A DNA stretch of 64,000 bases from Advenella mandrilli (GTDB lineage Bacteria; Pseudomonadota; Gammaproteobacteria; Burkholderiales; Burkholderiaceae_B): positions 1 through 64,000 of the forward strand of contig NZ_JAENGP010000011.1 of the NCBI RefSeq assembly GCF_016595155.1, given 5' to 3'. Positions 1 to 64,000 of this stretch are shown one piece after another. A program made the position numbers and the translations under genes. Each line of letters opens with the position of its first letter. The stretch's first letter is position 1. The notes beneath the pieces are model-generated. The model had not been told where the DNA came from, ran no database searches, and saw only the letters and a program-made list of their open reading frames with translations.

Positions 1-609
1 CTGGCAGGTGTTGTTTTGGGTCTGATGACGCCGGTATTGTCCGGTCGCCTGAAAGAGCCGCCTTTAATGCTGGCGTCAGAGGCCATTAATACGTTTTCTC
101 AACTCAATAAACAAGACGCTTCTCCCAATCACCTTGCAGAACCTGTGAAGCAGCTTAAGCGTGCCCAGCGTGAACTGATGGCACCGGTGACCCGCGTTCA
201 AATGGCCCTGCATCCGTGGGTGGCTTATGGGGTTATGCCATTGTTTGCGCTGGCTAATGCAGGGGTTACCCTGGATGGGGTGGATTTGGCAATGGGGGGT
301 TCACAATCGGTGTTACTGGGCATCTTGCTGGCATTGGTAATTGGCAAGCCGTTTGGCGTAATTGCCGCCAGTTGGCTGGTCGTCCGTTTGGGATGGTGTG
401 TGCTCCCCCCCGGATTGAGCTGGGGTGGTATCAGTCTGGTTGGGTTGTTGGCAGGAATTGGTTTTACCATGTCGATTTTTATTGCCACGCTTGGCTTGGC
501 AGATCCCAATCTGCTTGGGGCCGCAAAGCTGGGTGTATTATTGGCTTCCCTGACTGCAGCCATCGTTGGCCTAAGTTGGGGGTATCTCTACAAAAAAAGG
601 CATAAGTAA
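1..609 (+). CDS. nhaA: Na+/H+ antiporter NhaA, C-terminal part (gene starts before window)
   Basis: The frame is open from base 1 to the TAA at 609 and encodes about 202 residues of the C-terminal half of NhaA, an inner-membrane antiporter that expels Na+ in exchange for protons. Several hydrophobic helices are visible, with the family-typical stretch '[19 protein letters not shown]' and the late helix '[20 protein letters not shown]'. The start codon lies upstream of the window. It is a host gene with higher GC than the mobile DNA that follows. Family assignment is confident; regulation cannot be seen. Confidence 0.93.
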
Positions 610-671
610 GATACGCTGTTAACGAAAATACACGCAAATATTAAAAGATCTTGCACGGAGCATGCAATAAA

Positions 672-883
672 ATGAGGAAAGCAGTAGATGGCAAGGCCAG
701 CGCAATTATGGTGTTGCTTTGCCTGATATGGGGGCTTCAACAAGTCGCCATCAAAGCCGTTGCCGCAGATATTCCTCCCCTATTGCAAGTTTCCATCCGC
801 TCCGGCGTTGCTGCCGTGCTGGTTTTACTCTTTACCCGCCTGTTTTCACATGCTCAAGTAAACAGTTGGCGTAAATGGGCGTG
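672..883 (+). pseudogene. Truncated EamA/DMT-family permease
   Basis: The ATG at 672, preceded by a GGAG-like ribosome site, opens a reading frame with the first two transmembrane helices of an EamA/DMT drug-metabolite transporter ('MVLLCLIWGLQQVAIKAV', then 'LLQVSIRSGVAAVLVLLF'). Intact family members have about ten helices and 280-300 residues. Here the frame stops after about 70 codons, where the sequence runs into the reversed N-terminal part of an HNH-nuclease gene. The 3' remainder of the permease is not seen elsewhere in the window, so I infer a deletion or insertion junction near 840-885 and a dead gene. Confidence 0.75.
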
Positions 884-1035
884 AGATCATCAAGGCTGAT
901 AAAAGTGGCATTTGACTTGGATAATTTCAATAATGACTTGGCAAGGGCAAACTTGTAGGTGGCAGTGTTGGCACCCAATAAAAAAATCGATCGAAAATTG
1001 CTTTCTAGTGAGTGATCAGATAAGTAAGCGCTCAT
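840..1035 (-). pseudogene. N-terminal fragment of an HNH-nuclease paralogue
   Basis: Reading leftward from the ATG at 1033-1035, the product aligns without gaps to the first ~65 residues of the complete HNH protein encoded at 20227-21240. Shared features include 'SLE', 'YKFALA', a 'SLxxL' block, an isoleucine-[ST]-leucine run and a final 'EHxK'. The frame ends where permease DNA begins, so the catalytic HNH half is missing. It lies downstream of the integrase at 1113-2360 on the same strand, which suggests the two belonged to one earlier island. Confidence 0.6.
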
Positions 1036-1112
1036 AAAACCGGGTTCATTCTTATAAAAAAGTGATTCAAATGCGCATGATTAAGCGCCTGCCTGTTTGC
1101 AAATATCTCCCG

Positions 1113-2360
1113 TCATGTATTTGTAAACTCAAAAGGACTCACCGGCTTGGCCTTATTCGCATCCAGAAAATCAGCCCACCACTGCATCATCAGTCGTCGT
1201 TCATCCAAGTGTTCTGCCTTATGAATATACGCCGCCCGGACCGAGTTTCGTTCCTGGTGGCTCATTTGCCGTTCCACCGCATCCTTCGACCACAAGCCCG
1301 ACTCAATCAGCGCGCTGCAGGCCATTGTTCTAAAGCCGTGACCGCACACTTCCGTTTTGGTATCGTAACCCATTGTGCGTAGTGCTTTGTTTACCGTATT
1401 CTCGCTCATGGCAAGTTTAGGATTATGATCACCTGTAAAAATGAGTTCATGGTTACCCGTCCATTCATAAATGCGTCTCAATACGTTTATTGCTTGTTTA
1501 CTTAATGGGACTAGGTGAGGAGTACGCATTTTTGCACCACGGTGAGAAAACTTGGCACCTTTTATGGCTTCCCGTTCGGCAGGGATGGTCCATATTGCAC
1601 GATCAAAGTCAATTTCATTCCAGCGGCCAAAACGTAATTCACTTGAACGTATAAACACCAGTAATGAGAGTTCTACAGCCAGCTGGGTTAATGGACGGCC
1701 TTTATAGTTGGATATCCGTTCCAAGAGCTCTGGAATGCGTTCAAAATCCAGGGCAGGGCGATGCTTTACTTTGCTGGCAGGAATGGTGCCGGCGATGTCC
1801 TGGGCCGGGTTGTAGTCGATTAGGCCGCTTTGAACGGCATAGCGCATGATGGATGTAATACGTTGCTGTAGGCGTGAGGCGACCTCAAGGCGACCGGAGC
1901 TTGTGACCTTTCGGATGGGTACAAGGAGGTCACGCGTTTTCAGGTCTTTGATGCTGGCTTTTCCTATTGTGGGAAATACATCCATGGCTAGGCTTTGTAA
2001 AATTCGGGCACTATGTGCTTCTGACCATTTTTTATTATTGGCATGCCAGGCACGGGCAACTTCTTCAAATGAGTCGCCGTTGCTTTGTTCAAATTGATCT
2101 TGCTTTTTTTGTTCACCCGGGTCTATGTTGACAGCAAGCATTTTTTTGGCTTGTGCCCGTTTCTCGCGAGCAGCTGCCAGGGTGGTGGTGGGGTATACGC
2201 CAAGCGCCAGTGTTTTTTGTTTACCGCCAAAACGATAATTCAGCCTCCAATATTTGGAGCTGTTGGAATGGACTAACAAATACAGTCCTTCGCCATCCGT
2301 TAGTTTGTATTGTTTGTCGGTTGGTTTGGCTGCTCTGATCTGAACGTCGTTTAATGCCAT
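1113..2360 (-). CDS. P4-type tyrosine recombinase/integrase of the older, left-hand element
   Basis: This is a 415-residue site-specific recombinase with the two-part structure of P4-like integrases. An N-terminal arm-binding domain (DUF4102 type, 'MALNDVQIRAAKPTDKQYKL' then 'DGEGLYLLV') precedes a C-terminal catalytic domain. The catalytic residues are visible: an arginine in 'RSSELRFGRW', the H-x-x-R box in 'HGFRTMACSALIE', a later histidine in 'SHQERNSVR' and the tyrosine in 'AAYIHKAEHLDERR'. I chose the internal ATG at 2360 because family proteins begin 'MALxD'. The gene starts about 190 bp from the tRNA-Leu 3'-end copy at 2547-2599, the usual position for an integrase next to its attachment site. 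It looks intact and is unrelated in architecture to the integrase at 44202-45230. Confidence 0.93.
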   Translation of the reverse strand: MALNDVQIRAAKPTDKQYKLTDGEGLYLLVHSNSSKYWRLNYRFGGKQKTLALGVYPTTTLAAAREKRAQAKKMLAVNIDPGEQKKQDQFEQSNGDSFEEVARAWHANNKKWSEAHSARILQSLAMDVFPTIGKASIKDLKTRDLLVPIRKVTSSGRLEVASRLQQRITSIMRYAVQSGLIDYNPAQDIAGTIPASKVKHRPALDFERIPELLERISNYKGRPLTQLAVELSLLVFIRSSELRFGRWNEIDFDRAIWTIPAEREAIKGAKFSHRGAKMRTPHLVPLSKQAINVLRRIYEWTGNHELIFTGDHNPKLAMSENTVNKALRTMGYDTKTEVCGHGFRTMACSALIESGLWSKDAVERQMSHQERNSVRAAYIHKAEHLDERRLMMQWWADFLDANKAKPVSPFEFTNT

Positions 2361-2546
2361 ATTGTGGTCCAATTGTTGGTACAAATAATATCGAACCAGT
2401 TTATACCAACATTTATACCAACAGCAAGTGCTTGATGCCGGTAGACTTCAATTGACTTCAGTAGACTGAAAATGCCCTGAGAGCCGCATAAATAAAGGGT
2501 TTTAGGCAAAAAAATAGACGTCTGTTGACGTCCATTGATTATCTTG

Positions 2547-2599
2547 TGGTGCCCGGGGCCGGAATCGAACCGGCACGCCTCGCGGCGGGGGATTTTGAG
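2547..2599. repeat. Distal attachment site: 53-bp direct repeat of tRNA-Leu 3' end
   Basis: These bases match 45343-45395, the 3' part of the intact tRNA-Leu gene from CCA to the anticodon loop, with a single difference (C at 2581, T at 45377). Similarity stops abruptly after 'TTTTGAG'. This is the signature of tyrosine-recombinase integration into a tRNA gene, and it defines the ICE as roughly 2547-45395. The 5' half of the tRNA is absent here, so this is not a working tRNA. Confidence 0.93.
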
Positions 2600-2708
2600 G
2601 GTTATAACACAAAACATAACATATTGATTTAATTGATTATATGCGTTTGCACATACAGCCTAAAACAGCATAATAACGCCTAATTCAGTCACATATTTGA
2701 CACAAGAA

Positions 2709-2733
2709 TGAACACCCCTACGGGTGTTTTTTT
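2709..2733 (+). terminator. Intrinsic-terminator-like hairpin before mobC
   Basis: A short perfect stem 'ACACCCCTACGGGTGT' is followed by a run of T residues, immediately upstream of the mobC ribosome site. It could insulate the mob operon from read-through out of the attachment region, or act as an attenuator. Confidence 0.55.
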
Positions 2734-2755
2734 TCGTCTATAGGAAATGGAACAG

Positions 2756-3274
2756 ATGAAAGAAGCGCATTTCAGGATTCGTAACCTGACAAGTGAGGAG
2801 TATCAATCATTAAAAAAACTGGCCAAACAAAACACTGGTAAATCTAGTATAGCCCAGCTTGCAAAACAGCTGTTAATGAAGCAGTTGGGTAAGCAGGGTT
2901 GCTTGTTGCCAGACGCTAACTTACAGGATACAGGTAATCGGATTGAGGTACGTTTGCAATCCTCTGATTTAAATGAGCTTCGGAACAGAGCGTTTAAATC
3001 AAAAATGACGGCCAACAAATATTTGGCAATGTTGTTCCAAGCGCATATACAAAAAACACCTGTAGTATCCACGAAACAAATTGAGTCGTTGTATCAATCA
3101 AATGCTCAGATGTTAAGGATTGGCCGGAACCTTAACCAGATAGCCAAGGCTTTAAATTCTGGTGCTCAAGCTGCTGTATCTACGCAAATGCTGGCAAATA
3201 TTAAAGATGAACTGGATAAGCATACAGAAAAAGTGGCTGATGTTATTCAAGCAAATTGGGAGAGGATGCCGTAA
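2756..3274 (+). CDS. mobC: MobC-like relaxosome accessory protein
   Basis: This basic protein of about 172 residues has the MobC-family C-terminal signature 'MLRIGRNLNQIAKALNSG'. MobC proteins bind oriT and help the relaxase melt and nick DNA. The N-terminal half looks like a ribbon-helix-helix type DNA-binding region. An ATG also exists at 2747, but the AGGA at 2742-2745 is better spaced for the ATG at 2756. The stop codon overlaps the relaxase start by one base (TAATG), so the two genes are translationally coupled. Function is assigned by family similarity and operon position. Confidence 0.8.
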   Translation: MKEAHFRIRNLTSEEYQSLKKLAKQNTGKSSIAQLAKQLLMKQLGKQGCLLPDANLQDTGNRIEVRLQSSDLNELRNRAFKSKMTANKYLAMLFQAHIQKTPVVSTKQIESLYQSNAQMLRIGRNLNQIAKALNSGAQAAVSTQMLANIKDELDKHTEKVADVIQANWERMP

Positions 3275-4242
3275 TGGGGTTTAACTATAGAGTAGATAAC
3301 TGGTTTCTGGGCTTTGAGCGAAGTATAAAACCTAAAAAAAGTGGTGGGGGTAGTCATGGATTCAAGCCTGGTACCGGAATAACAAACTTAAAGGCAGCCG
3401 GGTTAAAAAAACCAGAGGTCATGATCAAAATCCCCAAACGTACAGGCAATTCTTCGGGGATGAAAGGCGTTAAGAGGCATCTTGAATATATCAGCAGAAA
3501 TGGTTCTCTGGAACTTGAAAATCAGGATGGCCATAAAATCAACGGTACAAAAGAAATAAAAGAAACCCTGAGCGATTGGCGTAAGTTTGGGATACCGGAA
3601 AATAGTCCAAAAAGGGAAGCTTTAAATCTTGTTTTGTCCATGCCGCCCGGTACCGATCCGCAGGCTGTAAAGGATGCGGCCAGAGAGTTTGCCAAAGAAC
3701 AATTTAATGGGCATCAATATGTATTTGTGTTGCATACTGATGAACAGCATCCACATGTACATTTGGCTGTAAGCATGCGTGATGAGCTGGGCAAACGTAT
3801 GAACCCCAGGAAAAATGACTTATTCCACTGGAGGGTACGTTTTGCTGAAAAAATGCGGGAGCAGGGGGTGGATTGTGCAGCAACCAAACGGCAGCATAGA
3901 GGAAAGGTTCAGAAGGGAGAAAGTGCCATTGTTCGGAATATGCAAAAAAGAGGTGCTGTGTCTGAAGTTCAAAAACTACAGATCCAAGAATTGCTTATGG
4001 CCATTAAAGATAATAAACGTCCATTGCATCCTTTTTTGAAAGAGCATTTGGAAACGAAGAATATTATTATGAGCGAATACGCAAACTTAGCTAAAGAATT
4101 GTACAGAGCAGGCCATAAAGCAGAAGCAAAAATAATCTCACAACTAAACAGGGATGTATTGCGGGCTGAGATAAATACAAGGATACAGGATCGTTTTGAT
4201 AATGTTATTGAACTTGTGAAAGAGCATGAACTAAATAGATGA
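3274..4242 (+). CDS. MOBP-like relaxase (MobA/VirD2 family)
   Basis: A 322-residue DNA-nicking enzyme that would start conjugative transfer by cleaving oriT and staying attached to the 5' end. The metal-binding triad of the family is visible as H154-x4-H159-x-H161-x-H163 ('HTDEQHPHVHLAV'). A likely catalytic tyrosine is Y72 in 'GVKRHLEYISR'. The length is short for the family because there is no C-terminal primase or helicase domain; a separate primase is encoded at 40249. I start it at 3274, where GAGAGG lies at the right distance and MobC overlaps by one base, rather than at 3256. It is placed at the far left of the ICE, about 25 kb from the mating-pore genes. Confidence 0.85.
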   Translation: MGFNYRVDNWFLGFERSIKPKKSGGGSHGFKPGTGITNLKAAGLKKPEVMIKIPKRTGNSSGMKGVKRHLEYISRNGSLELENQDGHKINGTKEIKETLSDWRKFGIPENSPKREALNLVLSMPPGTDPQAVKDAAREFAKEQFNGHQYVFVLHTDEQHPHVHLAVSMRDELGKRMNPRKNDLFHWRVRFAEKMREQGVDCAATKRQHRGKVQKGESAIVRNMQKRGAVSEVQKLQIQELLMAIKDNKRPLHPFLKEHLETKNIIMSEYANLAKELYRAGHKAEAKIISQLNRDVLRAEINTRIQDRFDNVIELVKEHELNR

Positions 4243-4252
4243 TGATTTAAAT

Positions 4253-4302
4253 TATAAAGCCCGGTCAGTGTGTCGAAAGATGCGCTGGCCGGGCTTTTTT
4301 TG
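4253..4302 (+). terminator. Terminator after relaxase
   Basis: A GC-rich hairpin, 'AAGCCCGG' pairing with 'CCGGGCTT' across a ~25-base loop region that can also fold, is followed by seven T residues. It closes the mob operon and separates it from the defence genes. Confidence 0.75.
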
Positions 4303-4508
4303 ATTTTCAAGATTTAAGAAGGAGTCCTGAAGTTATTATTTTGTATGGTAATAAACTTACCTTGAGATGAAAAAATTACTATTAAAAGTTCAATGTGTTA
4401 AATATACCTTAAAAAAATAGAATAATTTTGTTTGTTTTTGATGCATTTGTTAATATCAAATAATGATCTAGGTTAATAAAATTTTTAATAAAACAGTGAG
4501 GTGTATTA

Positions 4509-5681
4509 GTGGATACAGGTGATGATGGATACTTACAGCAACTTGATGAGTTCTTAAGTAGACCGGATCAAATATGGCTACTTGGTGCTGGAGTAAGTTA
4601 CAGCGCTGGAATACCTCTGATGCATCCCTTGACAGAGCGAATAATGCAACTGGTAGCTAAATCTATTCATAAACCATTATTAGATAAATTATTAGATGAG
4701 CTTCCAGAAAATACCCATATTGAGCATCTTTTAAGTCATCTTGGAGATTACGCCACATTAGCTAGTAGAAGTCGTTCTCAACAAGTCACTATCTCTGGCT
4801 CTATATACAGCATCAAGAATTTAGAAGATGCACATTTCGAAGTCTTGAAATACATATCTGAAACCGTACGTTGGGGTTATCGCGCTGCGGATGACAAAAA
4901 GGATGCTGACATTGGTTCATTTAAAAATCCTATAGTCTCTGCAGATTATCATTTGGGTTTTTTGAATGCTCTTCTTGGAAAACGACAAGCAGGGCTAGAT
5001 AGTAGACGGCCACCGATTCGTTTTTTCACCACAAATTACGATACGCTTTTGGAAGATGCCTTGGCTCTTGGGTGCTTCCCATACTGGGATGGGTTTGTTG
5101 GAGGAGCGGTTGCCTTTAGAAATTATAGATACGGTGATAAAGAACCAACAACTGGTTTTCGCGGCCATGTTATTAAGCTACATGGTTCGATTGATTGGTA
5201 TTTGGGTGATGATGGTAAGGTCTGGAGAGTTCGGGATCAGGATCTCTACCCTGATCGTGCAGGCAGGGTATTGATTTATCCGCAAGCAACCAAATACATT
5301 GCTACTCAAAGAGATCCTTTTGCTGCTCAATTCGATCTCTTTCGTCGTGCGTTATCTAATGGCAACGATAATATTTTTGCATTATGTGGCTATAGTTTCG
5401 GTGATGATCATATTAATCAAGAAATTGAGTTTGCATTATCAATGCCTGGAAGTAAAACAACTGTTCTTGCCTTTTGTTTTGAGTCTGATGGATTGCCATC
5501 TGTGCTTGAATCATGGCGTCAATCTTCTTGGGGAAAAAGGGTGTACGTTATGACTCAAAATGGTTTGTATGTTGGCCCGATTGGACCAATGCACAGTCGA
5601 AATGATGGAACATTGTTGGATTGGTGGACTTTTGAAGGTGTTACCAATGTACTTAAAAATGGTGTGGAAGGAACTGTGTAA
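4509..5681 (+). CDS. SIR2-domain defence protein (SIR2-HerA system, NADase subunit)
   Basis: A 390-residue protein with a SIR2-type NAD-binding fold. The glycine-rich loop 'GAGVSYSAG' lies at residues 26-34, 'TTNYDTL' (presumed catalytic N176) at 174-180, 'KLHGSIDW' (presumed catalytic H225) at 223-230, and 'GYSFGDDHIN' at 294-303. In phage-defence systems such domains destroy NAD+ to stop infection. The gene starts with GTG at 4509 (GTGGATACAG) after GAGG and ends one base into the herA-like gene, so the pair is coupled. AT content is high, unlike the host genes. Assignment to a SIR2-HerA (Nezha-type) module rests on the domain pair; activity is inferred. Confidence 0.88.
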   Translation: MDTGDDGYLQQLDEFLSRPDQIWLLGAGVSYSAGIPLMHPLTERIMQLVAKSIHKPLLDKLLDELPENTHIEHLLSHLGDYATLASRSRSQQVTISGSIYSIKNLEDAHFEVLKYISETVRWGYRAADDKKDADIGSFKNPIVSADYHLGFLNALLGKRQAGLDSRRPPIRFFTTNYDTLLEDALALGCFPYWDGFVGGAVAFRNYRYGDKEPTTGFRGHVIKLHGSIDWYLGDDGKVWRVRDQDLYPDRAGRVLIYPQATKYIATQRDPFAAQFDLFRRALSNGNDNIFALCGYSFGDDHINQEIEFALSMPGSKTTVLAFCFESDGLPSVLESWRQSSWGKRVYVMTQNGLYVGPIGPMHSRNDGTLLDWWTFEGVTNVLKNGVEGTV

Positions 5682-7540
5682 TGGTGAATTTTGAGGTGGT
5701 GCCTGATCTGAAAATAGGTAGTATTGTAGAAGTCACAGGAACAGCAGTTCGAGTAGAGTTAAGCGGTGAGGTCACTGAGCTAACTCGTAGTTATCAAGGC
5801 CGAGTTTATTCAATTGGGCAGATTGGTAGTATTGTCAAGGTTCATTTCGGACGTAGAATAGTGTTCGGATTCGTGACTTTGCTACGGATGCGATCAGAAG
5901 AATTAATAGAAAAGGGGCTACCCATTCCTCCCGAAGCAGATCAACGAGTCATGGAAATTGAATTGTTCGCTGAAGGGGTTTGGAAGGTTGCTAATAATGC
6001 ACTGAAATTTATCCGGGGAGTCTCCACTTACCCATTGCCGCGCCAAGGCGTATATTTACTTACGCGTGATGAATCTGTTAATTTGTATAAATCAGCTGAA
6101 GGTGAATTTCACAATGATAAAATTGATCCATTAGTACCATTCGCCACATATGTTGGTGCTGAATCAGTTAGCTGTAGAGCTAACATAGATAAAATGTTCG
6201 GTATGCATTGTGCTGTCTTAGGATCTACGGGGTCCGGAAAATCGGGGGCAGTCGCCGCATTACTACATAGTGTTCTAGAGCACAAACCGAATAGCCAAGA
6301 TATTTGTCGTCCTCGTATTATCGTTATTGATCCGCACGGTGAGTATGGACAAGCATTTGGGGATAGAGCTATTGTGTACCGAGCCTATGATCCTATTGGA
6401 CATGATCAAACCCAAGGTGAGCCAATTAAACTACCTTATTGGTTGATGTCAGCTGATGAGTTTAGGTTCCTCGTAATTGGAAAAACGGAATTCGAAGCAA
6501 CTTCCCAAAACAATGTTCTTTATAAAGCACTAACTCATGCAAGATTGGTTGCTGCTGATTTAGTGGAACCAGCACCTATAAGTTACGGTGGGGAAGCTCC
6601 CAACGATGGCAGTGCTCATGATGATCCGCGACCCAAACAGGGAGTTGATCTGCAAGATATTATTGAATTTGATCGAGATAAACCCTGTCCTTTCTCTTTG
6701 GATGAGTTAATTAATCATATAGTTTACTTGCAGGGGGCACGTATAAGCAAAACTAATGTTTTAGAACGTGTTCCAGAAGGTGATTTCACAAAAAATTTTA
6801 AATCTATATTGGATAAGCTCGCGATATTGCGACGCGATATGCGAATTAATTTTTTAATGACCAATTATGATGTGAATTCACCAACTCTTTCGCAGATTCT
6901 TTCACAGTTTGTTAGTGAAATTCAGCTCGGTGAGGAAAATAAAAAAGATATCCGCATATTAGATATTTCGGGCTTACCAAACGAAGTGGCAGGCCCACTT
7001 ACGGGGATGCTAGCGAGATTATTGTTTCAATATAAGCTGTATCAGACGTTAGATGAGAGGAAAAGGGACCCAATTTTATTGGTTTGTGAAGAAGCTCATA
7101 GGTATGTTCCCGATCGAGGAGAGGCTGAGTATGCTACGGCACAGGTAGCAGTGCGAAGAATTGCAAGGGAAGGACGAAAATATGGCCTTGGATTGATGCT
7201 GGTTAGTCAACGTCCAGCTGACGTAGATAGTACAGTGATATCACAATGTGGCACGTGGCTTGTTTTACGGTTGACTAATCAAGCTGATCAACAACACGTT
7301 GCTCGCTTTCTACCTGATGGTCTTTCAGGAATGACTAAAGTGCTCTCAAATCTTGCACAACAAGAAGCTATTTTTGTCGGTGAAGGAGCGTCGCTACCCG
7401 CCAGAGTAAGGATACGAAATCTTTCAAATGAAAAGCTTCCTCGGTCACAGAGCGCAAAGTTTGCCGAAGGCTGGTCAGGTCAGGGATTAAGTTTGATTGA
7501 CTTAGAAGTAGTCGCTAAACGAATGTCTGGTTTTGAATGA
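5681..7540 (+). CDS. HerA-like FtsK/VirB4-superfamily ATPase (SIR2-HerA system)
   Basis: A 619-residue hexameric-type DNA translocase/helicase. Residues 1-70 form a HAS-barrel-like beta domain. Walker A 'GSTGSGKS' is at 181-188, 'DPHGEYG' at 217-223, Walker B 'ILLVCEEAH' at 465-473, and the sensor/arginine region 'VSQRPADVD' at 508-516. In SIR2-HerA defence the ATPase assembles with the SIR2 protein and controls its NADase (family knowledge). Its ATG overlaps the preceding stop codon by one base, supporting joint production. No frameshift or missing motif is seen. A generic HerA DNA-repair role is unlikely, since the NurA partner is absent and SIR2 is fused in operon. Confidence 0.88.
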   Translation: MVNFEVVPDLKIGSIVEVTGTAVRVELSGEVTELTRSYQGRVYSIGQIGSIVKVHFGRRIVFGFVTLLRMRSEELIEKGLPIPPEADQRVMEIELFAEGVWKVANNALKFIRGVSTYPLPRQGVYLLTRDESVNLYKSAEGEFHNDKIDPLVPFATYVGAESVSCRANIDKMFGMHCAVLGSTGSGKSGAVAALLHSVLEHKPNSQDICRPRIIVIDPHGEYGQAFGDRAIVYRAYDPIGHDQTQGEPIKLPYWLMSADEFRFLVIGKTEFEATSQNNVLYKALTHARLVAADLVEPAPISYGGEAPNDGSAHDDPRPKQGVDLQDIIEFDRDKPCPFSLDELINHIVYLQGARISKTNVLERVPEGDFTKNFKSILDKLAILRRDMRINFLMTNYDVNSPTLSQILSQFVSEIQLGEENKKDIRILDISGLPNEVAGPLTGMLARLLFQYKLYQTLDERKRDPILLVCEEAHRYVPDRGEAEYATAQVAVRRIAREGRKYGLGLMLVSQRPADVDSTVISQCGTWLVLRLTNQADQQHVARFLPDGLSGMTKVLSNLAQQEAIFVGEGASLPARVRIRNLSNEKLPRSQSAKFAEGWSGQGLSLIDLEVVAKRMSGFE

Positions 7541-7636
7541 CCAGTTATATGGTAACCCCTTTATTAATTCTCAATGATTTAAGGTGTATATCTTGTAATC
7601 AGATAATCGATTAATAAATTTATTTTAGAGAAATCA

Positions 7637-9430
7637 ATGAGTTTCAGAACTGTAGAACCAGCCTTGAAGGATGTGTTAGATGACATCGCTAAAGGTATTA
7701 TCCAACTACCAGACTTTCAGCGTGGTTGGGTTTGGGATGACAATCACATCAAATCGCTTATAGCTAGCCTATCAATGTCTTATCCGATTGGTGCAGTAAT
7801 GTTCCTCGAGGCTGGAAGTGTTCCATTCAAACCACGCCTATTTGAGGGAGTTAGTTTACAACCGGCCCCTAAACCAAAAATCTTTGTTTTAGATGGACAG
7901 CAGCGTTTAACTTCGATGTATTTATCCCTACGTAGTGGCTTATCTGTTAAAACGAGAACAGAAAAAGGTGCGGAAACTCATCGAGTTTACTTCCTCAATA
8001 TGATCAAATGTCTTGATCAAACAGTAGATCGTGAAGATGCCATTGTCTCTGTCCCTGAAAGTTTGAAAATCATATCTAATTTTGGGTATAAGATTGAATT
8101 GGATCTGAGTACTCCAGAACTCCAATATGCCCAATTTATGTGCCCTACTAGTCTAATTTTTGATCCCACTGGTTATATGAATTGGAAAATGGGATTTGCT
8201 AAATATCATGCAAAAAATCCAGATGCAGCGATGTTTTTGATGAAATTTGATCAAGAAATTTGGCTACGTTTTCAGCAATTTAAAGTGCCTGTTATTGAGC
8301 TGACGCAAGATACTCCTCGAGAAGCCGTCTGCCAAGTATTTGAAAAAGTGAATACTGGTGGCGTTACGCTGACAGTCTTTGAGCTCATGACGGCAACATT
8401 TGCTGCAGATGTGGGTGAGTTTAGTTTACGAGAGGACTGGGATGCCCGTAAAGAGCGTCTAATTGCTAAATATAATGTCTTAGAAGCTGTGGATGGAACA
8501 AATTTTCTGACTGCGGTAACGCTACTCAATAGTTATCGAAGACACCTCAAAAAGCAAACCACAGTGTCCTGCAAAAGAGCAGAAGTTCTTAAAATAACCT
8601 TACAAGAGTTCAAGGATCAACAATCCTTGGTTGAATTGGGATTTAAGCGAGCAGCAGAGCTGCTAGCCGAAGAAAAGATATTTGATGCGCGTAGTCTTCC
8701 TTATGCTACTCAATTGATTCCCCTAGCTGCTATTTGTGCTCATTTGGGTAACAGAACGACTGAGCACGGAGTCAAACAGAGTTTGCTACGTTGGTACTGG
8801 TCAGGTGTATTGGGGGAACAGTATGGTGGAGCCAACGAAACTCGTTTTGCTATGGATATTCAGGACGTGGTGGGATGGGTTAATGGTGGGTTAGAGCCAC
8901 GAACTGTTCGAGACGCTAATTTTGCACCTGTACGATTGTTGACTTTACAAAGTCGATTATCTGCTGCCTACAAAGGGCTTGCAGCCCTTTTGATGAAGCA
9001 TGGTGGCAGAGATTTCATTAGTGGAACTCCTATTGATATAAATTCTTATTTTAACAATGCAATTGACATACATCATGTATTTCCTCGATCATGGTGCGAG
9101 AATCAAAAATCACCTAAAGAGAAATGGAATAGTGTTATTAATAAAGCTCCATTGGCCGCGAGTACGAATCGATTTATTGGTGGTGATGCCCCAAGTTTGT
9201 ATCTCTCACGCATCCAGAAAGTCAAAGGCATTAATTCGGTTAACCTCGATGAATTCTTAAGCTCTCATATTATTCCCGTGCAACAACTTCGTAGTAATGA
9301 CTTTGATGGTTTTATTCGGTTGCGTGCCATCTCATTTTTAAACCTTATTGAACAAGCAATCGGTAAGACAATACCTGGCCGTGATAGTCAGGAGACCGTG
9401 AAGGCATTTGGTGGTTTTTTAATCGCGTAA
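7637..9430 (+). CDS. DUF262/HNH-type nuclease, GmrSD/BrxU-like type IV restriction protein
   Basis: A 597-residue protein. The N-terminal DUF262 (GmrS-like) domain has 'LPDFQRGWVW' at 24-33 and the nucleotide-binding 'LDGQQRLTS' at 85-93, plus the conserved 'FEKVNTGGVTLT' at 235-246. The C-terminal part carries a DUF1524-like HNH centre with H479-H480 in 'IDIHHVFPRSW' and a following N511. Fused proteins of this size (GmrSD, BrxU) cleave phage DNA with modified bases. It lies 96 bp after the HerA-like gene on the same strand, with an intervening AT-rich leader. It may be an independent defence gene or a third part of the SIR2-HerA unit; the sequence alone cannot decide. Confidence 0.85.
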   Translation: MSFRTVEPALKDVLDDIAKGIIQLPDFQRGWVWDDNHIKSLIASLSMSYPIGAVMFLEAGSVPFKPRLFEGVSLQPAPKPKIFVLDGQQRLTSMYLSLRSGLSVKTRTEKGAETHRVYFLNMIKCLDQTVDREDAIVSVPESLKIISNFGYKIELDLSTPELQYAQFMCPTSLIFDPTGYMNWKMGFAKYHAKNPDAAMFLMKFDQEIWLRFQQFKVPVIELTQDTPREAVCQVFEKVNTGGVTLTVFELMTATFAADVGEFSLREDWDARKERLIAKYNVLEAVDGTNFLTAVTLLNSYRRHLKKQTTVSCKRAEVLKITLQEFKDQQSLVELGFKRAAELLAEEKIFDARSLPYATQLIPLAAICAHLGNRTTEHGVKQSLLRWYWSGVLGEQYGGANETRFAMDIQDVVGWVNGGLEPRTVRDANFAPVRLLTLQSRLSAAYKGLAALLMKHGGRDFISGTPIDINSYFNNAIDIHHVFPRSWCENQKSPKEKWNSVINKAPLAASTNRFIGGDAPSLYLSRIQKVKGINSVNLDEFLSSHIIPVQQLRSNDFDGFIRLRAISFLNLIEQAIGKTIPGRDSQETVKAFGGFLIA

Positions 9431-9644
9431 CGAAAGTAATTTGGTCTTGATAAGTAATTAGCCAACACATCTCGAAGATTTTCGGTCAGTACATTTAAAT
9501 TATGTTAATTACATTTTTTAGCTGTACGATCGGAAAGCCTATCCGCTTGCTGATGGGGGCTGCTGAAAACTTGGACTGTTATATATCCCAAATGCGGTAT
9601 ACTTACTGGTACTTTCTATGTCTTTCTCTCGCTAAAGTGCTTTT

Positions 9645-10580
9645 ATGTCCTCTAGAAATCTAAATAACGTTCAGGAGCAGACCAGATTTTCAAATGCGGA
9701 AATCGATACTATAGCGAAATTTGTTAAAGACCGCCTTTTTCAACCTAAAAACAAAAAGAAAATATCCGCATTTGTATGTGGTGCGGATATTAAGAATTCA
9801 GATACGGCTAGGTCGAGAATGGCTAAGATATTTTCTGAGTACCCCCGCTATGAAGTTCATTACCCTGAGAATATTTTTGACAATCTTCTTATGGGCCCAA
9901 AAGCACATAGTTTACTGAGTTTGGAGAATATATTAGCAGATAGTGTGGATGTGGTTATTATTTTTCCTGAAAGTGCGGGGTCGCTTGTGGAACTTGGAGC
10001 ATTTGCTAATCATGAGAGATTGGTTGGTAAATTAATTTGCTTGCCAGAAAAGAAGTTTAAAAATAAAAAAAGCTTTATTAATTACGGACCCCATCGACTT
10101 ATTCGCTCGTCAAGAACAGGGAAGATTATTCCTATAGACTATAACGATCTTATATGCCCACATAAAAAGTATGACATTTATAGGGAAATTGATGATGCTG
10201 TAACAAAAATAAAAAAACACCATCCTGCCAAGACTGGCATTTCCAATATCCTTGAGACAGAAGGCTTTATTCTTTCATTAATATTTATCGTAGATAATAT
10301 TGGAAATATTGAACTATACAAACTTCTCAAGTCTGCTACATCACATGATGAGGGATTATGTGAAATTGCAGTGAAATCTTCATTAAGTCTACTTATTTCA
10401 AAGAGATTAATAACTCGGACTGCTTCCGGTTATTTGATTACCAATCAAGGGTCAATGCAAATTCGGAATGAATTTAAGCGTTCAGTTTTAGACGGAGCAC
10501 GTTCAGAGCTTATGAATAAACTTTTTCGTAGAAATAGTGTTGTCATATATGATAGAATGCGAGATGATGCGCATCTTTAG
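9645..10580 (+). CDS. Retron effector, Ec86/St85-type nucleoside-deoxyribosyltransferase-like protein
   Basis: A 311-residue protein with an N-terminal NDT-like domain. 'HSLLSLENILADSVDV' lies at 88-103 and 'FPESAGSLVELGAF' at 107-120, with a likely catalytic glutamate at E116. 'KKSFINYGPHRL' follows, then a helical C-terminal part likely to be winged-helix. Recalled Ec86 effector sequence shares these blocks closely. In Ec86 (Eco1) this protein is held by the RT-msDNA complex and becomes a toxic NAD+-consuming enzyme on phage sensing. The final codons (Ala-His-Leu-stop) are also the 5' arm of the msr RNA, and the G of the TAG stop is the predicted branching guanosine. The AT-rich 5' region (9431-9644) presumably holds the promoter. 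Confidence 0.9.
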   Translation: MSSRNLNNVQEQTRFSNAEIDTIAKFVKDRLFQPKNKKKISAFVCGADIKNSDTARSRMAKIFSEYPRYEVHYPENIFDNLLMGPKAHSLLSLENILADSVDVVIIFPESAGSLVELGAFANHERLVGKLICLPEKKFKNKKSFINYGPHRLIRSSRTGKIIPIDYNDLICPHKKYDIYREIDDAVTKIKKHHPAKTGISNILETEGFILSLIFIVDNIGNIELYKLLKSATSHDEGLCEIAVKSSLSLLISKRLITRTASGYLITNQGSMQIRNEFKRSVLDGARSELMNKLFRRNSVVIYDRMRDDAHL

Positions 10581-10724
10581 CCGAGCGAGTTGTTCTCGCT
10601 GGATAGTGTTTCGCTGTCCTGCATTAAATCCAACTTTATGCCGCATGCAAATCTTCACAATACCTCGCCTGAGGTATTGCCTCAGATTTGCATACGTGCT
10701 TTTAAGACGTAAGGATGCGTATCA
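10567..10724 (+). ncRNA. Retron msr-msd non-coding RNA, Ec86-like
   Basis: The RNA lies between effector and RT genes. Arm a1 (GATGCGCATC, 10566-10575) pairs along its full length with arm a2 (GATGCGTATC, 10714-10723), with one G-U pair. The first 14 bases (10567-10580) match the known Ec86 msr start in layout, placing the branching G at 10580. A small msr hairpin follows at 10582-10598 (GAGCGAG/CTCGCT), then 'TTTCGCTGTCCTGCATTAAATC', close to the Ec86 msr. The msd hairpin has outer arms 10646-10654/10684-10692, inner arms 10658-10666/10671-10679 and a GCCT loop. The 'GAC-GTAAGGxTGCG' junction at 10706-10718 also matches Ec86, so the msDNA 5' end should start near 10708. Confidence 0.88.
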
Positions 10725-10726
10725 CT

Positions 10727-11710
10727 ATGAAAACTGAATCTACTGCGAATATATATAGACTAAAAAATCTCGGCCTGCCTCCTCTTGCAACAATAGAGGA
10801 TATTGCAAATGCAACCCGCCTATCGCCTGAGTATATAAAATATCTGGCCTTCAGAACAAATTTTTTATATAAAACTTTTACAATACCAAAGAGATCTGGT
10901 GGTAATAGAAAAATTGCTAATCCATCACGTGCATTAAAAGGCATTCAGGGTTGGATACTCCGAAATATTCTTGATAAGCTGTCAAGTTCAGAATTTTCAA
11001 TGGGGTTTGAGAAAGGAACATCGATTCTCGATAATGCGTTACCGCATACCGGTTCAACCTTCATCTTGACCATTGACCTAGAGGATTTTTTTCCTAGTAT
11101 AACTGGGGAAAAAATATTTGGTGTTTTTAATTCTATCGGGTACAGCAGGTCAATAAGTCATATACTAGCCAACTTGTGTTTATTTGAAGGTAGACTTCCA
11201 CAGGGTGCACCTACATCTCCAAAACTAGCAAATCTGGTATGTTCGCGTCTTGACTCAAGAATTAACGGATACACGGGGCCGAAAGGTATCGTGTATACGC
11301 GTTATGCTGATGATATTACGCTATCTAGCCAATCTCTGAACAAGCTGTATAAAGCGTATAATTTCATCCCGTTTATTCTTCAAGACGAAGGATTTTCCTT
11401 AAATCCAAATAAAACTATATTTTCTGGAACTAGGAAAAAAAAATCTGTGACTAGCTTAATTATTTCTGGAGATACTGTCGGAATTGGAAGAGAAAAATAT
11501 AGAGAAATTAGATCCAAATTTCATAAGGAATTTACGGGCATAACTACAAATAAAGAACATTTGCATGGATGGATTTCATTTATTAATTCCGTTGATCGGA
11601 AATCATCTATAAAACTAAAGAATTATATTGCATGCCTGATAGAAAAATATCCAGATTCTGAAGCATCGAAGAACTTTCTAAAAATTACAGAAAAGAATAA
11701 AACCCAATAA
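10727..11710 (+). CDS. Retron reverse transcriptase, Ec86-like
   Basis: A 327-residue reverse transcriptase that would prime on its own msr RNA to make msDNA. The RT palm motifs are clear: 'IDLEDFFPSI' around 116-125, 'LPQGAPTSPKLAN' at 157-169, and the catalytic 'YADD' at 193-196. A retron-specific region 'VTSLIISGDTVGIGREKY' follows. It is closely similar to the Ec86 RT in length and blocks such as 'LRNILDKLSSS' and 'HGWISFINSVD'-like ends. I use the ATG at 10727, after GTAAGGA, because the ATG at 10715 lies inside the a2 stem. The start context (a2 stem then ATGAAA) mirrors Ec86. It forms a type II retron with the upstream effector. Confidence 0.93.
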   Translation: MKTESTANIYRLKNLGLPPLATIEDIANATRLSPEYIKYLAFRTNFLYKTFTIPKRSGGNRKIANPSRALKGIQGWILRNILDKLSSSEFSMGFEKGTSILDNALPHTGSTFILTIDLEDFFPSITGEKIFGVFNSIGYSRSISHILANLCLFEGRLPQGAPTSPKLANLVCSRLDSRINGYTGPKGIVYTRYADDITLSSQSLNKLYKAYNFIPFILQDEGFSLNPNKTIFSGTRKKKSVTSLIISGDTVGIGREKYREIRSKFHKEFTGITTNKEHLHGWISFINSVDRKSSIKLKNYIACLIEKYPDSEASKNFLKITEKNKTQ

Positions 11711-11900
11711 GATTAAGTTAGTTTTTACTCTTCAAAGACTGCTTAACAGATAAATGCATTTCCATTGTCATAAAAAAGAATTAGTGTGATTACCGAGGGA
11801 AACATGACAGTTCATGTTTGAGTTGGTACAAAGAATATGAGCCAAATCTAATCTGACAGGCACTGGATAAAAAACGGGTAACTGTCAGATCATGTTTTAG
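11711..11900. other. Convergent intergenic region with an inverted repeat
   Basis: Between the RT gene and the convergent restriction gene there is no coding frame of note. A 9-bp inverted repeat (ATCTGACAG at 11851-11859, CTGTCAGAT at 11882-11890) could be a weak bidirectional terminator. A second copy of the motif in 'ATGACAGTTCATGTTTG' occurs at 11804-11820. Confidence 0.4.
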
Positions 11901-14900
11901 CTAGTATAAGTTAGGTAATGAGCGGACAATTTTCATTGTTTCCAGACTGACAGTGATGACACGCAAGAAAAGCTCAAGCGGATATTTAGGATTGCCCATG
12001 GTTTCAATGGCCCAATCATTGGCATCGTTCACGATGCCGCTGTCTTTATGGGTACTTACGCCCTGGCGTTCAACAATCCAATCTAATGCCGGTTTACCGT
12101 TGACAACATATTCATACGCTTCCAGGGGAATACCGGTCACTGTAATTTTGCTGTTGTAGTGCAGAGTGGTTAAATCTTTTTTGGCCCCGTATTTCATTTT
12201 TTCAACGTAATAATCTTCTGGGTCGTTACCTGCGCCGATTACTGTTGCTGGGTATTTAGCCACTGTTTCATAATTTAAGTGTAGATCTGCCAACGCCTGG
12301 CCAGCTTTGCTAAATACCCAAAAGTCCTCTGCGGTTTTTACCCGTGGGATACGGGGTAACTCTTTTGAAAGGTTGTCCGCGTACCGGGATCGGTATTCTT
12401 CGGAATGAAGAAGGCCATACACGTAGTAGAAAATATTTTCTTTAGTAATTTCTTCACCCGGATAAGCTTCTTGAAAATGAGCAAGACCTTCATTTGTTAT
12501 TGCATCCCGCTTTTTACGAGAACTTTCATTTCCTCCTAGTGCTTCAAATAGATCCTGAGTTTGGAATTCAGTAGAAATATCATTTCCTGTTTCAGCATCG
12601 TACAGGTAGAGGGGGAAGCATTGGGTCCCTCCATCTGATTGCAATTCAGGAATGCAATCTACCATCAGAGCAAAGCCACTGCCTTTTTGGGGACGTTGCT
12701 TCACCATAATCACCAAATTACTTGCCTCCGCATTTGGGAAGATGCGAGGCATTTGTCCAGTGCGATGATTAAAATCACCGTTGTAATATACAAATTGTTT
12801 TGTAAATGGACGATATAAACTTTTGGTAATATTTTTTAAATTAAATTTAAACTGATTCTTTTTAAGAAGAGCTTGTTTTAAGCTACTTGTCCAGCTAATT
12901 AATTCAGGATTATTCTCAATAAAATTATCAACTATTGAAATTGCCGATTTAGCATCAATCCCCTTATTTGTTTTCCAGAATTCTTGTACTTGATCATTAT
13001 AAAAATCAATCATGCGAGACATATTATTGGAAACAGCCTCTTTACTGTAGTTATAACACCAGGCATCCCTGCCTGTTTCCAAACCTCTTGTATAGTTTTC
13101 AAAAAGACTAAGAACTAACTTATCCTTCTTATCACCCATAACAATATACTCATCAAAGCTTTCATCGCGCTGGTTTAGCCAGTCACCATGCTTGTCAGGA
13201 ACAATCTGCTTCCAGCTTGGAATACCCTCAAGGCTTTTGTAGTCAGCAATCATTTTCAGCTTTTCAGGACGGTTCAGGTAATCACCAATGTCATGGAACA
13301 GAATGCGCCCGTGCTTTGCCGCTTTGGGGTTTTTGACCAAAATAGATATTGCTACCCCAGTCATTATGTTGAAGATATTTTGACCTTCCTTTTTCGCCAA
13401 GTCTCCAGATTTTCCTCTGATAGAGCCCCGCAAGTGGAAGATGTGAATGCTACTGAATTCATCTGCCAGGCATTTCCGTAAGCCATCTGCTGTATTCGCT
13501 TCTAAGAAACCTGCGTTCGTTACAAAACCAATAACACCGCTATGACCTATACGGTCACTGGCCCAACGAATGGCACGAATATAACTGTCGTAAAGTCCAT
13601 TTTTGTTTGTAGCAGTCGATCTTTCCGCATAGGTTGTGCGAATTTTTTCATCTAGTAAAGGATAGGAGGTATTTGCATTATTATCATTGGCACTGGCTTG
13701 GCGGGCGCTGTAGGGTGGATTTCCAAAAATTACTCTAATATCCAATTTGCGTTGTCGCTTACGTCTTATGCTATTATCTTCCAGCAATTCACTAACCAGA
13801 TCGTCCCTTTCGTACATTTCAAAGGTATCTGTCAAGCAGATCCCTTCAAATGGAACATATTCACCGCCTACGATGTCATGGTAAACCGCTTCAATATTAA
13901 TGGCTGCAATGTAATAGGCCAGGAGAACTAACTCATTGGCATGAATTTCGTTTTTGTATTTCTTCTTCAATTGATCTGGAGTGATTAGCCCACTTTGTAG
14001 TAATCTAGTTACAAATGTACCTGTGCCGGTAAATGGGTCAAGTATATGGACTCCCTCACTTCCCAACGTCTGTCCAAACGTTGTCTTCAGAACGTCATTA
14101 ACGCTATGGATAATAAAATCAACAACCTCAACAGGCGTGTAAACAATCCCCAGTCGTTCCTTCATGCGCGGGAAAGCATTACGAAAGAATTTATCATACA
14201 GCTCTACAACAATCTTTTGCTTTCCAATGGCACTATCAATGCCTGAAGCACGAAGTGCTACACTGTCATAGAATCGTTGAAGCGTATCCGCTTCTTTATC
14301 CAGCCGGTGTTCATTCAGGGCATCTAAAACACCTTGCATGGCCAATGACATCGGATTGTGTTCAGTAAAGCGATAAGACTCAAATAAGGCATCAAATACT
14401 GGCTTGGTAATCAAGTGTTGTGCTAGCATTTCAATTATTTCACCATCCGTAATACTATCATTCAGGTCATCACGAATAGCCACTGCAAAATTATCAAATG
14501 CCGCACGTTCACGGGTATTTGTCGGTTCCTCAATAATGGCGGTGATGCGGTCAATATGGGTCCTGGCAATTTTGGCAATATCATTAGCCCAATCTTCCCA
14601 ATGGTGACGATTACCGATTTTCTGAACCAGCTTGGCATAGATGGCGCGTTCTATTTCACCGATTTCAAATTGAAGATCAAACTGCTCCTGGGTGGGTTGA
14701 GCAGACGCTTCACTGCCGATGGCATATTTCCCTTTTGCGTTTGGTTTGCTATTGAGTCCTTTTTTCTTTTCTTGTCTGCGCTGGATTTTATCTGTGATAG
14801 CAATGACTTCCATTTTGCTATTGTCTTTTCCAATCAAATCCAGTTTATTGATCATGGCATCAAACCGGTCATCATGGGAACGCAATGCTTGCAAGACTTG

Positions 14901-16787
14901 CCAAACGACTTTATAGGTCTGGTTGTCATTCAAAGCTTCGTGAGCTTCCACCCCTGCCGGGATCACTACCGGCAAAATAACATAGCCGCGTTTTTTTCCT
15001 TCTGCCCGGCGCATAACCCGGCCAACTGACTGAACGACATCAATTTGGGAATTACGGGGGGTCAAGAAAAGCACGGCATCCAAGGCCGGTACATCCACGC
15101 CTTCCGATAAACAGCGTACATTGCTTAAAATGCGACAGGTGTTGTCCGGTGCCTCAGCCTTAAGCCAGTTCAGTTTTTCTTCCTTTTGGCTGGCATTCAT
15201 ACTGCCGTCAACGTGTTCAGCTTCGCATTGCAGAGCGGCCACGGTTTCAAACTCTTCCGTTTTTTGATATTCCTCTAAAACTGCCTGAAACATGGACGCA
15301 ATGTTCTTGGAGCTGACTTTGTGGGTCTTGCCTTTGTGGTTAGGTTCAATAACCTGGCAGAAGGCTACCGCCCGTTTCATGGGGTTTGGATCTTCGGCCA
15401 GGTCTTCGCTTAACCCCTGTTTGGACAAGGCTTTCCAGCACCCGATGATCTTGGCGGCATCGTCAACCTTTAATTGGTTATTGCCATCTGCCAAGAGCTT
15501 TTGAATTCTGCGGTTAACGTGCGTTTCTTCCACCGCCAGGACAATGACTTTGTAGTCAACTAACAAATCCAGTTTAACGGCATCAGAAAATGTAATTACG
15601 TATAATTCCCTGCCAAATAAGGCTTCATCATCCATTGAGGCCAGGGCTACATTATCCTTGTCGGCACTGGCCTTGGCTGAATCACCATAGATTCGTGGGG
15701 TGGCCGTCATGTAGATACGTTTGGCCGAACGAATAAAGTCTGAATTATGTACCCGGACAAACGCGCTTTCTTCCTGGCCATCAAAAGTAGCACCGGTCGT
15801 GCGGTGCGCTTCGTCACAGACAATCAGATCAAAGTCAGCTAAATCATATTCCTTTTGTGCCTGACTAATAACATCAATGGAATGGTAGGTGCCAAACACC
15901 ACGCTCATGTGCTGGTTATCATGCCGTTTAGCCATTTCACTGGCCAGATTCTCTGGCTTGGTGGTGGCCGGGTAACGCAATTCATGGGTAAAGGTCTGAA
16001 CTACATCATCATCTACTTTGCGTTTTTTACCAACATCAGTATCAGAACAGACCGCAAAACTGTGTAAGGGTATTGCAGACTCTTGTGTCCACTCGGTTAA
16101 GGTTTGTGAAAGCAAAGATAAACTAGGCACCAAAAACAATACACGACCACCTTCACCAGCAACCTGTTCGGCAATCTTTAAACTGGTAAAAGTTTTACCG
16201 GTACCACAGGCCATAATCAATTTGCCGCGATCAGCCGTTTTCAAGCCAGATACCACGGCTTGCAGTGCACTTTTTTGATGCTGTCTTAAGGTTTTCTTTT
16301 CCTGTAGTACAGGTGCCTTGTTGGGCTGGTATTTGGCCCAATCAATCTGACTGTTTTCTAAATCGTATAAGTCGATCTTGCTGACGGGAGGGTTCTGGTC
16401 TTGTAGGGCATCTTCAGCGTGGGTACTCCAATTGTTTGTTGTACTGACAATGATGCGGTGTTTGAAAATTGTCTTTCCGGAAGCGGTAAAGAAACTGTCT
16501 ATATCTTTTTTCTCTATCCGCTCGTTTTCTCCATAAAATTTGCATTGAATGGCATGGTATTCATTGGTGCCGTGTGTTTTGGCTACCAGGTCTATACCGG
16601 CATCACGCGCGTCAAGTCCTTGTTCTTTTGCCCAATCCGCATAGGTACATACATCACTGTACAAATCGCGGTAGGTCGCCTCATTTCGCAGATACGTGAG
16701 CATCAGCTCTTCAAAATAAGTACCTTTTTCACGCTCGGAAACGGCAGCGTGGCGATAGGTGTTCAACAGGTTTGTAAGTGCGGACAT
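11901..16787 (-). CDS. Type ISP restriction-modification enzyme (single polypeptide)
   Basis: A 1628-residue all-in-one restriction-modification protein like LlaGI/LlaBIII, which cuts unmethylated phage DNA after ATP-driven translocation and protects host sites by N6-adenine methylation. Domains in order: Mrr-like nuclease (D66, then Q81-C-K83); SF2 helicase-translocase with Walker A 'ACGTGKT' 193-199, 'DEAH' 325-328 and motif VI 'SVGRVMRR' 587-594; a coupler; gamma-class methyltransferase with 'DPFTGTG' 917-923 and 'NPPY' 1023-1026; and a C-terminal target-recognition region. Length matches the family and all key motifs are present, so it looks active. It reads against the other defence genes. 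Its AT-richer start of the TRD (about 12780-13150) differs in base use from the rest, as expected of exchangeable recognition domains. Confidence 0.93.
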   Translation of the reverse strand: MSALTNLLNTYRHAAVSEREKGTYFEELMLTYLRNEATYRDLYSDVCTYADWAKEQGLDARDAGIDLVAKTHGTNEYHAIQCKFYGENERIEKKDIDSFFTASGKTIFKHRIIVSTTNNWSTHAEDALQDQNPPVSKIDLYDLENSQIDWAKYQPNKAPVLQEKKTLRQHQKSALQAVVSGLKTADRGKLIMACGTGKTFTSLKIAEQVAGEGGRVLFLVPSLSLLSQTLTEWTQESAIPLHSFAVCSDTDVGKKRKVDDDVVQTFTHELRYPATTKPENLASEMAKRHDNQHMSVVFGTYHSIDVISQAQKEYDLADFDLIVCDEAHRTTGATFDGQEESAFVRVHNSDFIRSAKRIYMTATPRIYGDSAKASADKDNVALASMDDEALFGRELYVITFSDAVKLDLLVDYKVIVLAVEETHVNRRIQKLLADGNNQLKVDDAAKIIGCWKALSKQGLSEDLAEDPNPMKRAVAFCQVIEPNHKGKTHKVSSKNIASMFQAVLEEYQKTEEFETVAALQCEAEHVDGSMNASQKEEKLNWLKAEAPDNTCRILSNVRCLSEGVDVPALDAVLFLTPRNSQIDVVQSVGRVMRRAEGKKRGYVILPVVIPAGVEAHEALNDNQTYKVVWQVLQALRSHDDRFDAMINKLDLIGKDNSKMEVIAITDKIQRRQEKKKGLNSKPNAKGKYAIGSEASAQPTQEQFDLQFEIGEIERAIYAKLVQKIGNRHHWEDWANDIAKIARTHIDRITAIIEEPTNTRERAAFDNFAVAIRDDLNDSITDGEIIEMLAQHLITKPVFDALFESYRFTEHNPMSLAMQGVLDALNEHRLDKEADTLQRFYDSVALRASGIDSAIGKQKIVVELYDKFFRNAFPRMKERLGIVYTPVEVVDFIIHSVNDVLKTTFGQTLGSEGVHILDPFTGTGTFVTRLLQSGLITPDQLKKKYKNEIHANELVLLAYYIAAINIEAVYHDIVGGEYVPFEGICLTDTFEMYERDDLVSELLEDNSIRRKRQRKLDIRVIFGNPPYSARQASANDNNANTSYPLLDEKIRTTYAERSTATNKNGLYDSYIRAIRWASDRIGHSGVIGFVTNAGFLEANTADGLRKCLADEFSSIHIFHLRGSIRGKSGDLAKKEGQNIFNIMTGVAISILVKNPKAAKHGRILFHDIGDYLNRPEKLKMIADYKSLEGIPSWKQIVPDKHGDWLNQRDESFDEYIVMGDKKDKLVLSLFENYTRGLETGRDAWCYNYSKEAVSNNMSRMIDFYNDQVQEFWKTNKGIDAKSAISIVDNFIENNPELISWTSSLKQALLKKNQFKFNLKNITKSLYRPFTKQFVYYNGDFNHRTGQMPRIFPNAEASNLVIMVKQRPQKGSGFALMVDCIPELQSDGGTQCFPLYLYDAETGNDISTEFQTQDLFEALGGNESSRKKRDAITNEGLAHFQEAYPGEEITKENIFYYVYGLLHSEEYRSRYADNLSKELPRIPRVKTAEDFWVFSKAGQALADLHLNYETVAKYPATVIGAGNDPEDYYVEKMKYGAKKDLTTLHYNSKITVTGIPLEAYEYVVNGKPALDWIVERQGVSTHKDSGIVNDANDWAIETMGNPKYPLELFLRVITVSLETMKIVRSLPNLY

Positions 16788-16989
16788 AAATTTATCTCTC
16801 TGATTCTGGCCTGTGGTAGTTTACAGTTGTTTCAAGTGCTTTTCATTAGTAAACCCAGCTTTTGCGTGAACAGGTTATATTTCGCTTTAATACATGGTCT
16901 GAGGTCGCGTTGTTCTAAAAGAGAAGGGCGATTGTTGTCTAAAAGAACAATAGCCACGTAGTGACGTTTCTGGCTTAGAGCGGAATTTA

Positions 16990-17030
16990 TTAAAAGTGTC
17001 CACTTTTAACGGCTTCAGCCTATCCTGCAT
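16990..17030 (+). other. oriT: Candidate origin of transfer (RP4-like nic region)
   Basis: A perfect 9-bp inverted repeat (TTAAAAGTG at 16990-16998, CACTTTTAA at 17001-17009) is followed by 'GGCTTCAGCCTATCCTGC' (17011-17028). RP4 has the order inverted repeat, CTTCACCTATCCTG|C, so cleavage is predicted between 17027 and 17028. As in RP4, the next items to the right are an unusual DNA tract and a small TraK-like gene. The relaxase and mobC are, unusually, 12.7 kb to the left, beyond the defence island. This is motif recognition only; the strand and nick position are inferred. Confidence 0.5.
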
Positions 17031-17060
17031 GTAGTCTTAAAGGTCTGTCAACTTGGAAAT

Positions 17061-17280
17061 AATTGCTTGTATTGTTTGAGGATGCTTGATTTTGGTTGAA
17101 TTTGATTGTTTATGATTGAATATTATTTGAATTTGATTGTTTTAAGGTTGTTTTTATTTGATTTTATGTTGTTTATAGTTGTATTTAATTTATTTGTTAT
17201 TGAATTTAGTTGATTTGTAATTGCATTTGGTTGATTTTTGATTGAAAATGATTGATATGTTTAATTTTATTGTTTTAATC
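17061..17280 (+). repeat. Cytosine-depleted T/G-rich tract with TTGATT-type repeats
   Basis: The plus strand has no C from 17086 to 17223 (138 bases) and only four in the 220 bp shown. Motifs such as TTGATT, GATTG and TTGTTT recur, and 'TGAATTTGATTGTTT' occurs twice (17097-17111 and 17128-17142). It lies between the candidate nic site and the TraK-like gene, where RP4 has its TraK-binding region. A role as accessory-protein binding array, or as single-stranded DNA unable to form G-C hairpins, is inference. Confidence 0.7.
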
Positions 17281-17287
17281 AGAAATT

Positions 17288-17674
17288 ATGATTTCAGCAG
17301 ATGACTTTTTAAAAGAACGAAACCAAATTCAAGGCAAAGGCAAACTTCTCAAATTTAAAAATGACATACTGAAACTGAGAAAAGCAGGTTTAACATTGTC
17401 TGAAATTTGTGATTTTCTTGAACAAAATAATGTCTCCTCTTCGATTGAAGCGGTAAGGGTTTTTTGTAAAAAACATTCTGCTAGCTTCGAGTCCACCATC
17501 ACACCACCGAAAAATAATAAAGTAGAGTTAGTAAAGCCTGCTACAGAAAAAAGATCTGTAAAGTCTGTGGTGCCGGACACCACAACAGTTAAGCCAGAAA
17601 GTTCCAAATCAAAGTCAGATTGGACGCCGCCATCCTGGGCACCAAAAGACTTAAATCTTGATGACTATATTTAA
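17288..17674 (+). CDS. Small TraK-like putative oriT-binding protein
   Basis: A 128-residue protein with two parts. Residues 1-65 are basic and helical, with a helix-turn-helix-like stretch 'LRKAGLTLSEICDFLEQNN' and 'SIEAVRVFCKKH'. This resembles the pattern in plasmid TraK-type proteins (D-x2-x-A-G-x2-x2-I-[WC]-x2-L). Residues 70-128 form a low-complexity Lys/Ser/Thr/Pro tail ending in an acidic 'LNLDDYI'. Its place right after the candidate oriT, 9 bp before the next gene, supports an accessory role at oriT. An alternative is an antitoxin for the downstream ADP-ribosyltransferase-like protein. Family assignment is tentative. Confidence 0.5.
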   Translation: MISADDFLKERNQIQGKGKLLKFKNDILKLRKAGLTLSEICDFLEQNNVSSSIEAVRVFCKKHSASFESTITPPKNNKVELVKPATEKRSVKSVVPDTTTVKPESSKSKSDWTPPSWAPKDLNLDDYI

Positions 17675-17682
17675 GAATAATT

Positions 17683-18393
17683 ATGCTGACTGAAATTCAC
17701 TCTGAGCTTTACCATGGTACGGCTGAATACTTTGATTCTTTCCGAGAGCCAGGCATTAGGAGAGATCGAGGAGCAGGGTATGATCACCAGGGAAGAGCAG
17801 TTTACCTAACTAGTGATCCAAACGGATATGGTCGTTTTTTTGCACGAGAATCTTCAGCAAAATTGGTAGTTAAGTTGCAAGCACAGAAAAAATACAAAGA
17901 AGCGGAAAAACTCTACGTTTCAGATGGAGTAGTTTTGTCAGTAAAAGTGAATGAAGGTGCTCGTATATTGGATATTACTCAGGCACCTGATTCTATTAGG
18001 GCATTGTTTGATAGTAGCGTAGGAAATGAGGGAGTTGGTCACCAATTACGTCAGGCTGTTTTAGAAGCAGGTTTTGACGGCATTGCTTTTAAAGAACCTA
18101 ACTTTCCTGAAGGATGGGAAGTTGCTCATAACGCTATGACAGTGGTTGTATATAACCATAGTCAATTAACAATTACTGGCTGTAAAGAGGCAGATTTGTA
18201 TGAGTTGCCTTCAGGGTGGGCACTACGTGAAGATAGCGGATCAAGACAATCAGAGCCAGTATTTGATAAATTTGATAATAAAACCTTTACTGATGAGATG
18301 TTCGAGGAGGCCCGTCGAGCGATTTTGGCAAACTTGAATGATCAGCGTCGAAGTGAAGTGCAAATTGAGTTTTCCCCTGGACTTGAAGATTAA
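17683..18393 (+). CDS. Putative ADP-ribosyltransferase-fold protein
   Basis: A 236-residue soluble protein. The N-terminal part has a pattern typical of ART folds in polyvalent and toxin proteins: 'LYHGTAEYFDSF' (H near residue 10), then 'GRAVYLTSDPNGYGRFFA' around 37-54 and 'GFDGIAFKEPN' near 127-137. These would form the NAD-binding core, but I cannot identify a confident catalytic glutamate. The last ~45 residues are an acidic, helical tail. It follows the TraK-like gene by 8 bp and so is in its operon, close to the predicted leading end of transferred DNA. It could modify recipient targets early in transfer, or be a toxin. Function is inferred from fold pattern only. Confidence 0.5.
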   Translation: MLTEIHSELYHGTAEYFDSFREPGIRRDRGAGYDHQGRAVYLTSDPNGYGRFFARESSAKLVVKLQAQKKYKEAEKLYVSDGVVLSVKVNEGARILDITQAPDSIRALFDSSVGNEGVGHQLRQAVLEAGFDGIAFKEPNFPEGWEVAHNAMTVVVYNHSQLTITGCKEADLYELPSGWALREDSGSRQSEPVFDKFDNKTFTDEMFEEARRAILANLNDQRRSEVQIEFSPGLED

Positions 18394-18453
18394 TCTGATT
18401 TGTAAATTCAAGCAGACCCCCTAACCAACCTGTCTGTAAAAAGTGGCATAATA

Positions 18454-18473
18454 TACTGTATAAATAAACAGTA
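18454..18473 (+). promoter_or_regulatory. LexA box upstream of umuDC
   Basis: The site TACTGTATAAATAAACAGTA contains CTG-N10-CAG at 18456-18471, matching the LexA operator CTGTATATAAATACAG. It sits 10 bp before the umuD start and overlaps the likely promoter, so the operon should be induced by DNA damage or by single-stranded DNA during conjugation. Confidence 0.85.
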
Positions 18474-18482
18474 TATTAAATC

Positions 18483-18911
18483 ATGAATATTCCTTCAGAA
18501 CTTTTACCGCTTGCTTCTAGCCCTGTAGCTATTAGGAAAATAGACGCCAAAACTCCAGCTGGGTTTCCTTCTCCGGCCCAGGATATGGCCGTTAATCGGA
18601 TAGACATTGGTGAAATCCTGGTCAAGCACCCAACGTCCACCTATTACATGTGCGTCAAGGGTAACTCCATGGTGGAAGCAGGCATTGAAGATGGTGATCA
18701 TCTCATTGTGGACCGCTCCCTTACCGCCAGGCATAACCACATTGTGATTGCCGAAATTAACGGAGAGGTCACGGTTAAGCGTTTGTTCAGCCGCAACGGC
18801 ATTATCCGGCTAAAGGCGGCCAATGCCACTTACCCGGATATTGCACCCGAGCCAGGCCAGGAATGGACAATTTGGGGAGTGGTAACGCATGTTATCAAAG
18901 ACCTTATATGA
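18483..18911 (+). CDS. umuD: UmuD-like SOS mutagenesis protein (S24 peptidase)
   Basis: A 142-residue UmuD/ImpA-type protein that self-cleaves with RecA filaments to give the active partner of DNA polymerase V. The cleavage site is probably A26-G27 ('TPAGFPSP'). The Ser-Lys dyad is S62 in 'KGNSMVEAG' and K99 in 'VTVKRLF'. Length is normal and there is no DNA-binding domain, which separates it from LexA. It overlaps umuC by four bases (ATGA) and is preceded by a LexA box. On plasmids and ICEs such operons help repair and replicate incoming DNA. Confidence 0.93.
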   Translation: MNIPSELLPLASSPVAIRKIDAKTPAGFPSPAQDMAVNRIDIGEILVKHPTSTYYMCVKGNSMVEAGIEDGDHLIVDRSLTARHNHIVIAEINGEVTVKRLFSRNGIIRLKAANATYPDIAPEPGQEWTIWGVVTHVIKDLI

Positions 18912-20182
18912 CCTTCGCACTGATTGACGGCAATTGTTTTTATTGCTCCTGTGAGCGTGTTTTTCGTCCTTCCCTCAAGGGCAAGCCTTTAATTGTCTTA
19001 AGCAATAACGACGGCTGTGCCATTGCGCGAACCGATGAGGCCAAAGCCTTAGGGATTAAAATGGGCGATCCTTGGTTTAGGCTCAGGCATCTTGAAAACT
19101 CCCGTGGCCTAGTGGCGCTGTCGGCCAATTTTCCTCTGTATGGTGATATGTCAGACCGCATGATGACGGTTGTTGGGCGATTTTCACCCAAACAGGAAGT
19201 TTATTCAATTGATGAAAGTTTTATTGATTTATCCGGTTTTAACGTGGATTTGGCTGAATATGGCCAACGTATCCGGGCTGAAGTATTACGCGATACCGGT
19301 ATTCCAACCTGTGTGGGTATAGGTTCAACCAAAACGCTGGCCAAGCTGGCTAATCATATTGCAAAAAAACAGCCCAAGTGGAAGGGCGTTTGTGATCTTA
19401 CCCAATTGAATCGTTATGAACTGGCTGCGCTGATGCAAAGTATTGATGCCAAAGAAGTATGGGGTATAGGGAGAAAAATATCTAAGCGGTTAGAGGAAAT
19501 GGGGGTGCATACTGTACTGGATTTGGCCAAAGTGAATCCCGATGCAGCCCGGGCGGAATTTTCTATTGTCACTAGTAAAACCATTCAGGAATTGCGGGGT
19601 ATTTCACGTTTAGAACTGGAAGAAATGGTGGTGCCAAAAAAACAGATTATTTCTTCCCGCTCTTTTGGTTTTCCCATGACTGATTTTTTACAATTGCAAA
19701 GTGCTTTGTCAGAATTTATAGCCATTGCTTGCAACAAATTAAGGTCCCAAAATTCCATTGCAGGCTGCATGCAAATTTTTATTACCACTAGTCCCTTTGA
19801 TAAGGATAGGCAATATGGGAATAGCAGAATGGTGATACCGCCTTGTCCAACCGCAGATAACCAGATTTTTACCAAGTATGCCCTGAAAGCCCTAGAAGCC
19901 ATTTGGCGTCCCGGCTATAAATACAAAAAAGCTGGTGTGATGTTAATGGACATTTTGCCGTCACAACCAGTTCAGGGTGAGCTGTGTTTGGGGTATCCAG
20001 AGCAGGAAAAGCGGGCACAATTAATGGCAACGCTGGATAAGATCAATGCCAATTTCGGACGTGGTACTGTAAAAACGGGTAGTATTGGTTTTCATGAAAG
20101 AGAGCATTGGTATATGCGACAGGAACGAAAAAGCCCAAGCTACACCACCAATTGGTTGGAGGTGCCCATTGCCCGGGCTTGA
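18908..20182 (+). CDS. umuC: UmuC-like Y-family DNA polymerase V catalytic subunit
   Basis: A 424-residue translesion polymerase. It begins 'MTFALIDGNCFYCSCERVF', with the first catalytic aspartate at D7, and has the palm motif 'YSIDESFIDLSG' with the D-E pair. Family-typical 'CVGIGSTKTLAKLANHIAK' and a C-terminal domain ending before a beta-clamp-type region are also seen. I start it at 18908, overlapping the umuD stop, instead of the in-frame ATG at 18863. It forms the LexA-controlled umuDC pair. No damage to active-site residues is seen. Confidence 0.95.
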   Translation: MTFALIDGNCFYCSCERVFRPSLKGKPLIVLSNNDGCAIARTDEAKALGIKMGDPWFRLRHLENSRGLVALSANFPLYGDMSDRMMTVVGRFSPKQEVYSIDESFIDLSGFNVDLAEYGQRIRAEVLRDTGIPTCVGIGSTKTLAKLANHIAKKQPKWKGVCDLTQLNRYELAALMQSIDAKEVWGIGRKISKRLEEMGVHTVLDLAKVNPDAARAEFSIVTSKTIQELRGISRLELEEMVVPKKQIISSRSFGFPMTDFLQLQSALSEFIAIACNKLRSQNSIAGCMQIFITTSPFDKDRQYGNSRMVIPPCPTADNQIFTKYALKALEAIWRPGYKYKKAGVMLMDILPSQPVQGELCLGYPEQEKRAQLMATLDKINANFGRGTVKTGSIGFHEREHWYMRQERKSPSYTTNWLEVPIARA

Positions 20183-20226
20183 GGTTTTTGTCATGTAAAC
20201 AGTAGATATGGTGCGTAGAATTCAAA

Positions 20227-21240
20227 TTAGAAAATAATAAACCCCCGATCTTCAGGCTCCCATTCGTGTATTGCAGCCTGTTTTGCCAGATTGTATTGGT
20301 TTTGGAGAAAGTCTTTGCGTTTCTGTTCATTGTTACCAGTTTGCAAGATTAGGGTTTCTCGCAACGGCAAATGACTATTAATGAAATATTCGTTTCGTTT
20401 ATGTAATCTAGATAACAACTTAACGCTTGGTACTTTTGCAAATTTGCCATCAGCACCACGATTGCACTCGGCGCAGGCGAGCACTAAATTCCATACGCCA
20501 TCTATATTATTAACAATATCTCGCAGCATCCAAGGAAAAAAATGATCAACGTCAGCCAGGTTAGGAGAACTTGGTTCAACACTAATACTGTCATGACAAT
20601 AAAAGCAATGCCCTTTTTGATAACCATTTAAACTATCCCTGCAGCTGCTTATATTTACGCGACGTTCTTTGTCGGTTGTAAACAGCAACTTGAGATCTTG
20701 GTCATATTGAACGCCAATCAAATTGTGAGAGATTCCCAACTTCCATCCATGTTCAACCAGACGCCAACGAGCTTCGGTTTCATTTTTAAAACTTTCAAAT
20801 TGCATACTTTCAGAAAGATTGAAAAAATTATCCGTTAAACGAATTCCTTTGTGAGTTTTGCGTTCATCAATAAAAAAACGATTAGAAATTTCTTGATTGT
20901 TAACAACATGAAAAGCATCAATTACGTTAATAAAACCAAGTTTCATCGTGGCGGAAATTAATGTATCTTGACTGATTGTGCCTTTGTTATAAGATAAACA
21001 ATGATCAATAAATTTGCTCGAATTGGACGTTACTTGTTTTGGTGAGTGCTTTAAATGTTCACAAATATGACGGCTGAATGGTTCTGCCAATTCCTCTAAT
21101 GTTATCAATTCATTAGACACCTTTTTAAGTTCATATAACGATCGTGCTAATGCGAATTTATACGAAGCAACGTTACGACCAAATAAAATGATGGCTCGCC
21201 AATAGTTTTCTAGAGAGGGATCAACTTGATAAAATTCCAT
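20227..21240 (-). CDS. HNH endonuclease-domain protein
   Basis: A 337-residue protein with a helical N-terminal half and a C-terminal HNH domain. The zinc/metal-binding pattern is 'CFYCHD', then 'DVDHFFPWMLRD', then 'NLVLACAECNRGADGK'. HNH proteins of this build are often defence or homing-like nucleases, but the target is unknown. It stands convergent to umuC with a 44-bp gap. Its N-terminal ~65 residues match the broken gene at 840-1035, next to the other integrase, so this family seems to be a recurrent passenger of tRNA-Leu islands. No partner methylase or immunity protein is adjacent. Confidence 0.8.
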   Translation of the reverse strand: MEFYQVDPSLENYWRAIILFGRNVASYKFALARSLYELKKVSNELITLEELAEPFSRHICEHLKHSPKQVTSNSSKFIDHCLSYNKGTISQDTLISATMKLGFINVIDAFHVVNNQEISNRFFIDERKTHKGIRLTDNFFNLSESMQFESFKNETEARWRLVEHGWKLGISHNLIGVQYDQDLKLLFTTDKERRVNISSCRDSLNGYQKGHCFYCHDSISVEPSSPNLADVDHFFPWMLRDIVNNIDGVWNLVLACAECNRGADGKFAKVPSVKLLSRLHKRNEYFINSHLPLRETLILQTGNNEQKRKDFLQNQYNLAKQAAIHEWEPEDRGFIIF

Positions 21241-21386
21241 ATCAAACCAGGTGGTAATTGGTTGTCTGCTTTATTTAAATAAATATTATTTTAAGCATAT
21301 CATGCCATTGAGAATTGAAGAGAGCTGACAGTTATTTGGTTGGAACTCTTTTGTTAATGGCCATTGACATCTTTCAACTGGCAAGA

Positions 21387-21560
21387 CTAATTTAATTTTA
21401 ATTTGATAGACGAAATCAATGAATTTCCTAACCAGCCATAAAAACTGAGTATTAGTTCATCGCTTGGCGCGCTTGTGATGCTGTATGCATGAATGACGGC
21501 CAATTCAAAAAGCTGAGATGCAGTCTCTTCATCAATTAACTTAAGAATATTTAATTTCAT
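21387..21560 (-). CDS. Possible small protein, unknown (frame open further upstream)
   Basis: On the minus strand a frame runs open for about 104 codons, from just after a TGA near 21699 to a TAG at 21387-21389. The first ATG in it is at 21560, giving 57 residues that include 'KLIDEETASQLFELAVIHAY' and 'DELILSFYGWLGNSL'. The composition looks coding (amphipathic helices, few rare residues). No ribosome site is obvious and the upstream half has no standard start, so it may be the 3' part of a decayed gene. It fills most of the gap between the HNH and SRAP genes. No family is recognised. Confidence 0.35.
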   Translation of the reverse strand: MKLNILKLIDEETASQLFELAVIHAYSITSAPSDELILSFYGWLGNSLISSIKLKLN

Positions 21561-21691
21561 CCAGAGAGTATGGATTAATTTTTTATTTGATGAAATTCGT
21601 AATTTCCGATGATGATAAATTTGTAGACGTCTTGTTGATTTTTTTTTAAATTCAGCAATATTGGCTTTTAGATCTCTAGATCAGGACATGC

Positions 21692-22330
21692 CTATTGTTT
21701 GTTGGATATGAGATACTTGCCTTCGTTTTTGACATTACCCACCGCTTTATTGGCCTCATGAAACTGCATTTTTTCAGAGGAATATTGTCCGGTTATTTGT
21801 CTTAATAGCGCATTGTTGTCATTGGTAGCTTTCAACCAGTCTCCATAAGAGGCTGGTTCAAGAATGACAGGCATCCGGTCATGAATTTCTTTAGTCAAGG
21901 CATTTGCGCTGGTGGTTAAAATAGTAAAGTTCGGGATCTCTTCATAGTATTCAAGAAGACCAGCAAATCCAAAAAGGCCACTCCTCGGGTAAATAAAGTA
22001 TGGTTGCTTTCCTGCAGCTGTGGTTTTCCATTCGTAGTAACCGCTTGCAGGGACAATAATTCTAGATCTTTTCCATGCATTCCTGAAAAAAGGTTTTTCA
22101 GCTGCGGTTTCCACTTTAGCGTTAATAGGCTGTGGCATAGCTTCAGTGGCCCAGGAGGGCTTCAAACCCCAAATGGCATGTAGTAGGCTGGGTTTTCCAT
22201 TAATTTCCTTGATGACAGGTGCTATTTGGTGTGGAGCAATGTTGTATCGTTCCGGCATTTGTATGTCTGAATCTATATTGAATTGATTGTGCAGGTTTTT
22301 AAATTCAAACAGGGCATATCTTCCACACAT
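21692..22330 (-). CDS. yedK: SOS-response-associated peptidase (SRAP, YedK/HMCES-like)
   Basis: A 212-residue SRAP protein that protects abasic sites in single-stranded DNA by forming a thiazolidine link through Cys2. The catalytic cysteine follows the start ('MCGRYALF'), the structural/catalytic glutamate lies in 'SGYYEWK' and the histidine in 'EIHDRMPVIL'. Length is normal for the family. It would suit an element that spends time as single-stranded DNA during transfer. It is near umuDC but on the other strand and without a visible LexA box. The replication-origin region lies upstream. Confidence 0.93.
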   Translation of the reverse strand: MCGRYALFEFKNLHNQFNIDSDIQMPERYNIAPHQIAPVIKEINGKPSLLHAIWGLKPSWATEAMPQPINAKVETAAEKPFFRNAWKRSRIIVPASGYYEWKTTAAGKQPYFIYPRSGLFGFAGLLEYYEEIPNFTILTTSANALTKEIHDRMPVILEPASYGDWLKATNDNNALLRQITGQYSSEKMQFHEANKAVGNVKNEGKYLISNKQ

Positions 22331-22624
22331 TGTTGCCTCGCGATGTAATTAAGTTAACAACAATTATTAAGCCTGGTTCATCTTGTCAATCTAAAAATAG
22401 TGATTATTCTTACAGGTGTTTGGTTGTTGGTAAACAAGATAATAAGTAAGGGTAGTTGATTGGTAACAGGACAGGGTCAGGTTAAATGATAGCTGTTTGA
22501 GTATTTTTTGATCAATGTACACCAGTTAAGCTATTTGTTATTTACTTGTATATTACTTGCCAAAAATAATTTCTACGTAACTTACTGATTATAAGAAACA
22601 AAAATCTATTTATTCATGTTTTTG

Positions 22625-22745
22625 CGTGACCGATCTTACGTAATACCGTGACCGATCTTACGTGGATATCTTTTTGAGAAGCTCTTGAAAACGTTGCTGC
22701 ATATAGCATTGAGCCATTTTGAAATATGCGTGACCGATCTTACGT
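22625..22745. repeat. Three iterons of a plasmid-type replication origin
   Basis: The 17-bp sequence CGTGACCGATCTTACGT occurs exactly at 22625-22641, 22647-22663 and 22729-22745. The first two start 22 bp apart, about two helical turns. They sit just beyond the 3' end of the repA-like gene in an AT-rich setting, as expected for Rep-binding iterons of an oriV. A partial 'CTACGTAAC' occurs near 22573. Confidence 0.85.
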
Positions 22746-22783
22746 GGAGAAAAAGAAAAATCCACAAACTTATGAACAGATTT

Positions 22784-22792
22784 TGTGGATAA
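22784..22792 (-). promoter_or_regulatory. DnaA box of the putative oriV
   Basis: TGTGGATAA is the exact complement of the consensus DnaA box TTATCCACA. It lies 39 bp from the last iteron and directly touches the repA stop codon. Together with the iterons this supports a functional origin that recruits the host initiator. Confidence 0.7.
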
Positions 22793-23719
22793 TTATTGTT
22801 TGATTCTGGCCAGGTTATTTGATGCCCGATGGATGTGTAGTTTTGCTGATCTTAGAATTAAAAAGCATTCATCGTGATCAATGCAATTGGCAATTTCAGG
22901 ATAGAAAAGAATAACTTCTTTTAGGCGAATTAAAAATTTATGCCTAAAATCGCGCAGAGCCTGTTGCTCAATTTTTTTCTGATTGTTGGCAGTTAGTTTT
23001 TTACTATTTGACCCGTAGCCAGAACCAAACTGGGCTTGTAGGGCTTTCCAAGGTATTTTTACCTGAGGTTGTTTTTTCATTCGAAGTAGGAAAATACGAT
23101 AAATTAACCAGGCATAAATATCCATTGCAAGAGGGGACTTTTTAAGCGCTTGCATTACTCTTAAATCGAGTGGCACTGGTGCTTGGGTGATCTCATCATA
23201 GAACTCGTTTGTGAGCATGATTTGCCCACCCCAAACCGGTTTGTCAGTTGTTTTGTCCCAGCATAATACGGCCTTTTTAGCGATCAGAATGTTATCAACC
23301 ATGAATTTATCGTTATCAGAATATTCGATACTAATCAGTGATGAAAATAATCGCCTGGCTTGCTCATCCAATTGCTTGATATAGTAACCAGTGTTTTGCA
23401 TGCCTAACATCCTTAAGAATTCGGCCTGTGAAGAACCGATATTTAGAATTGGACTTTGGGTTTTCACTGCTTGTGTGCATATCCAAGTTAATAGTAGTCT
23501 TGGAATTGAACCGTACGGCAATCCAATTTTGGGTTTTCCTGTAATCGATAAAGTTGTTAATCCGTTAGTTCTCTCGTAATAGTTCGTTTTGGGATCAGAA
23601 TGGGGTATTGAGCTTTGAGCAAGCGTGCGTGCTAAAAAACCGATCATGCCGGTTTCTTTTGCTGCCTCTCGTTGGATCAGAACAGCTGTATTGATAAGGC
23701 TGTCCTGACGTTTAGTCAT
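22793..23719 (-). CDS. repA: Plasmid-type replication initiator (RepA family)
   Basis: A 308-residue initiator of the plasmid RepA_C type found in broad-host-range plasmids. Recognisable blocks are 'GKPKIGLPYGSIPRLLLTWICTQ', shown here only in part ('LPYGSIPRLLLTWI'), 'SQAEFLRMLG', and the winged-helix C-terminal region 'MDIYAWLIYR' followed by 'IPWKALQAQFG'. It should bind the nearby iterons. The start overlaps the preceding HTH gene by eight bases, so the two share a message driven from the promoter near 23930-23958. A replicating intermediate would let the excised ICE persist. Assignment is by family resemblance; an ICE carrying it would be autonomous for part of its cycle. Confidence 0.85.
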   Translation of the reverse strand: MTKRQDSLINTAVLIQREAAKETGMIGFLARTLAQSSIPHSDPKTNYYERTNGLTTLSITGKPKIGLPYGSIPRLLLTWICTQAVKTQSPILNIGSSQAEFLRMLGMQNTGYYIKQLDEQARRLFSSLISIEYSDNDKFMVDNILIAKKAVLCWDKTTDKPVWGGQIMLTNEFYDEITQAPVPLDLRVMQALKKSPLAMDIYAWLIYRIFLLRMKKQPQVKIPWKALQAQFGSGYGSNSKKLTANNQKKIEQQALRDFRHKFLIRLKEVILFYPEIANCIDHDECFLILRSAKLHIHRASNNLARIKQ

Positions 23720-23912
23720 TTTTTACTATGTTATCTGGGTGAGGAATTTTTTCAGGATCCATATAATGAAATGCCAGCATCCAGGATCTAGGAATTTCAT
23801 TATTTTTTACCCATTGTGAAATTCTACCTTTACTTAAACGTGTGATAGTTAATACTTTTTGAGCACCTCCCAGAGTTTGAATGATTTTTTTTGCGTCCAT
23901 TTTTTGTTTCAC
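23712..23912 (-). CDS. Small Cro/YdaS-like HTH regulator upstream of repA
   Basis: A 66-residue protein with a helix-turn-helix of Cro/YdaS type ('AQKVLTITRLSKGRISQWVKN'), ending in an acidic, proline-containing tail. It lies first in the rep operon, overlaps repA by eight bases, and is divergent from the repressor at 24005. This resembles a phage-like bistable switch. It probably binds the same GTTTAGAA operators. DNA-binding fold is clear; the target is inferred. Confidence 0.75.
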   Translation of the reverse strand: MKQKMDAKKIIQTLGGAQKVLTITRLSKGRISQWVKNNEIPRSWMLAFHYMDPEKIPHPDNIVKND

Positions 23913-23929
23913 TTATTAATCCATACAAA

Positions 23930-23971
23930 AGTTTAGAGTTTTCTAAACTTGAGGTCAAGAATTTTCTAAAC
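23930..23971 (-). promoter_or_regulatory. Leftward promoter/operator module (rep side)
   Basis: Read on the minus strand there is TTGACC (23953-23958), a 17-bp spacer, then TAAACT (23930-23935), a good sigma-70 promoter pointing into the HTH-repA operon. The operator GTTTAGAG-TT-TTCTAAAC (23931-23948) covers the -10 region, and a half-operator (23958-23971) covers the -35 region. The whole 41-bp unit is an inverted copy, with two differences, of 24519-24559. Confidence 0.75.
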
Positions 23972-24004
23972 CACAGACGAGCAATAGTTGTGTTTAATTA
24001 GGAT

Positions 24005-24379
24005 ATGGATAAAAGATATATGATTCGCCGAACTAGGTTACGCCAGCTCATTGATGAAAGAGCTGACGGAGTCATTGTTCGCTTTGCGGAAATGTATGAG
24101 TATTCAAAGTCCCAAATTGGTCAGTACTTATCAACCACATATAACAATGGTAAAAGCATAGGGGATAAAGCAGCCAGGGCTATTGAACAAAGGCTGGGCT
24201 TAGAACCTTTGTGGTTAGATGGGGATCAACATTCAGTTGAAACTAAAGATTGGCCTTTTATTGTTTCTTATGATGATTACATGTCATTGAGTGAACAAGA
24301 TAAAAATGAAGTCAATACGTTGTTAAAACTTAAAGTAGATGCTGCCAATTCTCAAAAAACAGTAAAAAAAACTGCTTGA
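24005..24379 (+). CDS. HTH repressor controlling replication and transfer (CI-like)
   Basis: A 124-residue regulator. The N-terminal helix-turn-helix domain resembles XRE/CI type ('RFAEMYEYSKSQIGQYLS'), followed by 'GKSIGDKAARAIEQRLGL', a common ending of this domain in phage-like repressors. The C-terminal part is short, with no S24 peptidase dyad, so it would not self-cleave in the SOS response. Mirror-image promoter/operator modules flank the gene on both sides, which suggests that it (or the divergent HTH protein) represses both the rep and tra operons. Start ATG at 24005 follows TTAGGAT. Confidence 0.75.
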   Translation: MDKRYMIRRTRLRQLIDERADGVIVRFAEMYEYSKSQIGQYLSTTYNNGKSIGDKAARAIEQRLGLEPLWLDGDQHSVETKDWPFIVSYDDYMSLSEQDKNEVNTLLKLKVDAANSQKTVKKTA

Positions 24380-24390
24380 GCATACGTGTT

Positions 24391-24424
24391 TCTACTATGT
24401 AGATAAAAATGTCTACTACGTAGA
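24391..24424. promoter_or_regulatory. Two phased inverted repeats TCTAC-N3-GTAGA
   Basis: TCTACTATGTAGA (24391-24403) and TCTACTACGTAGA (24412-24424) are near-identical palindromes starting 21 bp apart, two helical turns. They lie just after the repressor gene and before the transfer-operon promoter. They look like paired operators for a second, unidentified regulator. Confidence 0.6.
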
Positions 24425-24496
24425 TTTCGTTGATTAAGAATCAATTTTCAAAATATTTGGATTAAAACAACAACAAAAAAACAAAGTTACAAAAAA

Positions 24497-24560
24497 GTTT
24501 AGAAAATTCTAATTAAAAGTTTAGAAAATTCTTGACCTAAAGTTTAGAAAATTCTAAACT
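24497..24560 (+). promoter_or_regulatory. Rightward promoter/operator module (transfer side)
   Basis: TTGACC (24532-24537), a 17-bp spacer and TAAACT (24555-24560) form a promoter facing the transfer operon. Three copies of the operator core GTTTAGAAAATTCT start at 24497, 24519 and 24542. The last is a full inverted repeat GTTTAGAA-AA-TTCTAAAC that covers the -10 box. Bases 24519-24559 mirror 23931-23971 with two mismatches. Confidence 0.78.
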
Positions 24561-24599
24561 TGAGTTATCGAGTAATCGGTAGCTCTTTAAAAATTAATT

Positions 24600-24930
24600 C
24601 AGGAATAACCGGTAGTCGTACCGGTGAAGCAGACACCATTCATATGTGAATCTGGGTGAAGTGATGCCCGTTTATATGTGAATGACGATATGCAGCGGTT
24701 CTGTCCGGATGGCCGCAACCAAACATCGTATTTGTGAAAAATAGCCACGCACAATGTGCCTGGTCGGAAAACACCAGTAAGACGATACTGACACGGAAAA
24801 AACAGCTGTGAACGTGAATATTCACGGTATGAAATAACCTGACAACCAGCAGTGTGAAACGTATTAATCTGTTTGACTGGCCGGAAAAGACGGCAGAAAA
24901 GCCCCTCATAGCGAGGGGGGCTTTGGTAAG
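24600..24930 (+). ncRNA. Long structured leader upstream of the transfer operon
   Basis: About 480 bases separate the promoter from the first plausible start at 25049, and I find no convincing gene in them. The segment is richer in G+C than its surroundings. It holds a perfect 7-bp hairpin (ACCGGTA-GTCG-TACCGGT, 24608-24625), a hairpin around TTCATATGTGAA (24639-24650), repeated 'GTGAA' words, and a terminator-like stem AAGCCCCTC...GAGGGGGGCTT near 24899-24924. It may be an attenuating or regulatory leader RNA. No known RNA family is recognised. Confidence 0.45.
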
Positions 24931-25048
24931 TTCTTTTATTTAAAAGAGAATTTACAGAAGCAGGACACTTAGAGCAGCTAAGACTCTTGATGCAATCCGA
25001 GAAGGAATGATTGGGACGAATGCTGCTTTCCAGCGGAAAAAGGGAAAT

Positions 25049-25372
25049 ATGATGGAAAACTTTGATAAAAATTTTTTTGATAAAGAAAAATGCCATTCAA
25101 AAGGCATTCCTGCGCTTAAACGTTTATTGGCTATTGCACAGGGAAACTCAGGGCAATGCCGTATTGTCGCTAATTTTTTGTTAAGTCTTTATAACGGAGA
25201 CCGGTTTAAGTTTGATCTAACTGATTTCCGTAGTTTGGATATCTCCATTTTTATAGATAGCATTGCTGTTTTAGGGATGGACTATAGACCAAAACAAGAG
25301 GTGCATTGTTATTTTGAAAATGGTGGAAAAATCTGGGAAGATTTGGCTGAAAAATGGAAATTAAATAAATAG
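25049..25372 (+). CDS. DUF7673-type conserved protein of the transfer operon
   Basis: A 107-residue soluble protein whose central 'IPALKRLLAIAQGNSGQCRIVANFLLSLYNG' block (quoted in parts: 'IPALKRLLAIAQG', 'VANFLLSLYNG') is typical of a small conserved family (DUF7673) found on conjugative plasmids. Molecular function is unknown. I start at the ATG-ATG pair at 25049/25052, after AAAAGGG, rather than the farther upstream 25007. It is first in the operon that runs to the integrase and is followed by a terminator-like hairpin at 25373-25402. Confidence 0.65.
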   Translation: MMENFDKNFFDKEKCHSKGIPALKRLLAIAQGNSGQCRIVANFLLSLYNGDRFKFDLTDFRSLDISIFIDSIAVLGMDYRPKQEVHCYFENGGKIWEDLAEKWKLNK

Positions 25373-25373
25373 T

Positions 25374-25403
25374 AATCAGGTGCTCATACCTGATTTTTTT
25401 TAG
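25374..25403 (+). terminator. Intrinsic-terminator-like hairpin inside the transfer operon
   Basis: AATCAGGT-GCTCAT-ACCTGATT followed by seven T residues directly after the DUF7673 gene. The next gene is on the same strand 12 bp later, so it likely acts as partial terminator or attenuator. Confidence 0.6.
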
Positions 25404-25411
25404 GGAAAAAT

Positions 25412-26164
25412 ATGAAAGCAGTTCATTTTGTTTTACAGGGCAAAGGTGGTGTTGGAAAATCGTATATTGCTTCTTTACTGGCGCAATTCATTAATCAAAT
25501 CGAATTCCAAGCGCATTGTTATGATACTGATCCGGTTAATACAACATTTTCAAAATACAAAAAACTGGGTGTTGAAGTGGTCAATATTTTGACTGAACAT
25601 CAAAGTATTGATGCCTCAAAATTTGATAGTTTAATTGAAAAAATTATTGAAAAAGATGGTGTGTCAGTGATTGATAATGGGGCAGCAACATTCATACCAC
25701 TGATGCAATACCTGCGTGAAAACGACGTTGTTGGTCTTTTGGAAGAATCAGGTGTTGATGTCAATATTCACGTACCAATAACATCAGGGCAGGCAAGCAA
25801 GGATACATTAACTGGTTTGATTACAGTATTACAGCAATTGAATACTCACGTCATTGTATGGCAAAATAATTACTGGGGTAATGTTGAGCTGGATGGTAAG
25901 GAGTTTTTAGATTGGAAAGTTTACCAGGACAACGTTGAACAGATAGTAGGTGTTATTCAACTTGAAAACCTGAATCCTGATACGTTTGGCAAAGACATCA
26001 AACAAATGACGAGCGAGCATTTAACATTTGATGAAGTTATGCAGTCGTCCAATTATACGTTAATGCCTAAGCAACGGCTAAAACGGGTACAGCGTGATGT
26101 GTTTAACCAGCTGGCACAACAAACTATTTTTGTCCGGCAAGAAAGCCTTGGAGGGTTAGGATGA
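25412..26164 (+). CDS. traL: TraL-like ParA-superfamily nucleotide-binding protein
   Basis: A 250-residue P-loop protein with a deviant Walker A box 'LQGKGGVGKSYIASLLAQF' near the N terminus and 'CYDTDPVNTTF' next, the pattern of ParA/MinD relatives. Its closest match by memory is TraL of IncP plasmids (about 240 residues, encoded beside TraM), whose role in conjugation is supportive and not well defined. It ends in an ATGA overlap with the trbM-like gene. Stability proteins of the StbB type are similar and cannot be excluded. Confidence 0.75.
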   Translation: MKAVHFVLQGKGGVGKSYIASLLAQFINQIEFQAHCYDTDPVNTTFSKYKKLGVEVVNILTEHQSIDASKFDSLIEKIIEKDGVSVIDNGAATFIPLMQYLRENDVVGLLEESGVDVNIHVPITSGQASKDTLTGLITVLQQLNTHVIVWQNNYWGNVELDGKEFLDWKVYQDNVEQIVGVIQLENLNPDTFGKDIKQMTSEHLTFDEVMQSSNYTLMPKQRLKRVQRDVFNQLAQQTIFVRQESLGGLG

Positions 26165-26802
26165 ATATACGTTTAAGGACATTGATAATGCTGCCATTGG
26201 CGGCATTTTTTTTGGCTAGTGCGAATACGGTATATGCCCAGAATGAGCTAACAGGAGATACTCGACTTGCATGTGAAGCGGTGCTTTGTTTGTCCAGCAG
26301 TACTCAACCTGGCGAATGTGCACCATCGTTAGCTCGGTACTTTGGTATCAAATTCGACAAACCATGGGAGACGATTAAAGCCAGAATCGATTTTTTAAGT
26401 ATGTGCCCAGCTCACAATGAACCAGGTATGTCATCACTAATTGTTGCTATTGCAAATGGGGCAGGGAAATGTGATTCAGCGTTTTTGAATCGGTTCAATA
26501 AAATTGAAATGGTTCGGAAAGAATGCAAAAAAGTCGGATGGTATGACCATGATCAAAGTTGCACAACAACTCAAGTTGAATTAATTAGTAATAAAAAACC
26601 AGACTATTGCTTGGTTTATGAAAACCATGAGTACACGGATTTAAATACTGGTTACGTAGGAGATATGTTGACTGGTGGTCGTTGGGCGGATGTTGATGAG
26701 TACGATCAGGCGCTGCAGCGCTATAAAGATAATTATCAGCCTATCCCTAGAGGAGTAACCTATTCCCCCCTAAATGACGGTAAATCTGAAAATGACAGTT
26801 GA
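26161..26802 (+). CDS. trbM: TrbM-like conjugal transfer protein, exported
   Basis: A 213-residue protein with an N-terminal signal peptide ('LIMLPLAAFFLASANTVYAQ', likely cut after AYA/YAQ) and several cysteines in a mature periplasmic domain. 'LTGDTRLACEAVLCLSSST' and 'CAPSLARYFGIKF' are the hallmark of the TrbM family of IncP plasmids. It starts inside the traL stop codon and overlaps the traM-like gene. Its exact job in mating is unknown; disulphide-stabilised periplasmic folding is expected. Confidence 0.85.
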   Translation: MNIRLRTLIMLPLAAFFLASANTVYAQNELTGDTRLACEAVLCLSSSTQPGECAPSLARYFGIKFDKPWETIKARIDFLSMCPAHNEPGMSSLIVAIANGAGKCDSAFLNRFNKIEMVRKECKKVGWYDHDQSCTTTQVELISNKKPDYCLVYENHEYTDLNTGYVGDMLTGGRWADVDEYDQALQRYKDNYQPIPRGVTYSPLNDGKSENDS

Positions 26803-27220
26803 TAAAAACCTTGTGCCTGAAGCTATTGAAAAGGTTGATCCTGTAAATGCCGACATCAAACAGATTATTAGTGACGTGTTTAGCATTAGTGGTCTTAAAA
26901 TTTCAGCAGATGATCCTATTGTTGCTATTTTGCTTTATCAAAAAAAACAGCTGGCCATAAACAGAAAGGGATTGGAAGAACATGATAATGCATTTTTTAT
27001 AAATCTTGATCAGCGGTTTCAGAAAATAAGCCAACACTACGAAGAAATGCAAAATCAGAAAAACATCATATTGACCGAGCTGATGCAAAAAAATGAACGA
27101 TTGGTAAAGGACGAGCTGCAAAAGCAAAAACCAAACCATGAAACCGTTTTTTTTGTCGTGCTGGGTATTTTGGTGACCTTACAGTTTTTGTTAATTCTAT
27201 TGACACTATTCAAACCATGA
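26774..27220 (+). CDS. traM: TraM-like protein with C-terminal membrane anchor
   Basis: A 148-residue protein: a soluble N-terminal part with 'ISADDPIVAILLYQKKQL', a central coiled-coil-rich region, and one C-terminal transmembrane helix ('FFVVLGILVTLQFLLILLTL'). This build matches the TraM family of IncP plasmids (sometimes called transcriptional activator TraM). The ATG at 26774 overlaps trbM by 29 bp; the ATG at 26792 is an alternative. The end overlaps the virB1 start by four bases. The TraL-TrbM-TraM grouping supports the call. Confidence 0.7.
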   Translation: MTVNLKMTVDKNLVPEAIEKVDPVNADIKQIISDVFSISGLKISADDPIVAILLYQKKQLAINRKGLEEHDNAFFINLDQRFQKISQHYEEMQNQKNIILTELMQKNERLVKDELQKQKPNHETVFFVVLGILVTLQFLLILLTLFKP

Positions 27221-27957
27221 AATTTAAGATTTTAATTACTCCATTGTTATTGTATGGAGGCACAGCCCTGGCAGCCGTGGAAACGGTTAATTTCAATGCC
27301 CTGGCCAAAGAGTGTGCCCCTGGCGTTCATGTTGCTACATTGCAAGCGATAGCACGCACGGAAAGCGGTTTTAATCCGTATGCCATTGGCGTTGTAGGCG
27401 GTTCAGTTAAACAGCCACAAAGCTTTTCTGAAGCCGTGGAAACGGCCAATAAACTACACGCACAGGGTAAAAATTTCAGTATGGGTCTTGCCCAGGTAAA
27501 CCGGCATAACATTGATAAATATGAGCTGGATTATGAAAAAGTGTTTGACCCATGCTTAAATCTGAAAGCCGGTGCAGAAATCTTGGCTGAATGTTTTTCC
27601 AGGGCAAGTGGTAAACCACAACAAGCCCTGCAAAAAGCTTTGAGCTGCTATTACTCCGGCAACTTTCGTACGGGATTTACCCAAGACTTTGCCGGATTGC
27701 CCAGCTATGTGGACCGGATAAAAAATAGTGCCGTCGAGAATACAGATGGGCAAGTTATTAAACTGGCACAGGCTGATTTAAATAAAGAGCCTGAAACAAT
27801 CATTCCGGCCATTGATCCAGCGGCACCGGCACCGGTGACCGTAAAAGTCCGGGGAAAGCCAAAGAAAACAGCACATGCACCGGTAAAGCCCGTTACCGAA
27901 AATAAAAGAGACCCAGATCAACCCAAGAAAAGCTGGGATGCATTTGGTGAGTTTTAA
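27217..27957 (+). CDS. virB1: VirB1-like lytic transglycosylase
   Basis: A 246-residue exported muramidase that opens peptidoglycan for the type IV secretion channel. A signal peptide (to about residue 20, '...GGTALAAV') precedes the SLT domain, with the catalytic glutamate in 'AIARTESGFNPYAIGV' and the typical 'NFSMGLAQVNRHN' and 'LKAGAEILAECF' motifs. A Pro/Lys-rich tail ends in 'KKSWDAFGEF'. It begins the mating-pore block and overlaps the TraM-like gene by ATGA. Confidence 0.92.
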   Translation: MKFKILITPLLLYGGTALAAVETVNFNALAKECAPGVHVATLQAIARTESGFNPYAIGVVGGSVKQPQSFSEAVETANKLHAQGKNFSMGLAQVNRHNIDKYELDYEKVFDPCLNLKAGAEILAECFSRASGKPQQALQKALSCYYSGNFRTGFTQDFAGLPSYVDRIKNSAVENTDGQVIKLAQADLNKEPETIIPAIDPAAPAPVTVKVRGKPKKTAHAPVKPVTENKRDPDQPKKSWDAFGEF

Positions 27958-27974
27958 TAATGTAGGAGGTCATC

Positions 27975-28280
27975 ATGAAAGTACCAGCACTGGTGCTGGC
28001 AGGCGTGTGTCTTTGTTTTTCTTCATCGGTCTATGCCTGGTACAGCCCACCCTGGAACAACTGGAGCGGTAAAGGTGTTGATGCACACGTAACCATTCCG
28101 ATTAAAAAACCAGACAACAGTCCGCAGCAGGACAGTTTTAAACAACAAATTGGACGTATTGATACAGGAGTAAGCATATACCCAACATCATATAAAAAAG
28201 TAAATGGATATACCCGGTTGTCCTTGGGTGATCTATTTGGCAGTTTTGGTTCACAGGCCGTTATCAACATTAATTGGTAA
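27975..28280 (+). CDS. Small exported protein of unknown function (between VirB1 and VirB2)
   Basis: A 101-residue protein with a signal peptide ('LVLAGVCLCFSSSVYAWY', cut after VYA). The mature part is short and rich in aromatic and polar residues ('YSPPWNNWSGKG', 'VNGYTRLSLGDLFGSFG'). A strong GGAGGT precedes the ATG. I do not recognise a family. The position suggests a periplasmic or pilus-linked accessory of the VirB system. Confidence 0.6.
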   Translation: MKVPALVLAGVCLCFSSSVYAWYSPPWNNWSGKGVDAHVTIPIKKPDNSPQQDSFKQQIGRIDTGVSIYPTSYKKVNGYTRLSLGDLFGSFGSQAVININW

Positions 28281-28315
28281 CGGTTTTTTTATTATTAAAT
28301 TTCAAAAGGTTAAAT

Positions 28316-28684
28316 ATGAGTATCGTTGTAAATAAAGAAAACCCTAAATCTCTGGATTTGAAAGCTGTTTTCAAAGAATCCTTGCTGTTTCTGCTTTTAG
28401 CCGTTTTCCTTTTTGTGTGTAGTGATGCTATGGCGCAAGTGGGTGGGGGTGGCGGGTTTGCTAATGAAGCTAAAAGAATGATTGAAAATGTACGGGACGG
28501 CATTGTAATTATTGTGGGTGTTGTTGCAATGATTGCACTGGTCTGGACAATGGCACAAGGCTTTCAGGGCAAGAAAACTTGGTCTGATGTGCTTGAAATG
28601 AGCTTGTGGATTTTTGGCGCTGGGGCGGCAGTATTAGCAGCAACATGGTTTTTTACCTCTGGCCAAAAAGTCACATTTGGATAA
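28316..28684 (+). CDS. virB2: VirB2-like pilin (TrbC/VirB2 family)
   Basis: A 122-residue pro-pilin. It has a long signal sequence ending near residue 40 ('CSDAMAQVGGGGG'), a glycine-rich start of the mature form, and two transmembrane helices ('GIVIIVGVVAMIALVWTMA' and 'LWIFGAGAAVLAATWFF') separated by a charged loop. This is the pilus subunit of the type IV secretion system. The start at 28316 follows AAAGG; the longer frame from 28274 lacks a good ribosome site. Confidence 0.88.
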   Translation: MSIVVNKENPKSLDLKAVFKESLLFLLLAVFLFVCSDAMAQVGGGGGFANEAKRMIENVRDGIVIIVGVVAMIALVWTMAQGFQGKKTWSDVLEMSLWIFGAGAAVLAATWFFTSGQKVTFG

Positions 28685-28691
28685 GTGAAAA

Positions 28692-29108
28692 ATGCAGATG
28701 GAAGAAAAAACATTCCCAACGTATGGGGCTTTGTCTCGGTCTGCAATAGTGATGGGTATTCCATTAGTGCCGATGGCGGCATTAATCGGTTGCACTATGG
28801 TGGTAACAATGTTTTTTTTGACCTTTATTGGCGGAAAAGCATTGTTATTAACGGTGATTCCGATACCGATTCTCTTTGTATTTAAAACCGTTTCAAAAAA
28901 TGATGACAGGGCATTGAATATCCTGGGATATGAATTGCTCTGTTTTTTTTATAGACGCAATGCCCGGCTTTTTAACAAAACAACAACGATTCTGGGCACC
29001 AAATACGGACAGAAATTAAATGATTATCAGCGATTTTTTGAACAACGCTCTGAAGCGGCAGGCAGGTCAGTCAGATTTTCTACCGAAAATATCCCAACAC
29101 GTGACTGA
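28692..29108 (+). CDS. virB3: VirB3-like inner-membrane protein
   Basis: A 138-residue protein with a pair of transmembrane helices ('AIVMGIPLVPMAALIGCTMV' region and 'LLLTVIPIPILFVF') and a basic cytoplasmic tail, the VirB3 pattern. It works with VirB4 in pilus assembly. Its last 89 bases overlap the start of the virB4 gene in another frame, an unusually long overlap; a GTG at 29101 would make the overlap only eight bases. Confidence 0.82.
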   Translation: MQMEEKTFPTYGALSRSAIVMGIPLVPMAALIGCTMVVTMFFLTFIGGKALLLTVIPIPILFVFKTVSKNDDRALNILGYELLCFFYRRNARLFNKTTTILGTKYGQKLNDYQRFFEQRSEAAGRSVRFSTENIPTRD

Positions 29109-31425
29109 AAACATTGTCCATTATAGTGATGGGTACTTTGCGTTTACGGTACGACTTGAAGGCATACCGTTTGAGTCAGTAAACGATAACTACTTGTACA
29201 ACCAGTTTCACCAGCTGGCATTAACCTTTTCCGGTGCTGGCAAGAACCTGGGCAACCGGTTGGCGGTCTGGACAACATTGCAACGAAAGAAACGGGATTT
29301 CAACAGGCTATATCAACAGGAAAATATTTTTTGCCAGGAGTTCACCGAAAAATATATTTCACGGTTTCAGAAAGGCAGCTTTTTCAGCAATGCATTTTAT
29401 ATAACAGCGTTAATCAAGTATGAGGATTACGATGATGGTCTTAAAGAAATATTGGACCTGCTTGATGCCTTGATGCAAGACCTGCAAACTTATGATCCTT
29501 ATGTACTGACCGTATATAAAAATAAGTTCGGTATTGTATTTTCTGAAGTTTATGAGTTCTTTGATTCTTTGATTAACTATGAATATGAACGAATACCTTT
29601 ATCAAATATAGATGCCTGCGAAGTATTGGGTGATTCTGACCTGCATTTTGGTACAGACGTAGTTGAAATACGCACGCCTAACAATACAATGTACGCAACT
29701 TGTTGGGACTTGAAAGACTTTGGTGTATCAAAAGTCAAGGTATTGACGGGTGTTCTTGACTTGCCGTGTGAATTTAACTTCACGCAAAGTTTTTCTTACA
29801 TTGAGAACCAGAAAATTCAGACTACGATAAATAAACAGATCAATAACCTGATTTCAGTTGGTGACCAGGCGCATGATCAGCATGATGAACTGCTGCAGGG
29901 TAAAGGCGGGGTGACGTCAGGCGAACTGATGTTTGGTGATTACCATGCCGCTTTGGTGGTATACAGTGACTCGCTGAAAGATGCCACCCGACTGGGCACT
30001 TTGGCACGTGCCCGTTTTCAAAACTCGGGCGGTTTTCAATTTAAAAAAGCGGGTTTTTCGGCACCGATTACTTATTTCAGCCAAGTCCCGGGTGCAAAAA
30101 AACGGCCACGCAGTGCGCCCAAAACAACGGTCAATCTGGCAACCACATTTGGCATGCATACCCATAGTCACGGTAAAACTATGGGTAATCCGATTGGTGA
30201 CGGCAGTGCAGTCATGCCTTTGCTAACCAAGTCCAATACCATTTATGACTTTAATTGGCACTTCAGTAGTCCGAAAGAAGATAATACGGGCGATAAACTG
30301 GCCGGGCATACGCTTCTGTTAGGTGCTACGGGTGTAGGTAAAACGACCATGGAAACGGCCATGTTAACAATGACCCAACGTTTTAACCCGTTTTTGTTCG
30401 TACTTGATCTTGATTATGGCATGCAGATTTTTATGCGGGCAATAGGTGGTCAGTATTTCTCCTTAGAGGCTGGTAAGCCCACTGGCTTGAATCCATTCCA
30501 GTTGCCTGATACAGCAGACACCAGAGAGTTTTTAAACCGACTGGTGGGCGTTTGTGGGCAGAATTCAGAGGGAAAACTATCAGCTGAAGAAGAGCATCAA
30601 ATTAAACATGCGATTGATACGATGTTCAACAACATTAATTTTGAAAATCGTAACTTCAGTGTCCTACTGCAAAGCATTCCGTTTTCTGCGGAAGATAATT
30701 CACTTCGTACTCGTCTGACTAAATGGTGCCGTAGTGAAGGAGGCCGTTATGCCTGGTGCCTGGATAACCCGGTTAACAAATTTGATCCTGATACATTCAG
30801 CAAGATCGGATTTGACCTGACGGATCTCCTGAAAGAAAACTATGCACCAACCGAACCGGTGCTTGCCTATTTGTTTTATTTACGAAATCTCATGATGCAG
30901 CGAATTGCCCAGCATGATGGCTTGATGATGACGGTTGTTGAGGAATGCTGGTGGCCGTTGCGCTTCAATGCAACCAAAGACCAGATCCTGAAAATCCTGA
31001 AAACAGACCGCAAGCTGGGGGGCTGGATTTTGCTGACAACCCAAAGCCCTGAAGATGTGATCCAGTCTGACATTTTTCCTGCCATTGTGCAGCAAACACC
31101 CACTAAAATCTACTTGCCTAACCCGGATGCCAAATTTGAAGGAGGATATGAAAAATGCGGCATGACCCGCAAGGAATTTGACGAATTAGTCAAGTTAACC
31201 CTGGATAGCAGAACATTTCTTGTTAAACAGGGGCAGCAATCATCATTTGCCAAGTTGGATCTGTACGGGTTTTCTGATGAACTGGCCGTGTTGTCCGGTT
31301 CAGCCAACAATATTGAAATCCTGAATCAATTGATGAGCGAACGCGATTTTGATAGTCCCAATGACTGGTACCCGATTTTTAAAGAACGGGTAAAGGTAGC
31401 CAGGAAAGCAAAACGAAAAATATAA
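29020..31425 (+). CDS. virB4: VirB4-like ATPase of the type IV secretion system
   Basis: An 801-residue CagE/TrbE/VirB4 ATPase that energises pilus biogenesis and substrate transfer at the inner membrane. The Walker A box 'LLLGATGVGKTTMETAML' lies near residue 430, with 'FVLDLDYGMQIFMRAIGGQY' soon after. The Walker B region is 'LMMTVVEECWWPLR', followed by 'WILLTTQSPEDVIQS'. The chosen ATG (29020) overlaps VirB3 by 89 bp; GTG 29101 is an alternative start. It is the largest pore component here and well conserved. Confidence 0.93.
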   Translation: MIISDFLNNALKRQAGQSDFLPKISQHVTENIVHYSDGYFAFTVRLEGIPFESVNDNYLYNQFHQLALTFSGAGKNLGNRLAVWTTLQRKKRDFNRLYQQENIFCQEFTEKYISRFQKGSFFSNAFYITALIKYEDYDDGLKEILDLLDALMQDLQTYDPYVLTVYKNKFGIVFSEVYEFFDSLINYEYERIPLSNIDACEVLGDSDLHFGTDVVEIRTPNNTMYATCWDLKDFGVSKVKVLTGVLDLPCEFNFTQSFSYIENQKIQTTINKQINNLISVGDQAHDQHDELLQGKGGVTSGELMFGDYHAALVVYSDSLKDATRLGTLARARFQNSGGFQFKKAGFSAPITYFSQVPGAKKRPRSAPKTTVNLATTFGMHTHSHGKTMGNPIGDGSAVMPLLTKSNTIYDFNWHFSSPKEDNTGDKLAGHTLLLGATGVGKTTMETAMLTMTQRFNPFLFVLDLDYGMQIFMRAIGGQYFSLEAGKPTGLNPFQLPDTADTREFLNRLVGVCGQNSEGKLSAEEEHQIKHAIDTMFNNINFENRNFSVLLQSIPFSAEDNSLRTRLTKWCRSEGGRYAWCLDNPVNKFDPDTFSKIGFDLTDLLKENYAPTEPVLAYLFYLRNLMMQRIAQHDGLMMTVVEECWWPLRFNATKDQILKILKTDRKLGGWILLTTQSPEDVIQSDIFPAIVQQTPTKIYLPNPDAKFEGGYEKCGMTRKEFDELVKLTLDSRTFLVKQGQQSSFAKLDLYGFSDELAVLSGSANNIEILNQLMSERDFDSPNDWYPIFKERVKVARKAKRKI

Positions 31426-31450
31426 CCGTCTATTGGGCGGTTTTTTTTTA
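31424..31450 (+). terminator. Terminator-like hairpin between virB4 and virB5
   Basis: ACCGTC-TATT-GGGCGGT followed by eight T residues. It lies inside a co-directional operon and is presumably a partial terminator or a message-stabilising hairpin. Confidence 0.5.
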
Positions 31451-31464
31451 CTCAAGGAAAGAGA

Positions 31465-32094
31465 ATGAAACTTTTAAACAGTGTAGCCATTCTGGCCATG
31501 ATGGGTTTTCAAACGGTTATGGCGCAGGGCATTCCCACGATTGATAAGGCCGCTATCCTGAAGTATGGCGAGCAAATCATACAAATGAAAGAGCAGATTG
31601 ATAATCAGATTCAACAGATCACGGAACTGAAGAGCCAGGTTAAAGCCCTGACAGGAGGCAGGGAAATGGGTAACTTGCTAAAAGATACGGTTAAAGACCA
31701 AATCCCTGATGAATGGAACGATATTTATAAATTGGTGAACATAGATACCAGCAATCTAACTGACACTAAAAAGTTTGATCCAGAGGCTAATTTAAAGGCT
31801 TTGGCTGGTATCCAACAAATGACGGAAACGGCTTTTTCTGATACTAAAAGTAGGCAGGCCAATATTGATGGCCTTATGCGGGAATTGAATAACACGACTG
31901 ATATCAAAGCGGCAGCAGACTTGCAGGGACGCATTGCTGCAGAACAGGCCACGATTGCGAATAACCAAACAAAGCTTGATCAAATGGCCCGCATGTATGA
32001 AATTCAAAAAGAAGTGAATGCAAGGCAACGGACGGCATACAACCAGTGTGTACTTGAAAATTGGGCGGTAAATGATGATGGTAATTGCAGATAG
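31465..32094 (+). CDS. virB5: VirB5-like pilus-tip protein
   Basis: A 209-residue exported protein. The signal peptide ends near 'VMAQGIPTID'. The mature part is helical, with long coiled-coil stretches ('QIIQMKEQIDNQIQQITELK'), and near the C terminus 'QVNARQRTAYNQC'-like and 'AEQATIANNQTKLDQMA' segments typical of TrwJ/VirB5. It acts as a minor pilin at the pilus tip. It is followed by an EexN-like lipoprotein, the same order as in R388-type plasmids. Confidence 0.85.
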   Translation: MKLLNSVAILAMMGFQTVMAQGIPTIDKAAILKYGEQIIQMKEQIDNQIQQITELKSQVKALTGGREMGNLLKDTVKDQIPDEWNDIYKLVNIDTSNLTDTKKFDPEANLKALAGIQQMTETAFSDTKSRQANIDGLMRELNNTTDIKAAADLQGRIAAEQATIANNQTKLDQMARMYEIQKEVNARQRTAYNQCVLENWAVNDDGNCR

Positions 32095-32159
32095 TTCAAG
32101 ATGGTTACAAATTGCAATACAATAAGCCTGCATTATTATTACTTAATAAAGGTTTAACG

Positions 32160-32459
32160 ATGAAATTATTTGTGGCAATCGCTTTAAGTGCAACTTTGTT
32201 TTTAACAGCTTGCGGTGAAAAAAATGATTCAGCGAAGTCAACAACCGCTGTATCAATCACTATTCCAGAGGGTACTCCAGTACCGCCCGGTGGATTAGGA
32301 AATGAAGATGAAATGAAATGCAAAACAAATTCAAATTATCATGGTAAAGACCATGAGCGCACGGCACAACTTTGTAAGTCAAGGTTAGGCCAGGAAAAAT
32401 GTGAGCAATATTTCACTAAAGCAGCTTGCAATTCACCGCCTGAAAAAGAGGATAGTTAA
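32160..32459 (+). CDS. EexN-like entry-exclusion lipoprotein
   Basis: A 99-residue lipoprotein with a short signal ending in the lipobox 'LFLTAC', then a low-complexity linker and a small cysteine-containing domain ('YHGKDHERTAQLCKSRLGQ', 'CEQYFTKAACNSPP'). Size, lipobox and place between VirB5 and VirB6 match entry-exclusion proteins of IncN/IncW-like systems, which stop redundant mating between carriers. I start at 32160, preceded by AAAGG; the upstream frame to 32085 has no signal. Confidence 0.75.
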   Translation: MKLFVAIALSATLFLTACGEKNDSAKSTTAVSITIPEGTPVPPGGLGNEDEMKCKTNSNYHGKDHERTAQLCKSRLGQEKCEQYFTKAACNSPPEKEDS

Positions 32460-32461
32460 TC

Positions 32462-33394
32462 ATGCATTCTGTTCTGATTGCAATGTCAGAATATATAACA
32501 GGTAATCTTGGCAGTAACCTATTTATGAAAACGGGTGCATTTATTTCAAATATTGCGCCCGTTTTTTCTATTGGGTTTGGGTTATACGTTGTTATTCTGG
32601 CTTTTTATTATTACAACCGTGGTCTTGATGAATCCATTTTGGAATTGACAAAAAAATCCATTGGCTGGTTGTTAATCATTGCATTTGCTTTTAATGCAAA
32701 AAACTATGCCTATCTGGCTAATTTGTTTTATGGGTTACCTGAAGCTATGGCAGGTTGGTTCAGTGGTGAAGAAGTGAATGCAACAGCCATCAAAGCCAGT
32801 GTAGGTCATATAAATGACACCATTGCCGCTCTCGACAAACTAATTGATGATGCAAGTTGGTATGAACTGCAACTTCAATTTACCGTGTTTTTAGCTAAAG
32901 TTGTGGTGTATTTATGTGGCACTGTACTGGTGTCGTTTGTATTTTTCTTTTACTTGATAGCAAAGTTATGCCTAGCATTAACATTAATGGTGGGCCCATT
33001 ATTTATTGGGGCGGCTCTATTTCCGGCAACTAGGCAATATGCAATGAACTGGCTGGGACAAATCCTGAATTTTGCAGTCAGCGTAACTTTGTATTCAGTT
33101 ATTTTTATTTTACAAACAAGCTTTGTTGAAGGGCAGCTTGAAAAATGGGGAACCAGTGGGATTAAAAATATTGCCGGTGCCTATGAAGTGGCATCAATCA
33201 TGGTGATATTAACGATCTTGTTCATTATCGTGGTCCTGAGCATACCATCAATCACATCAGCCCTGACAGGTGGTGCCGGTGTTGATGGACAGGGCAGAAC
33301 AATGGGTAGATTGGGTGCAAATGCAATTGGGGCAGGTAAATTTGTTTCACGTTTAGCCAGTAGTCTGCGGTCGAATGGCATGAAAGGGAATTAA
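32462..33394 (+). CDS. virB6: VirB6-like polytopic membrane protein
   Basis: A 310-residue inner-membrane protein with five to seven hydrophobic helices, for example 'FSIGFGLYVVILAFYYYN', 'VVVYLCGTVLVSFVFFFYLI' and 'SIMVILTILFIIVVLSIPSI', ending in a glycine-rich basic tail. This matches the TrbL/VirB6 family, which forms part of the DNA path across the inner membrane. It directly follows the EexN-like gene with no gap to speak of. Confidence 0.9.
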   Translation: MHSVLIAMSEYITGNLGSNLFMKTGAFISNIAPVFSIGFGLYVVILAFYYYNRGLDESILELTKKSIGWLLIIAFAFNAKNYAYLANLFYGLPEAMAGWFSGEEVNATAIKASVGHINDTIAALDKLIDDASWYELQLQFTVFLAKVVVYLCGTVLVSFVFFFYLIAKLCLALTLMVGPLFIGAALFPATRQYAMNWLGQILNFAVSVTLYSVIFILQTSFVEGQLEKWGTSGIKNIAGAYEVASIMVILTILFIIVVLSIPSITSALTGGAGVDGQGRTMGRLGANAIGAGKFVSRLASSLRSNGMKGN

Positions 33395-33403
33395 AGGAAA
33401 ACT

Positions 33404-33796
33404 ATGTTGGAAGACAGACGTATCCAAAAGGCAATTAGCAGTTATGAGGTCAGTAAAGGCTGGTCTACGGTTTTTTTATTCTATGGCTTGTTGGTGTCAG
33501 GAGTTGTTGGCCAGCTTCTGTATTTGGGCTTACAGTATATTGGTGTTGAAAAGGCAGAGGGATACGCCTGGTTTTTAGGTATTCTGTTTTTTGTGGCCGC
33601 TATTTATTTCATAATAAATTTTCCAATTATCGGCTTACTTATAGGCGGTTTTTTAACTGTAAATGTGTCGGCAACAGCAGCCTATTTTACTTATGAATCT
33701 GGGGGCTTGGGTAGTTCACTAGCCGTTTTTGCCGTACTGTGTTTGATCAGTAGTGCGATTCATTACACTGCAATTGAAGATCTGAAAAATATCTAG
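33404..33796 (+). CDS. Small four-helix membrane protein, unknown
   Basis: A 130-residue protein with four predicted membrane helices ('VFLFYGLLVSGVVGQLLYLGL', shown here as 'LFYGLLVSGVVGQLLYLG', then 'FLGILFFVAAIYFIINF', 'IIGLLIGGFLTVNVSATAAY', 'SLAVFAVLCLISSAIHY'). No family is recognised. The place between VirB6 and VirB7 suggests a type IV secretion accessory or an exclusion or immunity protein. It is followed by a terminator-like hairpin. Confidence 0.55.
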   Translation: MLEDRRIQKAISSYEVSKGWSTVFLFYGLLVSGVVGQLLYLGLQYIGVEKAEGYAWFLGILFFVAAIYFIINFPIIGLLIGGFLTVNVSATAAYFTYESGGLGSSLAVFAVLCLISSAIHYTAIEDLKNI

Positions 33797-33812
33797 TCTA
33801 GCTAAGTGTCCA

Positions 33813-33842
33813 ACATAACCGCCTCAGGGCGGTTTTTTTATG
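33813..33842 (+). terminator. Terminator-like hairpin before virB7
   Basis: AACCGCC-TCA-GGGCGGTT followed by seven T residues, 17 bp upstream of the virB7 start. It resembles the other hairpins punctuating this operon. Confidence 0.6.
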
Positions 33843-33858
33843 TCCGAAAGGTTTTTAT

Positions 33859-34014
33859 ATGAAGATCAAAAAAAAATTGAGTATAGGGCTGTTAGCACTT
33901 GTATTAACGGGCTGTGCTGCACCCAAACCACCACCGGAACCCTCCGGTACCCCGTTCCCGATTAATCCAGCAGATTTGAAAAATGAGGCAGGTAATGCAG
34001 TCAAGAAAAAATAA
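33859..34014 (+). CDS. virB7: VirB7-like lipoprotein
   Basis: A 51-residue lipoprotein: a basic start (MKIKKK), hydrophobic segment, lipobox 'LVLTGC' with the lipidated cysteine at residue 19, then a proline-rich mature part ('APKPPPEPSGTPFPIN'). This is the usual form of VirB7, which pairs with VirB9 and VirB10 in the outer-membrane core. It overlaps the VirB8 start. The call rests on build and position. Confidence 0.78.
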   Translation: MKIKKKLSIGLLALVLTGCAAPKPPPEPSGTPFPINPADLKNEAGNAVKKK

Positions 34015-34687
34015 AACACCCTCACCAAAACAATCAGCGATTGAATTTATCCAACAAGCCAATGAGTTTGAAAAATCAAGGATTGTGGCGGTCAAGCGCA
34101 ACAATAAAATTGCCTGGGGCATAACGGGTGTAAGCACGCTTATGACAATTATGAGCGTAGCGGCTGTGATGCTGTTGGCACCGCTTAAAACCGTTGAACC
34201 GTTTGTTATTCGGGTAGATAACAATACCGGTGTTACAGATATTGTGACAATCATGAAAGAACAAAATAAAAGCTATGGCGAAATCATAGACCGCTATTGG
34301 TTAACCCAGTACGTCAAATTCAGGGAAAGTTACGACTGGTGGACGGTACAGGCTGGCTACGATGCGGCCATGCTGTTAAGTGGTGCGACAGAGCAGGGTG
34401 TTATAGGTGGCTTGTTTCAAAGCGAGGGGGCACCCTACAAGGTATTCAAAGATCGTTTCAGGGTTGATGTCAAAATTTTATCGGTTACCTGGATCGGTGA
34501 GGTTGCACAAATACGTTTTGAAAAACAGGTCAAACCCTTATCAGAATCAACCCAGCGGCCACCGGTTCAACGTTTAATGGCAACCTTAGGGTACCAATAT
34601 ATAAATACGCCTCAAGCGGATAAAGACCGGGAAATCAATCCGCTGGGGTTGCAGGTAATGCACTATCGTGTAGATACTGAAAGTTAA
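33995..34687 (+). CDS. virB8: VirB8-like bitopic core protein
   Basis: A 230-residue inner-membrane protein: a short cytoplasmic part, one transmembrane helix ('WGITGVSTLMTIMSVAAVMLL'), and a periplasmic NTF2-like domain starting 'APLKTVEPFVIRVDNNTGV', the VirB8 hallmark. 'DRYWLTQYVKFRESYDW' is also typical. I use ATG 33995, after GAGGCAGG, instead of 33983. It overlaps virB7 by 20 bp. Confidence 0.9.
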   Translation: MQSRKNKTPSPKQSAIEFIQQANEFEKSRIVAVKRNNKIAWGITGVSTLMTIMSVAAVMLLAPLKTVEPFVIRVDNNTGVTDIVTIMKEQNKSYGEIIDRYWLTQYVKFRESYDWWTVQAGYDAAMLLSGATEQGVIGGLFQSEGAPYKVFKDRFRVDVKILSVTWIGEVAQIRFEKQVKPLSESTQRPPVQRLMATLGYQYINTPQADKDREINPLGLQVMHYRVDTES

Positions 34688-34696
34688 GGTGTTTTT

Positions 34697-35545
34697 ATGA
34701 AATACAAAAATAGGGTAAAGCTGCTGATGGCAGCTGTTTTTTTTAGTACGGCTACTACTTCGGTTCATGCACTGGTAATCCCTAAAGGCTCACAATATGA
34801 TGCCCGGGTGCAAACCGTGACATACAGCCCGTATAACGTTACGAAAATTACCGCACAAGTTGGTAAAACCGTCTTGGTGCAACTGGAAAAAGATGAGTTC
34901 CTAGCCGAAGATGACCCAGCCGCCACGGTAGCCATGGGCGATGCCCTGGGCTGGAATTTGTCGGTACACGGCAACAACATTGTGTTTAAACCTGCCGTTG
35001 AAAAATCAGATACCAATATGGTGATTGTCACGAATAAAAGAACGTATGTTTTTCAGCTTGAAGTCAATAATGAGGCATTACATCCTACTTATGTTTTGCG
35101 GTTTCATTACCCCGATACCGCAAAACAAAAGCGTGATGAATACAAAGAAAAACAAGATCAAGCGTTTGATATTCTAACTGGTAAAAATATGCGCTTGAAT
35201 GTCAATATCCAGAATCAGGAATATTGGGGCTTTGGTGATGCGGGTATTGCACCCACGGCCATGTATGACGATGGTCTGTTTACATACTTTGAGTTCAATA
35301 ACGGCAAGCACCTGCCAACGATTTATAAAAAAATGCCCGATGGCACAGAAGCCTTGGTTAACAAGCACGTACAGGGTGATACCGTCATTGTTCATGAACT
35401 GAATAAAGACTTTGTGCTGCGGCTTGGCCAGTCTGTCCTGGGCATCGAAAACCGGGGTTTTAATGAGCGAGGCCGGTTTAATAACCTGGGCACGAATAAA
35501 AAGAATGCCGTGCGTATTATCAAAAATAAAGGAACCAGAAAGTGA
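34697..35545 (+). CDS. virB9: VirB9-like outer-membrane core protein
   Basis: A 282-residue exported protein with a signal peptide ('LMAAVFFSTATTSVHA') and two beta domains of the VirB9 family: 'DARVQTVTYSPYNVTKITAQ' early, and later 'LNVNIQNQEYWGFGDAGIAP' and 'TYFEFNNGKHLPTIYKK'. It builds the outer-membrane ring of the channel with VirB7 and VirB10. The stop overlaps the VirB10 start by four bases. Confidence 0.92.
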   Translation: MKYKNRVKLLMAAVFFSTATTSVHALVIPKGSQYDARVQTVTYSPYNVTKITAQVGKTVLVQLEKDEFLAEDDPAATVAMGDALGWNLSVHGNNIVFKPAVEKSDTNMVIVTNKRTYVFQLEVNNEALHPTYVLRFHYPDTAKQKRDEYKEKQDQAFDILTGKNMRLNVNIQNQEYWGFGDAGIAPTAMYDDGLFTYFEFNNGKHLPTIYKKMPDGTEALVNKHVQGDTVIVHELNKDFVLRLGQSVLGIENRGFNERGRFNNLGTNKKNAVRIIKNKGTRK

Positions 35546-36729
35546 GTATTTTTGATAGAAATAATATAGAGCCTGTCATGCCTAATGAGTTGTCACCAGA
35601 ACCGCTTTCTGAACAGCTTAATAATAAGGACGTTGAGCGTGGCATGCCAGAACTGCACATTCAAAAGAAAAGCAATACGGGCAAAGTGTTTATAGCAGCC
35701 GTTTTGGTCTTGGGTTTATTGTTGATTATTCTTGGGTATATGAGTTTTGGTGGTGGCGATGAAGAAGTTGTAGAAGAAGCACAGGCAGAACAGGTGCAGA
35801 TAAGAAACACCCGGCCAATCGACTTTGAAACCGAACAGGCTGGGTTGATTGTCAAGGAACCGGAACAAGCACCCAGTGTCCCAGTTAATTCAGGTCAGTC
35901 AGCCTATCAGACTGCTGTCTCTTCAAGTACGGAAAGCTGGAGTGGTGAAAGCACTACCGTTCAAAAAGAACTGGCAGAGCCGGACAGACGACTTCAGGGT
36001 AACGCAACAATAGCAATAAGCCGCTCAGGTTCAATAGCATCACAAACCGTTGGAAGCCAGGAAATTGGCCGTGAAACGGTCTTAAGCAATCGGTTAAACC
36101 CTACCGTAACCACTTCTGCTGTTGCCCGACAACGGGCTGACTTGACCTATTTACTGAAGAAGGGCACCAACATTTCATGTACCTTGGACACAAAGATTGT
36201 GACAACCCATCCGGGTATTACACGTTGTATCGTTAATAAAGACGTGTACTCATCGAATGGCAAAGTATTGTTAATCGAAAGGGGTTCTGAAGTGATTGGT
36301 GAACAGACAGCAGCCCTATTGCAAGGGCAGGCACGGGTCTTTGTTCTATGGAATGCGATTGATACGCCCAATGGCGTGGCACTGGATATTAATAGTCCAA
36401 CGGCAGATTCTTTAGGTGCTTCAGGTCAAGAGGCCCAGGTGGATACGCATTTCTGGAAACGCTTTGGCGGGGCAATCATGCTTAGCCTGATTGATGATGG
36501 TCTTGTTATTTTGAGTGACCGCATCAATGACGGCAGCAGTAATGTCAGTTATGACAGCACTTCAGATGCCGTGCAGAACATGGCGGCCGAGGCTTTGAAA
36601 AACACGATTAATATACCGCCAACTGGGTACGTTAATCAGGGAACGCTGGTTAATGTCATGGTTGCCCGTGATGTTGATTTCAGGCCTGTCTACGAGTTGG
36701 TTGATCCGTATTTTTATACGGTTAAATGA
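35542..36729 (+). CDS. virB10: VirB10-like core scaffold protein
   Basis: A 395-residue protein spanning both membranes: cytoplasmic N-terminal part, one transmembrane helix ('VFIAAVLVLGLLLIILGYM'), a long variable linker, and the conserved C-terminal domain ('LLKKGTNISCTLDTKIVTTH', 'VLLIERGSEVIGEQ', 'GVALDINSPTADSLGASG', ending 'VMVARDVDFRPVYELV'). It links the energy-providing ATPases to the outer-membrane pore. Normal length. Confidence 0.93.
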   Translation: MSIFDRNNIEPVMPNELSPEPLSEQLNNKDVERGMPELHIQKKSNTGKVFIAAVLVLGLLLIILGYMSFGGGDEEVVEEAQAEQVQIRNTRPIDFETEQAGLIVKEPEQAPSVPVNSGQSAYQTAVSSSTESWSGESTTVQKELAEPDRRLQGNATIAISRSGSIASQTVGSQEIGRETVLSNRLNPTVTTSAVARQRADLTYLLKKGTNISCTLDTKIVTTHPGITRCIVNKDVYSSNGKVLLIERGSEVIGEQTAALLQGQARVFVLWNAIDTPNGVALDINSPTADSLGASGQEAQVDTHFWKRFGGAIMLSLIDDGLVILSDRINDGSSNVSYDSTSDAVQNMAAEALKNTINIPPTGYVNQGTLVNVMVARDVDFRPVYELVDPYFYTVK

Positions 36730-36789
36730 TGTTTATGGAATTAAAAATTGATCATATGTAGCTATCAGACAGCTTTTTATGGATAAGAA

Positions 36790-37869
36790 ATGAATGATTA
36801 TGCACGTGATGTCAGTTCCAGGAACTTGCTGGATAAGCTTGGAATCACTGACTATCTGAACCGGGACGGGGTTACTGAAGTAATGATAAATCGGCCTGGT
36901 GAAGTATTTATCGAGACAAGCCAGGGCGTGGAGCGTTTTGAAAACAGGCTGTTAACGTATAACAGCCTGTATGAGTTAGCTAACGTACTGACGATTTACA
37001 ACAACAAGCACATAACAATTAAAAACCCAATGCATTCCGTCACGCTTCCAGACCAGGAGCGGGGCCATATCCTGATACCGCCCAGTTGTGAGACAGGCAC
37101 GATTGTATTTTCATTTCGTAAACCGTCTAAAAACCGATTTACATTCAGTGATTATGTTGATTCCGGCAGGTTGTCCGGATTTACGGATACGTCTGATTTA
37201 GTCAGAGACTCACGGATTGAAATTGACAGTAGCCAATACCGGGACCTTTCAGACTCTTTGAAAATCCCGGTAGATATTCATCTGGCAGAGTTTGAACTGG
37301 AAATGCTTAAGCATAAGGAAAACAGGGATTTGAATGCGTTCTTCCAACTGGCGGTAAAGCACAAACTGAATATATGTATGGTGGGCGGTACCGGTTCCGG
37401 CAAAACCACGTTTTCAAAAGCCATTGCAGACATGGTGCCGGTGGATACCCGGATCATAACGATTGAAGATACGCATGAGCTGGATTTACCCAATCACCCA
37501 AACCATGTTCATTTGTTTTACAAGGAGCATATAACAGCCAAAGACGTGATTTCATCGTGCATGCGTCTGAAACCAGACCGTATATTTCTGACGGAGCTAA
37601 AAGGTGATGAGGCATGGGATTATTTATCAGCCCTGAATACCGGTCATCCAGGAGGTTTAACTTCGGTACACGCCAATGATTCAAAAAGCGTTTTTTATCG
37701 GATTGCCCAACTGGCGAAAGAGTCCAGCACCGGCAAAACCATGGACTATGACTATATTTTGAAAACAGTCCAGTCAACCATTGATGTCGTTTGTTTTTTC
37801 AGTCAAACCTATATGACAGAGCTTTATTATGACCCTGTTCAAAAAGCACGGGCATTAAGAGGCTATTAA
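36790..37869 (+). CDS. virB11: VirB11-like secretion ATPase
   Basis: A 359-residue hexameric ATPase of the traffic-ATPase (GspE-like) family. An N-terminal domain (1-170) precedes the catalytic domain, with Walker A 'GGTGSGKTT' at 199-207, an Asp box 'RIITIEDTHELDL', 'CMRLKPDRIFLTELKGDEAW' (Walker B region), and His box 'NTGHPGGLTSVHAN'. It switches the channel between pilus assembly and DNA transfer. All key motifs are intact. Confidence 0.94.
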   Translation: MNDYARDVSSRNLLDKLGITDYLNRDGVTEVMINRPGEVFIETSQGVERFENRLLTYNSLYELANVLTIYNNKHITIKNPMHSVTLPDQERGHILIPPSCETGTIVFSFRKPSKNRFTFSDYVDSGRLSGFTDTSDLVRDSRIEIDSSQYRDLSDSLKIPVDIHLAEFELEMLKHKENRDLNAFFQLAVKHKLNICMVGGTGSGKTTFSKAIADMVPVDTRIITIEDTHELDLPNHPNHVHLFYKEHITAKDVISSCMRLKPDRIFLTELKGDEAWDYLSALNTGHPGGLTSVHANDSKSVFYRIAQLAKESSTGKTMDYDYILKTVQSTIDVVCFFSQTYMTELYYDPVQKARALRGY

Positions 37870-37889
37870 TTTTTTAAGGATATAAAAGA

Positions 37890-38318
37890 ATGAGTGCGTT
37901 TATTAACGAAATCACCTTGATGGGTAATCTTGGGCGTAAGCCTGAACTGCGTTATTTTCAAAATGGCACGGCTACTTTGCGGGTTTCACTGGCTACTACT
38001 GATAAATGGACGGATAAAGAAACTGGGGAAGTCAGGACAGCAACTGAATGGCATTCTGTCCTGTTGCGTGGAGGTCAGGCTGAGCGGGTTGCCGAATATA
38101 TGGACGCAGGTGATAAGTTATGGGTGCGGGGCAAGGTTAAAGCCCGGCAATATACCGATAATGAGGGTGTTGAGCGGGTGATTAGTGAGATCCATACCAA
38201 GGAAATGAAAATTATCTTTACACGGCCACGGAACAAAAATAATGATCCGGTTCACCCTGATGATATTGATAGTCAAGAAGAGCCGATGGACGATGATCCT
38301 TTAGAGAGTTATATGTAA
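37890..38318 (+). CDS. ssb: Single-stranded DNA-binding protein
   Basis: A 142-residue SSB: an OB-fold N-terminal domain ('LMGNLGRKPELRYFQNGT', 'WHSVLLRGGQAERVAEYM', 'WVRGKVKARQYTDNEGVER') and an acidic tail ('PMDDDPLESYM'), although the usual terminal DDDIPF is not exact. It would coat transferred strands in donor or recipient. It sits between virB11 and virD4 in the transfer operon. Confidence 0.92.
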   Translation: MSAFINEITLMGNLGRKPELRYFQNGTATLRVSLATTDKWTDKETGEVRTATEWHSVLLRGGQAERVAEYMDAGDKLWVRGKVKARQYTDNEGVERVISEIHTKEMKIIFTRPRNKNNDPVHPDDIDSQEEPMDDDPLESYM

Positions 38319-38319
38319 T

Positions 38320-40224
38320 ATGAAAAAAATATTTACCAGGTTGGGAGTAGCCATTGCGCTACTCCTTTTTTTTGGAACGTTGGGCCAACTGCTTGGAAGC
38401 TATGTTTTCATTAAATATGCACCGATGCCCAATGAAACGATTGGGCTAGGGGTGTTATTGCAGTATTACGAGCTTTCAGGCGGTGCCGTTCTACAGCACA
38501 ACTGGCCGTATCGAATTGGCTTAGGCATAAGTGTCCTGTTGCCTGTCGTTATGCTTCTTGTGGTCATGGCTGCTGTATTCAGTAAGCCGAAACGGGAATT
38601 GCACGGTTCTGCCCGGTTTGCATTGCCAGGAGAAATTGCAAAGCATGGTTTATTGGAAGACAAGTATCGAGAACCGGATTTGTTGATTGGCCAACATAAC
38701 GGCAAATATTTACGCTGGTCTGGAAAGCAGTTTGCCTTTCTTGCGGCACCGACACGGTCAGGTAAAGGGGTAGGGATCGTTATACCCAATTGCCTGCATT
38801 ACCGTGATTCATTGGTCGTATTTGATCCAAAACTGGAAAATTTCAAGATAACGGCCGGGTTCCGAGCAGCCCATGGCCAGGAAGTTTTTTTATTCAATCC
38901 TAGTACAAAAGATTTTAAAAGCCACGGCTGGAACCCGCTTTCATACGTTAGCCGGGATCCAATATTTTCTACGGGCGGGGCATTTAATATTGCCAATATC
39001 TTATATTCAACCAATGGTAATGATAGTGGTAATACCCGGTTCTTTAATGAGATGGCGCAAAAACTATTTGTGGGTTTATGCCTTTTCTTGATAGAAACAG
39101 AGCATGAAACCGAAATCGTGCCTAGTTTGGCCGCCATGCTTAAACTCGCAACGCCAGAAAATGGTATGTCACTGTCCGACTGGATTAAAGAGCAGGTGTG
39201 TAGGCCGGATTTAAGTCCAGAGTGTAAAAATAACCTATTGAGCTATGCCGGGAACAGTGGGCAAACAGCGTCTGGAATTTTAGCCAATTTTCTGGCCCCT
39301 TTGTCGGTGTTTTCAGATCCGATTGTGTCTGAAATTACCAGCCGGGATGATTTTGATTTGCGAGATGTACGAAAGAAAAAAATGTCAATTTACATAGGCA
39401 TCTTGCCAAACGATATTTCAAAGTTTTCCCGGCTTATTAACCTGTTTTTCAGTCAGTTGATTTCTGAAAACACCCAGGAACTGCCAGAAAATAACGTGGT
39501 GCTTAAATATCAATGTTTGTTGCTGATTGACGAGTTTGCGGCATTGGGCAAGGTAGATATTATTGAGGCTGGCGTGGCGTACATTGCCGGGTACAACATA
39601 CGGATATTGGCTATTTTCCAGAATATGAGCCAGTTAAACCGTTTATATACCCAGGACGGTGCCCGGACATTATCCACCAACTTTGAGTGCCAGATTATTT
39701 ATCCGCCCAGGGACAATAAAGATGCCCAGGAATATTCAGAAATTATAGGGTATGAAACGTTTAAAAGTACTTCGTTTTCCCGGCAAAAAGGAGGCATGGG
39801 AGATAAGAGCCAGTCCACCAGTGACCAAAAGCGACCGGTGCTGTTGCCACAGGAAGTCAAAACCCTGCCGACAACGGATTGTGTTGTTTGCCTGACAGGT
39901 ATCCAGCCGATATATGCAAAAAAAATCGTTTATTACACCGATCCTGTTTTTAAAGCCCGACTAGGTTATCCAGAGCCAACTATTCCAACATTGGCCATTA
40001 AACGGTTTAAGCATGATGCTGATCCAGACTTGATTGAAGAAAGTAAACAAGGGAAACCAAATGGTGGGCAAGCCAGTAACAAGCATGAGATTTTAAAGGC
40101 ATTAATCATGTCATTGTGTCCTCAAAATCCAGATAAAGCTTTTTTACAGGCTTTAAAAGCTGCCGTTGAAAAGACTTATGAAACAGCGGGTGTCAAGGCT
40201 TTTGAGTCTCTTTTTCAAGTTTAA
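38320..40224 (+). CDS. virD4: VirD4/TraG-type coupling protein
   Basis: A 634-residue coupling ATPase that brings the relaxase-DNA complex to the channel. Two N-terminal membrane helices ('GVAIALLLFFGTLGQLLGSYV' region and 'ISVLLPVVMLLVVMAAVF') precede Walker A 'APTRSGKG' (about 143-150) and Walker B 'LLLIDEFAALGKVDII'. The family-typical 'AIFQNMSQLNRLYTQDGART' follows. The start is two bases after the ssb stop. It completes a VirB/D4 (P-type) transfer apparatus. Confidence 0.94.
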   Translation: MKKIFTRLGVAIALLLFFGTLGQLLGSYVFIKYAPMPNETIGLGVLLQYYELSGGAVLQHNWPYRIGLGISVLLPVVMLLVVMAAVFSKPKRELHGSARFALPGEIAKHGLLEDKYREPDLLIGQHNGKYLRWSGKQFAFLAAPTRSGKGVGIVIPNCLHYRDSLVVFDPKLENFKITAGFRAAHGQEVFLFNPSTKDFKSHGWNPLSYVSRDPIFSTGGAFNIANILYSTNGNDSGNTRFFNEMAQKLFVGLCLFLIETEHETEIVPSLAAMLKLATPENGMSLSDWIKEQVCRPDLSPECKNNLLSYAGNSGQTASGILANFLAPLSVFSDPIVSEITSRDDFDLRDVRKKKMSIYIGILPNDISKFSRLINLFFSQLISENTQELPENNVVLKYQCLLLIDEFAALGKVDIIEAGVAYIAGYNIRILAIFQNMSQLNRLYTQDGARTLSTNFECQIIYPPRDNKDAQEYSEIIGYETFKSTSFSRQKGGMGDKSQSTSDQKRPVLLPQEVKTLPTTDCVVCLTGIQPIYAKKIVYYTDPVFKARLGYPEPTIPTLAIKRFKHDADPDLIEESKQGKPNGGQASNKHEILKALIMSLCPQNPDKAFLQALKAAVEKTYETAGVKAFESLFQV

Positions 40225-40248
40225 TAATCAACGATAGGAGTTATTGTC

Positions 40249-42792
40249 ATGAGTGACTATAACGAGATCGAGCGGGCCTTGTCGTATGTGTCCAATTCAG
40301 ATGACAGGGAATTATGGGTTCGTATGGGAGCTGGAATTAAAACTGAATTGGGTGAAGACGGTTTTGATCTTTGGGATCGTTGGTCGCAAACTGCTGATAA
40401 TTATCAAAGCCAGTCTGCAAAAGCCGTATGGAAGAGTTTAAAGCCGGGTAGGGTCAACATTGGTTCTGTTTTTCATGAAGCAAAGAATGGAGGATACAAG
40501 CCAGATAAAACGCAGTTTAAGCCGGTTGATCCTGAAAATTTTAGGCGTAAGGCACAAGAGAGACAACAACGGGAGCAGCAGGCCATCACTGAAAGGCTGG
40601 AGGCAGCAGACAAAGCCAAAGATAAAGCCCAGGTATTATTTAATAAGGGTGATCCGGTTAATCCGAATCACCCTTATTTATTGAATAAAGGCATTGCAGA
40701 CCCAGTCATTCTGGCAAATTTACGCCAGCAGGGGAATCACTTGCTGGTGCCCGTTAAACAGAATAAAGAGATAGTGGCCGTTCAGAAAATCAACCCTAAC
40801 GGTAGCAAGTATTTTGGTAAAGATGAGATGTTGACCGGCAGTGCATTTTTGATTGGGGATGCGTCAAAATCCAAAGCCACAGGGCTGATCCTAACCGAAG
40901 GCTTGGCAACGGGTGCAAGTCTGCATGCTGCCACTGGTAAGCCTGTTCTGGTTGTGTTTGCGGCTCATAACTTGGTTGCAGTGGCTGAAAATATCAAAAA
41001 GGCGGATTTCCCTATTGTCCTGGCCGCAGATAATGATTCAAAAACAAAAAATGCCGGTTTGAAGTTTGCCCAAAAAGCAGCCGAAATTTTAGGTTCCAGG
41101 GCAGAAATTAAAATGCCGGTTTTTGATGATAAGGATACGGCCATTTATCAAGATAAACATGGTGTTGGCAAGTATCCATCGGATTTCAATGATTTACACG
41201 AAATCCGGGGACTTGATGCCGTCCGTCAAGTGATTGGTGAAACACAGGTTTTAATAAAAAACGATACGGAAAACGAAAAGGAAAGCACAATGAAATTGCA
41301 AGAATCTGACTATTTTAAAGGCTTGCCAGAGCCAGACCAGGAACAGAGTGAGCCGGTTGATCGAGGATCGGATCAGGCTGAAAATTATATTGAAGTTGAT
41401 CTGGAACAGATTAAAGCAAAGGCTGTTCCGCTAAATAAGGAACTGGAAGAGGAGGCACTGACAAACCTTACCGGCAATAATACTAAAACCGCAGAAAAAG
41501 AGTCTGTTCAAGAACCGTTAAAGCCATCTGTACAGCCAAATAATCAATCAGTCGTTGAGCAACCGCCGCCGATCACTGATTTACAGTATAAGGCACCACC
41601 TGAGAGCCTGAAAAACAAATACCTTTATGCTGATGGAATGTATCTTGATGTCAATGGCCGGACAACCGTTTTTGTGGACTCAGGTAAGCAATTAAAAACA
41701 TCCAAATCAGATTTGCAAACTGTGCATGACATGGTGGAAGTAGCCAAAGATAAAGGGTGGTCGCACATCAAACTTTTTGGCAATCATGAATTTAAACGCC
41801 AGGCATTTTTAGAGGCCGAAAGTCAGGGCATTAAAACAACTGGTTATCAGCCTACCCCTGAAGATTTAGCGGCATTAAAGCACCTGCAGGATGAGCGTGC
41901 ATTGAATAAGCTGGAAAATATACCTGTCCTTGAAAAGGGGTTGGAAAAACCGGAACAGGGTGTTAAAGAGCGGGTAAGCAAAGAGGACTTGAATGCGGGG
42001 GTACTCGTCGATCATGGTGCAGCACCCTATATGCATGATGAAAAAAATAAAATGAATTATTTTGTGACGTTAAAACAAGGAGAAAAAGAGCATACCGTTT
42101 GGGGTCTGGGGCTTGAAGATGCACTAAATAAAAGTAATGCAAAAGTAGGTGATGAACTGTCTCTGAAAAATATTGGCAGGCAGGCTGTGGAAGTTGATGC
42201 CCCTATTTTTGATACAGACGGCAAAACGGTTATATCTCATGAAAAAATAGTTTCTCACCGTAATGAATGGGAAGCGACCATTTTTAATAAAAAGGAAGTG
42301 GAAACCGAAAAACAAGAGCCAATAATAAACAATCAATCGGATAAGCAAAACGATAAGTCGTTACAAGCCCAGGCTGCGGCCGAAGCGGATAAACTGAAAG
42401 CGCAAAACCAAATGCCAACGGCCGCACAAATTGAATCTTCACCCAAAGCAGACATTGACTCTGACGTAAGAATGACGGATATTGGCGGCCAATCGGTTAA
42501 CAGTGAAGTCAAGATTATGGCTGATAAAATGGTCCAGTCTGGCGGTGTTAAGGGCTTGAATAAGGCTAATCTGGCCAAGTTCCAGGTATATAAAAGCATG
42601 GCCAAAGAGGTGGTGGCAAATATGAAGACCGATCACCGGAAAGATGCTATGCGTAATTTTGATACCAATATGGATAAGGCAATAAACGGTACAGCATTGA
42701 ATATGCCTGACCCATTGCAAGCTAAAGTGGAAAAACAGCAGCAAAGGGAAAGGGAACAAATCAAACAAAATGAAATGGAGTTAGAGCGATGA
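40249..42792 (+). CDS. TraC-like DNA primase with PriCT-2, Toprim and LPD7 domains
   Basis: An 847-residue primase. Residues 1-85 resemble a PriCT-2 domain ('ALSYVSNSDDRELWVRMGAG', 'SQSAKAVWKSLKPG'). A Toprim core follows ('GLILTEGLATGASLHAATGK', then 'FPIVLAADNDSKTKNAG'). The C-terminal half is hydrophilic, with a domain like LPD7 of polyvalent proteins ('YADGMYLDVNGRTTVFVDSG', 'GWSHIKLFGNHEFKRQAFLE') and long charged linkers. Such proteins prime complementary-strand synthesis in the recipient and may be transferred with the DNA. Stop overlaps the next gene by ATGA. Confidence 0.82.
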   Translation: MSDYNEIERALSYVSNSDDRELWVRMGAGIKTELGEDGFDLWDRWSQTADNYQSQSAKAVWKSLKPGRVNIGSVFHEAKNGGYKPDKTQFKPVDPENFRRKAQERQQREQQAITERLEAADKAKDKAQVLFNKGDPVNPNHPYLLNKGIADPVILANLRQQGNHLLVPVKQNKEIVAVQKINPNGSKYFGKDEMLTGSAFLIGDASKSKATGLILTEGLATGASLHAATGKPVLVVFAAHNLVAVAENIKKADFPIVLAADNDSKTKNAGLKFAQKAAEILGSRAEIKMPVFDDKDTAIYQDKHGVGKYPSDFNDLHEIRGLDAVRQVIGETQVLIKNDTENEKESTMKLQESDYFKGLPEPDQEQSEPVDRGSDQAENYIEVDLEQIKAKAVPLNKELEEEALTNLTGNNTKTAEKESVQEPLKPSVQPNNQSVVEQPPPITDLQYKAPPESLKNKYLYADGMYLDVNGRTTVFVDSGKQLKTSKSDLQTVHDMVEVAKDKGWSHIKLFGNHEFKRQAFLEAESQGIKTTGYQPTPEDLAALKHLQDERALNKLENIPVLEKGLEKPEQGVKERVSKEDLNAGVLVDHGAAPYMHDEKNKMNYFVTLKQGEKEHTVWGLGLEDALNKSNAKVGDELSLKNIGRQAVEVDAPIFDTDGKTVISHEKIVSHRNEWEATIFNKKEVETEKQEPIINNQSDKQNDKSLQAQAAAEADKLKAQNQMPTAAQIESSPKADIDSDVRMTDIGGQSVNSEVKIMADKMVQSGGVKGLNKANLAKFQVYKSMAKEVVANMKTDHRKDAMRNFDTNMDKAINGTALNMPDPLQAKVEKQQQREREQIKQNEMELER

Positions 42793-42950
42793 GTATAGAT
42801 AATGAACAGGACCAGCTTGATAACACAGAGCCTAAAGAAGAAACAGACGAAAAGCTGTTGGAAATTCTACTTCAAAACCCGGAATACCTTGCAGATGAAT
42901 ATGATCATCTAACCGAAGAAGAAAGAGACGCCTTGGCCAATAAAAATTAA
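42789..42950 (+). CDS. Small acidic protein, unknown
   Basis: A 53-residue, strongly acidic protein ('MSIDNEQDQLDNTEPKEETD' and 'NPEYLADEYDHLTEEERDAL') starting in an ATGA overlap with the primase gene, so it is likely coupled to it. It has no membrane segment or known motif. A DNA-mimic or primase-adapter role is possible but unproven. A terminator-like hairpin follows. Confidence 0.6.
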   Translation: MSIDNEQDQLDNTEPKEETDEKLLEILLQNPEYLADEYDHLTEEERDALANKN

Positions 42951-42956
42951 GCCGGT

Positions 42957-43000
42957 CAAAACTGTTAAACGAAGCTGCCTTTAAGGCGGCTTTTTTTATG
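42957..43000 (+). terminator. Terminator-like hairpin before ardC
   Basis: AGCTGCCTT-TAA-GGCGGCTT pairs (with small mismatch) and is followed by seven T residues. It lies 11 bp upstream of the ardC start, again within the co-directional operon. Confidence 0.55.
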
Positions 43001-43010
43001 GATAAAAATT

Positions 43011-44003
43011 ATGTCAGTATCAAAAAAATCACCACTTTATGAGCAAGTGGCCAATCGAATCATCGAGCAACTAAAACAAGGGACAGCACCTTGGCAAAAG
43101 CCGTGGGGTGAGGCGGCACTATCACGGCCATACAATGCGTTGACCGGCAAAGAGTACCAGGGCATGAACTCAATGAGTTTAATGAGCAGTGGATTTGAAG
43201 ATCCCCGGTGGATGACTTTTAACCAGGCAAAAAATGAAGGGTACACGGTTAATAAAGGCTCAAAAGGCAGCCATATTCAATCAATCCGCTTTCATGATGA
43301 GCAAATTAAACGTGATGCAAGCGGTGCAGTGGTTAAAGATAGTACCGGCCAATCGGTTAAAGAAATGGTGAAATTGGATAAACCGATTATTAGAACTTTT
43401 GTTGTCTTCAATGCAGAGCAAATTAACGGTATTGCACCACTGGAAAAGAAAGTGCAGGAATGGAACCCTGTGGAAAGAGCAGAAAGTCTTCTGCAAGCCT
43501 CTCAAGCCGATATAGAGCATAAATCTGGTGATCGAGCTTATTACACCCCGATGCGGGACAAGATCGTTTTGCCAAACCGTGGGCAGTTTACCGATGCTGA
43601 AAAATATTATTCAACAGCGTTACATGAACTGGGGCACTGGACGGGGCATGAAAGTCGTCTTGATCGTCCGCTGATGAACGCTTTTGGTACTGAGGCCTAT
43701 GCAAAAGAAGAGCTAAGGGCTGAAATTGCATCAATGATGTTGGGTCAGGAACTGGGTATAAGCCACGATCCGGGGCAACATGTGGCTTATGTGGATTCAT
43801 GGATTAAAGCATTACAGGATGATCCTTATGAGATTGTTTTGGCCTGCCAAGACGCTGAAAAAGTTCACGATTATGTCATGGCTTTTGAGCGTACGAAAGC
43901 GCTAGAGCCGGTTGAAAATTTGTCTGCTAATCATATTAAGGAACATAAGAATTTAGAACCTACGGTAGCAAGCCAAATAGCAGGCATTGAATGGGAAATT
44001 TAA
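43011..44003 (+). CDS. ardC: ArdC-like antirestriction protein
   Basis: A 330-residue protein with an N-terminal ArdC_N DNA-binding domain ('IIEQLKQGTAPWQKPWGEA', 'YNALTGKEYQGMNSMSL') and a C-terminal zinc-metalloprotease-like domain with 'TALHELGHWTGHESRLDRP' (H-E-x-x-H). ArdC binds single-stranded DNA and protects incoming plasmids from type I restriction in known cases. It is the element's own antirestriction partner, sitting near the end of the transfer operon. Confidence 0.9.
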   Translation: MSVSKKSPLYEQVANRIIEQLKQGTAPWQKPWGEAALSRPYNALTGKEYQGMNSMSLMSSGFEDPRWMTFNQAKNEGYTVNKGSKGSHIQSIRFHDEQIKRDASGAVVKDSTGQSVKEMVKLDKPIIRTFVVFNAEQINGIAPLEKKVQEWNPVERAESLLQASQADIEHKSGDRAYYTPMRDKIVLPNRGQFTDAEKYYSTALHELGHWTGHESRLDRPLMNAFGTEAYAKEELRAEIASMMLGQELGISHDPGQHVAYVDSWIKALQDDPYEIVLACQDAEKVHDYVMAFERTKALEPVENLSANHIKEHKNLEPTVASQIAGIEWEI

Positions 44004-44004
44004 G

Positions 44005-44307
44005 ATGTTGAAAACCTTAAATGTGGAAGATGTGGCGCAATATTGCCATTGCCATCCTGAGACTATAAGGGAGCATATTAGATCAGGAAAATTATTGGCC
44101 TGCAAAATTGGCCGTAGATACTTTGTAGAACAAGAGTCCTTGCAAAAATATGTTAAAAATAATCAGGCTGTATTGCTGCAAGCGTCGTACAGGAGAAATA
44201 AATGTCACTCGTCCTTAGAAACGGAATTTGGCACATTGACTTTTGCACCGCAAGCGGTAAAAGAATTAGACGTACTACTGGAACAAATTGCAAAAACAAA
44301 GCGTTAG
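44005..44307 (+). CDS. Excisionase-like HTH protein
   Basis: A 100-residue protein with an N-terminal MerR/excisionase-type helix-turn-helix ('LNVEDVAQYCHCHPETIREH', 'GKLLACKIGRRYFVEQESLQ'). It overlaps the integrase gene by 106 bp in another frame, an unusually long overlap, and starts two bases after the ardC stop. Adjacent to int, it likely directs excision (Xis role). The extended C-terminal part ('LTFAPQAVKELDVLLEQI') is beyond a minimal Xis and may bind partners. Confidence 0.72.
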   Translation: MLKTLNVEDVAQYCHCHPETIREHIRSGKLLACKIGRRYFVEQESLQKYVKNNQAVLLQASYRRNKCHSSLETEFGTLTFAPQAVKELDVLLEQIAKTKR

Positions 44308-45230
44308 AACTCCACGATAAACTCAAACATGAATATTGGCGAGTTGAACGCATGCAGGAGGTACCCAACAAAACATGGGATGAAGCAGCAAAACGCTGGT
44401 TGCTTGAAATGCAGCACAAAAAAGATTTACGTAAAGATGCTTCCAAATTGAAAATATTGTCTTCATTCAGAGGCTTATACCTTAAGGATATGAACCGTAA
44501 TTTTATTATGGAGACCATCAATAATTTGCAGTGTGGCAGCGCTACAAAGAACCGTTATATTGCTTTGGTAAGGGCTATTTTACGAAAAGCCGAAAGAGAG
44601 TGGGATTGGCTTGATAAAGCACCTTTTTTAAAGCAGTTTAAAGAACCTAAAAAAAGAGTTCGTTGGTTAACAAAAGATGAGGCAGAACGGCTTATAGAGG
44701 CTTTGCCTGAGACGATAGCTGAAATGGTACGGTTTTCTTTAGCCACAGGATTACGTAAATCAAATGTGTTATTTCTTGAGTGGTCACAAATTGATTTAAA
44801 ACATAAAGTTGCCTGGATACATGCAGATCAAGCAAAAGCTGAAAAGCCAATAGGTGTTGCATTAAATAGATTAGCCATGGATGTTTTAGAAAGACAATGG
44901 AAAAAGCACCCCCGACGAGTTTTTACTAATAAGGGAGTACCAGTGAAAGTGGTTAGCAGTACAACTTGGAGCAGAGCTTTAATCAAAGCAGGTATCGAAG
45001 ATTTCCGTTGGCATGATTTAAGGCATACCTGGGCTAGTTGGTTGGTACAGGCAGGTGTGCCAATTCGTGACTTACAGGAAATGGGCGGTTGGGAAACAGT
45101 CGCAATGGTGCAAAAATATGCCCACCTTGCGCCATTTCATTTGCATAAGCACGCGGCATTGTTAGACACAAAAATGACACACGACCAAGTTTTAGTTAAC
45201 CAAAATGCAATTTGCTCTGAACAAAAATAG
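44202..45230 (+). CDS. int: Tyrosine recombinase/integrase of the ICE
   Basis: A 342-residue integrase with a short N-terminal arm domain ('NGIWHIDFCTASGKRIRRTT'), a core-binding domain, and catalytic domain: R in 'SLATGLRKSNVLFLEW', H-x-x-R in 'WHDLRHTWASWLVQAG', H/W region 'MGGWETVAMVQKYAHL' with the nucleophile Y in 'VQKYAH'. It lies next to the intact tRNA-Leu end of the ICE, the usual place, and unlike the P4-type enzyme at 1113-2360 has no DUF4102 domain. It should recombine the 53-bp repeats. Confidence 0.95.
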   Translation: MSLVLRNGIWHIDFCTASGKRIRRTTGTNCKNKALELHDKLKHEYWRVERMQEVPNKTWDEAAKRWLLEMQHKKDLRKDASKLKILSSFRGLYLKDMNRNFIMETINNLQCGSATKNRYIALVRAILRKAEREWDWLDKAPFLKQFKEPKKRVRWLTKDEAERLIEALPETIAEMVRFSLATGLRKSNVLFLEWSQIDLKHKVAWIHADQAKAEKPIGVALNRLAMDVLERQWKKHPRRVFTNKGVPVKVVSSTTWSRALIKAGIEDFRWHDLRHTWASWLVQAGVPIRDLQEMGGWETVAMVQKYAHLAPFHLHKHAALLDTKMTHDQVLVNQNAICSEQK

Positions 45231-45293
45231 AGGTGAATATATGAAAAATTTAATTTTTGCTAAACAAAAAATAGAGGTAACTATATGAAATTT
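45220..45293 (+). repeat. Imperfect tandem repeat with two micro-ORFs after int
   Basis: A unit of about 42 bp (ACAAAAATAGAGGTGAATAT, then ATGAAA) is repeated once with changes (45220-45250 and 45262-45293). Each copy carries an AGGT ribosome-like site and an ATG. The first frame gives 15 codons and overlaps the second start. The second gives 17 codons and ends inside the strong terminator. Coding status is doubtful. Confidence 0.5.
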
Positions 45294-45300
45294 ATAATAA

Positions 45301-45336
45301 AAAAGGCCGTCTCTATTTTTATAGAGACGGCCTTTT
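45301..45336. terminator. Strong bidirectional terminator at ICE end
   Basis: AAAAGGCCGTCTCTAT and its perfect 16-base complement flank a TTTT loop, with A and T runs on the two sides. It should stop the transfer/int transcript from the left and the tRNA-Leu transcript from the right. Confidence 0.9.
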
Positions 45337-45342
45337 AGAAAC

Positions 45343-45427
45343 TGGTGCCCGGGGCCGGAATCGAACCGGCACGCCTTGCGGCGGGGGATTTTGAGTCCCC
45401 TGCGTCTACCAATTTCACCACCCGGGC
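45343..45427 (-). tRNA. tRNA-Leu (anticodon CAA), ICE integration target
   Basis: An 85-base tRNA on the minus strand with a 7-bp acceptor (GCCCGGG/CCCGGGC), encoded CCA end at 45343-45345, T-arm GGTTCGATTCC, a long variable arm typical of leucine tRNAs, and anticodon loop CTCAAAA, giving anticodon CAA for UUG codons. The 3' 53 bases are duplicated at 2547-2599, so the ICE has kept the gene intact. Confidence 0.96.
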
Positions 45428-45435
45428 AATCTGAC

Positions 45436-45458
45436 GTTACAGGAAATAAACCTGTAAC
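45436..45458. other. Hairpin upstream of tRNA-Leu
   Basis: GTTACAGG-AAATAAA-CCTGTAAC is a perfect 8-bp inverted repeat 9 bp upstream of the tRNA 5' end, overlapping its promoter region. It could be an operator or only a chance hairpin. Confidence 0.4.
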
Positions 45459-45639
45459 TGTAGGCAGGAAAGAAAAAATTATACCTGTTTTTTTGTTTTT
45501 TTACAGTACTGTTATCTTTATTTGGCTAAAAAATAAAATATTCATGAATAAATGTCGTTTATGCAACACAAAAAAACAAGCCGGCTATAAAGTATGGGTA
45601 AAAACATCTACCCCATAACTTCAAACCAGCAGGAAACTC

Positions 45640-46140
45640 ATGGATACCGATCTTCAAGCTGAAATAGACCGTTTACACAATGAATGCCTTTCCCTGATGA
45701 TGGCAACCAACAATAAGCAGGGAGAGCCAAATGCCAGCTACACCCCTTTCACATGGCTTAATAACCGTTTTTATATTCTGGTGTCCGGTCTGGCCACGCA
45801 CACGGTCAATTTGCAGCAAAACCCCAATCTGGCTATTTTGCTGGCAGACGATGAAAGCAAAACCAAAAACATCTATGCCCGTGTGCGTTTAAGCTATCAG
45901 GCCAGGGCGGAAACGGTTGATAAAAACAGCGAAGAGTATGAAAGCGCACTGGCGGCCCTGACGGAACGGGCCGGTAAAACGGTAAGTTTATTGGCGTCCT
46001 TGCCTGACTTTGTTATGGTTCGGCTGCTGCCGTCAAAAGGCACGCTGGTGCAGGGCTTTGGCAAGGCTTTTGTTTTTGATCCACAAAAGCGGGAAAGCGC
46101 CACCCAGCTGACAAATCGTAATGTTGCCGATTGGCGCTAA
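45640..46140 (+). CDS. Pyridoxamine-5'-phosphate-oxidase-fold protein (HugZ-like)
   Basis: A 166-residue flavin/haem-binding split-barrel protein: 'CLSLMMATNNKQGEPNASYT' is the first beta strand pair of the PNPOx-like fold, and 'ARVRLSYQARAETVDKNSEE' and 'VRLLPSKGTLVQGFGKAFVF' match HugZ/HutZ-type haem-utilisation proteins. Such proteins bind haem or FMN; exact substrate is unknown. First host gene to the right of the ICE. Start ATG 45640 follows CAGGAAA. Confidence 0.82.
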   Translation: MDTDLQAEIDRLHNECLSLMMATNNKQGEPNASYTPFTWLNNRFYILVSGLATHTVNLQQNPNLAILLADDESKTKNIYARVRLSYQARAETVDKNSEEYESALAALTERAGKTVSLLASLPDFVMVRLLPSKGTLVQGFGKAFVFDPQKRESATQLTNRNVADWR

Positions 46141-46231
46141 TGTATCAGGCATGCCAAGCGCTTGGAAATGATTTTTTGCCTGCCGTGGCTGTTGGGCCAG
46201 TGCAGGCAAGGGTGGGGGAGTGAAGCATTGT

Positions 46232-47425
46232 TTATTGTTTTTCCAGCCTGTCCCGCTCACGGAAAGAAGCAACATGGCGGCCATGCACAATATAAAACAG
46301 CAGCATGCATAACAGGGCCAGTCCGGCCATCAGCCAGTACAGGTTACGGTAGCCGGTTTCAGAAATAATAATACCTAACAGGTAAGGGCCAAAACCCAGT
46401 CCGGCATCCAGGCAAATATAAAATGTGGCGGTGGCCAGTCCCATGCGATGCGGCTTAACCACTTTAATGGCAACGGCCTGCAGGGCCGATTGCAGGCTGC
46501 CGTAACCCAGGCCAATCAGGGCGGCGGCGGTTAGCAGTGTTAAGGCGGAATGGCTTGTTGCCATGGTGGCCATGCCCATGGCAAGTAAAATGCAGCATGG
46601 GTACACAATCACGTTTGAGCCTTTTTTGTCCAGGATTTTTCCGGCAACCGGGCGTGAAAACAGGATAACGAAAGAATAAACAACAAAAAAGAAACCGGCT
46701 GCCGTAACCAGGTTCAGTTCAATCGAGTAGCTGTTCAGGAAAGTCAACACGCTGGCAAAGCACAGCCCCAGCAGGAACATGACCGTTGACACTGGCAAGG
46801 CCTTACGTTCAACAAGATCGCCTAGGGAAAAGCGGAAAGGGATTTCACCGGTGTGCTTGCTTGAGCTGGTTTTCAGGAAGGTTGAGGCCGCCAGGGCCAG
46901 CAGGCTGATAAACAGGCAAAATGCAAAAATCCACTGGAAATCAAAAGTCTGGCTCATCCACAACCCCAGGAATGGGCCAATGGCAGAAGCCAGCGTGGTG
47001 CTAAGGCTGTAGTAGCCAATGCCTTCGGCCTTGCGATGGGAGGGAATAATATGCGCCACAATGGTGCCGCAGGCGGTACTGGCCACGCCAATGGCCATGC
47101 CGTGCAGAAAGCGTGCCACCAGCAAGGAATAGATGGAGTCACTGATAAAATACAGGCCGGTGGTTATCGTGAAGGTAACCAGGCCAATTAACAGGGTTTT
47201 TTTCTGGCCAATCACGTCCACCATCTGGCCGATAATCAGGCGGCTGGTTAGGGCGCCAATAATAAAAATGCCTACCGCCAGCCCGGCCATGCTAATAGAA
47301 ACCCCATAACGTTGGGTGACATAGTCACCCAGGGTAACAATCAGAAAGTAAAAGACGATAGAAATGAGTAAGTTGACCCCCGTGATGATAATAAAATCAG
47401 GGGTCCATAGTTTTTTGGATTGCAT
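46232..47425 (-). CDS. MFS transporter
   Basis: A 397-residue inner-membrane protein with twelve hydrophobic helices in two halves. It carries the MFS motif A-like loops 'ALTSRLIIGQMVDVIGQKKT' and, in the second half, 'SRPVAGKILDKKGSNVIVYP'. It resembles drug or sugar efflux permeases of the YfcJ/AraJ-type, but substrate is unknown. I begin at 47425 ('MQSKKLWTPDFI'); the frame extends to 47497 without membrane character. It is a host gene. Confidence 0.88.
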   Translation of the reverse strand: MQSKKLWTPDFIIITGVNLLISIVFYFLIVTLGDYVTQRYGVSISMAGLAVGIFIIGALTSRLIIGQMVDVIGQKKTLLIGLVTFTITTGLYFISDSIYSLLVARFLHGMAIGVASTACGTIVAHIIPSHRKAEGIGYYSLSTTLASAIGPFLGLWMSQTFDFQWIFAFCLFISLLALAASTFLKTSSSKHTGEIPFRFSLGDLVERKALPVSTVMFLLGLCFASVLTFLNSYSIELNLVTAAGFFFVVYSFVILFSRPVAGKILDKKGSNVIVYPCCILLAMGMATMATSHSALTLLTAAALIGLGYGSLQSALQAVAIKVVKPHRMGLATATFYICLDAGLGFGPYLLGIIISETGYRNLYWLMAGLALLCMLLFYIVHGRHVASFRERDRLEKQ

Positions 47426-47647
47426 GTGTTTTAAGAAATAATTACCTGGCTTTTGCAGGAAAACAGCGTGTGCGTTTGCATGGGAAAGAGGGAGCAAACA
47501 GCGATGAAATGCTATTGATTATACGCCTGTTTCCCTGTTTACAATAAAATGCCCTTGAAAAAAGGCAGGTAGCCCCCAGTTAACCCGGTAGATTGCAGGT
47601 TTTTACTTGCCTGTTTTTATTCTAACTTTTTTCAAGCGAACAATTCT

Positions 47648-49564
47648 ATGAGTCAAGAAGAAGCAACTGTTCAAGCCGGCCCGCAAACCATGGGCTTTCA
47701 AACAGAAGTCAAGCAATTACTGCATTTAATGATTCACTCCCTGTATAGCAACAAGGAAATTTTCTTGCGGGAACTGGTTTCCAACGCCTCGGATGCCTGT
47801 GACAAGCTGCGTTTTGAAGCCATCGACAACCCTGCCTTGCTTGAAGGTGGGGCGGACTTGCAAATTAAGGTCAGCTATGACAAAGATGCCCGCACCATTA
47901 CCATTTCCGATAATGGCATTGGCTTAAGCAAAGAAGAAGCAGTGGCCAACCTGGGCACGATTGCCCGCTCTGGCACGAAAGAGTTTTTCTCTCAGCTAAG
48001 TGGCGATAAGCAAAAAGACGCCCAGTTAATTGGCCAGTTTGGCGTGGGTTTTTACTCTTCATTTATTGTTGCCGACAAGGTAAGCGTAGAAAGCCGCCGC
48101 GCTGGTGTGGCCGCCAATGAAGCGGTGCGCTGGACCTCCGAAGGTGAGGGCGACTTCACTATTGAAACGATTGAAAAGGAAGCACGCGGTACCGAGATTA
48201 CCCTGCACTTGCGTGCCGATGAAGATGATTTCCTTAGCCACTGGAAATTAAGCGAGATCTTGCGCCGTTATTCCGATCATATTTCCCTGCCTGTGCTTAT
48301 GCAGAAAGAAGAATATGATGAAGAAAAAAGCGAAATGGTTAAACAGGACGAGTGGGAGGCCGTTAACCAGGCCAGTGCACTATGGACCCGCAGCAAGTCT
48401 GACATTACCGACGAGCAGTATCAAGAGTTTTACAAGCATGTCAGCCATGATTTTGAAGATCCGCTGGCCTGGACCCATAACCGTGTGGAAGGCCGTAGCG
48501 AGTATACCCAGTTGCTGTATATTCCCAAGCGCGCGCCGTTTGATTTGTGGGATCGCGACGGCAAGCGTGGCGTAAAACTGTATGTGAAACGTGTCTTTAT
48601 CATGGATGAAGCCGAGCAGTTGCTGCCATCGTACCTGCGTTTTGTGCGCGGTGTGATTGACTCTTCTGACTTGCCACTTAACGTTTCCCGTGAAATTTTG
48701 CAGGAAAGCCGCGATGTTCGCGCTATTCGTGAAGGTTCGGTAAAACGTATCCTGTCCCTGCTTGAAAACATGGCCGAGAACAAGCCCGACGATTACGCTG
48801 TATTCTGGGCCGAGTTTGGCCAGGTGCTTAAAGAAGGTACCGGAGAAGATCCGTCCAACCTTGAGCGGATTGCCAAACTGATGCGTTTTGCCTCAACCCA
48901 TACCGATGAGCCTTTGCAGAATGTCTCCCTGGCCGATTACATCTCACGCATGAAAGAAGGGCAAGACCGGATTTACTACGTGGTGGCAGACTCCTTCAAT
49001 GCAGCCAAGAACAGTCCGCACCTTGAGATCTTCCGTAAAAAAGGCATAGAGGTCCTGTTGCTGTCAGAGCGGGTTGACGAGTGGATGATGTCTCATTTCC
49101 GCGAGTTTGAGGGCAAGCAGCTGGTATCGGTTTCCAAGGGGGGGCTTGATCTTGCCGAGTTGGCCGATGAAGCGGAAAAGAAAAAACAGGAAGAAGTGGC
49201 CGAGTCCTTCAAGCCTTTGGTGGCGCGTTTGCAGGAAGCCTTGAAAGACAAGGTTAAGGACGTCAGTGTGACGCTGCGTCTGGTTGACTCTCCGGCTTGC
49301 GTGGTGGTTGGCCAAAATGAATTAAGTCCGCATTTGCTGCGCATGTTGCAGGCGGCTGGCCAGGAAACGCCCGATTTCAAACCTACCCTTGAAATCAACC
49401 CCGAACATGCCATTATTGCCCGTATTCAGGCGGCCGAAGAAGGTGCATTTGAGGATTGGGCCAATGTGTTGCTGGATCAGGCCATGCTGGCTGAAGGCGC
49501 TCAGCTGGCCGACCCGGCCGCGTTTGTTAAACGCATGAATGCCCTGTTGCTGAAGTCTGCGTAA
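47648..49564 (+). CDS. htpG: Chaperone protein HtpG (Hsp90)
   Basis: A 638-residue Hsp90 homologue that helps fold client proteins using ATP. The N-terminal GHKL ATPase motifs are clear ('[20 protein letters not shown]', '[20 protein letters not shown]', '[14 protein letters not shown]'), then the middle domain ('[20 protein letters not shown]', '[20 protein letters not shown]') and the C-terminal dimer domain. Length is normal. The promoter region 47498-47647 lies between it and the divergent MFS gene; no clear heat-shock element was identified by eye. Confidence 0.97.
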
Positions 49565-49588
49565 TCGCGATCTGAAGCAGGCATAATG

Positions 49589-49629
49589 CCAATGCCCGGC
49601 CCCGGTTTTTATTGGGGTTCGGGCATTTC
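49589..49629. terminator. Bidirectional terminator between htpG and ampD
   Basis: ATGCCCG-G-CCCC ... GGGG-TT-CGGGCAT forms a long hairpin with a small bulge and a TTTTTATT loop, between two convergent genes. It probably ends both transcripts. Confidence 0.6.
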
Positions 49630-50199
49630 CCGTTTGGTCCAGCCGCTTTCTTTTTGATATTGTTTCCAGTCAAAGTAAGGGCCCGGGTCTGTTTTTCTGT
49701 CTGGTGCGATATGTTCATGACCACGTACTGCCCTTAAGGTGTAGCGTGCCCTTAGCACTTTGCTTAACTGGCTTAGGGTTTCATACTGTTCGGGCATGAA
49801 TGGCTCAAAATCGCAGCCCTCTAGTTCTATCCCGATAGAAAAGTCATTACAGCTTTCGCGGCCGTTAAAACGGGAGACCCCGGCATGCCAGGCACGGTTG
49901 TCGGTGCTGACAAACTGGATAGTTTCCCCGTTGCGGCGAATCAGAAAATGCGCCGACACCCGCAAGTGCTTGATGTCTTCAAAGAAGGGATGTACGTGTG
50001 GGTTTAGGCGGTTGGTAAACAGCTGCTCTATGTACGGGCCGCCATACTGGTATGGTGGCAGGCTGATATTATGAATTACCAGTAGCGAGACGGTTTCGTT
50101 TTTGTGGCGTTGGTCAAAGTTGGGAGATGGGACAAGGCGAATGTTGTCTGTGGGCTTTAGCCATCCATGGCGGTCCAGCTGCAAAAGTGGAAGGGCCAT
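49609..50199 (-). CDS. ampD: 1,6-anhydro-N-acetylmuramyl-L-alanine amidase
   Basis: A 196-residue zinc amidase of cell-wall recycling in the cytoplasm. It shows 'SLLVIHNISLPPYQYGGPYI' with the first zinc histidine, 'VSAHFLIRRNGETIQFVSTD', 'RAWHAGVSRFNGRESCNDFS' (zinc histidine) and 'RGHEHIAPDRKTDPGPYFDW' (third ligand). Loss of AmpD in many species induces AmpC beta-lactamase. The start overlaps the following small gene's stop by one base, so the ffh-side genes may be co-transcribed. Confidence 0.96.
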   Translation of the reverse strand: MALPLLQLDRHGWLKPTDNIRLVPSPNFDQRHKNETVSLLVIHNISLPPYQYGGPYIEQLFTNRLNPHVHPFFEDIKHLRVSAHFLIRRNGETIQFVSTDNRAWHAGVSRFNGRESCNDFSIGIELEGCDFEPFMPEQYETLSQLSKVLRARYTLRAVRGHEHIAPDRKTDPGPYFDWKQYQKESGWTKREMPEPQ

Positions 50200-50453
50200 T
50201 ATTTCTGACCCAGCCGGGCATGCTCTTCACTGCACCAGGTTTTACCGTTTATGAGGCAGGCTTCCGAGCGGGGCAAATGAATATGGCAATGGGCGCATTG
50301 CACCATGGATTCACTGGTCTGGTTTTGCCGGGTGGCGGGTGGCGGGCTGGTGTTTGACTGCATGTTCTTGAAAAGTGTCTGAACGCGTCCTGCAAATATG
50401 CGGATGGCCAGCATCAGGATAATGACCAGGATGATAAAAAGCAGAAATCTCAT
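50199..50453 (-). CDS. PP0621-family small membrane protein with CxxC zinc-ribbon-like motif
   Basis: An 84-residue protein with one N-terminal membrane helix ('FLLFIILVIILMLAIRIFA') and a short soluble tail holding 'VQCAHCHIHLPRSEACLING' and 'TWCSEEHARLG', a zinc-ribbon/LIM-like cysteine-histidine pattern. Its place between ampD and the CcsA-like gene is the common beta-proteobacterial order. Function unknown. Overlaps both neighbours by one base. Confidence 0.8.
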   Translation of the reverse strand: MRFLLFIILVIILMLAIRIFAGRVQTLFKNMQSNTSPPPATRQNQTSESMVQCAHCHIHLPRSEACLINGKTWCSEEHARLGQK

Positions 50454-51304
50454 CAGACACCTTTGTTTATAACGACATCAAAGATAAAGCGGGTGCCGGT
50501 ATAGGCCAGCATGAGCAGGGCAAAACCGGTAAGTGTCCAGCGCAGGGCCAGCCTGCCACGCCAGCCCCAAAGGCTGCGTCCAACCAGCAGTGTGCTGAAT
50601 ACCAGCCATGAAAGCAGGGTGAAAATGGTTTTGTGATCCATCGGCAGGAACTGGCCGGTTTTGTTTAGCGAAACCATAATGCCTGTGATAATAGACAGGC
50701 TAAGGACGCCAAAACCAATCCAGATTAGCTTGAACAGGATGCGTTCCTGTTGCATGAGCGGTGGCTGGGCTTCAAGGATGCGGGTGGTTAGCGAGGGGTT
50801 TTCCTGAAAATTGACAGGCTTGTGCAGGTATTGATCCATTGCGGTCATTAAGAAAGCCTGGATGGCGGCAATCGCAATAAGGCTATAAGCAAACAGGGAG
50901 ATCAGGAAATGGATCTTGAACAGATGGGTTTGGGACGGAATAATCAGGCTTTGTGAGCCTGAGGGGAACAGGGCGGCCAACAGGCATATAACGCTGGCAA
51001 TGGGCAGCAGCAGTAAAAGCAGGCCGTCTATTTTGTTCAGCCTGCTTTCTATCCAGAATACGATCATGCCCAGCCAGATGGTAATGGACAGGCCCAAGGA
51101 CCAGTTTAACTGGATGTGATCTGTATGGACGATGGCCCAGTGCACGGCAATGCCGTGCAACACCAAGGTGGAAAACACACACACACTACGGACCGAGCCC
51201 GTTGGGGTGATGGTTTTTTGTTGCACAATGGGGCGCCAAATTGACAGACTAAGCAGAAGATAGGCCAATGCGGCCAGAGAGTGCAATACAATGTCAGCTG
51301 ACAT
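50453..51304 (-). CDS. CcsA/YpjD-like inner-membrane cytochrome-assembly-family protein
   Basis: A 283-residue protein with eight hydrophobic helices, e.g. 'LVLHGIAVHWAIVHTDHI', 'FLISLFAYSLIAIAAIQAFL' and 'LLSWLVFSTLLVGRSLWGWR' ending 'RWTLTGFALLMLAYTGTRFI'. The tryptophan-containing region 'DHKTIFTLLSWLVF' is typical of the CcmC/CcsA/HemX superfamily, which handles haem in cytochrome assembly. Exact role is unknown. It is divergent from ffh. Confidence 0.85.
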   Translation of the reverse strand: MSADIVLHSLAALAYLLLSLSIWRPIVQQKTITPTGSVRSVCVFSTLVLHGIAVHWAIVHTDHIQLNWSLGLSITIWLGMIVFWIESRLNKIDGLLLLLLPIASVICLLAALFPSGSQSLIIPSQTHLFKIHFLISLFAYSLIAIAAIQAFLMTAMDQYLHKPVNFQENPSLTTRILEAQPPLMQQERILFKLIWIGFGVLSLSIITGIMVSLNKTGQFLPMDHKTIFTLLSWLVFSTLLVGRSLWGWRGRLALRWTLTGFALLMLAYTGTRFIFDVVINKGV

Positions 51305-51403
51305 AAACTGATATCTTGATGGTAGGGGTTAGGTAATTTTTACGTTACAAAAACATAGTATAGCCTCTAATCCTGGTAATTCATTTATTAAAGTGCAAAA
51401 TTC

Positions 51404-52825
51404 ATGTTCGATAATTTAACTAATCGTTTGTCCCGGGTCATGAAGACCATCCGGGGAGAGGCTCGCCTGACCGAAGCCAACACGCAGGAAATGCTGCGCG
51501 AGGTACGTTTGGCATTGCTCGAGGCCGATGTATCTTTGCCAGTGGTGCGTGAGTTTGTTGCCAGGGTCAAAGAAAAGGCGCTGGGTGAAGAAGTTGCCGG
51601 CAGTTTAAGTCCCGGCCAGGCCCTGGTGGGGGTGGTTCACGAAGAATTAACCGCGCTGATGGGCGGAGACCTGGGGGCGCAGGCGTCTGAATTGTCGTTG
51701 GCAACGCAGCCTCCGGCCATTATATTAATGGCCGGTTTGCAAGGTGCCGGTAAAACCACCACCACCGGTAAGCTTGCCAAGCTAATTAATGCGGGTGATT
51801 TACTGCAAAACGGTCGCAAGGCCGGGCGTAAAAAAGTGCTGGTGGTTAGTGCCGACGTTTATCGTCCTGCCGCTATCGAACAGTTGAAAACGGTTGCTGC
51901 GCAGGTGGGGGTAGATTTCTTCCCGTCTGACATTAGCCAGAAGCCGCGTGATATTGCCCTGGCAGCGATCGATCATGCAAAACGGCATCATTATGATGTC
52001 TTGCTGGTGGATACGGCCGGTCGCCTGGGTATTGATGAGGCCATGATGGCCGAAATCAGCATGCTGCACGAGGTGCTTAAGCCCATTGAAACCCTGTTTG
52101 TGGTTGATGCCATGCAGGGGCAGGATGCGGTCAATGTGGCCAAGGCCTTTTCAGAGGCCTTGCCATTAACTGGCGTGGTCATGACCAAACTCGATGGCGA
52201 TGCCCGGGGCGGTGCCGCCTTATCGGTGCGGCATATTACCGGCAAGCCCCTGAAGTTTATTGGTGTCTCCGAAAAACTCGATGGCCTTGAGGCTTTCCAT
52301 CCCGAGCGGATGGCCCAGCGCGTGCTTGGGATGGGCGATATTGTGTCCCTGGTTGAGCAGGCGCAGCGCAATATTGACATTGCCGAAGCCCAGAAACTGG
52401 CCACCAAGATCAAGTCGGGAGACCGTTTTGACCTGAACGATTTTCGTGACCAGTTGCAGCAGGTCAAGAAAATGGGGGATATGGGTTCCCTGCTTGAAAA
52501 ACTGCCTGCTCAGTTTGCCCAGGCAGCGGGCCAGCTGCAAGGCGGCCAGGCTGAAAAGCAATTGCGCCGTACCGAAGGTATTCTTAATTCCATGACGCCC
52601 CAGGAACGGGCCAAACCCGAGTTGCTGAAGGCTTCGCGCAAGCGGCGTATTGCAGCCGGTTCTGGCGTGCCGGTTCAGGAAGTGAACAAATTGCTTAAAC
52701 AGTTTGAGCAGATGCAAGGCATGATGAAGCAGTTCAAGAAAGGCGGTATGGGGAAAATGATGCGTGCCATGGGCGGGCTTAAGGGCCTGAAGGGCATGGG
52801 CGGTTTTGGCGGGTTCAAGAAGTAA
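51404..52825 (+). CDS. ffh: Signal recognition particle GTPase Ffh
   Basis: A 473-residue SRP protein that binds signal sequences of nascent membrane proteins with 4.5S RNA and docks with FtsY. N domain, then G domain with 'MAGLQGAGKTTTTGKLAKL' (P-loop), 'VLVVSADVYRPAAIEQLKTV', 'VLLVDTAGRLGIDEAMM', 'GVVMTKLDGDARGGAALSV', then the methionine-rich M domain ending 'GKMMRAMGGLKGLKGMGGFG'. Length normal. Terminator hairpin follows at 52833-52856. Confidence 0.97.
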   Translation: MFDNLTNRLSRVMKTIRGEARLTEANTQEMLREVRLALLEADVSLPVVREFVARVKEKALGEEVAGSLSPGQALVGVVHEELTALMGGDLGAQASELSLATQPPAIILMAGLQGAGKTTTTGKLAKLINAGDLLQNGRKAGRKKVLVVSADVYRPAAIEQLKTVAAQVGVDFFPSDISQKPRDIALAAIDHAKRHHYDVLLVDTAGRLGIDEAMMAEISMLHEVLKPIETLFVVDAMQGQDAVNVAKAFSEALPLTGVVMTKLDGDARGGAALSVRHITGKPLKFIGVSEKLDGLEAFHPERMAQRVLGMGDIVSLVEQAQRNIDIAEAQKLATKIKSGDRFDLNDFRDQLQQVKKMGDMGSLLEKLPAQFAQAAGQLQGGQAEKQLRRTEGILNSMTPQERAKPELLKASRKRRIAAGSGVPVQEVNKLLKQFEQMQGMMKQFKKGGMGKMMRAMGGLKGLKGMGGFGGFKK

Positions 52826-52830
52826 ACAAA

Positions 52831-52858
52831 AAAAGTCCGCCTGTTTGGGCGGACTTTT
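52831..52858. terminator. Bidirectional terminator between ffh and LysM gene
   Basis: AAGTCCGCC-TGTTTG-GGCGGACTT with A and T runs on both sides, between convergent genes. Confidence 0.88.
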
Positions 52859-52880
52859 ATCGTAGATTAATGCCAGTGCA

Positions 52881-53315
52881 TTATTGGGGAATGCGCAGAA
52901 CCTGTCCAGGGTAAATTTTGTCCGGATGGCTAAGCATGGGTTTGTTGGCCTCAAAAATCTTCATGTATTGGTTGGCATCGCCATATAGTTCTTTGGAAAT
53001 TTTTGAAAGGGTATCGCCTTTTATAACGGTATAGAAATTTGATTCCGCTTCAGCGTTGGCGGTGTTTAGCTGATTGTCTACCGTGGCAACGCCAAGGGTA
53101 TTGCCCAGGGCAATGGCAATTTTTTCAGCATCGGCGGTTGTGGCGGCATTGCCTTTGACCGTCACTTTATCACCGTCTACAGAAATATCCAGGCCTTCGG
53201 CATTCAGACCGTGTTTTTCCAATTCTTTTTGCAGGTTTTCGGGGGAAGCGGCGTTAGCCTCACTGCCCCCAAAAATCTTCTCGCCAACGTCTTTAATGAA
53301 GTTTAATAAACCCAT
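52881..53315 (-). CDS. BON-LysM domain protein (Kbp/YgaU-like)
   Basis: A 144-residue protein. The BON domain (about 20-85: 'DGDKVTVKGNAATTADAEKI') is followed by a LysM domain (about 95-142: 'FYTVIKGDTLSKISKELYGD', 'KIYPGQVLRIPQ'). It matches the E. coli Kbp/YgaU architecture, a cytoplasmic K+-binding protein, though other BON-LysM proteins act at the envelope; no signal peptide is seen here. Host gene, convergent with ffh. Confidence 0.9.
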   Translation of the reverse strand: MGLLNFIKDVGEKIFGGSEANAASPENLQKELEKHGLNAEGLDISVDGDKVTVKGNAATTADAEKIAIALGNTLGVATVDNQLNTANAEAESNFYTVIKGDTLSKISKELYGDANQYMKIFEANKPMLSHPDKIYPGQVLRIPQ

Positions 53316-53426
53316 AATAACTCCTGATTGCTGATTATCTGAAATAAGAGATGGCAGCTTGTGCTGCCCCTTATGTATTATTCAACGAAAACAGGATAAA
53401 GCCCAGCGTGCATTCGTTAAGAAATG

Positions 53427-54374
53427 TCAGGTAGACCCGTTATCGGCAAATTTGTCGGTAGCGGCAATCAGGGCTTTCAGGATACCGGGTTCATTAAAGG
53501 CATGGCCGGCATCGGCAATAATCTGGAATTCGGCTTGTGGCCATGCCTTGTGCAGTTCCCAGGCAGTTTTGGCCGGGGTGCAGGCATCGTAGCGTCCCTG
53601 AATGATAATGCCTGGAATGCCATGTAGTTTGTGGGCGTTATCCAGCAGCTGGTTTTCTGTCATGAAACCGCTATTCGAAAAATAATGGTTTTCGATACGG
53701 GCAAAGGCAATGGCAAAATGGTCTTCTATATGGCTGCTGACATGGGATTCGTCCAGCAGCAGGCTGATGGTGCGGCCCTCCCATTGGCTCCAGGCCCGGG
53801 CGGCCCGGATTTGTTCTTCGTCATTGTTGCCGGTTAGCCGTTTGTGATAGGCGGCAATTAAATCGTCACGCTCTTCAGGTGGAATAGGGGCCAGGTAGTC
53901 TTCCCAGTAGTCGGGGAATAGCCATGATGCACCTTCCTGATAAAACCAGCGCAACTCTTCTTTGCGGACGGTAAAAATACCGCGCACCACCAGCTCGCTA
54001 ACGTGTTTGGGGTGTGCCTGGGCGTAGGCCAAAGACAGGGTAGAGCCCCAGGAACCGCCAAAGACCAGCCATTTTTCTGCACCCATGATGTCGCTGCGCA
54101 GGCGTTCCATGTCTTCAATCAGGTGTGCGGTAGTGTTGTTGTGCAGGCTGGCATGTGGACGTGAGCGGCCGCAACCGCGCTGGTCAAACAATAGGACATT
54201 GTATTTGGTCGGGTCAAACAGCTGGCGGTGTTGGGCACCACACCCGGAACCCGGCCCGCCATGCAGGAATACCGCCGGTTTCCCGTGGGGATTGCCACAA
54301 AGTTCCCAGTAAACCTGATGGCCGTCGGCAGTTTCCAGAAAACCGGTTTTATAGGGTTCGATGGGTGGGTACAT
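53427..54374 (-). CDS. pip: Proline iminopeptidase
   Basis: A 315-residue alpha/beta-hydrolase that removes N-terminal proline. Visible are 'CGNPHGKPAVFLHGGPGSGC', 'DQRGCGRSRPHASLHNNTTA', the nucleophile serine in 'LVFGGSWGSTLSLAYAQAHP', the acid in 'IIQGRYDACTPAKTAWEL' and the final histidine in 'IIADAGHAFNEPGILKALI'. Length is standard for the S33 family. It is separated from trmB by five bases and may share its transcript. Confidence 0.95.
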   Translation of the reverse strand: MYPPIEPYKTGFLETADGHQVYWELCGNPHGKPAVFLHGGPGSGCGAQHRQLFDPTKYNVLLFDQRGCGRSRPHASLHNNTTAHLIEDMERLRSDIMGAEKWLVFGGSWGSTLSLAYAQAHPKHVSELVVRGIFTVRKEELRWFYQEGASWLFPDYWEDYLAPIPPEERDDLIAAYHKRLTGNNDEEQIRAARAWSQWEGRTISLLLDESHVSSHIEDHFAIAFARIENHYFSNSGFMTENQLLDNAHKLHGIPGIIIQGRYDACTPAKTAWELHKAWPQAEFQIIADAGHAFNEPGILKALIAATDKFADNGST

Positions 54375-54379
54375 AGGGA

Positions 54380-55111
54380 CTAATCCTTTTTCTTTTTAAA
54401 CACCAGGTCCCACACACCGTGACCCAGACGCAGGCCCCGGGTTTCAAATTTGGTTTGTGGGCGATAGTCGGGTTTGGGGGCGTAATCGTTGGCGGTGTTT
54501 TCCAGCTCGGGGTTGGCCGACAAGACTTCCAGCATTTGTTCCGCGTAATTTTCCCAGTCGGTGGCGCAATGAATATAGCCGCCCGGTTGCAATCGGCTAA
54601 CCAGCAGCTTTATAAATTCGGGCTGGATCAGGCGGCGCTTGTGGTGCCGTTTTTTGGGCCAGGGGTCGGGAAAATAAATATGCACGCCCGCGAGGCTGTT
54701 GGCAGGCAGCATGTCCTTGACCACTTCTACGGCATCATGCTGGATAATGCGTACATTGTTCAGCGAAGACGCTTCGATGCGCTTTAGCATGGCGCCTACA
54801 CCAGCATTGAAGACTTCAACACCCAGGAAGTTTTCTTCATGGCGGGTCAGGGCAATTTTTTCGGTGGTTTCACCCATGCCAAAACCAATCTCAAGAATAG
54901 TGGGTGCTTGTCTGCCGAACACTTTTTCGTAGTTCAGGCAACGTGGTTGGTAGGCAAGAGACCATTGGTCCATGAGCCGTTCTATGGCCTGTTTTTGGCC
55001 AGGCGTCATGTGAGAGCGGCGGTGAACAAAGCTTTTGATGTGCCCGAACTGTTGTTCGGGCTTTTCGGTGCCTTCGGCAACCAGTTCGGGATTTGTGTTT
55101 TCAGTACTCAT
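54380..55111 (-). CDS. trmB: tRNA (guanine-N7-)-methyltransferase
   Basis: A 243-residue SAM enzyme that methylates G46 in tRNA. Motifs: '[20 protein letters not shown]' (SAM binding), '[20 protein letters not shown]', '[20 protein letters not shown]' (family signature), '[20 protein letters not shown]' and a C-terminal '[19 protein letters not shown]'. I start at 55111 ('[11 protein letters not shown]'); the longer frame to 55159 has no ribosome site. Host gene. Confidence 0.96.
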
Positions 55112-55175
55112 GTCGATTTCACTAGTTAAGCCGTAATTGTATTTGATACGGACCAACAAGTTGACAATATGGGTA

Positions 55176-55775
55176 CTAAAACTTAAATGTCATGATTTTG
55201 GCAGGGGGAATGTTGCCCCAGACAATTTCACTGTGATACTGGCTGGCCTTGATGTGGGTTTTCCATAGGGGTGAGCGCAGGTTGTAGGTAAATTGAATGG
55301 CCAGGCCTTGCCCTTTTAAAAGGGTATGCCATTGCTGCAGAATCTGGCTACAGGTGTCGGGAGGCAGGGAAATCAGGGGCAGGCTGGAAACCACCGTGTT
55401 TATTTTTGCGTCGTGTGGAATAAGCGCGTCCAGATGGGCGGCATTGCCATTGATGACGGTGATATGAGGAAAACGGGCTTTTAAATGACGGGCGAAAGTG
55501 GGAGAAAACTCAACCACATAAAGTTTGTCGGGAGAAATGCCGTGATCCAGGATGGCCTGTGTGATGACGCCAGTGCCCCCGCCCAGTTCGATGACGATGC
55601 CATCGTTGTCCAAGGGTATGTGTTTGGCCATTTGCCGGGCCAGCTTTTTGGAGCTGGGGCAAATGGCACCGGTAAACTTAGGTTGGTTGATCAGCTCCTG
55701 GAGGAACATGAACGGACCTGCTGTTTTTACGATACTGCTGATCTTTTTGGCTTGTTGCCACCAGACTCCATCCAT
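55176..55775 (-). CDS. SAM-dependent methyltransferase, phospholipid N-methyltransferase/KsgA-like
   Basis: A 199-residue methyltransferase. The SAM loop is '[20 protein letters not shown]', followed by '[20 protein letters not shown]', '[20 protein letters not shown]' and '[20 protein letters not shown]'. The N-terminal '[20 protein letters not shown]' matches PmtA-type phospholipid methyltransferases. I use the ATG at 55775 ('[11 protein letters not shown]'), because the frame upstream reads through the metG 3' end. Substrate is inferred, and a rRNA-dimethyladenosine relative is possible. Confidence 0.8.
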
Positions 55776-55818
55776 ATGCGCATCCTGTTGCGAGATAAAT
55801 TGATCTTGCCTTCTTGGT

Positions 55819-57894
55819 TTAGTGGATACGCATACCGGGTTGCGCGCCTTCCCAGGGCTCGAGGATGTAAATGCCGGGGTTGTTTTTTTCGTCGGCATGG
55901 CTGGCTGCAAGCACCATACCTTCGGAAACACCGAATTTCATTTTACGAGGAGCCAGGTTGGCAACCATAACGGTTAGTTTACCCACCAGTTCTTCTGGAT
56001 TATATGCTTCTTTTATGCCAGAGAAAACATTTCTGTGACGGCCTTCTCCGACATCGAGTGTCATTCGTAACAGTTTGCTTGATCCTTCGACATGTTCGCA
56101 ATTGACAATTTTGGCAATGCGCAGGTCAATCTTGCTGAAATCGTCAATCTTGATGGTCTCGGCAACGGACTCACCGCCGGGAATAACCACTTCCTCTGCA
56201 GGGGGCTCGAACAGGTCGTCCAGCATTTTGGGATCAACCCGTTGCATCAGATGTTTGAAGGGTGCGATGTGTTCGGGCAATTGAGTGGCATTTTGCCAGG
56301 TGAAGCCGCTATCCTGCTCGAAAAGTTCGGTTGCAATCTGTTTTGAAAGTGCTGGCAATACGGGCGTGAGCATTACCGACAGGGCTTTGAACCCGGCGAG
56401 TGCGCGTGAACAGATATCTTGCAGGTTTTCTTTTTGGGCGGCATCGGCGGTGCTGATGCCTTTGGCCAGGATCCAGGGCTGGGCATTGTCAAAGGCCTGG
56501 TTGACCTTGTCGGCATAAGCCATCAGGGTACGGATGGCGCGGCCATATTCGCGGGCTTCGAAATCGTTGCGAACGCTTTCGGTGACACTGGCGATTTCTG
56601 TGGTGAACGCGTTAATGTCGCCCTGGTAAGCCAGTTTCCCGTCAAAGTGTTTGCTGATAAAGTTGGCGGCGCGGCTGGCAATGTTAATGTATTTGCCAAT
56701 CAGGTCACTGTTGACGCGGGCAATGAAATCGTCGGGGTTGAAATCAATATCTTCAACGCGTGCATTCAGTTTGGCGGCAATGTAGTAGCGCATCCATTCG
56801 GCATTCATGCCCAGCTCAAGATACTTGATGGGTGAAATACCGGTGCCACGGCTTTTGGACATTTTTTCGCCGCTCACGGTAATGAAACCGTGCACGAACA
56901 GGGCATCGGGCACTTTGCGGCCTGAAAACTTAAGCGTGGCGGGCCAGAACAGGGCGTGGAAATAAATAATATCCTTGCCAATGAAGTGAACCTGTTCGGT
57001 ATTGCCATTGGGATCCAGCAGGCCGTCAAAATCAAGGCCGGTTTTTTGGCAATAGGCTTTTAAAGAGGCCAGGTAGCCAACCGGCGCATCCAGCCATACA
57101 TAAAAATATTTACCGGGTTCATCGGGAATTTCAATGCCAAAATAGGGCGCATCACGAGAAATGTCCCAGTCGTTCAGATTGCTTTCGCTTTCGCTGTCGT
57201 TAGCGTTGCCAAGCCATTCACGGGTTTTGGCCAGCACTTCGTTTTGCAGGCGCTTCTGGCCACGGGCATTGGTACCGTTGGTCCAGTCTTGCAAGAACTC
57301 AACGCAGCGCGGGTCGGACAGCTTGAAGAAAAAGTGTTCGGACGATTTCAATACCGGGGTTGCATTGGTCAGGGTAGAGTATGGGTTGATCAGTTCGGTG
57401 GGGGCGTAAACGGCGCTACACACTTCACAGGAGTCGCCATACTGGTCTTTGGCATGGCATTTGGGGCACTCGCCCTTGATGTAGCGGTCTGGCAGGAACA
57501 TGCCCTTGACCGGATCGTAAAACTGTTCAATGGTTTTGCTGCTGATGAAGCCGGCCGCTTTCAGGGCTTTGTAAATGTCGCCAGACAGCTGCACGTTTTC
57601 TTCACTGTGGGTGCTGTGCCAGTGATCAAATTTGATATGGAAACCATTCAGGTAGGTGGGGCGTTCATTGGCATAGCGTGCAACGAGTTCTTCCGGGCTG
57701 ATGCCTTCTTTTTCGGCTTTAAGCATGATGGGGGCGCCATGGGCGTCATCGGCACCGACAAAATGAACGGTATGGCCCGACATGCGCATGGTGCGAACCC
57801 AGATATCGGCCTGGATATATTCCATGATATGGCCAATATGAAATGAGCCATTGGCATAAGGGAGTGCAGTAGTAACAAAAATCGTGCGTGTCAT
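55819..57894 (-). CDS. metG: Methionyl-tRNA synthetase
   Basis: A 691-residue class I synthetase. HIGH appears in '[20 protein letters not shown]', KMSKS in '[20 protein letters not shown]', the zinc knuckle in '[17 protein letters not shown]', and a C-terminal tRNA-binding (Arc1p-like) domain in '[20 protein letters not shown]'. Length and domain order are standard. I start at 57894 ('[16 protein letters not shown]'). It is divergent from mrp with a small gene in between. Confidence 0.97.
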
Positions 57895-58003
57895 GAACAA
57901 TTACAGTAAAAATTAAACAATTGAGTGAGTTTAGACGAAAATGCCGGCCTGGCGCCAATAAGTGCCTGTGGTATTTACTAAAGCGTGAGTGAAAAACGGT
58001 TTT

Positions 58004-58291
58004 TTATTTGATTTCACGTATTTCGACGTCGGTCACGTCTTTGGCGCTGGTGGAAAATTTGCGTTTGTGGAATTTTTCCTGGAAGTCGGTTTGCGTCTGG
58101 CGTGCCCGGGTACGGGATTGTGTCCAGAATTGGCCAGCTGAAAAGTTTTGGCCGCGAACGCGGGCAATAATGTACATGATACCCAGGGCAATGGCGGTTG
58201 ATGCCATGAAGATGAACGCCATGCACAGGCCGACAATGGCCAGAATGACAAATAGGACGCTTTTCAGGATGCTGTCTAGAAAATCTTTCAT
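58004..58291 (-). CDS. Small membrane protein, unknown
   Basis: A 95-residue protein with one or two hydrophobic segments ('VLFVILAIVGLCMAFIFMAS', 'TAIALGIMYIIARVRGQ') and a basic, glutamine/arginine-rich tail ('TRARQTQTDFQEKFHKRKFS'). No family is recognised. Start taken at 58291 ('MKDFLDSILKSV'); the frame extends six codons further upstream. Host gene between metG and mrp. Confidence 0.6.
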   Translation of the reverse strand: MKDFLDSILKSVLFVILAIVGLCMAFIFMASTAIALGIMYIIARVRGQNFSAGQFWTQSRTRARQTQTDFQEKFHKRKFSTSAKDVTDVEIREIK

Positions 58292-58396
58292 TATGTGTGG
58301 AAACCCCATGAGAGTGGCAGGTTTATCTTCACCTGCTGATAATAAAAACGGTATGATTGACTATTCTACTCAAGTAAGTTTAAAAGTGATGAAATC

Positions 58397-59482
58397 ATGA
58401 GTTTACAAATAAACACCATTCTTTCCGAACTGCAGTCTGTGCAGGATCCGCTTACCGGCACGTCCCTGGCTAAAAAATTCAAGGAAAGGGACCTGGACAT
58501 CAAGGGCGATACTGTAGAAGTCAAATTGTTTCTGGGTTACTCTTCTGCCGAAGATAAAAACAATATCGAACAGCAGATTAAAGACGCCTGTGCCAGGGCG
58601 GGCGCCTCGAAAACCCAAATCAATTACTTAGATGGTATCAAAAGCCATGTAGTTCAAGGAGGCTTGAAACCAATTGCATCAATAAAAAATATTATTGCGG
58701 TGGCTTCAGGCAAAGGCGGGGTAGGTAAAAGTACAACTTCTGTTAATTTGGCACTTGCCCTGTCGCAGGCTGGCGCCAAAGTGGGTATCCTTGATGCTGA
58801 TATTTATGGTCCCAGCCAGCCACTGATGCTGGGTGTTTCAGGCAAGCCAAAGTCCGTCGATGGTAAAAGCATGGAACCCCTTGAAGGGCATGGCATTGCG
58901 GTAAACTCGATTGGCTTCCTGATAGACGGCGATGCACCGGCTATTTTGCGTGGCCCCATGGTCGCCCAGGCTCTTGAGCAATTGCTAAGACAAACCAATT
59001 GGCCTGACCTGGATTACCTGATTGTGGATATGCCACCCGGAACCGGCGATATTGCCCTGACACTGGCGCAGAAAGTGCCGGTTGTGGGGGCGGTTATTGT
59101 TACTACGCCACAAGACATTGCCCTGGCCGATGCCCGCAAAGGCCTGCGCATGTTCCAGAAGGTTGATGTGCCCATTCTGGGTGTGATTGAAAATATGTCC
59201 ATGCATGTATGTACAAATTGTGGTCATGTCGAGCATTTGTTTGGTCAGGATGGCGGTCGTAAGATGGCGCAGGAGCTGGGCGTGCCGTGGTTGGGCAGCT
59301 TGCCACTTACGCTGGCAGTCCGAGAGCAAACAGATTCTGGCAACCCGACGGTGGTGTCAGATCCAGACAGCGAGGCCGCCCGGTCGTATCGTCATATCGC
59401 CAGAAAACTGGCCGTTGCGGTTTCCGATTTGGCGGTAGATATGAGTGGCAAGTTTCCTTCAGTAGTGGTAAAACCGTTATAA
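58397..59482 (+). CDS. mrp: Iron-sulfur cluster carrier protein Mrp/ApbC
   Basis: A 361-residue P-loop ATPase that carries Fe-S clusters. A small N-terminal MIP18-like domain precedes 'IIAVASGKGGVGKSTTSVNL' (deviant Walker A), 'KVGILDADIYGPSQPLMLGV', 'YLIVDMPPGTGDIALTLAQK' and the cluster-binding 'HVCTNCGHVEHLFG' with its CxxC pair. Normal length. metG and mrp adjacency is common in proteobacteria. Ends before tamA. Confidence 0.96.
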   Translation: MSLQINTILSELQSVQDPLTGTSLAKKFKERDLDIKGDTVEVKLFLGYSSAEDKNNIEQQIKDACARAGASKTQINYLDGIKSHVVQGGLKPIASIKNIIAVASGKGGVGKSTTSVNLALALSQAGAKVGILDADIYGPSQPLMLGVSGKPKSVDGKSMEPLEGHGIAVNSIGFLIDGDAPAILRGPMVAQALEQLLRQTNWPDLDYLIVDMPPGTGDIALTLAQKVPVVGAVIVTTPQDIALADARKGLRMFQKVDVPILGVIENMSMHVCTNCGHVEHLFGQDGGRKMAQELGVPWLGSLPLTLAVREQTDSGNPTVVSDPDSEAARSYRHIARKLAVAVSDLAVDMSGKFPSVVVKPL

Positions 59483-59525
59483 AATTAAATTATATGTAGT
59501 ACGAACCTGTTAACCATTTAATCCG

Positions 59526-61310
59526 ATGTACTTTAAAGCCCGGCACGCCACTTTTTTACCGCTCATCCTGTTTGCCACTTCTGTAGTGTTTGCTGCTGGC
59601 AAACCCGAGGTGGTGATTGACCCCAGCGGTTTGAGTCCTGAAATTTTGAAAACGGTTAATGATGGCATTAGTGCTGTGGTTCGGCTGGCCGATGACCAGG
59701 ACGGTGGCGAAGCCGAGCGGATTCGCAGCCGGGGGCGTGATGCCGTGATTTCCGCCCTTGCCACACAAGGATATTTTTCCCCCAAGGTGACCCTTGAAGT
59801 GGGTGAAGACGTGGGTGGTGAAACCTGGGATATTTATATAGAACTAGGTAAAGTGGCCAAAGTGGCGTCGGTGGAAAATCGCTTCGCTGGCAGTATTATC
59901 GGTGCCCAATATGCACAGCGGGTTGCGTCCCTGAAAAAAAACTGGGGCTTGCCCGTTGATGCCGATTTTATCAATGCCCGCTGGAGTTCTTCAAAAAGCG
60001 CTTTGCTTGATGGCGTCATGGGTCGGGATTTTTATCTTGCCCGCATGACGCACTCCCAGGCAGTGGTTAATCCCGAAACCTCAACGGTTAACACGGTGAC
60101 AGAGGTCGATAGTGGTCCGGCAGTGACCTTGGGCAATATAGAGGTCATTGGCCTGCGTCGAGTTCCCGAAAGCCTGGTGCGTCGTTATATACGGTATAAG
60201 CCCGGCGACCCCTACACTCAGGAGCAGCTTGATGACTGGCAGCAGGCGTTGCAGTCAACCAATTTTTTCAGGGGCGCATTCGTTTCCCTTAAAACTCCCG
60301 AAGGCTCTGACGTTTACAACAGGGAGCAGGTGGAATTGCCGGTGTCTGTTCGGGTAACCGAAGGCCCGGCAAGTTCTGTTGCCGGCTCCTTGGGGGTGGA
60401 CGACATCAGCGGAATCCGGATTGAGGGGCTTTATACGAAAAATGTTGTCTGGGGACTGCCGGTTATTATGGAAGCGGGGGCAGGTGCCGACTTTAAAAGC
60501 CAGCGTGCCTTTCTTGATTTTACCTTGCCGCCCAATTACGATGGTTCACGGGACAGTTTTGGGGTAATGGCCCGCCATTCCGATATTCAAAATGAAGAGG
60601 TCACGCGTTTTGGCTTAGGCTGGAAACGCAAACGTGAATTCAAACTGGACCCTGAAAGCCGGGTTGATTACGAATCCAACTGGGGGGTGTTAGTTGCTTA
60701 CGACTCAATCAAGCGTGAAAACGAAGCGCGTTATTCTCTGCCAACGGTGGTGGGTACCTGGGATTTTTTACGACGGGATATTAACGACCGTTACGATCCC
60801 CGGGACGGTAACCTGATTGCCTTGGGGCTGGGGGCCGGCATGACGTTAAACAAGCAGCAGACTTTTGGCCGGGTTAGTTTACGGGTGCAGAAATGGTGGC
60901 CGGTGGGTAAAAGAGATGTCTTTACGCTACGGGCGGAAGCCGGACAGGTAGTGGGCTCTAAAAACACGCCTATCCCAGACGACTTTGGTTACCGGACCGG
61001 AGGAGCCCGCTCTATTCGGGGCTATAGATATAATAAGTTCGGTCGTGACACGGGGAATGCCGTTGTGGGCACCCGTTCACTGGGGGTGGTGGGTGCCCAG
61101 TACATGCACTACTTTGATGATCGTTTTGGCATGAGCGTGTTTCTTGATGCCGGTGATGCGGCCCCCTCTTTCCGGGAAATGAAAATTGCCGTGGGCTATG
61201 GGGTGGGTGCAATTGTCAAGACACCGGCCGGGCCTTTGTCACTTGATTTGGCCTGGGGGCAGCGCGACCGTAAATTAAGACTGCACTTTTCGTTAGGAGT
61301 GGCATTTTGA
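59526..61310 (+). CDS. tamA: Outer-membrane translocation module TamA
   Basis: A 594-residue Omp85-family protein: signal peptide ('ATFLPLILFATSVVFAAGKP', cut near residue 25), three POTRA repeats (about 30-270), and a C-terminal 16-strand barrel containing the family motif 'TGGARSIRGYRYNKFG' and ending in an aromatic residue ('LHFSLGVAF'). With TamB it inserts certain outer-membrane proteins and moves phospholipids. It overlaps tamB at the stop codon. Confidence 0.95.
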   Translation: MYFKARHATFLPLILFATSVVFAAGKPEVVIDPSGLSPEILKTVNDGISAVVRLADDQDGGEAERIRSRGRDAVISALATQGYFSPKVTLEVGEDVGGETWDIYIELGKVAKVASVENRFAGSIIGAQYAQRVASLKKNWGLPVDADFINARWSSSKSALLDGVMGRDFYLARMTHSQAVVNPETSTVNTVTEVDSGPAVTLGNIEVIGLRRVPESLVRRYIRYKPGDPYTQEQLDDWQQALQSTNFFRGAFVSLKTPEGSDVYNREQVELPVSVRVTEGPASSVAGSLGVDDISGIRIEGLYTKNVVWGLPVIMEAGAGADFKSQRAFLDFTLPPNYDGSRDSFGVMARHSDIQNEEVTRFGLGWKRKREFKLDPESRVDYESNWGVLVAYDSIKRENEARYSLPTVVGTWDFLRRDINDRYDPRDGNLIALGLGAGMTLNKQQTFGRVSLRVQKWWPVGKRDVFTLRAEAGQVVGSKNTPIPDDFGYRTGGARSIRGYRYNKFGRDTGNAVVGTRSLGVVGAQYMHYFDDRFGMSVFLDAGDAAPSFREMKIAVGYGVGAIVKTPAGPLSLDLAWGQRDRKLRLHFSLGVAF

Positions 61311-64000
61311 GCAGGGTCCGCAGGCATTTTAAAAAATGGCTTAACTGGAAAGTCACCCCTTTGCTGGTGCTTTTTCTGTTTGCCACTTTTCTGTTCTGGG
61401 CGCTGGGTACCAGCGCTGGCAGTAAATGGACGTTGCGCAATGTGCTGGCCCAGGTGGGCGGTGAAATGGGCGAGGTTGAAGGGACCATCTGGCGTGGCCT
61501 TAAACTTGAGCGATTGCTTATTGATACCCCCGAGGTTAACGTGGTGGCTACCAATGCCCGTGTGCAGGTCAAGTGGCTGGCGCTCTTTAACCGGCGTCTT
61601 AAAATCACGCAGATGGAAGTGGGCGACTTGGATGTTCGCCTGTTATCGGTGGCGTCTCCCGAGCCTGACACGGATACCGGGTCATTTACCATGCCCGGTT
61701 TGCCGGTAACCATAGAAGTGGATACGATTCGTATTGGCAGGTTTGCACTCGTGCAGGCCGATGGCAGTGATTTACCCATCGGACTAAGCGGGTTCTGGGT
61801 GACCAATTTGCTGCTTAACCAGGAACAGGCCAGGGCAAAAATAGACAGCCTGCATATCGCTCACGACCTGGTCAATAGCGATGTAAGCGGCAATCTTGAA
61901 GTTACCCAGCTCAAGTCGCCCTGGCCATTGGCACTGAATTTGCAAGCCAAGGCATCCAGCGAAAACCGGGACTCACCTATTTGCCTGGACCGCTTCCTGG
62001 TGACCTCGGTATTTCGGGGACAGCACAGTGGCCGCTGCACCTTTGATCTGAACTTGCAGGCACGGGGTTCGGCCGAAAACCTGGGGATTGATCTGGATGG
62101 CAAGGGGCAGGGGGTAACTCTGGACGCCAATACCACCTTAAATCTGTTTGCGCCGGTTCCGCTTGAAAACGCACATTTGGCACTGGCTCTTGAAAATGGT
62201 TCTTCACTGTCGCTGGATGCCGAACTGAAAGAAAAACAGGGTATTAATGGCAGTGACCGGTTGGAAGGAAGTTTGCTTAGCAACCGGCTGGCCTTGCATC
62301 AAGTACTGGCTGGTTCTGTACCAGAGTCATTATTAACTGCCCGTGTCGATTTTAAGGCAGACCTTGACGGGCCAGATCAACTGCATCAGCTTGACTTGCA
62401 GGCCAACATAGATGCAGCCAGTCGCTGGAACCGGCAAACCTTGTCGGGCGATATTAATTTACAGCTCAAGAACCTGTCTTCGGTCGATGGTCTTTATATT
62501 GACAATGCGCATATCGATCTGGTTCAGGGCAAGAATAAAATCCGCTCCTCGGGTGGTTTTGGGCATGCCGACAGCCGTTTGTTACTGGACATCAACCTGC
62601 CCGAATTGTCCAGCCTGTGGCCTGGTCTTGAAGGTAGGGGCAATCTACATGGTGAGGTAAATGGCTCGTTGGCCAAGCATGACGCGCTCCTGAAAGCCAC
62701 ATTTGCCCAATCGGATTCCCGTCAGTTAGGCAAGGCCCCCGTTAATCTGGAAACCTGGTTAGAAGGTGTATTGGGTCAAAATGAGCAGGGCCAGCCTGTT
62801 TGGCGGGCCGATCTGGCCGGCCTGACGGTACAGCATGGCAATATTCGCCTTGAGCAGCAGGACAAACTGGCGCTTTATCTGGCTCCGGATGCCCGTGACC
62901 AGGAACCGCAATGGTCAGCGGGTGCCTCGCAATTCAAGCTGGTTTTAAATGGCAAGCCGGGAACCCTGGAACATTTGTTGTCAGAAGGCGGCCAGCGCGG
63001 CTGGAAAACGCAAGGAGCGTTCTCTAACTTAACAATCAGTCATCAATTAATGACTGATATCCAGCAGGCATTGGCCAGTGGAAACGACCCCAAACCGGTG
63101 GCCGCGGCAAAAGCTAAACAAATAGCCGATGTCATTTACGATGGCAACTGGGATTTCCAGCAAGCGCAGGCCTTGTCGGGTGCGGTCAGTTTGCAGCGTA
63201 CCGCAGGCGATAGCATCTTGCCGCTGGATGTGAACATACCACTAGATCTCAATACCCTGAGTATCCAGGTGAATGAAACTCAACAAGCTGACGCGCCTGC
63301 GCTGATGGTCATTAGCGGTACCGGGCAGGGTAGCCGGTCTTCCCTGGATATGCGCCTGAATCTTGATCTGGATTCGCCTTTTCCTTTACGGGATGGTCAT
63401 GTCAACCTTGCCCTGACTGATAACTCCCGTCTGCAATTGAAAACCGAGGTGCATAAAAACCAGGGTGAACATAGCGCGGATAAAATCAGCACCACGCTGC
63501 GCATGGAAAACCTGGCGCTGGATAAATTGCTGGCGGGTGCGGTGCCCCAGGCCTTGTTGAATAGCGATATCCAGGTTGACATAGACTTGCTGGATCAGCA
63601 GGAAATCAAGAATGTGGTACTGGATGCCCGCTTTAACCAGCCAAGCCAGTGGAATAAGCAGTCCTTGGAAGGGCATCTGAAAACCCGCGTCAACACCAGT
63701 GGCCTGTTCCCGTCTGCTTCGGTTGTGATTGATGCAACAGCACCGCAACAGGGTAAGGCCAATTTTGAAAACCTGAGCATTTCGGATACCGATATTTACC
63801 TGGTGCTGGGCAATAACCGGATTGCCGGTTCAGGCGGTTTTGGTGAAGAACACAGCCAGTTGGCGCTTGATGTGAATGCGCCCATACTGGCCTCATTCTG
63901 GCCGGGCTTGCCAGGCAGTATTAATTTTAACGGTGTCCTGGATGGCAATTTGCACAATCACAAACTGGCCTTGCAGGCCATGTATGCCGATGCTGCCGAT
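61307..64000 (+). CDS. tamB: Translocation module TamB, N-terminal part (runs past window end)
   Basis: A frame open for 898 codons to the last base. It starts with TTG at 61307, overlapping the tamA stop (TTGA), which is the usual tamA-tamB coupling, so a non-ATG start is accepted. The N-terminal membrane anchor ('WKVTPLLVLFLFATFLFWAL') is followed by 'GTIWRGLKLERLLIDTPEVN' and long beta-rich AsmA-like repeats, as in TamB. The C-terminal DUF490 domain lies beyond the window. With TamA it spans the periplasm. Confidence 0.9.
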   Translation, partial: MSRVRRHFKKWLNWKVTPLLVLFLFATFLFWALGTSAGSKWTLRNVLAQVGGEMGEVEGTIWRGLKLERLLIDTPEVNVVATNARVQVKWLALFNRRLKITQMEVGDLDVRLLSVASPEPDTDTGSFTMPGLPVTIEVDTIRIGRFALVQADGSDLPIGLSGFWVTNLLLNQEQARAKIDSLHIAHDLVNSDVSGNLEVTQLKSPWPLALNLQAKASSENRDSPICLDRFLVTSVFRGQHSGRCTFDLNLQARGSAENLGIDLDGKGQGVTLDANTTLNLFAPVPLENAHLALALENGSSLSLDAELKEKQGINGSDRLEGSLLSNRLALHQVLAGSVPESLLTARVDFKADLDGPDQLHQLDLQANIDAASRWNRQTLSGDINLQLKNLSSVDGLYIDNAHIDLVQGKNKIRSSGGFGHADSRLLLDINLPELSSLWPGLEGRGNLHGEVNGSLAKHDALLKATFAQSDSRQLGKAPVNLETWLEGVLGQNEQGQPVWRADLAGLTVQHGNIRLEQQDKLALYLAPDARDQEPQWSAGASQFKLVLNGKPGTLEHLLSEGGQRGWKTQGAFSNLTISHQLMTDIQQALASGNDPKPVAAAKAKQIADVIYDGNWDFQQAQALSGAVSLQRTAGDSILPLDVNIPLDLNTLSIQVNETQQADAPALMVISGTGQGSRSSLDMRLNLDLDSPFPLRDGHVNLALTDNSRLQLKTEVHKNQGEHSADKISTTLRMENLALDKLLAGAVPQALLNSDIQVDIDLLDQQEIKNVVLDARFNQPSQWNKQSLEGHLKTRVNTSGLFPSASVVIDATAPQQGKANFENLSISDTDIYLVLGNNRIAGSGGFGEEHSQLALDVNAPILASFWPGLPGSINFNGVLDGNLHNHKLALQAMYADAAD

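Follow-up and report, generated by a model that had tools for sequence, protein, structure and literature searches.

The window (the whole stretch of DNA that was analyzed, 64,000 nucleotides of a contig of Advenella mandrilli) contains a 42.8-kb element with a GC content of 0.40 to 0.42, compared to 0.48 to 0.51 outside. Since an integrase, att repeats, a relaxase, a coupling protein, and a type IV secretion system (T4SS) are all present (Table 1), the element is an integrative conjugative element (ICE); other virB-type genes, ssb, and a large primase-like gene were read by eye within 25412..42792. A preliminary description had placed one promoter/operator module facing repA on the left and its mirror image facing the transfer genes on the right. 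This orientation stands, with the correction that the element is integrated, as its att repeats show, so that replication would follow excision. A plasmid nucleotide search with positions 22500-26500 returned no close relative and only 6 records, matching trbM. Reading by eye, we also noted cargo resembling defence genes between 4509 and 16787 (a SIR2-like and HerA-like pair, a DUF262-like gene, a reverse transcriptase-like gene, and a very large helicase/methylase-like gene), a umuD/umuC-like pair at 18483-20182, for which pWTk445 has an annotated counterpart, and a second integrase-like gene just outside attL, at 1113-2384, which perhaps comes from a neighbouring element.

Table 1. Features of the ICE and of its predicted control region (positions in the window).
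Feature	Position	Strand	Basis or remark
attL, copy of the tRNA-Leu 3′ end	2547..2599	+	53 bp, 98% identical to 45343-45395
mobC-like gene and relaxase	2747..4242	+	NikA-like/MobC and Relaxase models
Three iteron-like repeats GTGACCGATCTTACGT next to repA	22626..22745 (22626, 22648, 22730)	+	exact copies
repA (RepA_C)	22793..23719	-	Pfam 5.4e-22
cro-like gene, overlaps the repA start by 8 bp	23712..23897 (GTG start possible at 23912)	-	
Predicted promoter PR, TTGACC-17-TAAACT	23930..23958 (23958->23930)	-	promoter scan; same form in prophage
Left putative operator over the -10 of PR	23931..23948	-	genome/window motif search, matrix
Left putative operator over the -35 of PR	23954..23971	-	genome/window motif search, matrix
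CI-like repressor, 124 aa, HTH and C-terminal helix	24005..24379	+	profiles, PHROG, fold model
Right putative operator, upstream of PL	24497..24514	+	genome/window motif search, matrix
Right putative operator over the -35 of PL	24519..24536	+	genome/window motif search, matrix
Predicted promoter PL, TTGACC-17-TAAACT	24532..24560	+	promoter scan
Right putative operator over the -10 of PL	24542..24559	+	genome/window motif search, matrix
Short hairpin TATCGA-GTAA-TCGGTA directly before boxA (boxB-like position)	24566..24581	+	p 0.056
Structured leader RNA	24567..24960	+	fold z -4.81; covariation
boxA GCTCTTTAAAA	24582..24592	+	exact GYTCTTTAANA
DUF7673 gene, first predicted gene of the PL transcript	25007..25372	+	Pfam 1.4e-29
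Terminator-like hairpin and T run between the first gene and traL	25374..25403	+	3 G-C pairs
Transfer genes	25412..42792	+	traL, trbM, virB4, and coupling protein by family models
Tyrosine integrase adjoining attR	44202..45230	+	Phage_integrase 2e-34
tRNA-Leu (CAA) containing attR (45343-45395)	45343..45427	-	ARAGORN, Rfam

At the center of the element, positions 24519-24559 match the reverse complement of 23931-23971 at all but 2 of 41 bases, and a repeat finder stretches this mirror repeat to 23929-23971 and 24519-24561 (43 nt, 95%). The similarity score between the left and right regions was 37 against a shuffle maximum of 12, and none of 200 shuffles equaled it. A promoter scan found TTGACC, a 17-bp spacer, and TAAACT in each of the two units, and a motif search found them overlapped by an 18-bp palindrome, GTTTAGAAAATTCTAAAC, with the half-sites GTTTAG/CTAAAC; these putative binding sites are also designated GTTTAGAA sites. 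The two 41-bp mirror modules, their two differences, and the overlap of promoter and operators in each had all been proposed in the preliminary description and were recovered here by direct comparison, repeat finder, promoter scan, and motif search. Five copies of the palindrome are present, two to the left and three to the right of the gene at 24005, spaced by 22 to 23 bp (start to start) inside either cluster, and the copy at 24497 falls outside both 41-bp units. Allowing up to 3 mismatches, the window contains 7 matches, all at these five sites (two match on both strands), where 0.12 were expected and none of 100 shuffles reached 7; at the same threshold, a search of the whole genome (3,277,669 bases) found the operator nowhere beyond the five window sites. 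In addition, a matrix was built from 29 half-sites that lie upstream of cro in nine phage or presumed-prophage loci, and it ranked the seven half-sites of the window 1 to 7 among all positions on both strands of the 64 kb. Promoter-like sites are no commoner in the window than in shuffles (10 versus 10.5), so the promoter hexamers alone prove little. Taken as predicted from sequence, two mirror promoters of the sigma-70 type, overlapped by 18-bp operators, flank a CI-like gene; PR faces cro and repA to the left, and PL directly faces the transfer genes to the right. The divergent cI and cro genes with putative operators between them, and a second such region of the same predicted specificity beyond cI, are the arrangement of a lambda-type immunity region. 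Just 3′ of cI, at 24391-24425, lie two 14-bp palindromes, TCTACTATGTAGAT and TCTACTACGTAGAT, 21 bp apart, which have no further exact copy within the window and are possible sites of another regulator.

The repressor encoded at 24005 matched no Pfam family at an E value of 1, KORA included, and matches two phage regulator PHROGs. Its best match in both sequence and fold, although weak (profile E 5e-4; Foldseek E 1.3e-3; mean pLDDT of the AlphaFold model, 80.4), is PDB 5d50, the Salmonella phage repressor of a Rep-Ant complex, which was solved with its antirepressor. Peptidase_S24 was found in none of the 6 repressors tested from the window family (that of the window and those of five relatives), which makes a lambda-style RecA cleavage unlikely for the window element, and the match to a repressor solved with its antirepressor suggests, by analogy, that repressors of the window family may be controlled by an antirepressor. 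The Cro-like protein shares 56% identity with the corresponding proteins of Advenella sp. S44 and of a prophage; its matches to the YdaS and P22_Cro Pfam models are weak and below the cut-off, and its match to PHROG 409 is weak as well. RepA is about 50% identical to IncW RepA (tblastn, 49.7% to R388 and others).

Related elements were sought through TraL, which matched in 21 of 268 genomes of the family, 18 of 399 of the order, and 4 of 369 of the class, the three sets sharing some genomes. In a first round, 41 upstream regions (16 and 25) were examined, six weak TraL matches (L082-L087), G615 (too near a contig end), and G533 (partial) being left out. Ten contained cI, cro, and boxA: those of the window, C5 (a contig of the same genome), S44, pWTk445, G001C7, G031, G226, G394, G579a, and G579b. 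In these ten elements, the boundaries of cI, cro, and boxA were placed by eye, and G579b was noticed via its boxA. In most of the remaining regions whose ORFs were read, a set that omits G117, G140, and G141, traL is preceded by relaxase or unrelated genes; two small divergent HTH-like genes, with no boxA match, were seen in G398, and since only 2.4 and 1.3 kb lie upstream in G589b and G074a, a more distant switch could be missed there. A second round covered family f44, that of G394, which has TraL in 25 of 83 genomes and which may be Neisseriaceae, as the GCCGTCTGAA repeats in several of its loci suggest. It comprised 25 regions, 24 of them of at least 5.9 kb (G1019 was left out). A CI match was obtained in 18 of 24 f44 regions, 15 of which have a boxA within 420 nt; the other 3 have an exact boxA farther off. 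Among the 6 regions without a CI match, one (G1086a) has Cro, O-like, and boxA. Because the 15 f44 elements were picked for a boxA with at most 1 mismatch within 420 nt of cI, the frequency of boxA among them is not independent evidence. All 15 have a divergent small gene, 13 matching a known Cro and 2 recognized by position only. A Peptidase_S24 domain is present in 10 of the 13 f44 repressors tested.

Comparison of these elements shows that the repressor and both putative operator sets change as one unit. In the 10 x 10 matrix of left against right regions, an element's own two regions match better than regions of different elements do (1 of 20,000 permutations), and with 25 elements in 16 repressor clusters, 0 of 50,000 permutations of the cluster representatives matched the fit of the own pairs. 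Element by element, 16 of 25 scored their own operator region strictly above unrelated ones, and 9 of 25 did not (G031, G001C7, G579b, G1024, G1053, G1061, G1073, G1045, and G1063). G031 (36/200) and G226 (185/200) do not beat shuffles in the inverted orientation, and G226 does so in the direct orientation (0/200). Advenella sp. S44 has the same operator on both sides of a repressor 53 to 54% identical to that of the window. In the same genome as the window, a second element on contig C5 (read at 1-30000 and 90000-106743) matches 22 window proteins, 21 of which are 59 to 90% identical and in the same order. Its integrase is 39% identical to that of the window, blastp at 1e-4 found no match for the window cI and cro in the C5 element, and its operator, ATTACTTAAGTAAT, differs from the window operator. 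On this contig, traL lies at C5:4404 and the integrase at about C5:23965-24942, adjoining a tRNA-Met gene (C5:25046-25122), beside which the C5 element is apparently integrated. Since operator sets tend to match their own repressor, differently switched relatives could share a cell, i.e., show heteroimmunity.

The predicted PL transcript carries a putative boxA-type antitermination site near its start, as does the corresponding transcript of a lambda-type region. The boxA consensus is GYTCTTTAANA (PMC5725501), and GCTCTTTAAAA is the only exact plus-strand boxA in the window; a boxA was found in 4 of 2,000 shuffles. The site is exact in 8 of the 10 first elements and has one mismatch in the other 2, and the host rRNA spacer carries GTTCTTTAACAATTT between the tRNA and 23S genes. 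The boxA of the element is of the rRNA type, which makes host Nus factors the likely partners. Around and beyond boxA, a leader RNA of several hundred nucleotides shows covariation: in six copies from five elements of the window family, changes on both sides affect 21 of 43 pairs, with a covariation score of 0.467 versus 0.264 when shuffled (0/500) and at most 0.143 when slid, and in eleven further f44 leaders 12 of 34 pairs covary, both structures having been predicted from the very alignments used for counting pairs. Fold z-scores were not counted in favor of the leader, since control stretches upstream gave similar values (mean z of 13 leaders, -2.49; upstream control stretches, -2.24; cI coding stretches, -0.63). 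Rfam has no family for this leader: in the whole window, only the tRNA-Leu reached the gathering level, and when 24380-25010 was scanned permissively, the one match had an E value of 1.3. The hairpin directly before boxA was rejected as a general boxB-like feature, with p at most 0.1 in just 5 of 25 elements. Separately, a second boxA-like leader was seen behind another upstream CI-like gene in L026 (15482-15830) and L027 (about 4330-4620), which suggests that repressor-leader modules can be stacked one before another; the second leader copy of L026 was included in alignment A5.

Intrinsic terminators inside an operon are described as a good indication of an antitermination system (PMC8955417). 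Hairpin-plus-T sites occur between boxA and traL in 22 of the 25 elements, where 5.4 elements were expected, and amount to 70 sites versus 7.0 when shuffled. Along the transfer operons, strong sites reach 4.9 per 10 kb in the window, 5.8 in C5, and 5.9 in pWTk445 (the hairpin at 25374, with 3 G-C pairs, was excluded from this count), compared to 0.9 in R46, 1.0 in Providencia pYPR25-2, 0.6 in Campylobacter pVULP, 0.9 in R388, 0 in Comamonas, and 0.9 in Citrobacter, the GC content of the control operons ranging from 0.32 to 0.62 against 0.42 to 0.48 for the compared elements. Three further control stretches had 0 strong sites, and the transfer operon of IncX1 plasmid pOLA52, which has an annotated NusG-family protein, had 3.0 per 10 kb. 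The minus strand of the window transfer region has 11 terminator-like sites, so that the number of terminators does not by itself prove the case. Inverted GCCGTCTGAA repeats make up the hairpins of several f44 elements. Such repeats are common in Neisseria genomes anyway, and part of the f44 hairpin count may therefore be unspecific.

These hairpins could also be insulators or attenuators of separately promoted genes, with boxA and Nus factors serving RNA folding or repression rather than antitermination. Positions within the operon lend themselves to this explanation, as 7 of the 12 plus-strand sites of the window lie inside genes (4) or at gene starts (3) and 5 are intergenic, and boxA can indeed also mediate translational repression, as described for suhB (PMC5725501). 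We nonetheless consider it less likely, since the hairpins are enriched over the control operons, the one control with a NusG-family gene of its own takes an intermediate value, and boxA and the covarying leader are kept while repressors and operators change.

The left side of the switch raises the question of whether repA belongs to it. The 8-bp overlap of cro and repA and the gene order of relatives would fit a replication gene carried in the cro transcript. In 7 of the first ten elements, the gene immediately following cro is of the replication type (4 are RepA-like by blastp and 3 O-like by PHROG), and an O-like gene directly follows cro in 14 of the 15 f44 elements; for G394, G579a, and G579b, O-like is the name of the PHROG that matched best, and the other 14 were assigned by blastp to that of G394. 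A lambda-like switch that governs only cI/cro and transfer, with repA as an incidental neighbour under its own promoter, would account for S44, pWTk445, and G001C7, in which cro is not beside a rep gene, and for the pair read by eye as HicAB behind the S44 cro (L027, 4707-5296; locus identical to L038, NZ_NEXS01000014.1), where the window has repA. Against it, cro overlaps the RepA-like gene in the window, C5, G031, and G226 (the RepA-like protein of G031 having only 128 aa), and the O-like gene recurs after cro in all but one of the 15 f44 elements, which together make an incidental repA unlikely.

Operators of the same type and Cro-like proteins extend beyond conjugative elements. A search with a Cro alignment returned 29 loci, 6 in genome contigs and 23 in viral contigs, of which 27 were examined (L065 and L066 were left out). 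Within the 110 bp preceding cro, 24 of 27 loci have at least one GTTTAG half-site, one of the 24 being the S44 plasmid contig itself, and 22 of 27 have two or more; no such half-site was found there in L043, L057, and L056, the last being cut by a contig end. Relatives in prophage and viral contigs share the order of cI and cro as well as the operator type, and in region L028 of the Alcaligenaceae family (also found as viral contig L045) TTGACT-17-TAAACT occurs with the same operators. A plasmid-type global repressor of the KorA kind, acting in an ordinary copy-number and transfer circuit without bistability or phage descent, would suit the plasmid-type RepA_C initiator with its IncW resemblance and half-sites that resemble the IncP KorA operator, but it is improbable given a repressor without a KorA/TrfB DNA-binding domain at E 1 and with matches to phage regulator PHROGs and, weakly, to 5d50 instead, the prophage and viral occurrences of operator and Cro, and the S24 domains and O-like genes of f44.

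We therefore favor, with a probability of about 0.72, the reading that this locus is the lambda-type immunity region, or master switch, of an ICE, antitermination included. The prophage and viral relatives, the joint change of operators and repressor, and the order of cro and the rep gene all support the proposal, made in the preliminary description, that one repressor ties replication and conjugation together in a phage-like manner. In the lambda-type switch, both promoters would be kept silent by CI dimers bound to the operators, two on the left and three on the right, perhaps with a loop formed across the roughly 590 bp that separate the operator clusters, and CI would also control the cI gene itself. 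Once repression ends, Cro would take over, and derepression would start cro-repA, for replication of the excised circle, together with an 18- to 20-kb transfer transcript. At boxA and the folded leader, RNA polymerase from PL may then acquire host Nus factors, for which the relatives offer comparative support, and the modified polymerase would resist the terminators in the transfer operon, so that mainly PL-born transcripts would reach the T4SS genes. A broader claim has about an even chance of being right: that elements in at least two bacterial families run a full lambda-style circuit, in which a bipartite, exchangeable CI/Cro region couples replication to conjugation and sets the heteroimmunity of sister elements and in which the T4SS operon needs host-type antitermination by boxA and leader without a dedicated antiterminator protein.

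If the lambda-type reading is right, operator sequences could reveal superinfection immunity between conjugative elements, as they do for phages; the folded boxA leader would become a candidate for an RNA-based antiterminator in conjugation operons of Gram-negative bacteria; and repressors with and without S24 would allow a natural comparison of the ways in which elements sense when to move. Two differently switched sister elements in one genome make heteroimmunity directly testable. A literature search found nothing describing this element family or combining, for it, a SetR-like switch with conAn-like antitermination.

In phage lambda, cI lies between two operator regions whose operators are about 23 bp apart, with cro and a replication gene on one side and a long boxA-bearing transcript on the other. 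The element shares this plan, with cI between operators, cro and a replication gene on one side, and a boxA transcript opposite. Unlike in lambda, the switch would drive conjugation and not a lytic cycle, RepA_C replaces O in the window, the window repressor has no S24 domain, a folded leader of several hundred nucleotides takes the place of the short nut site, and no N-like protein is known so far for the element. Among conjugative systems, IncX1 pOLA52 likewise has a terminator-rich T4SS operon, although it has a NusG-family protein and its annotation shows no CI/Cro pair in front. The SXT/R391 ICEs resemble the element in having a CI-like repressor, SetR, and a Cro-like gene, with operators between divergent genes (PMC4542580). 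SetR acts on setCD, the activator of transfer; four operators lie in one intergenic region, and a further site 800 bp downstream of PL was suggested and not assessed there (PMC4542580). The passages of that account devoted to SetR mention neither a boxA leader nor a rep gene behind cro (PMC4542580). In conAn, found in pLS20-family plasmids, a conjugation operon with many internal intrinsic terminators is subject to processive antitermination at its start (PMC8955417); that system is Gram-positive and uses the ConAn1 protein and conAn2 RNA, whereas the element has an rRNA-type boxA. The nearest known counterparts are SetR and its Cro-like partner for the switch of an ICE and conAn for antitermination, and the region described here would join phage-type repressor switches in ICEs to processive antitermination of conjugation operons, which have been known separately.
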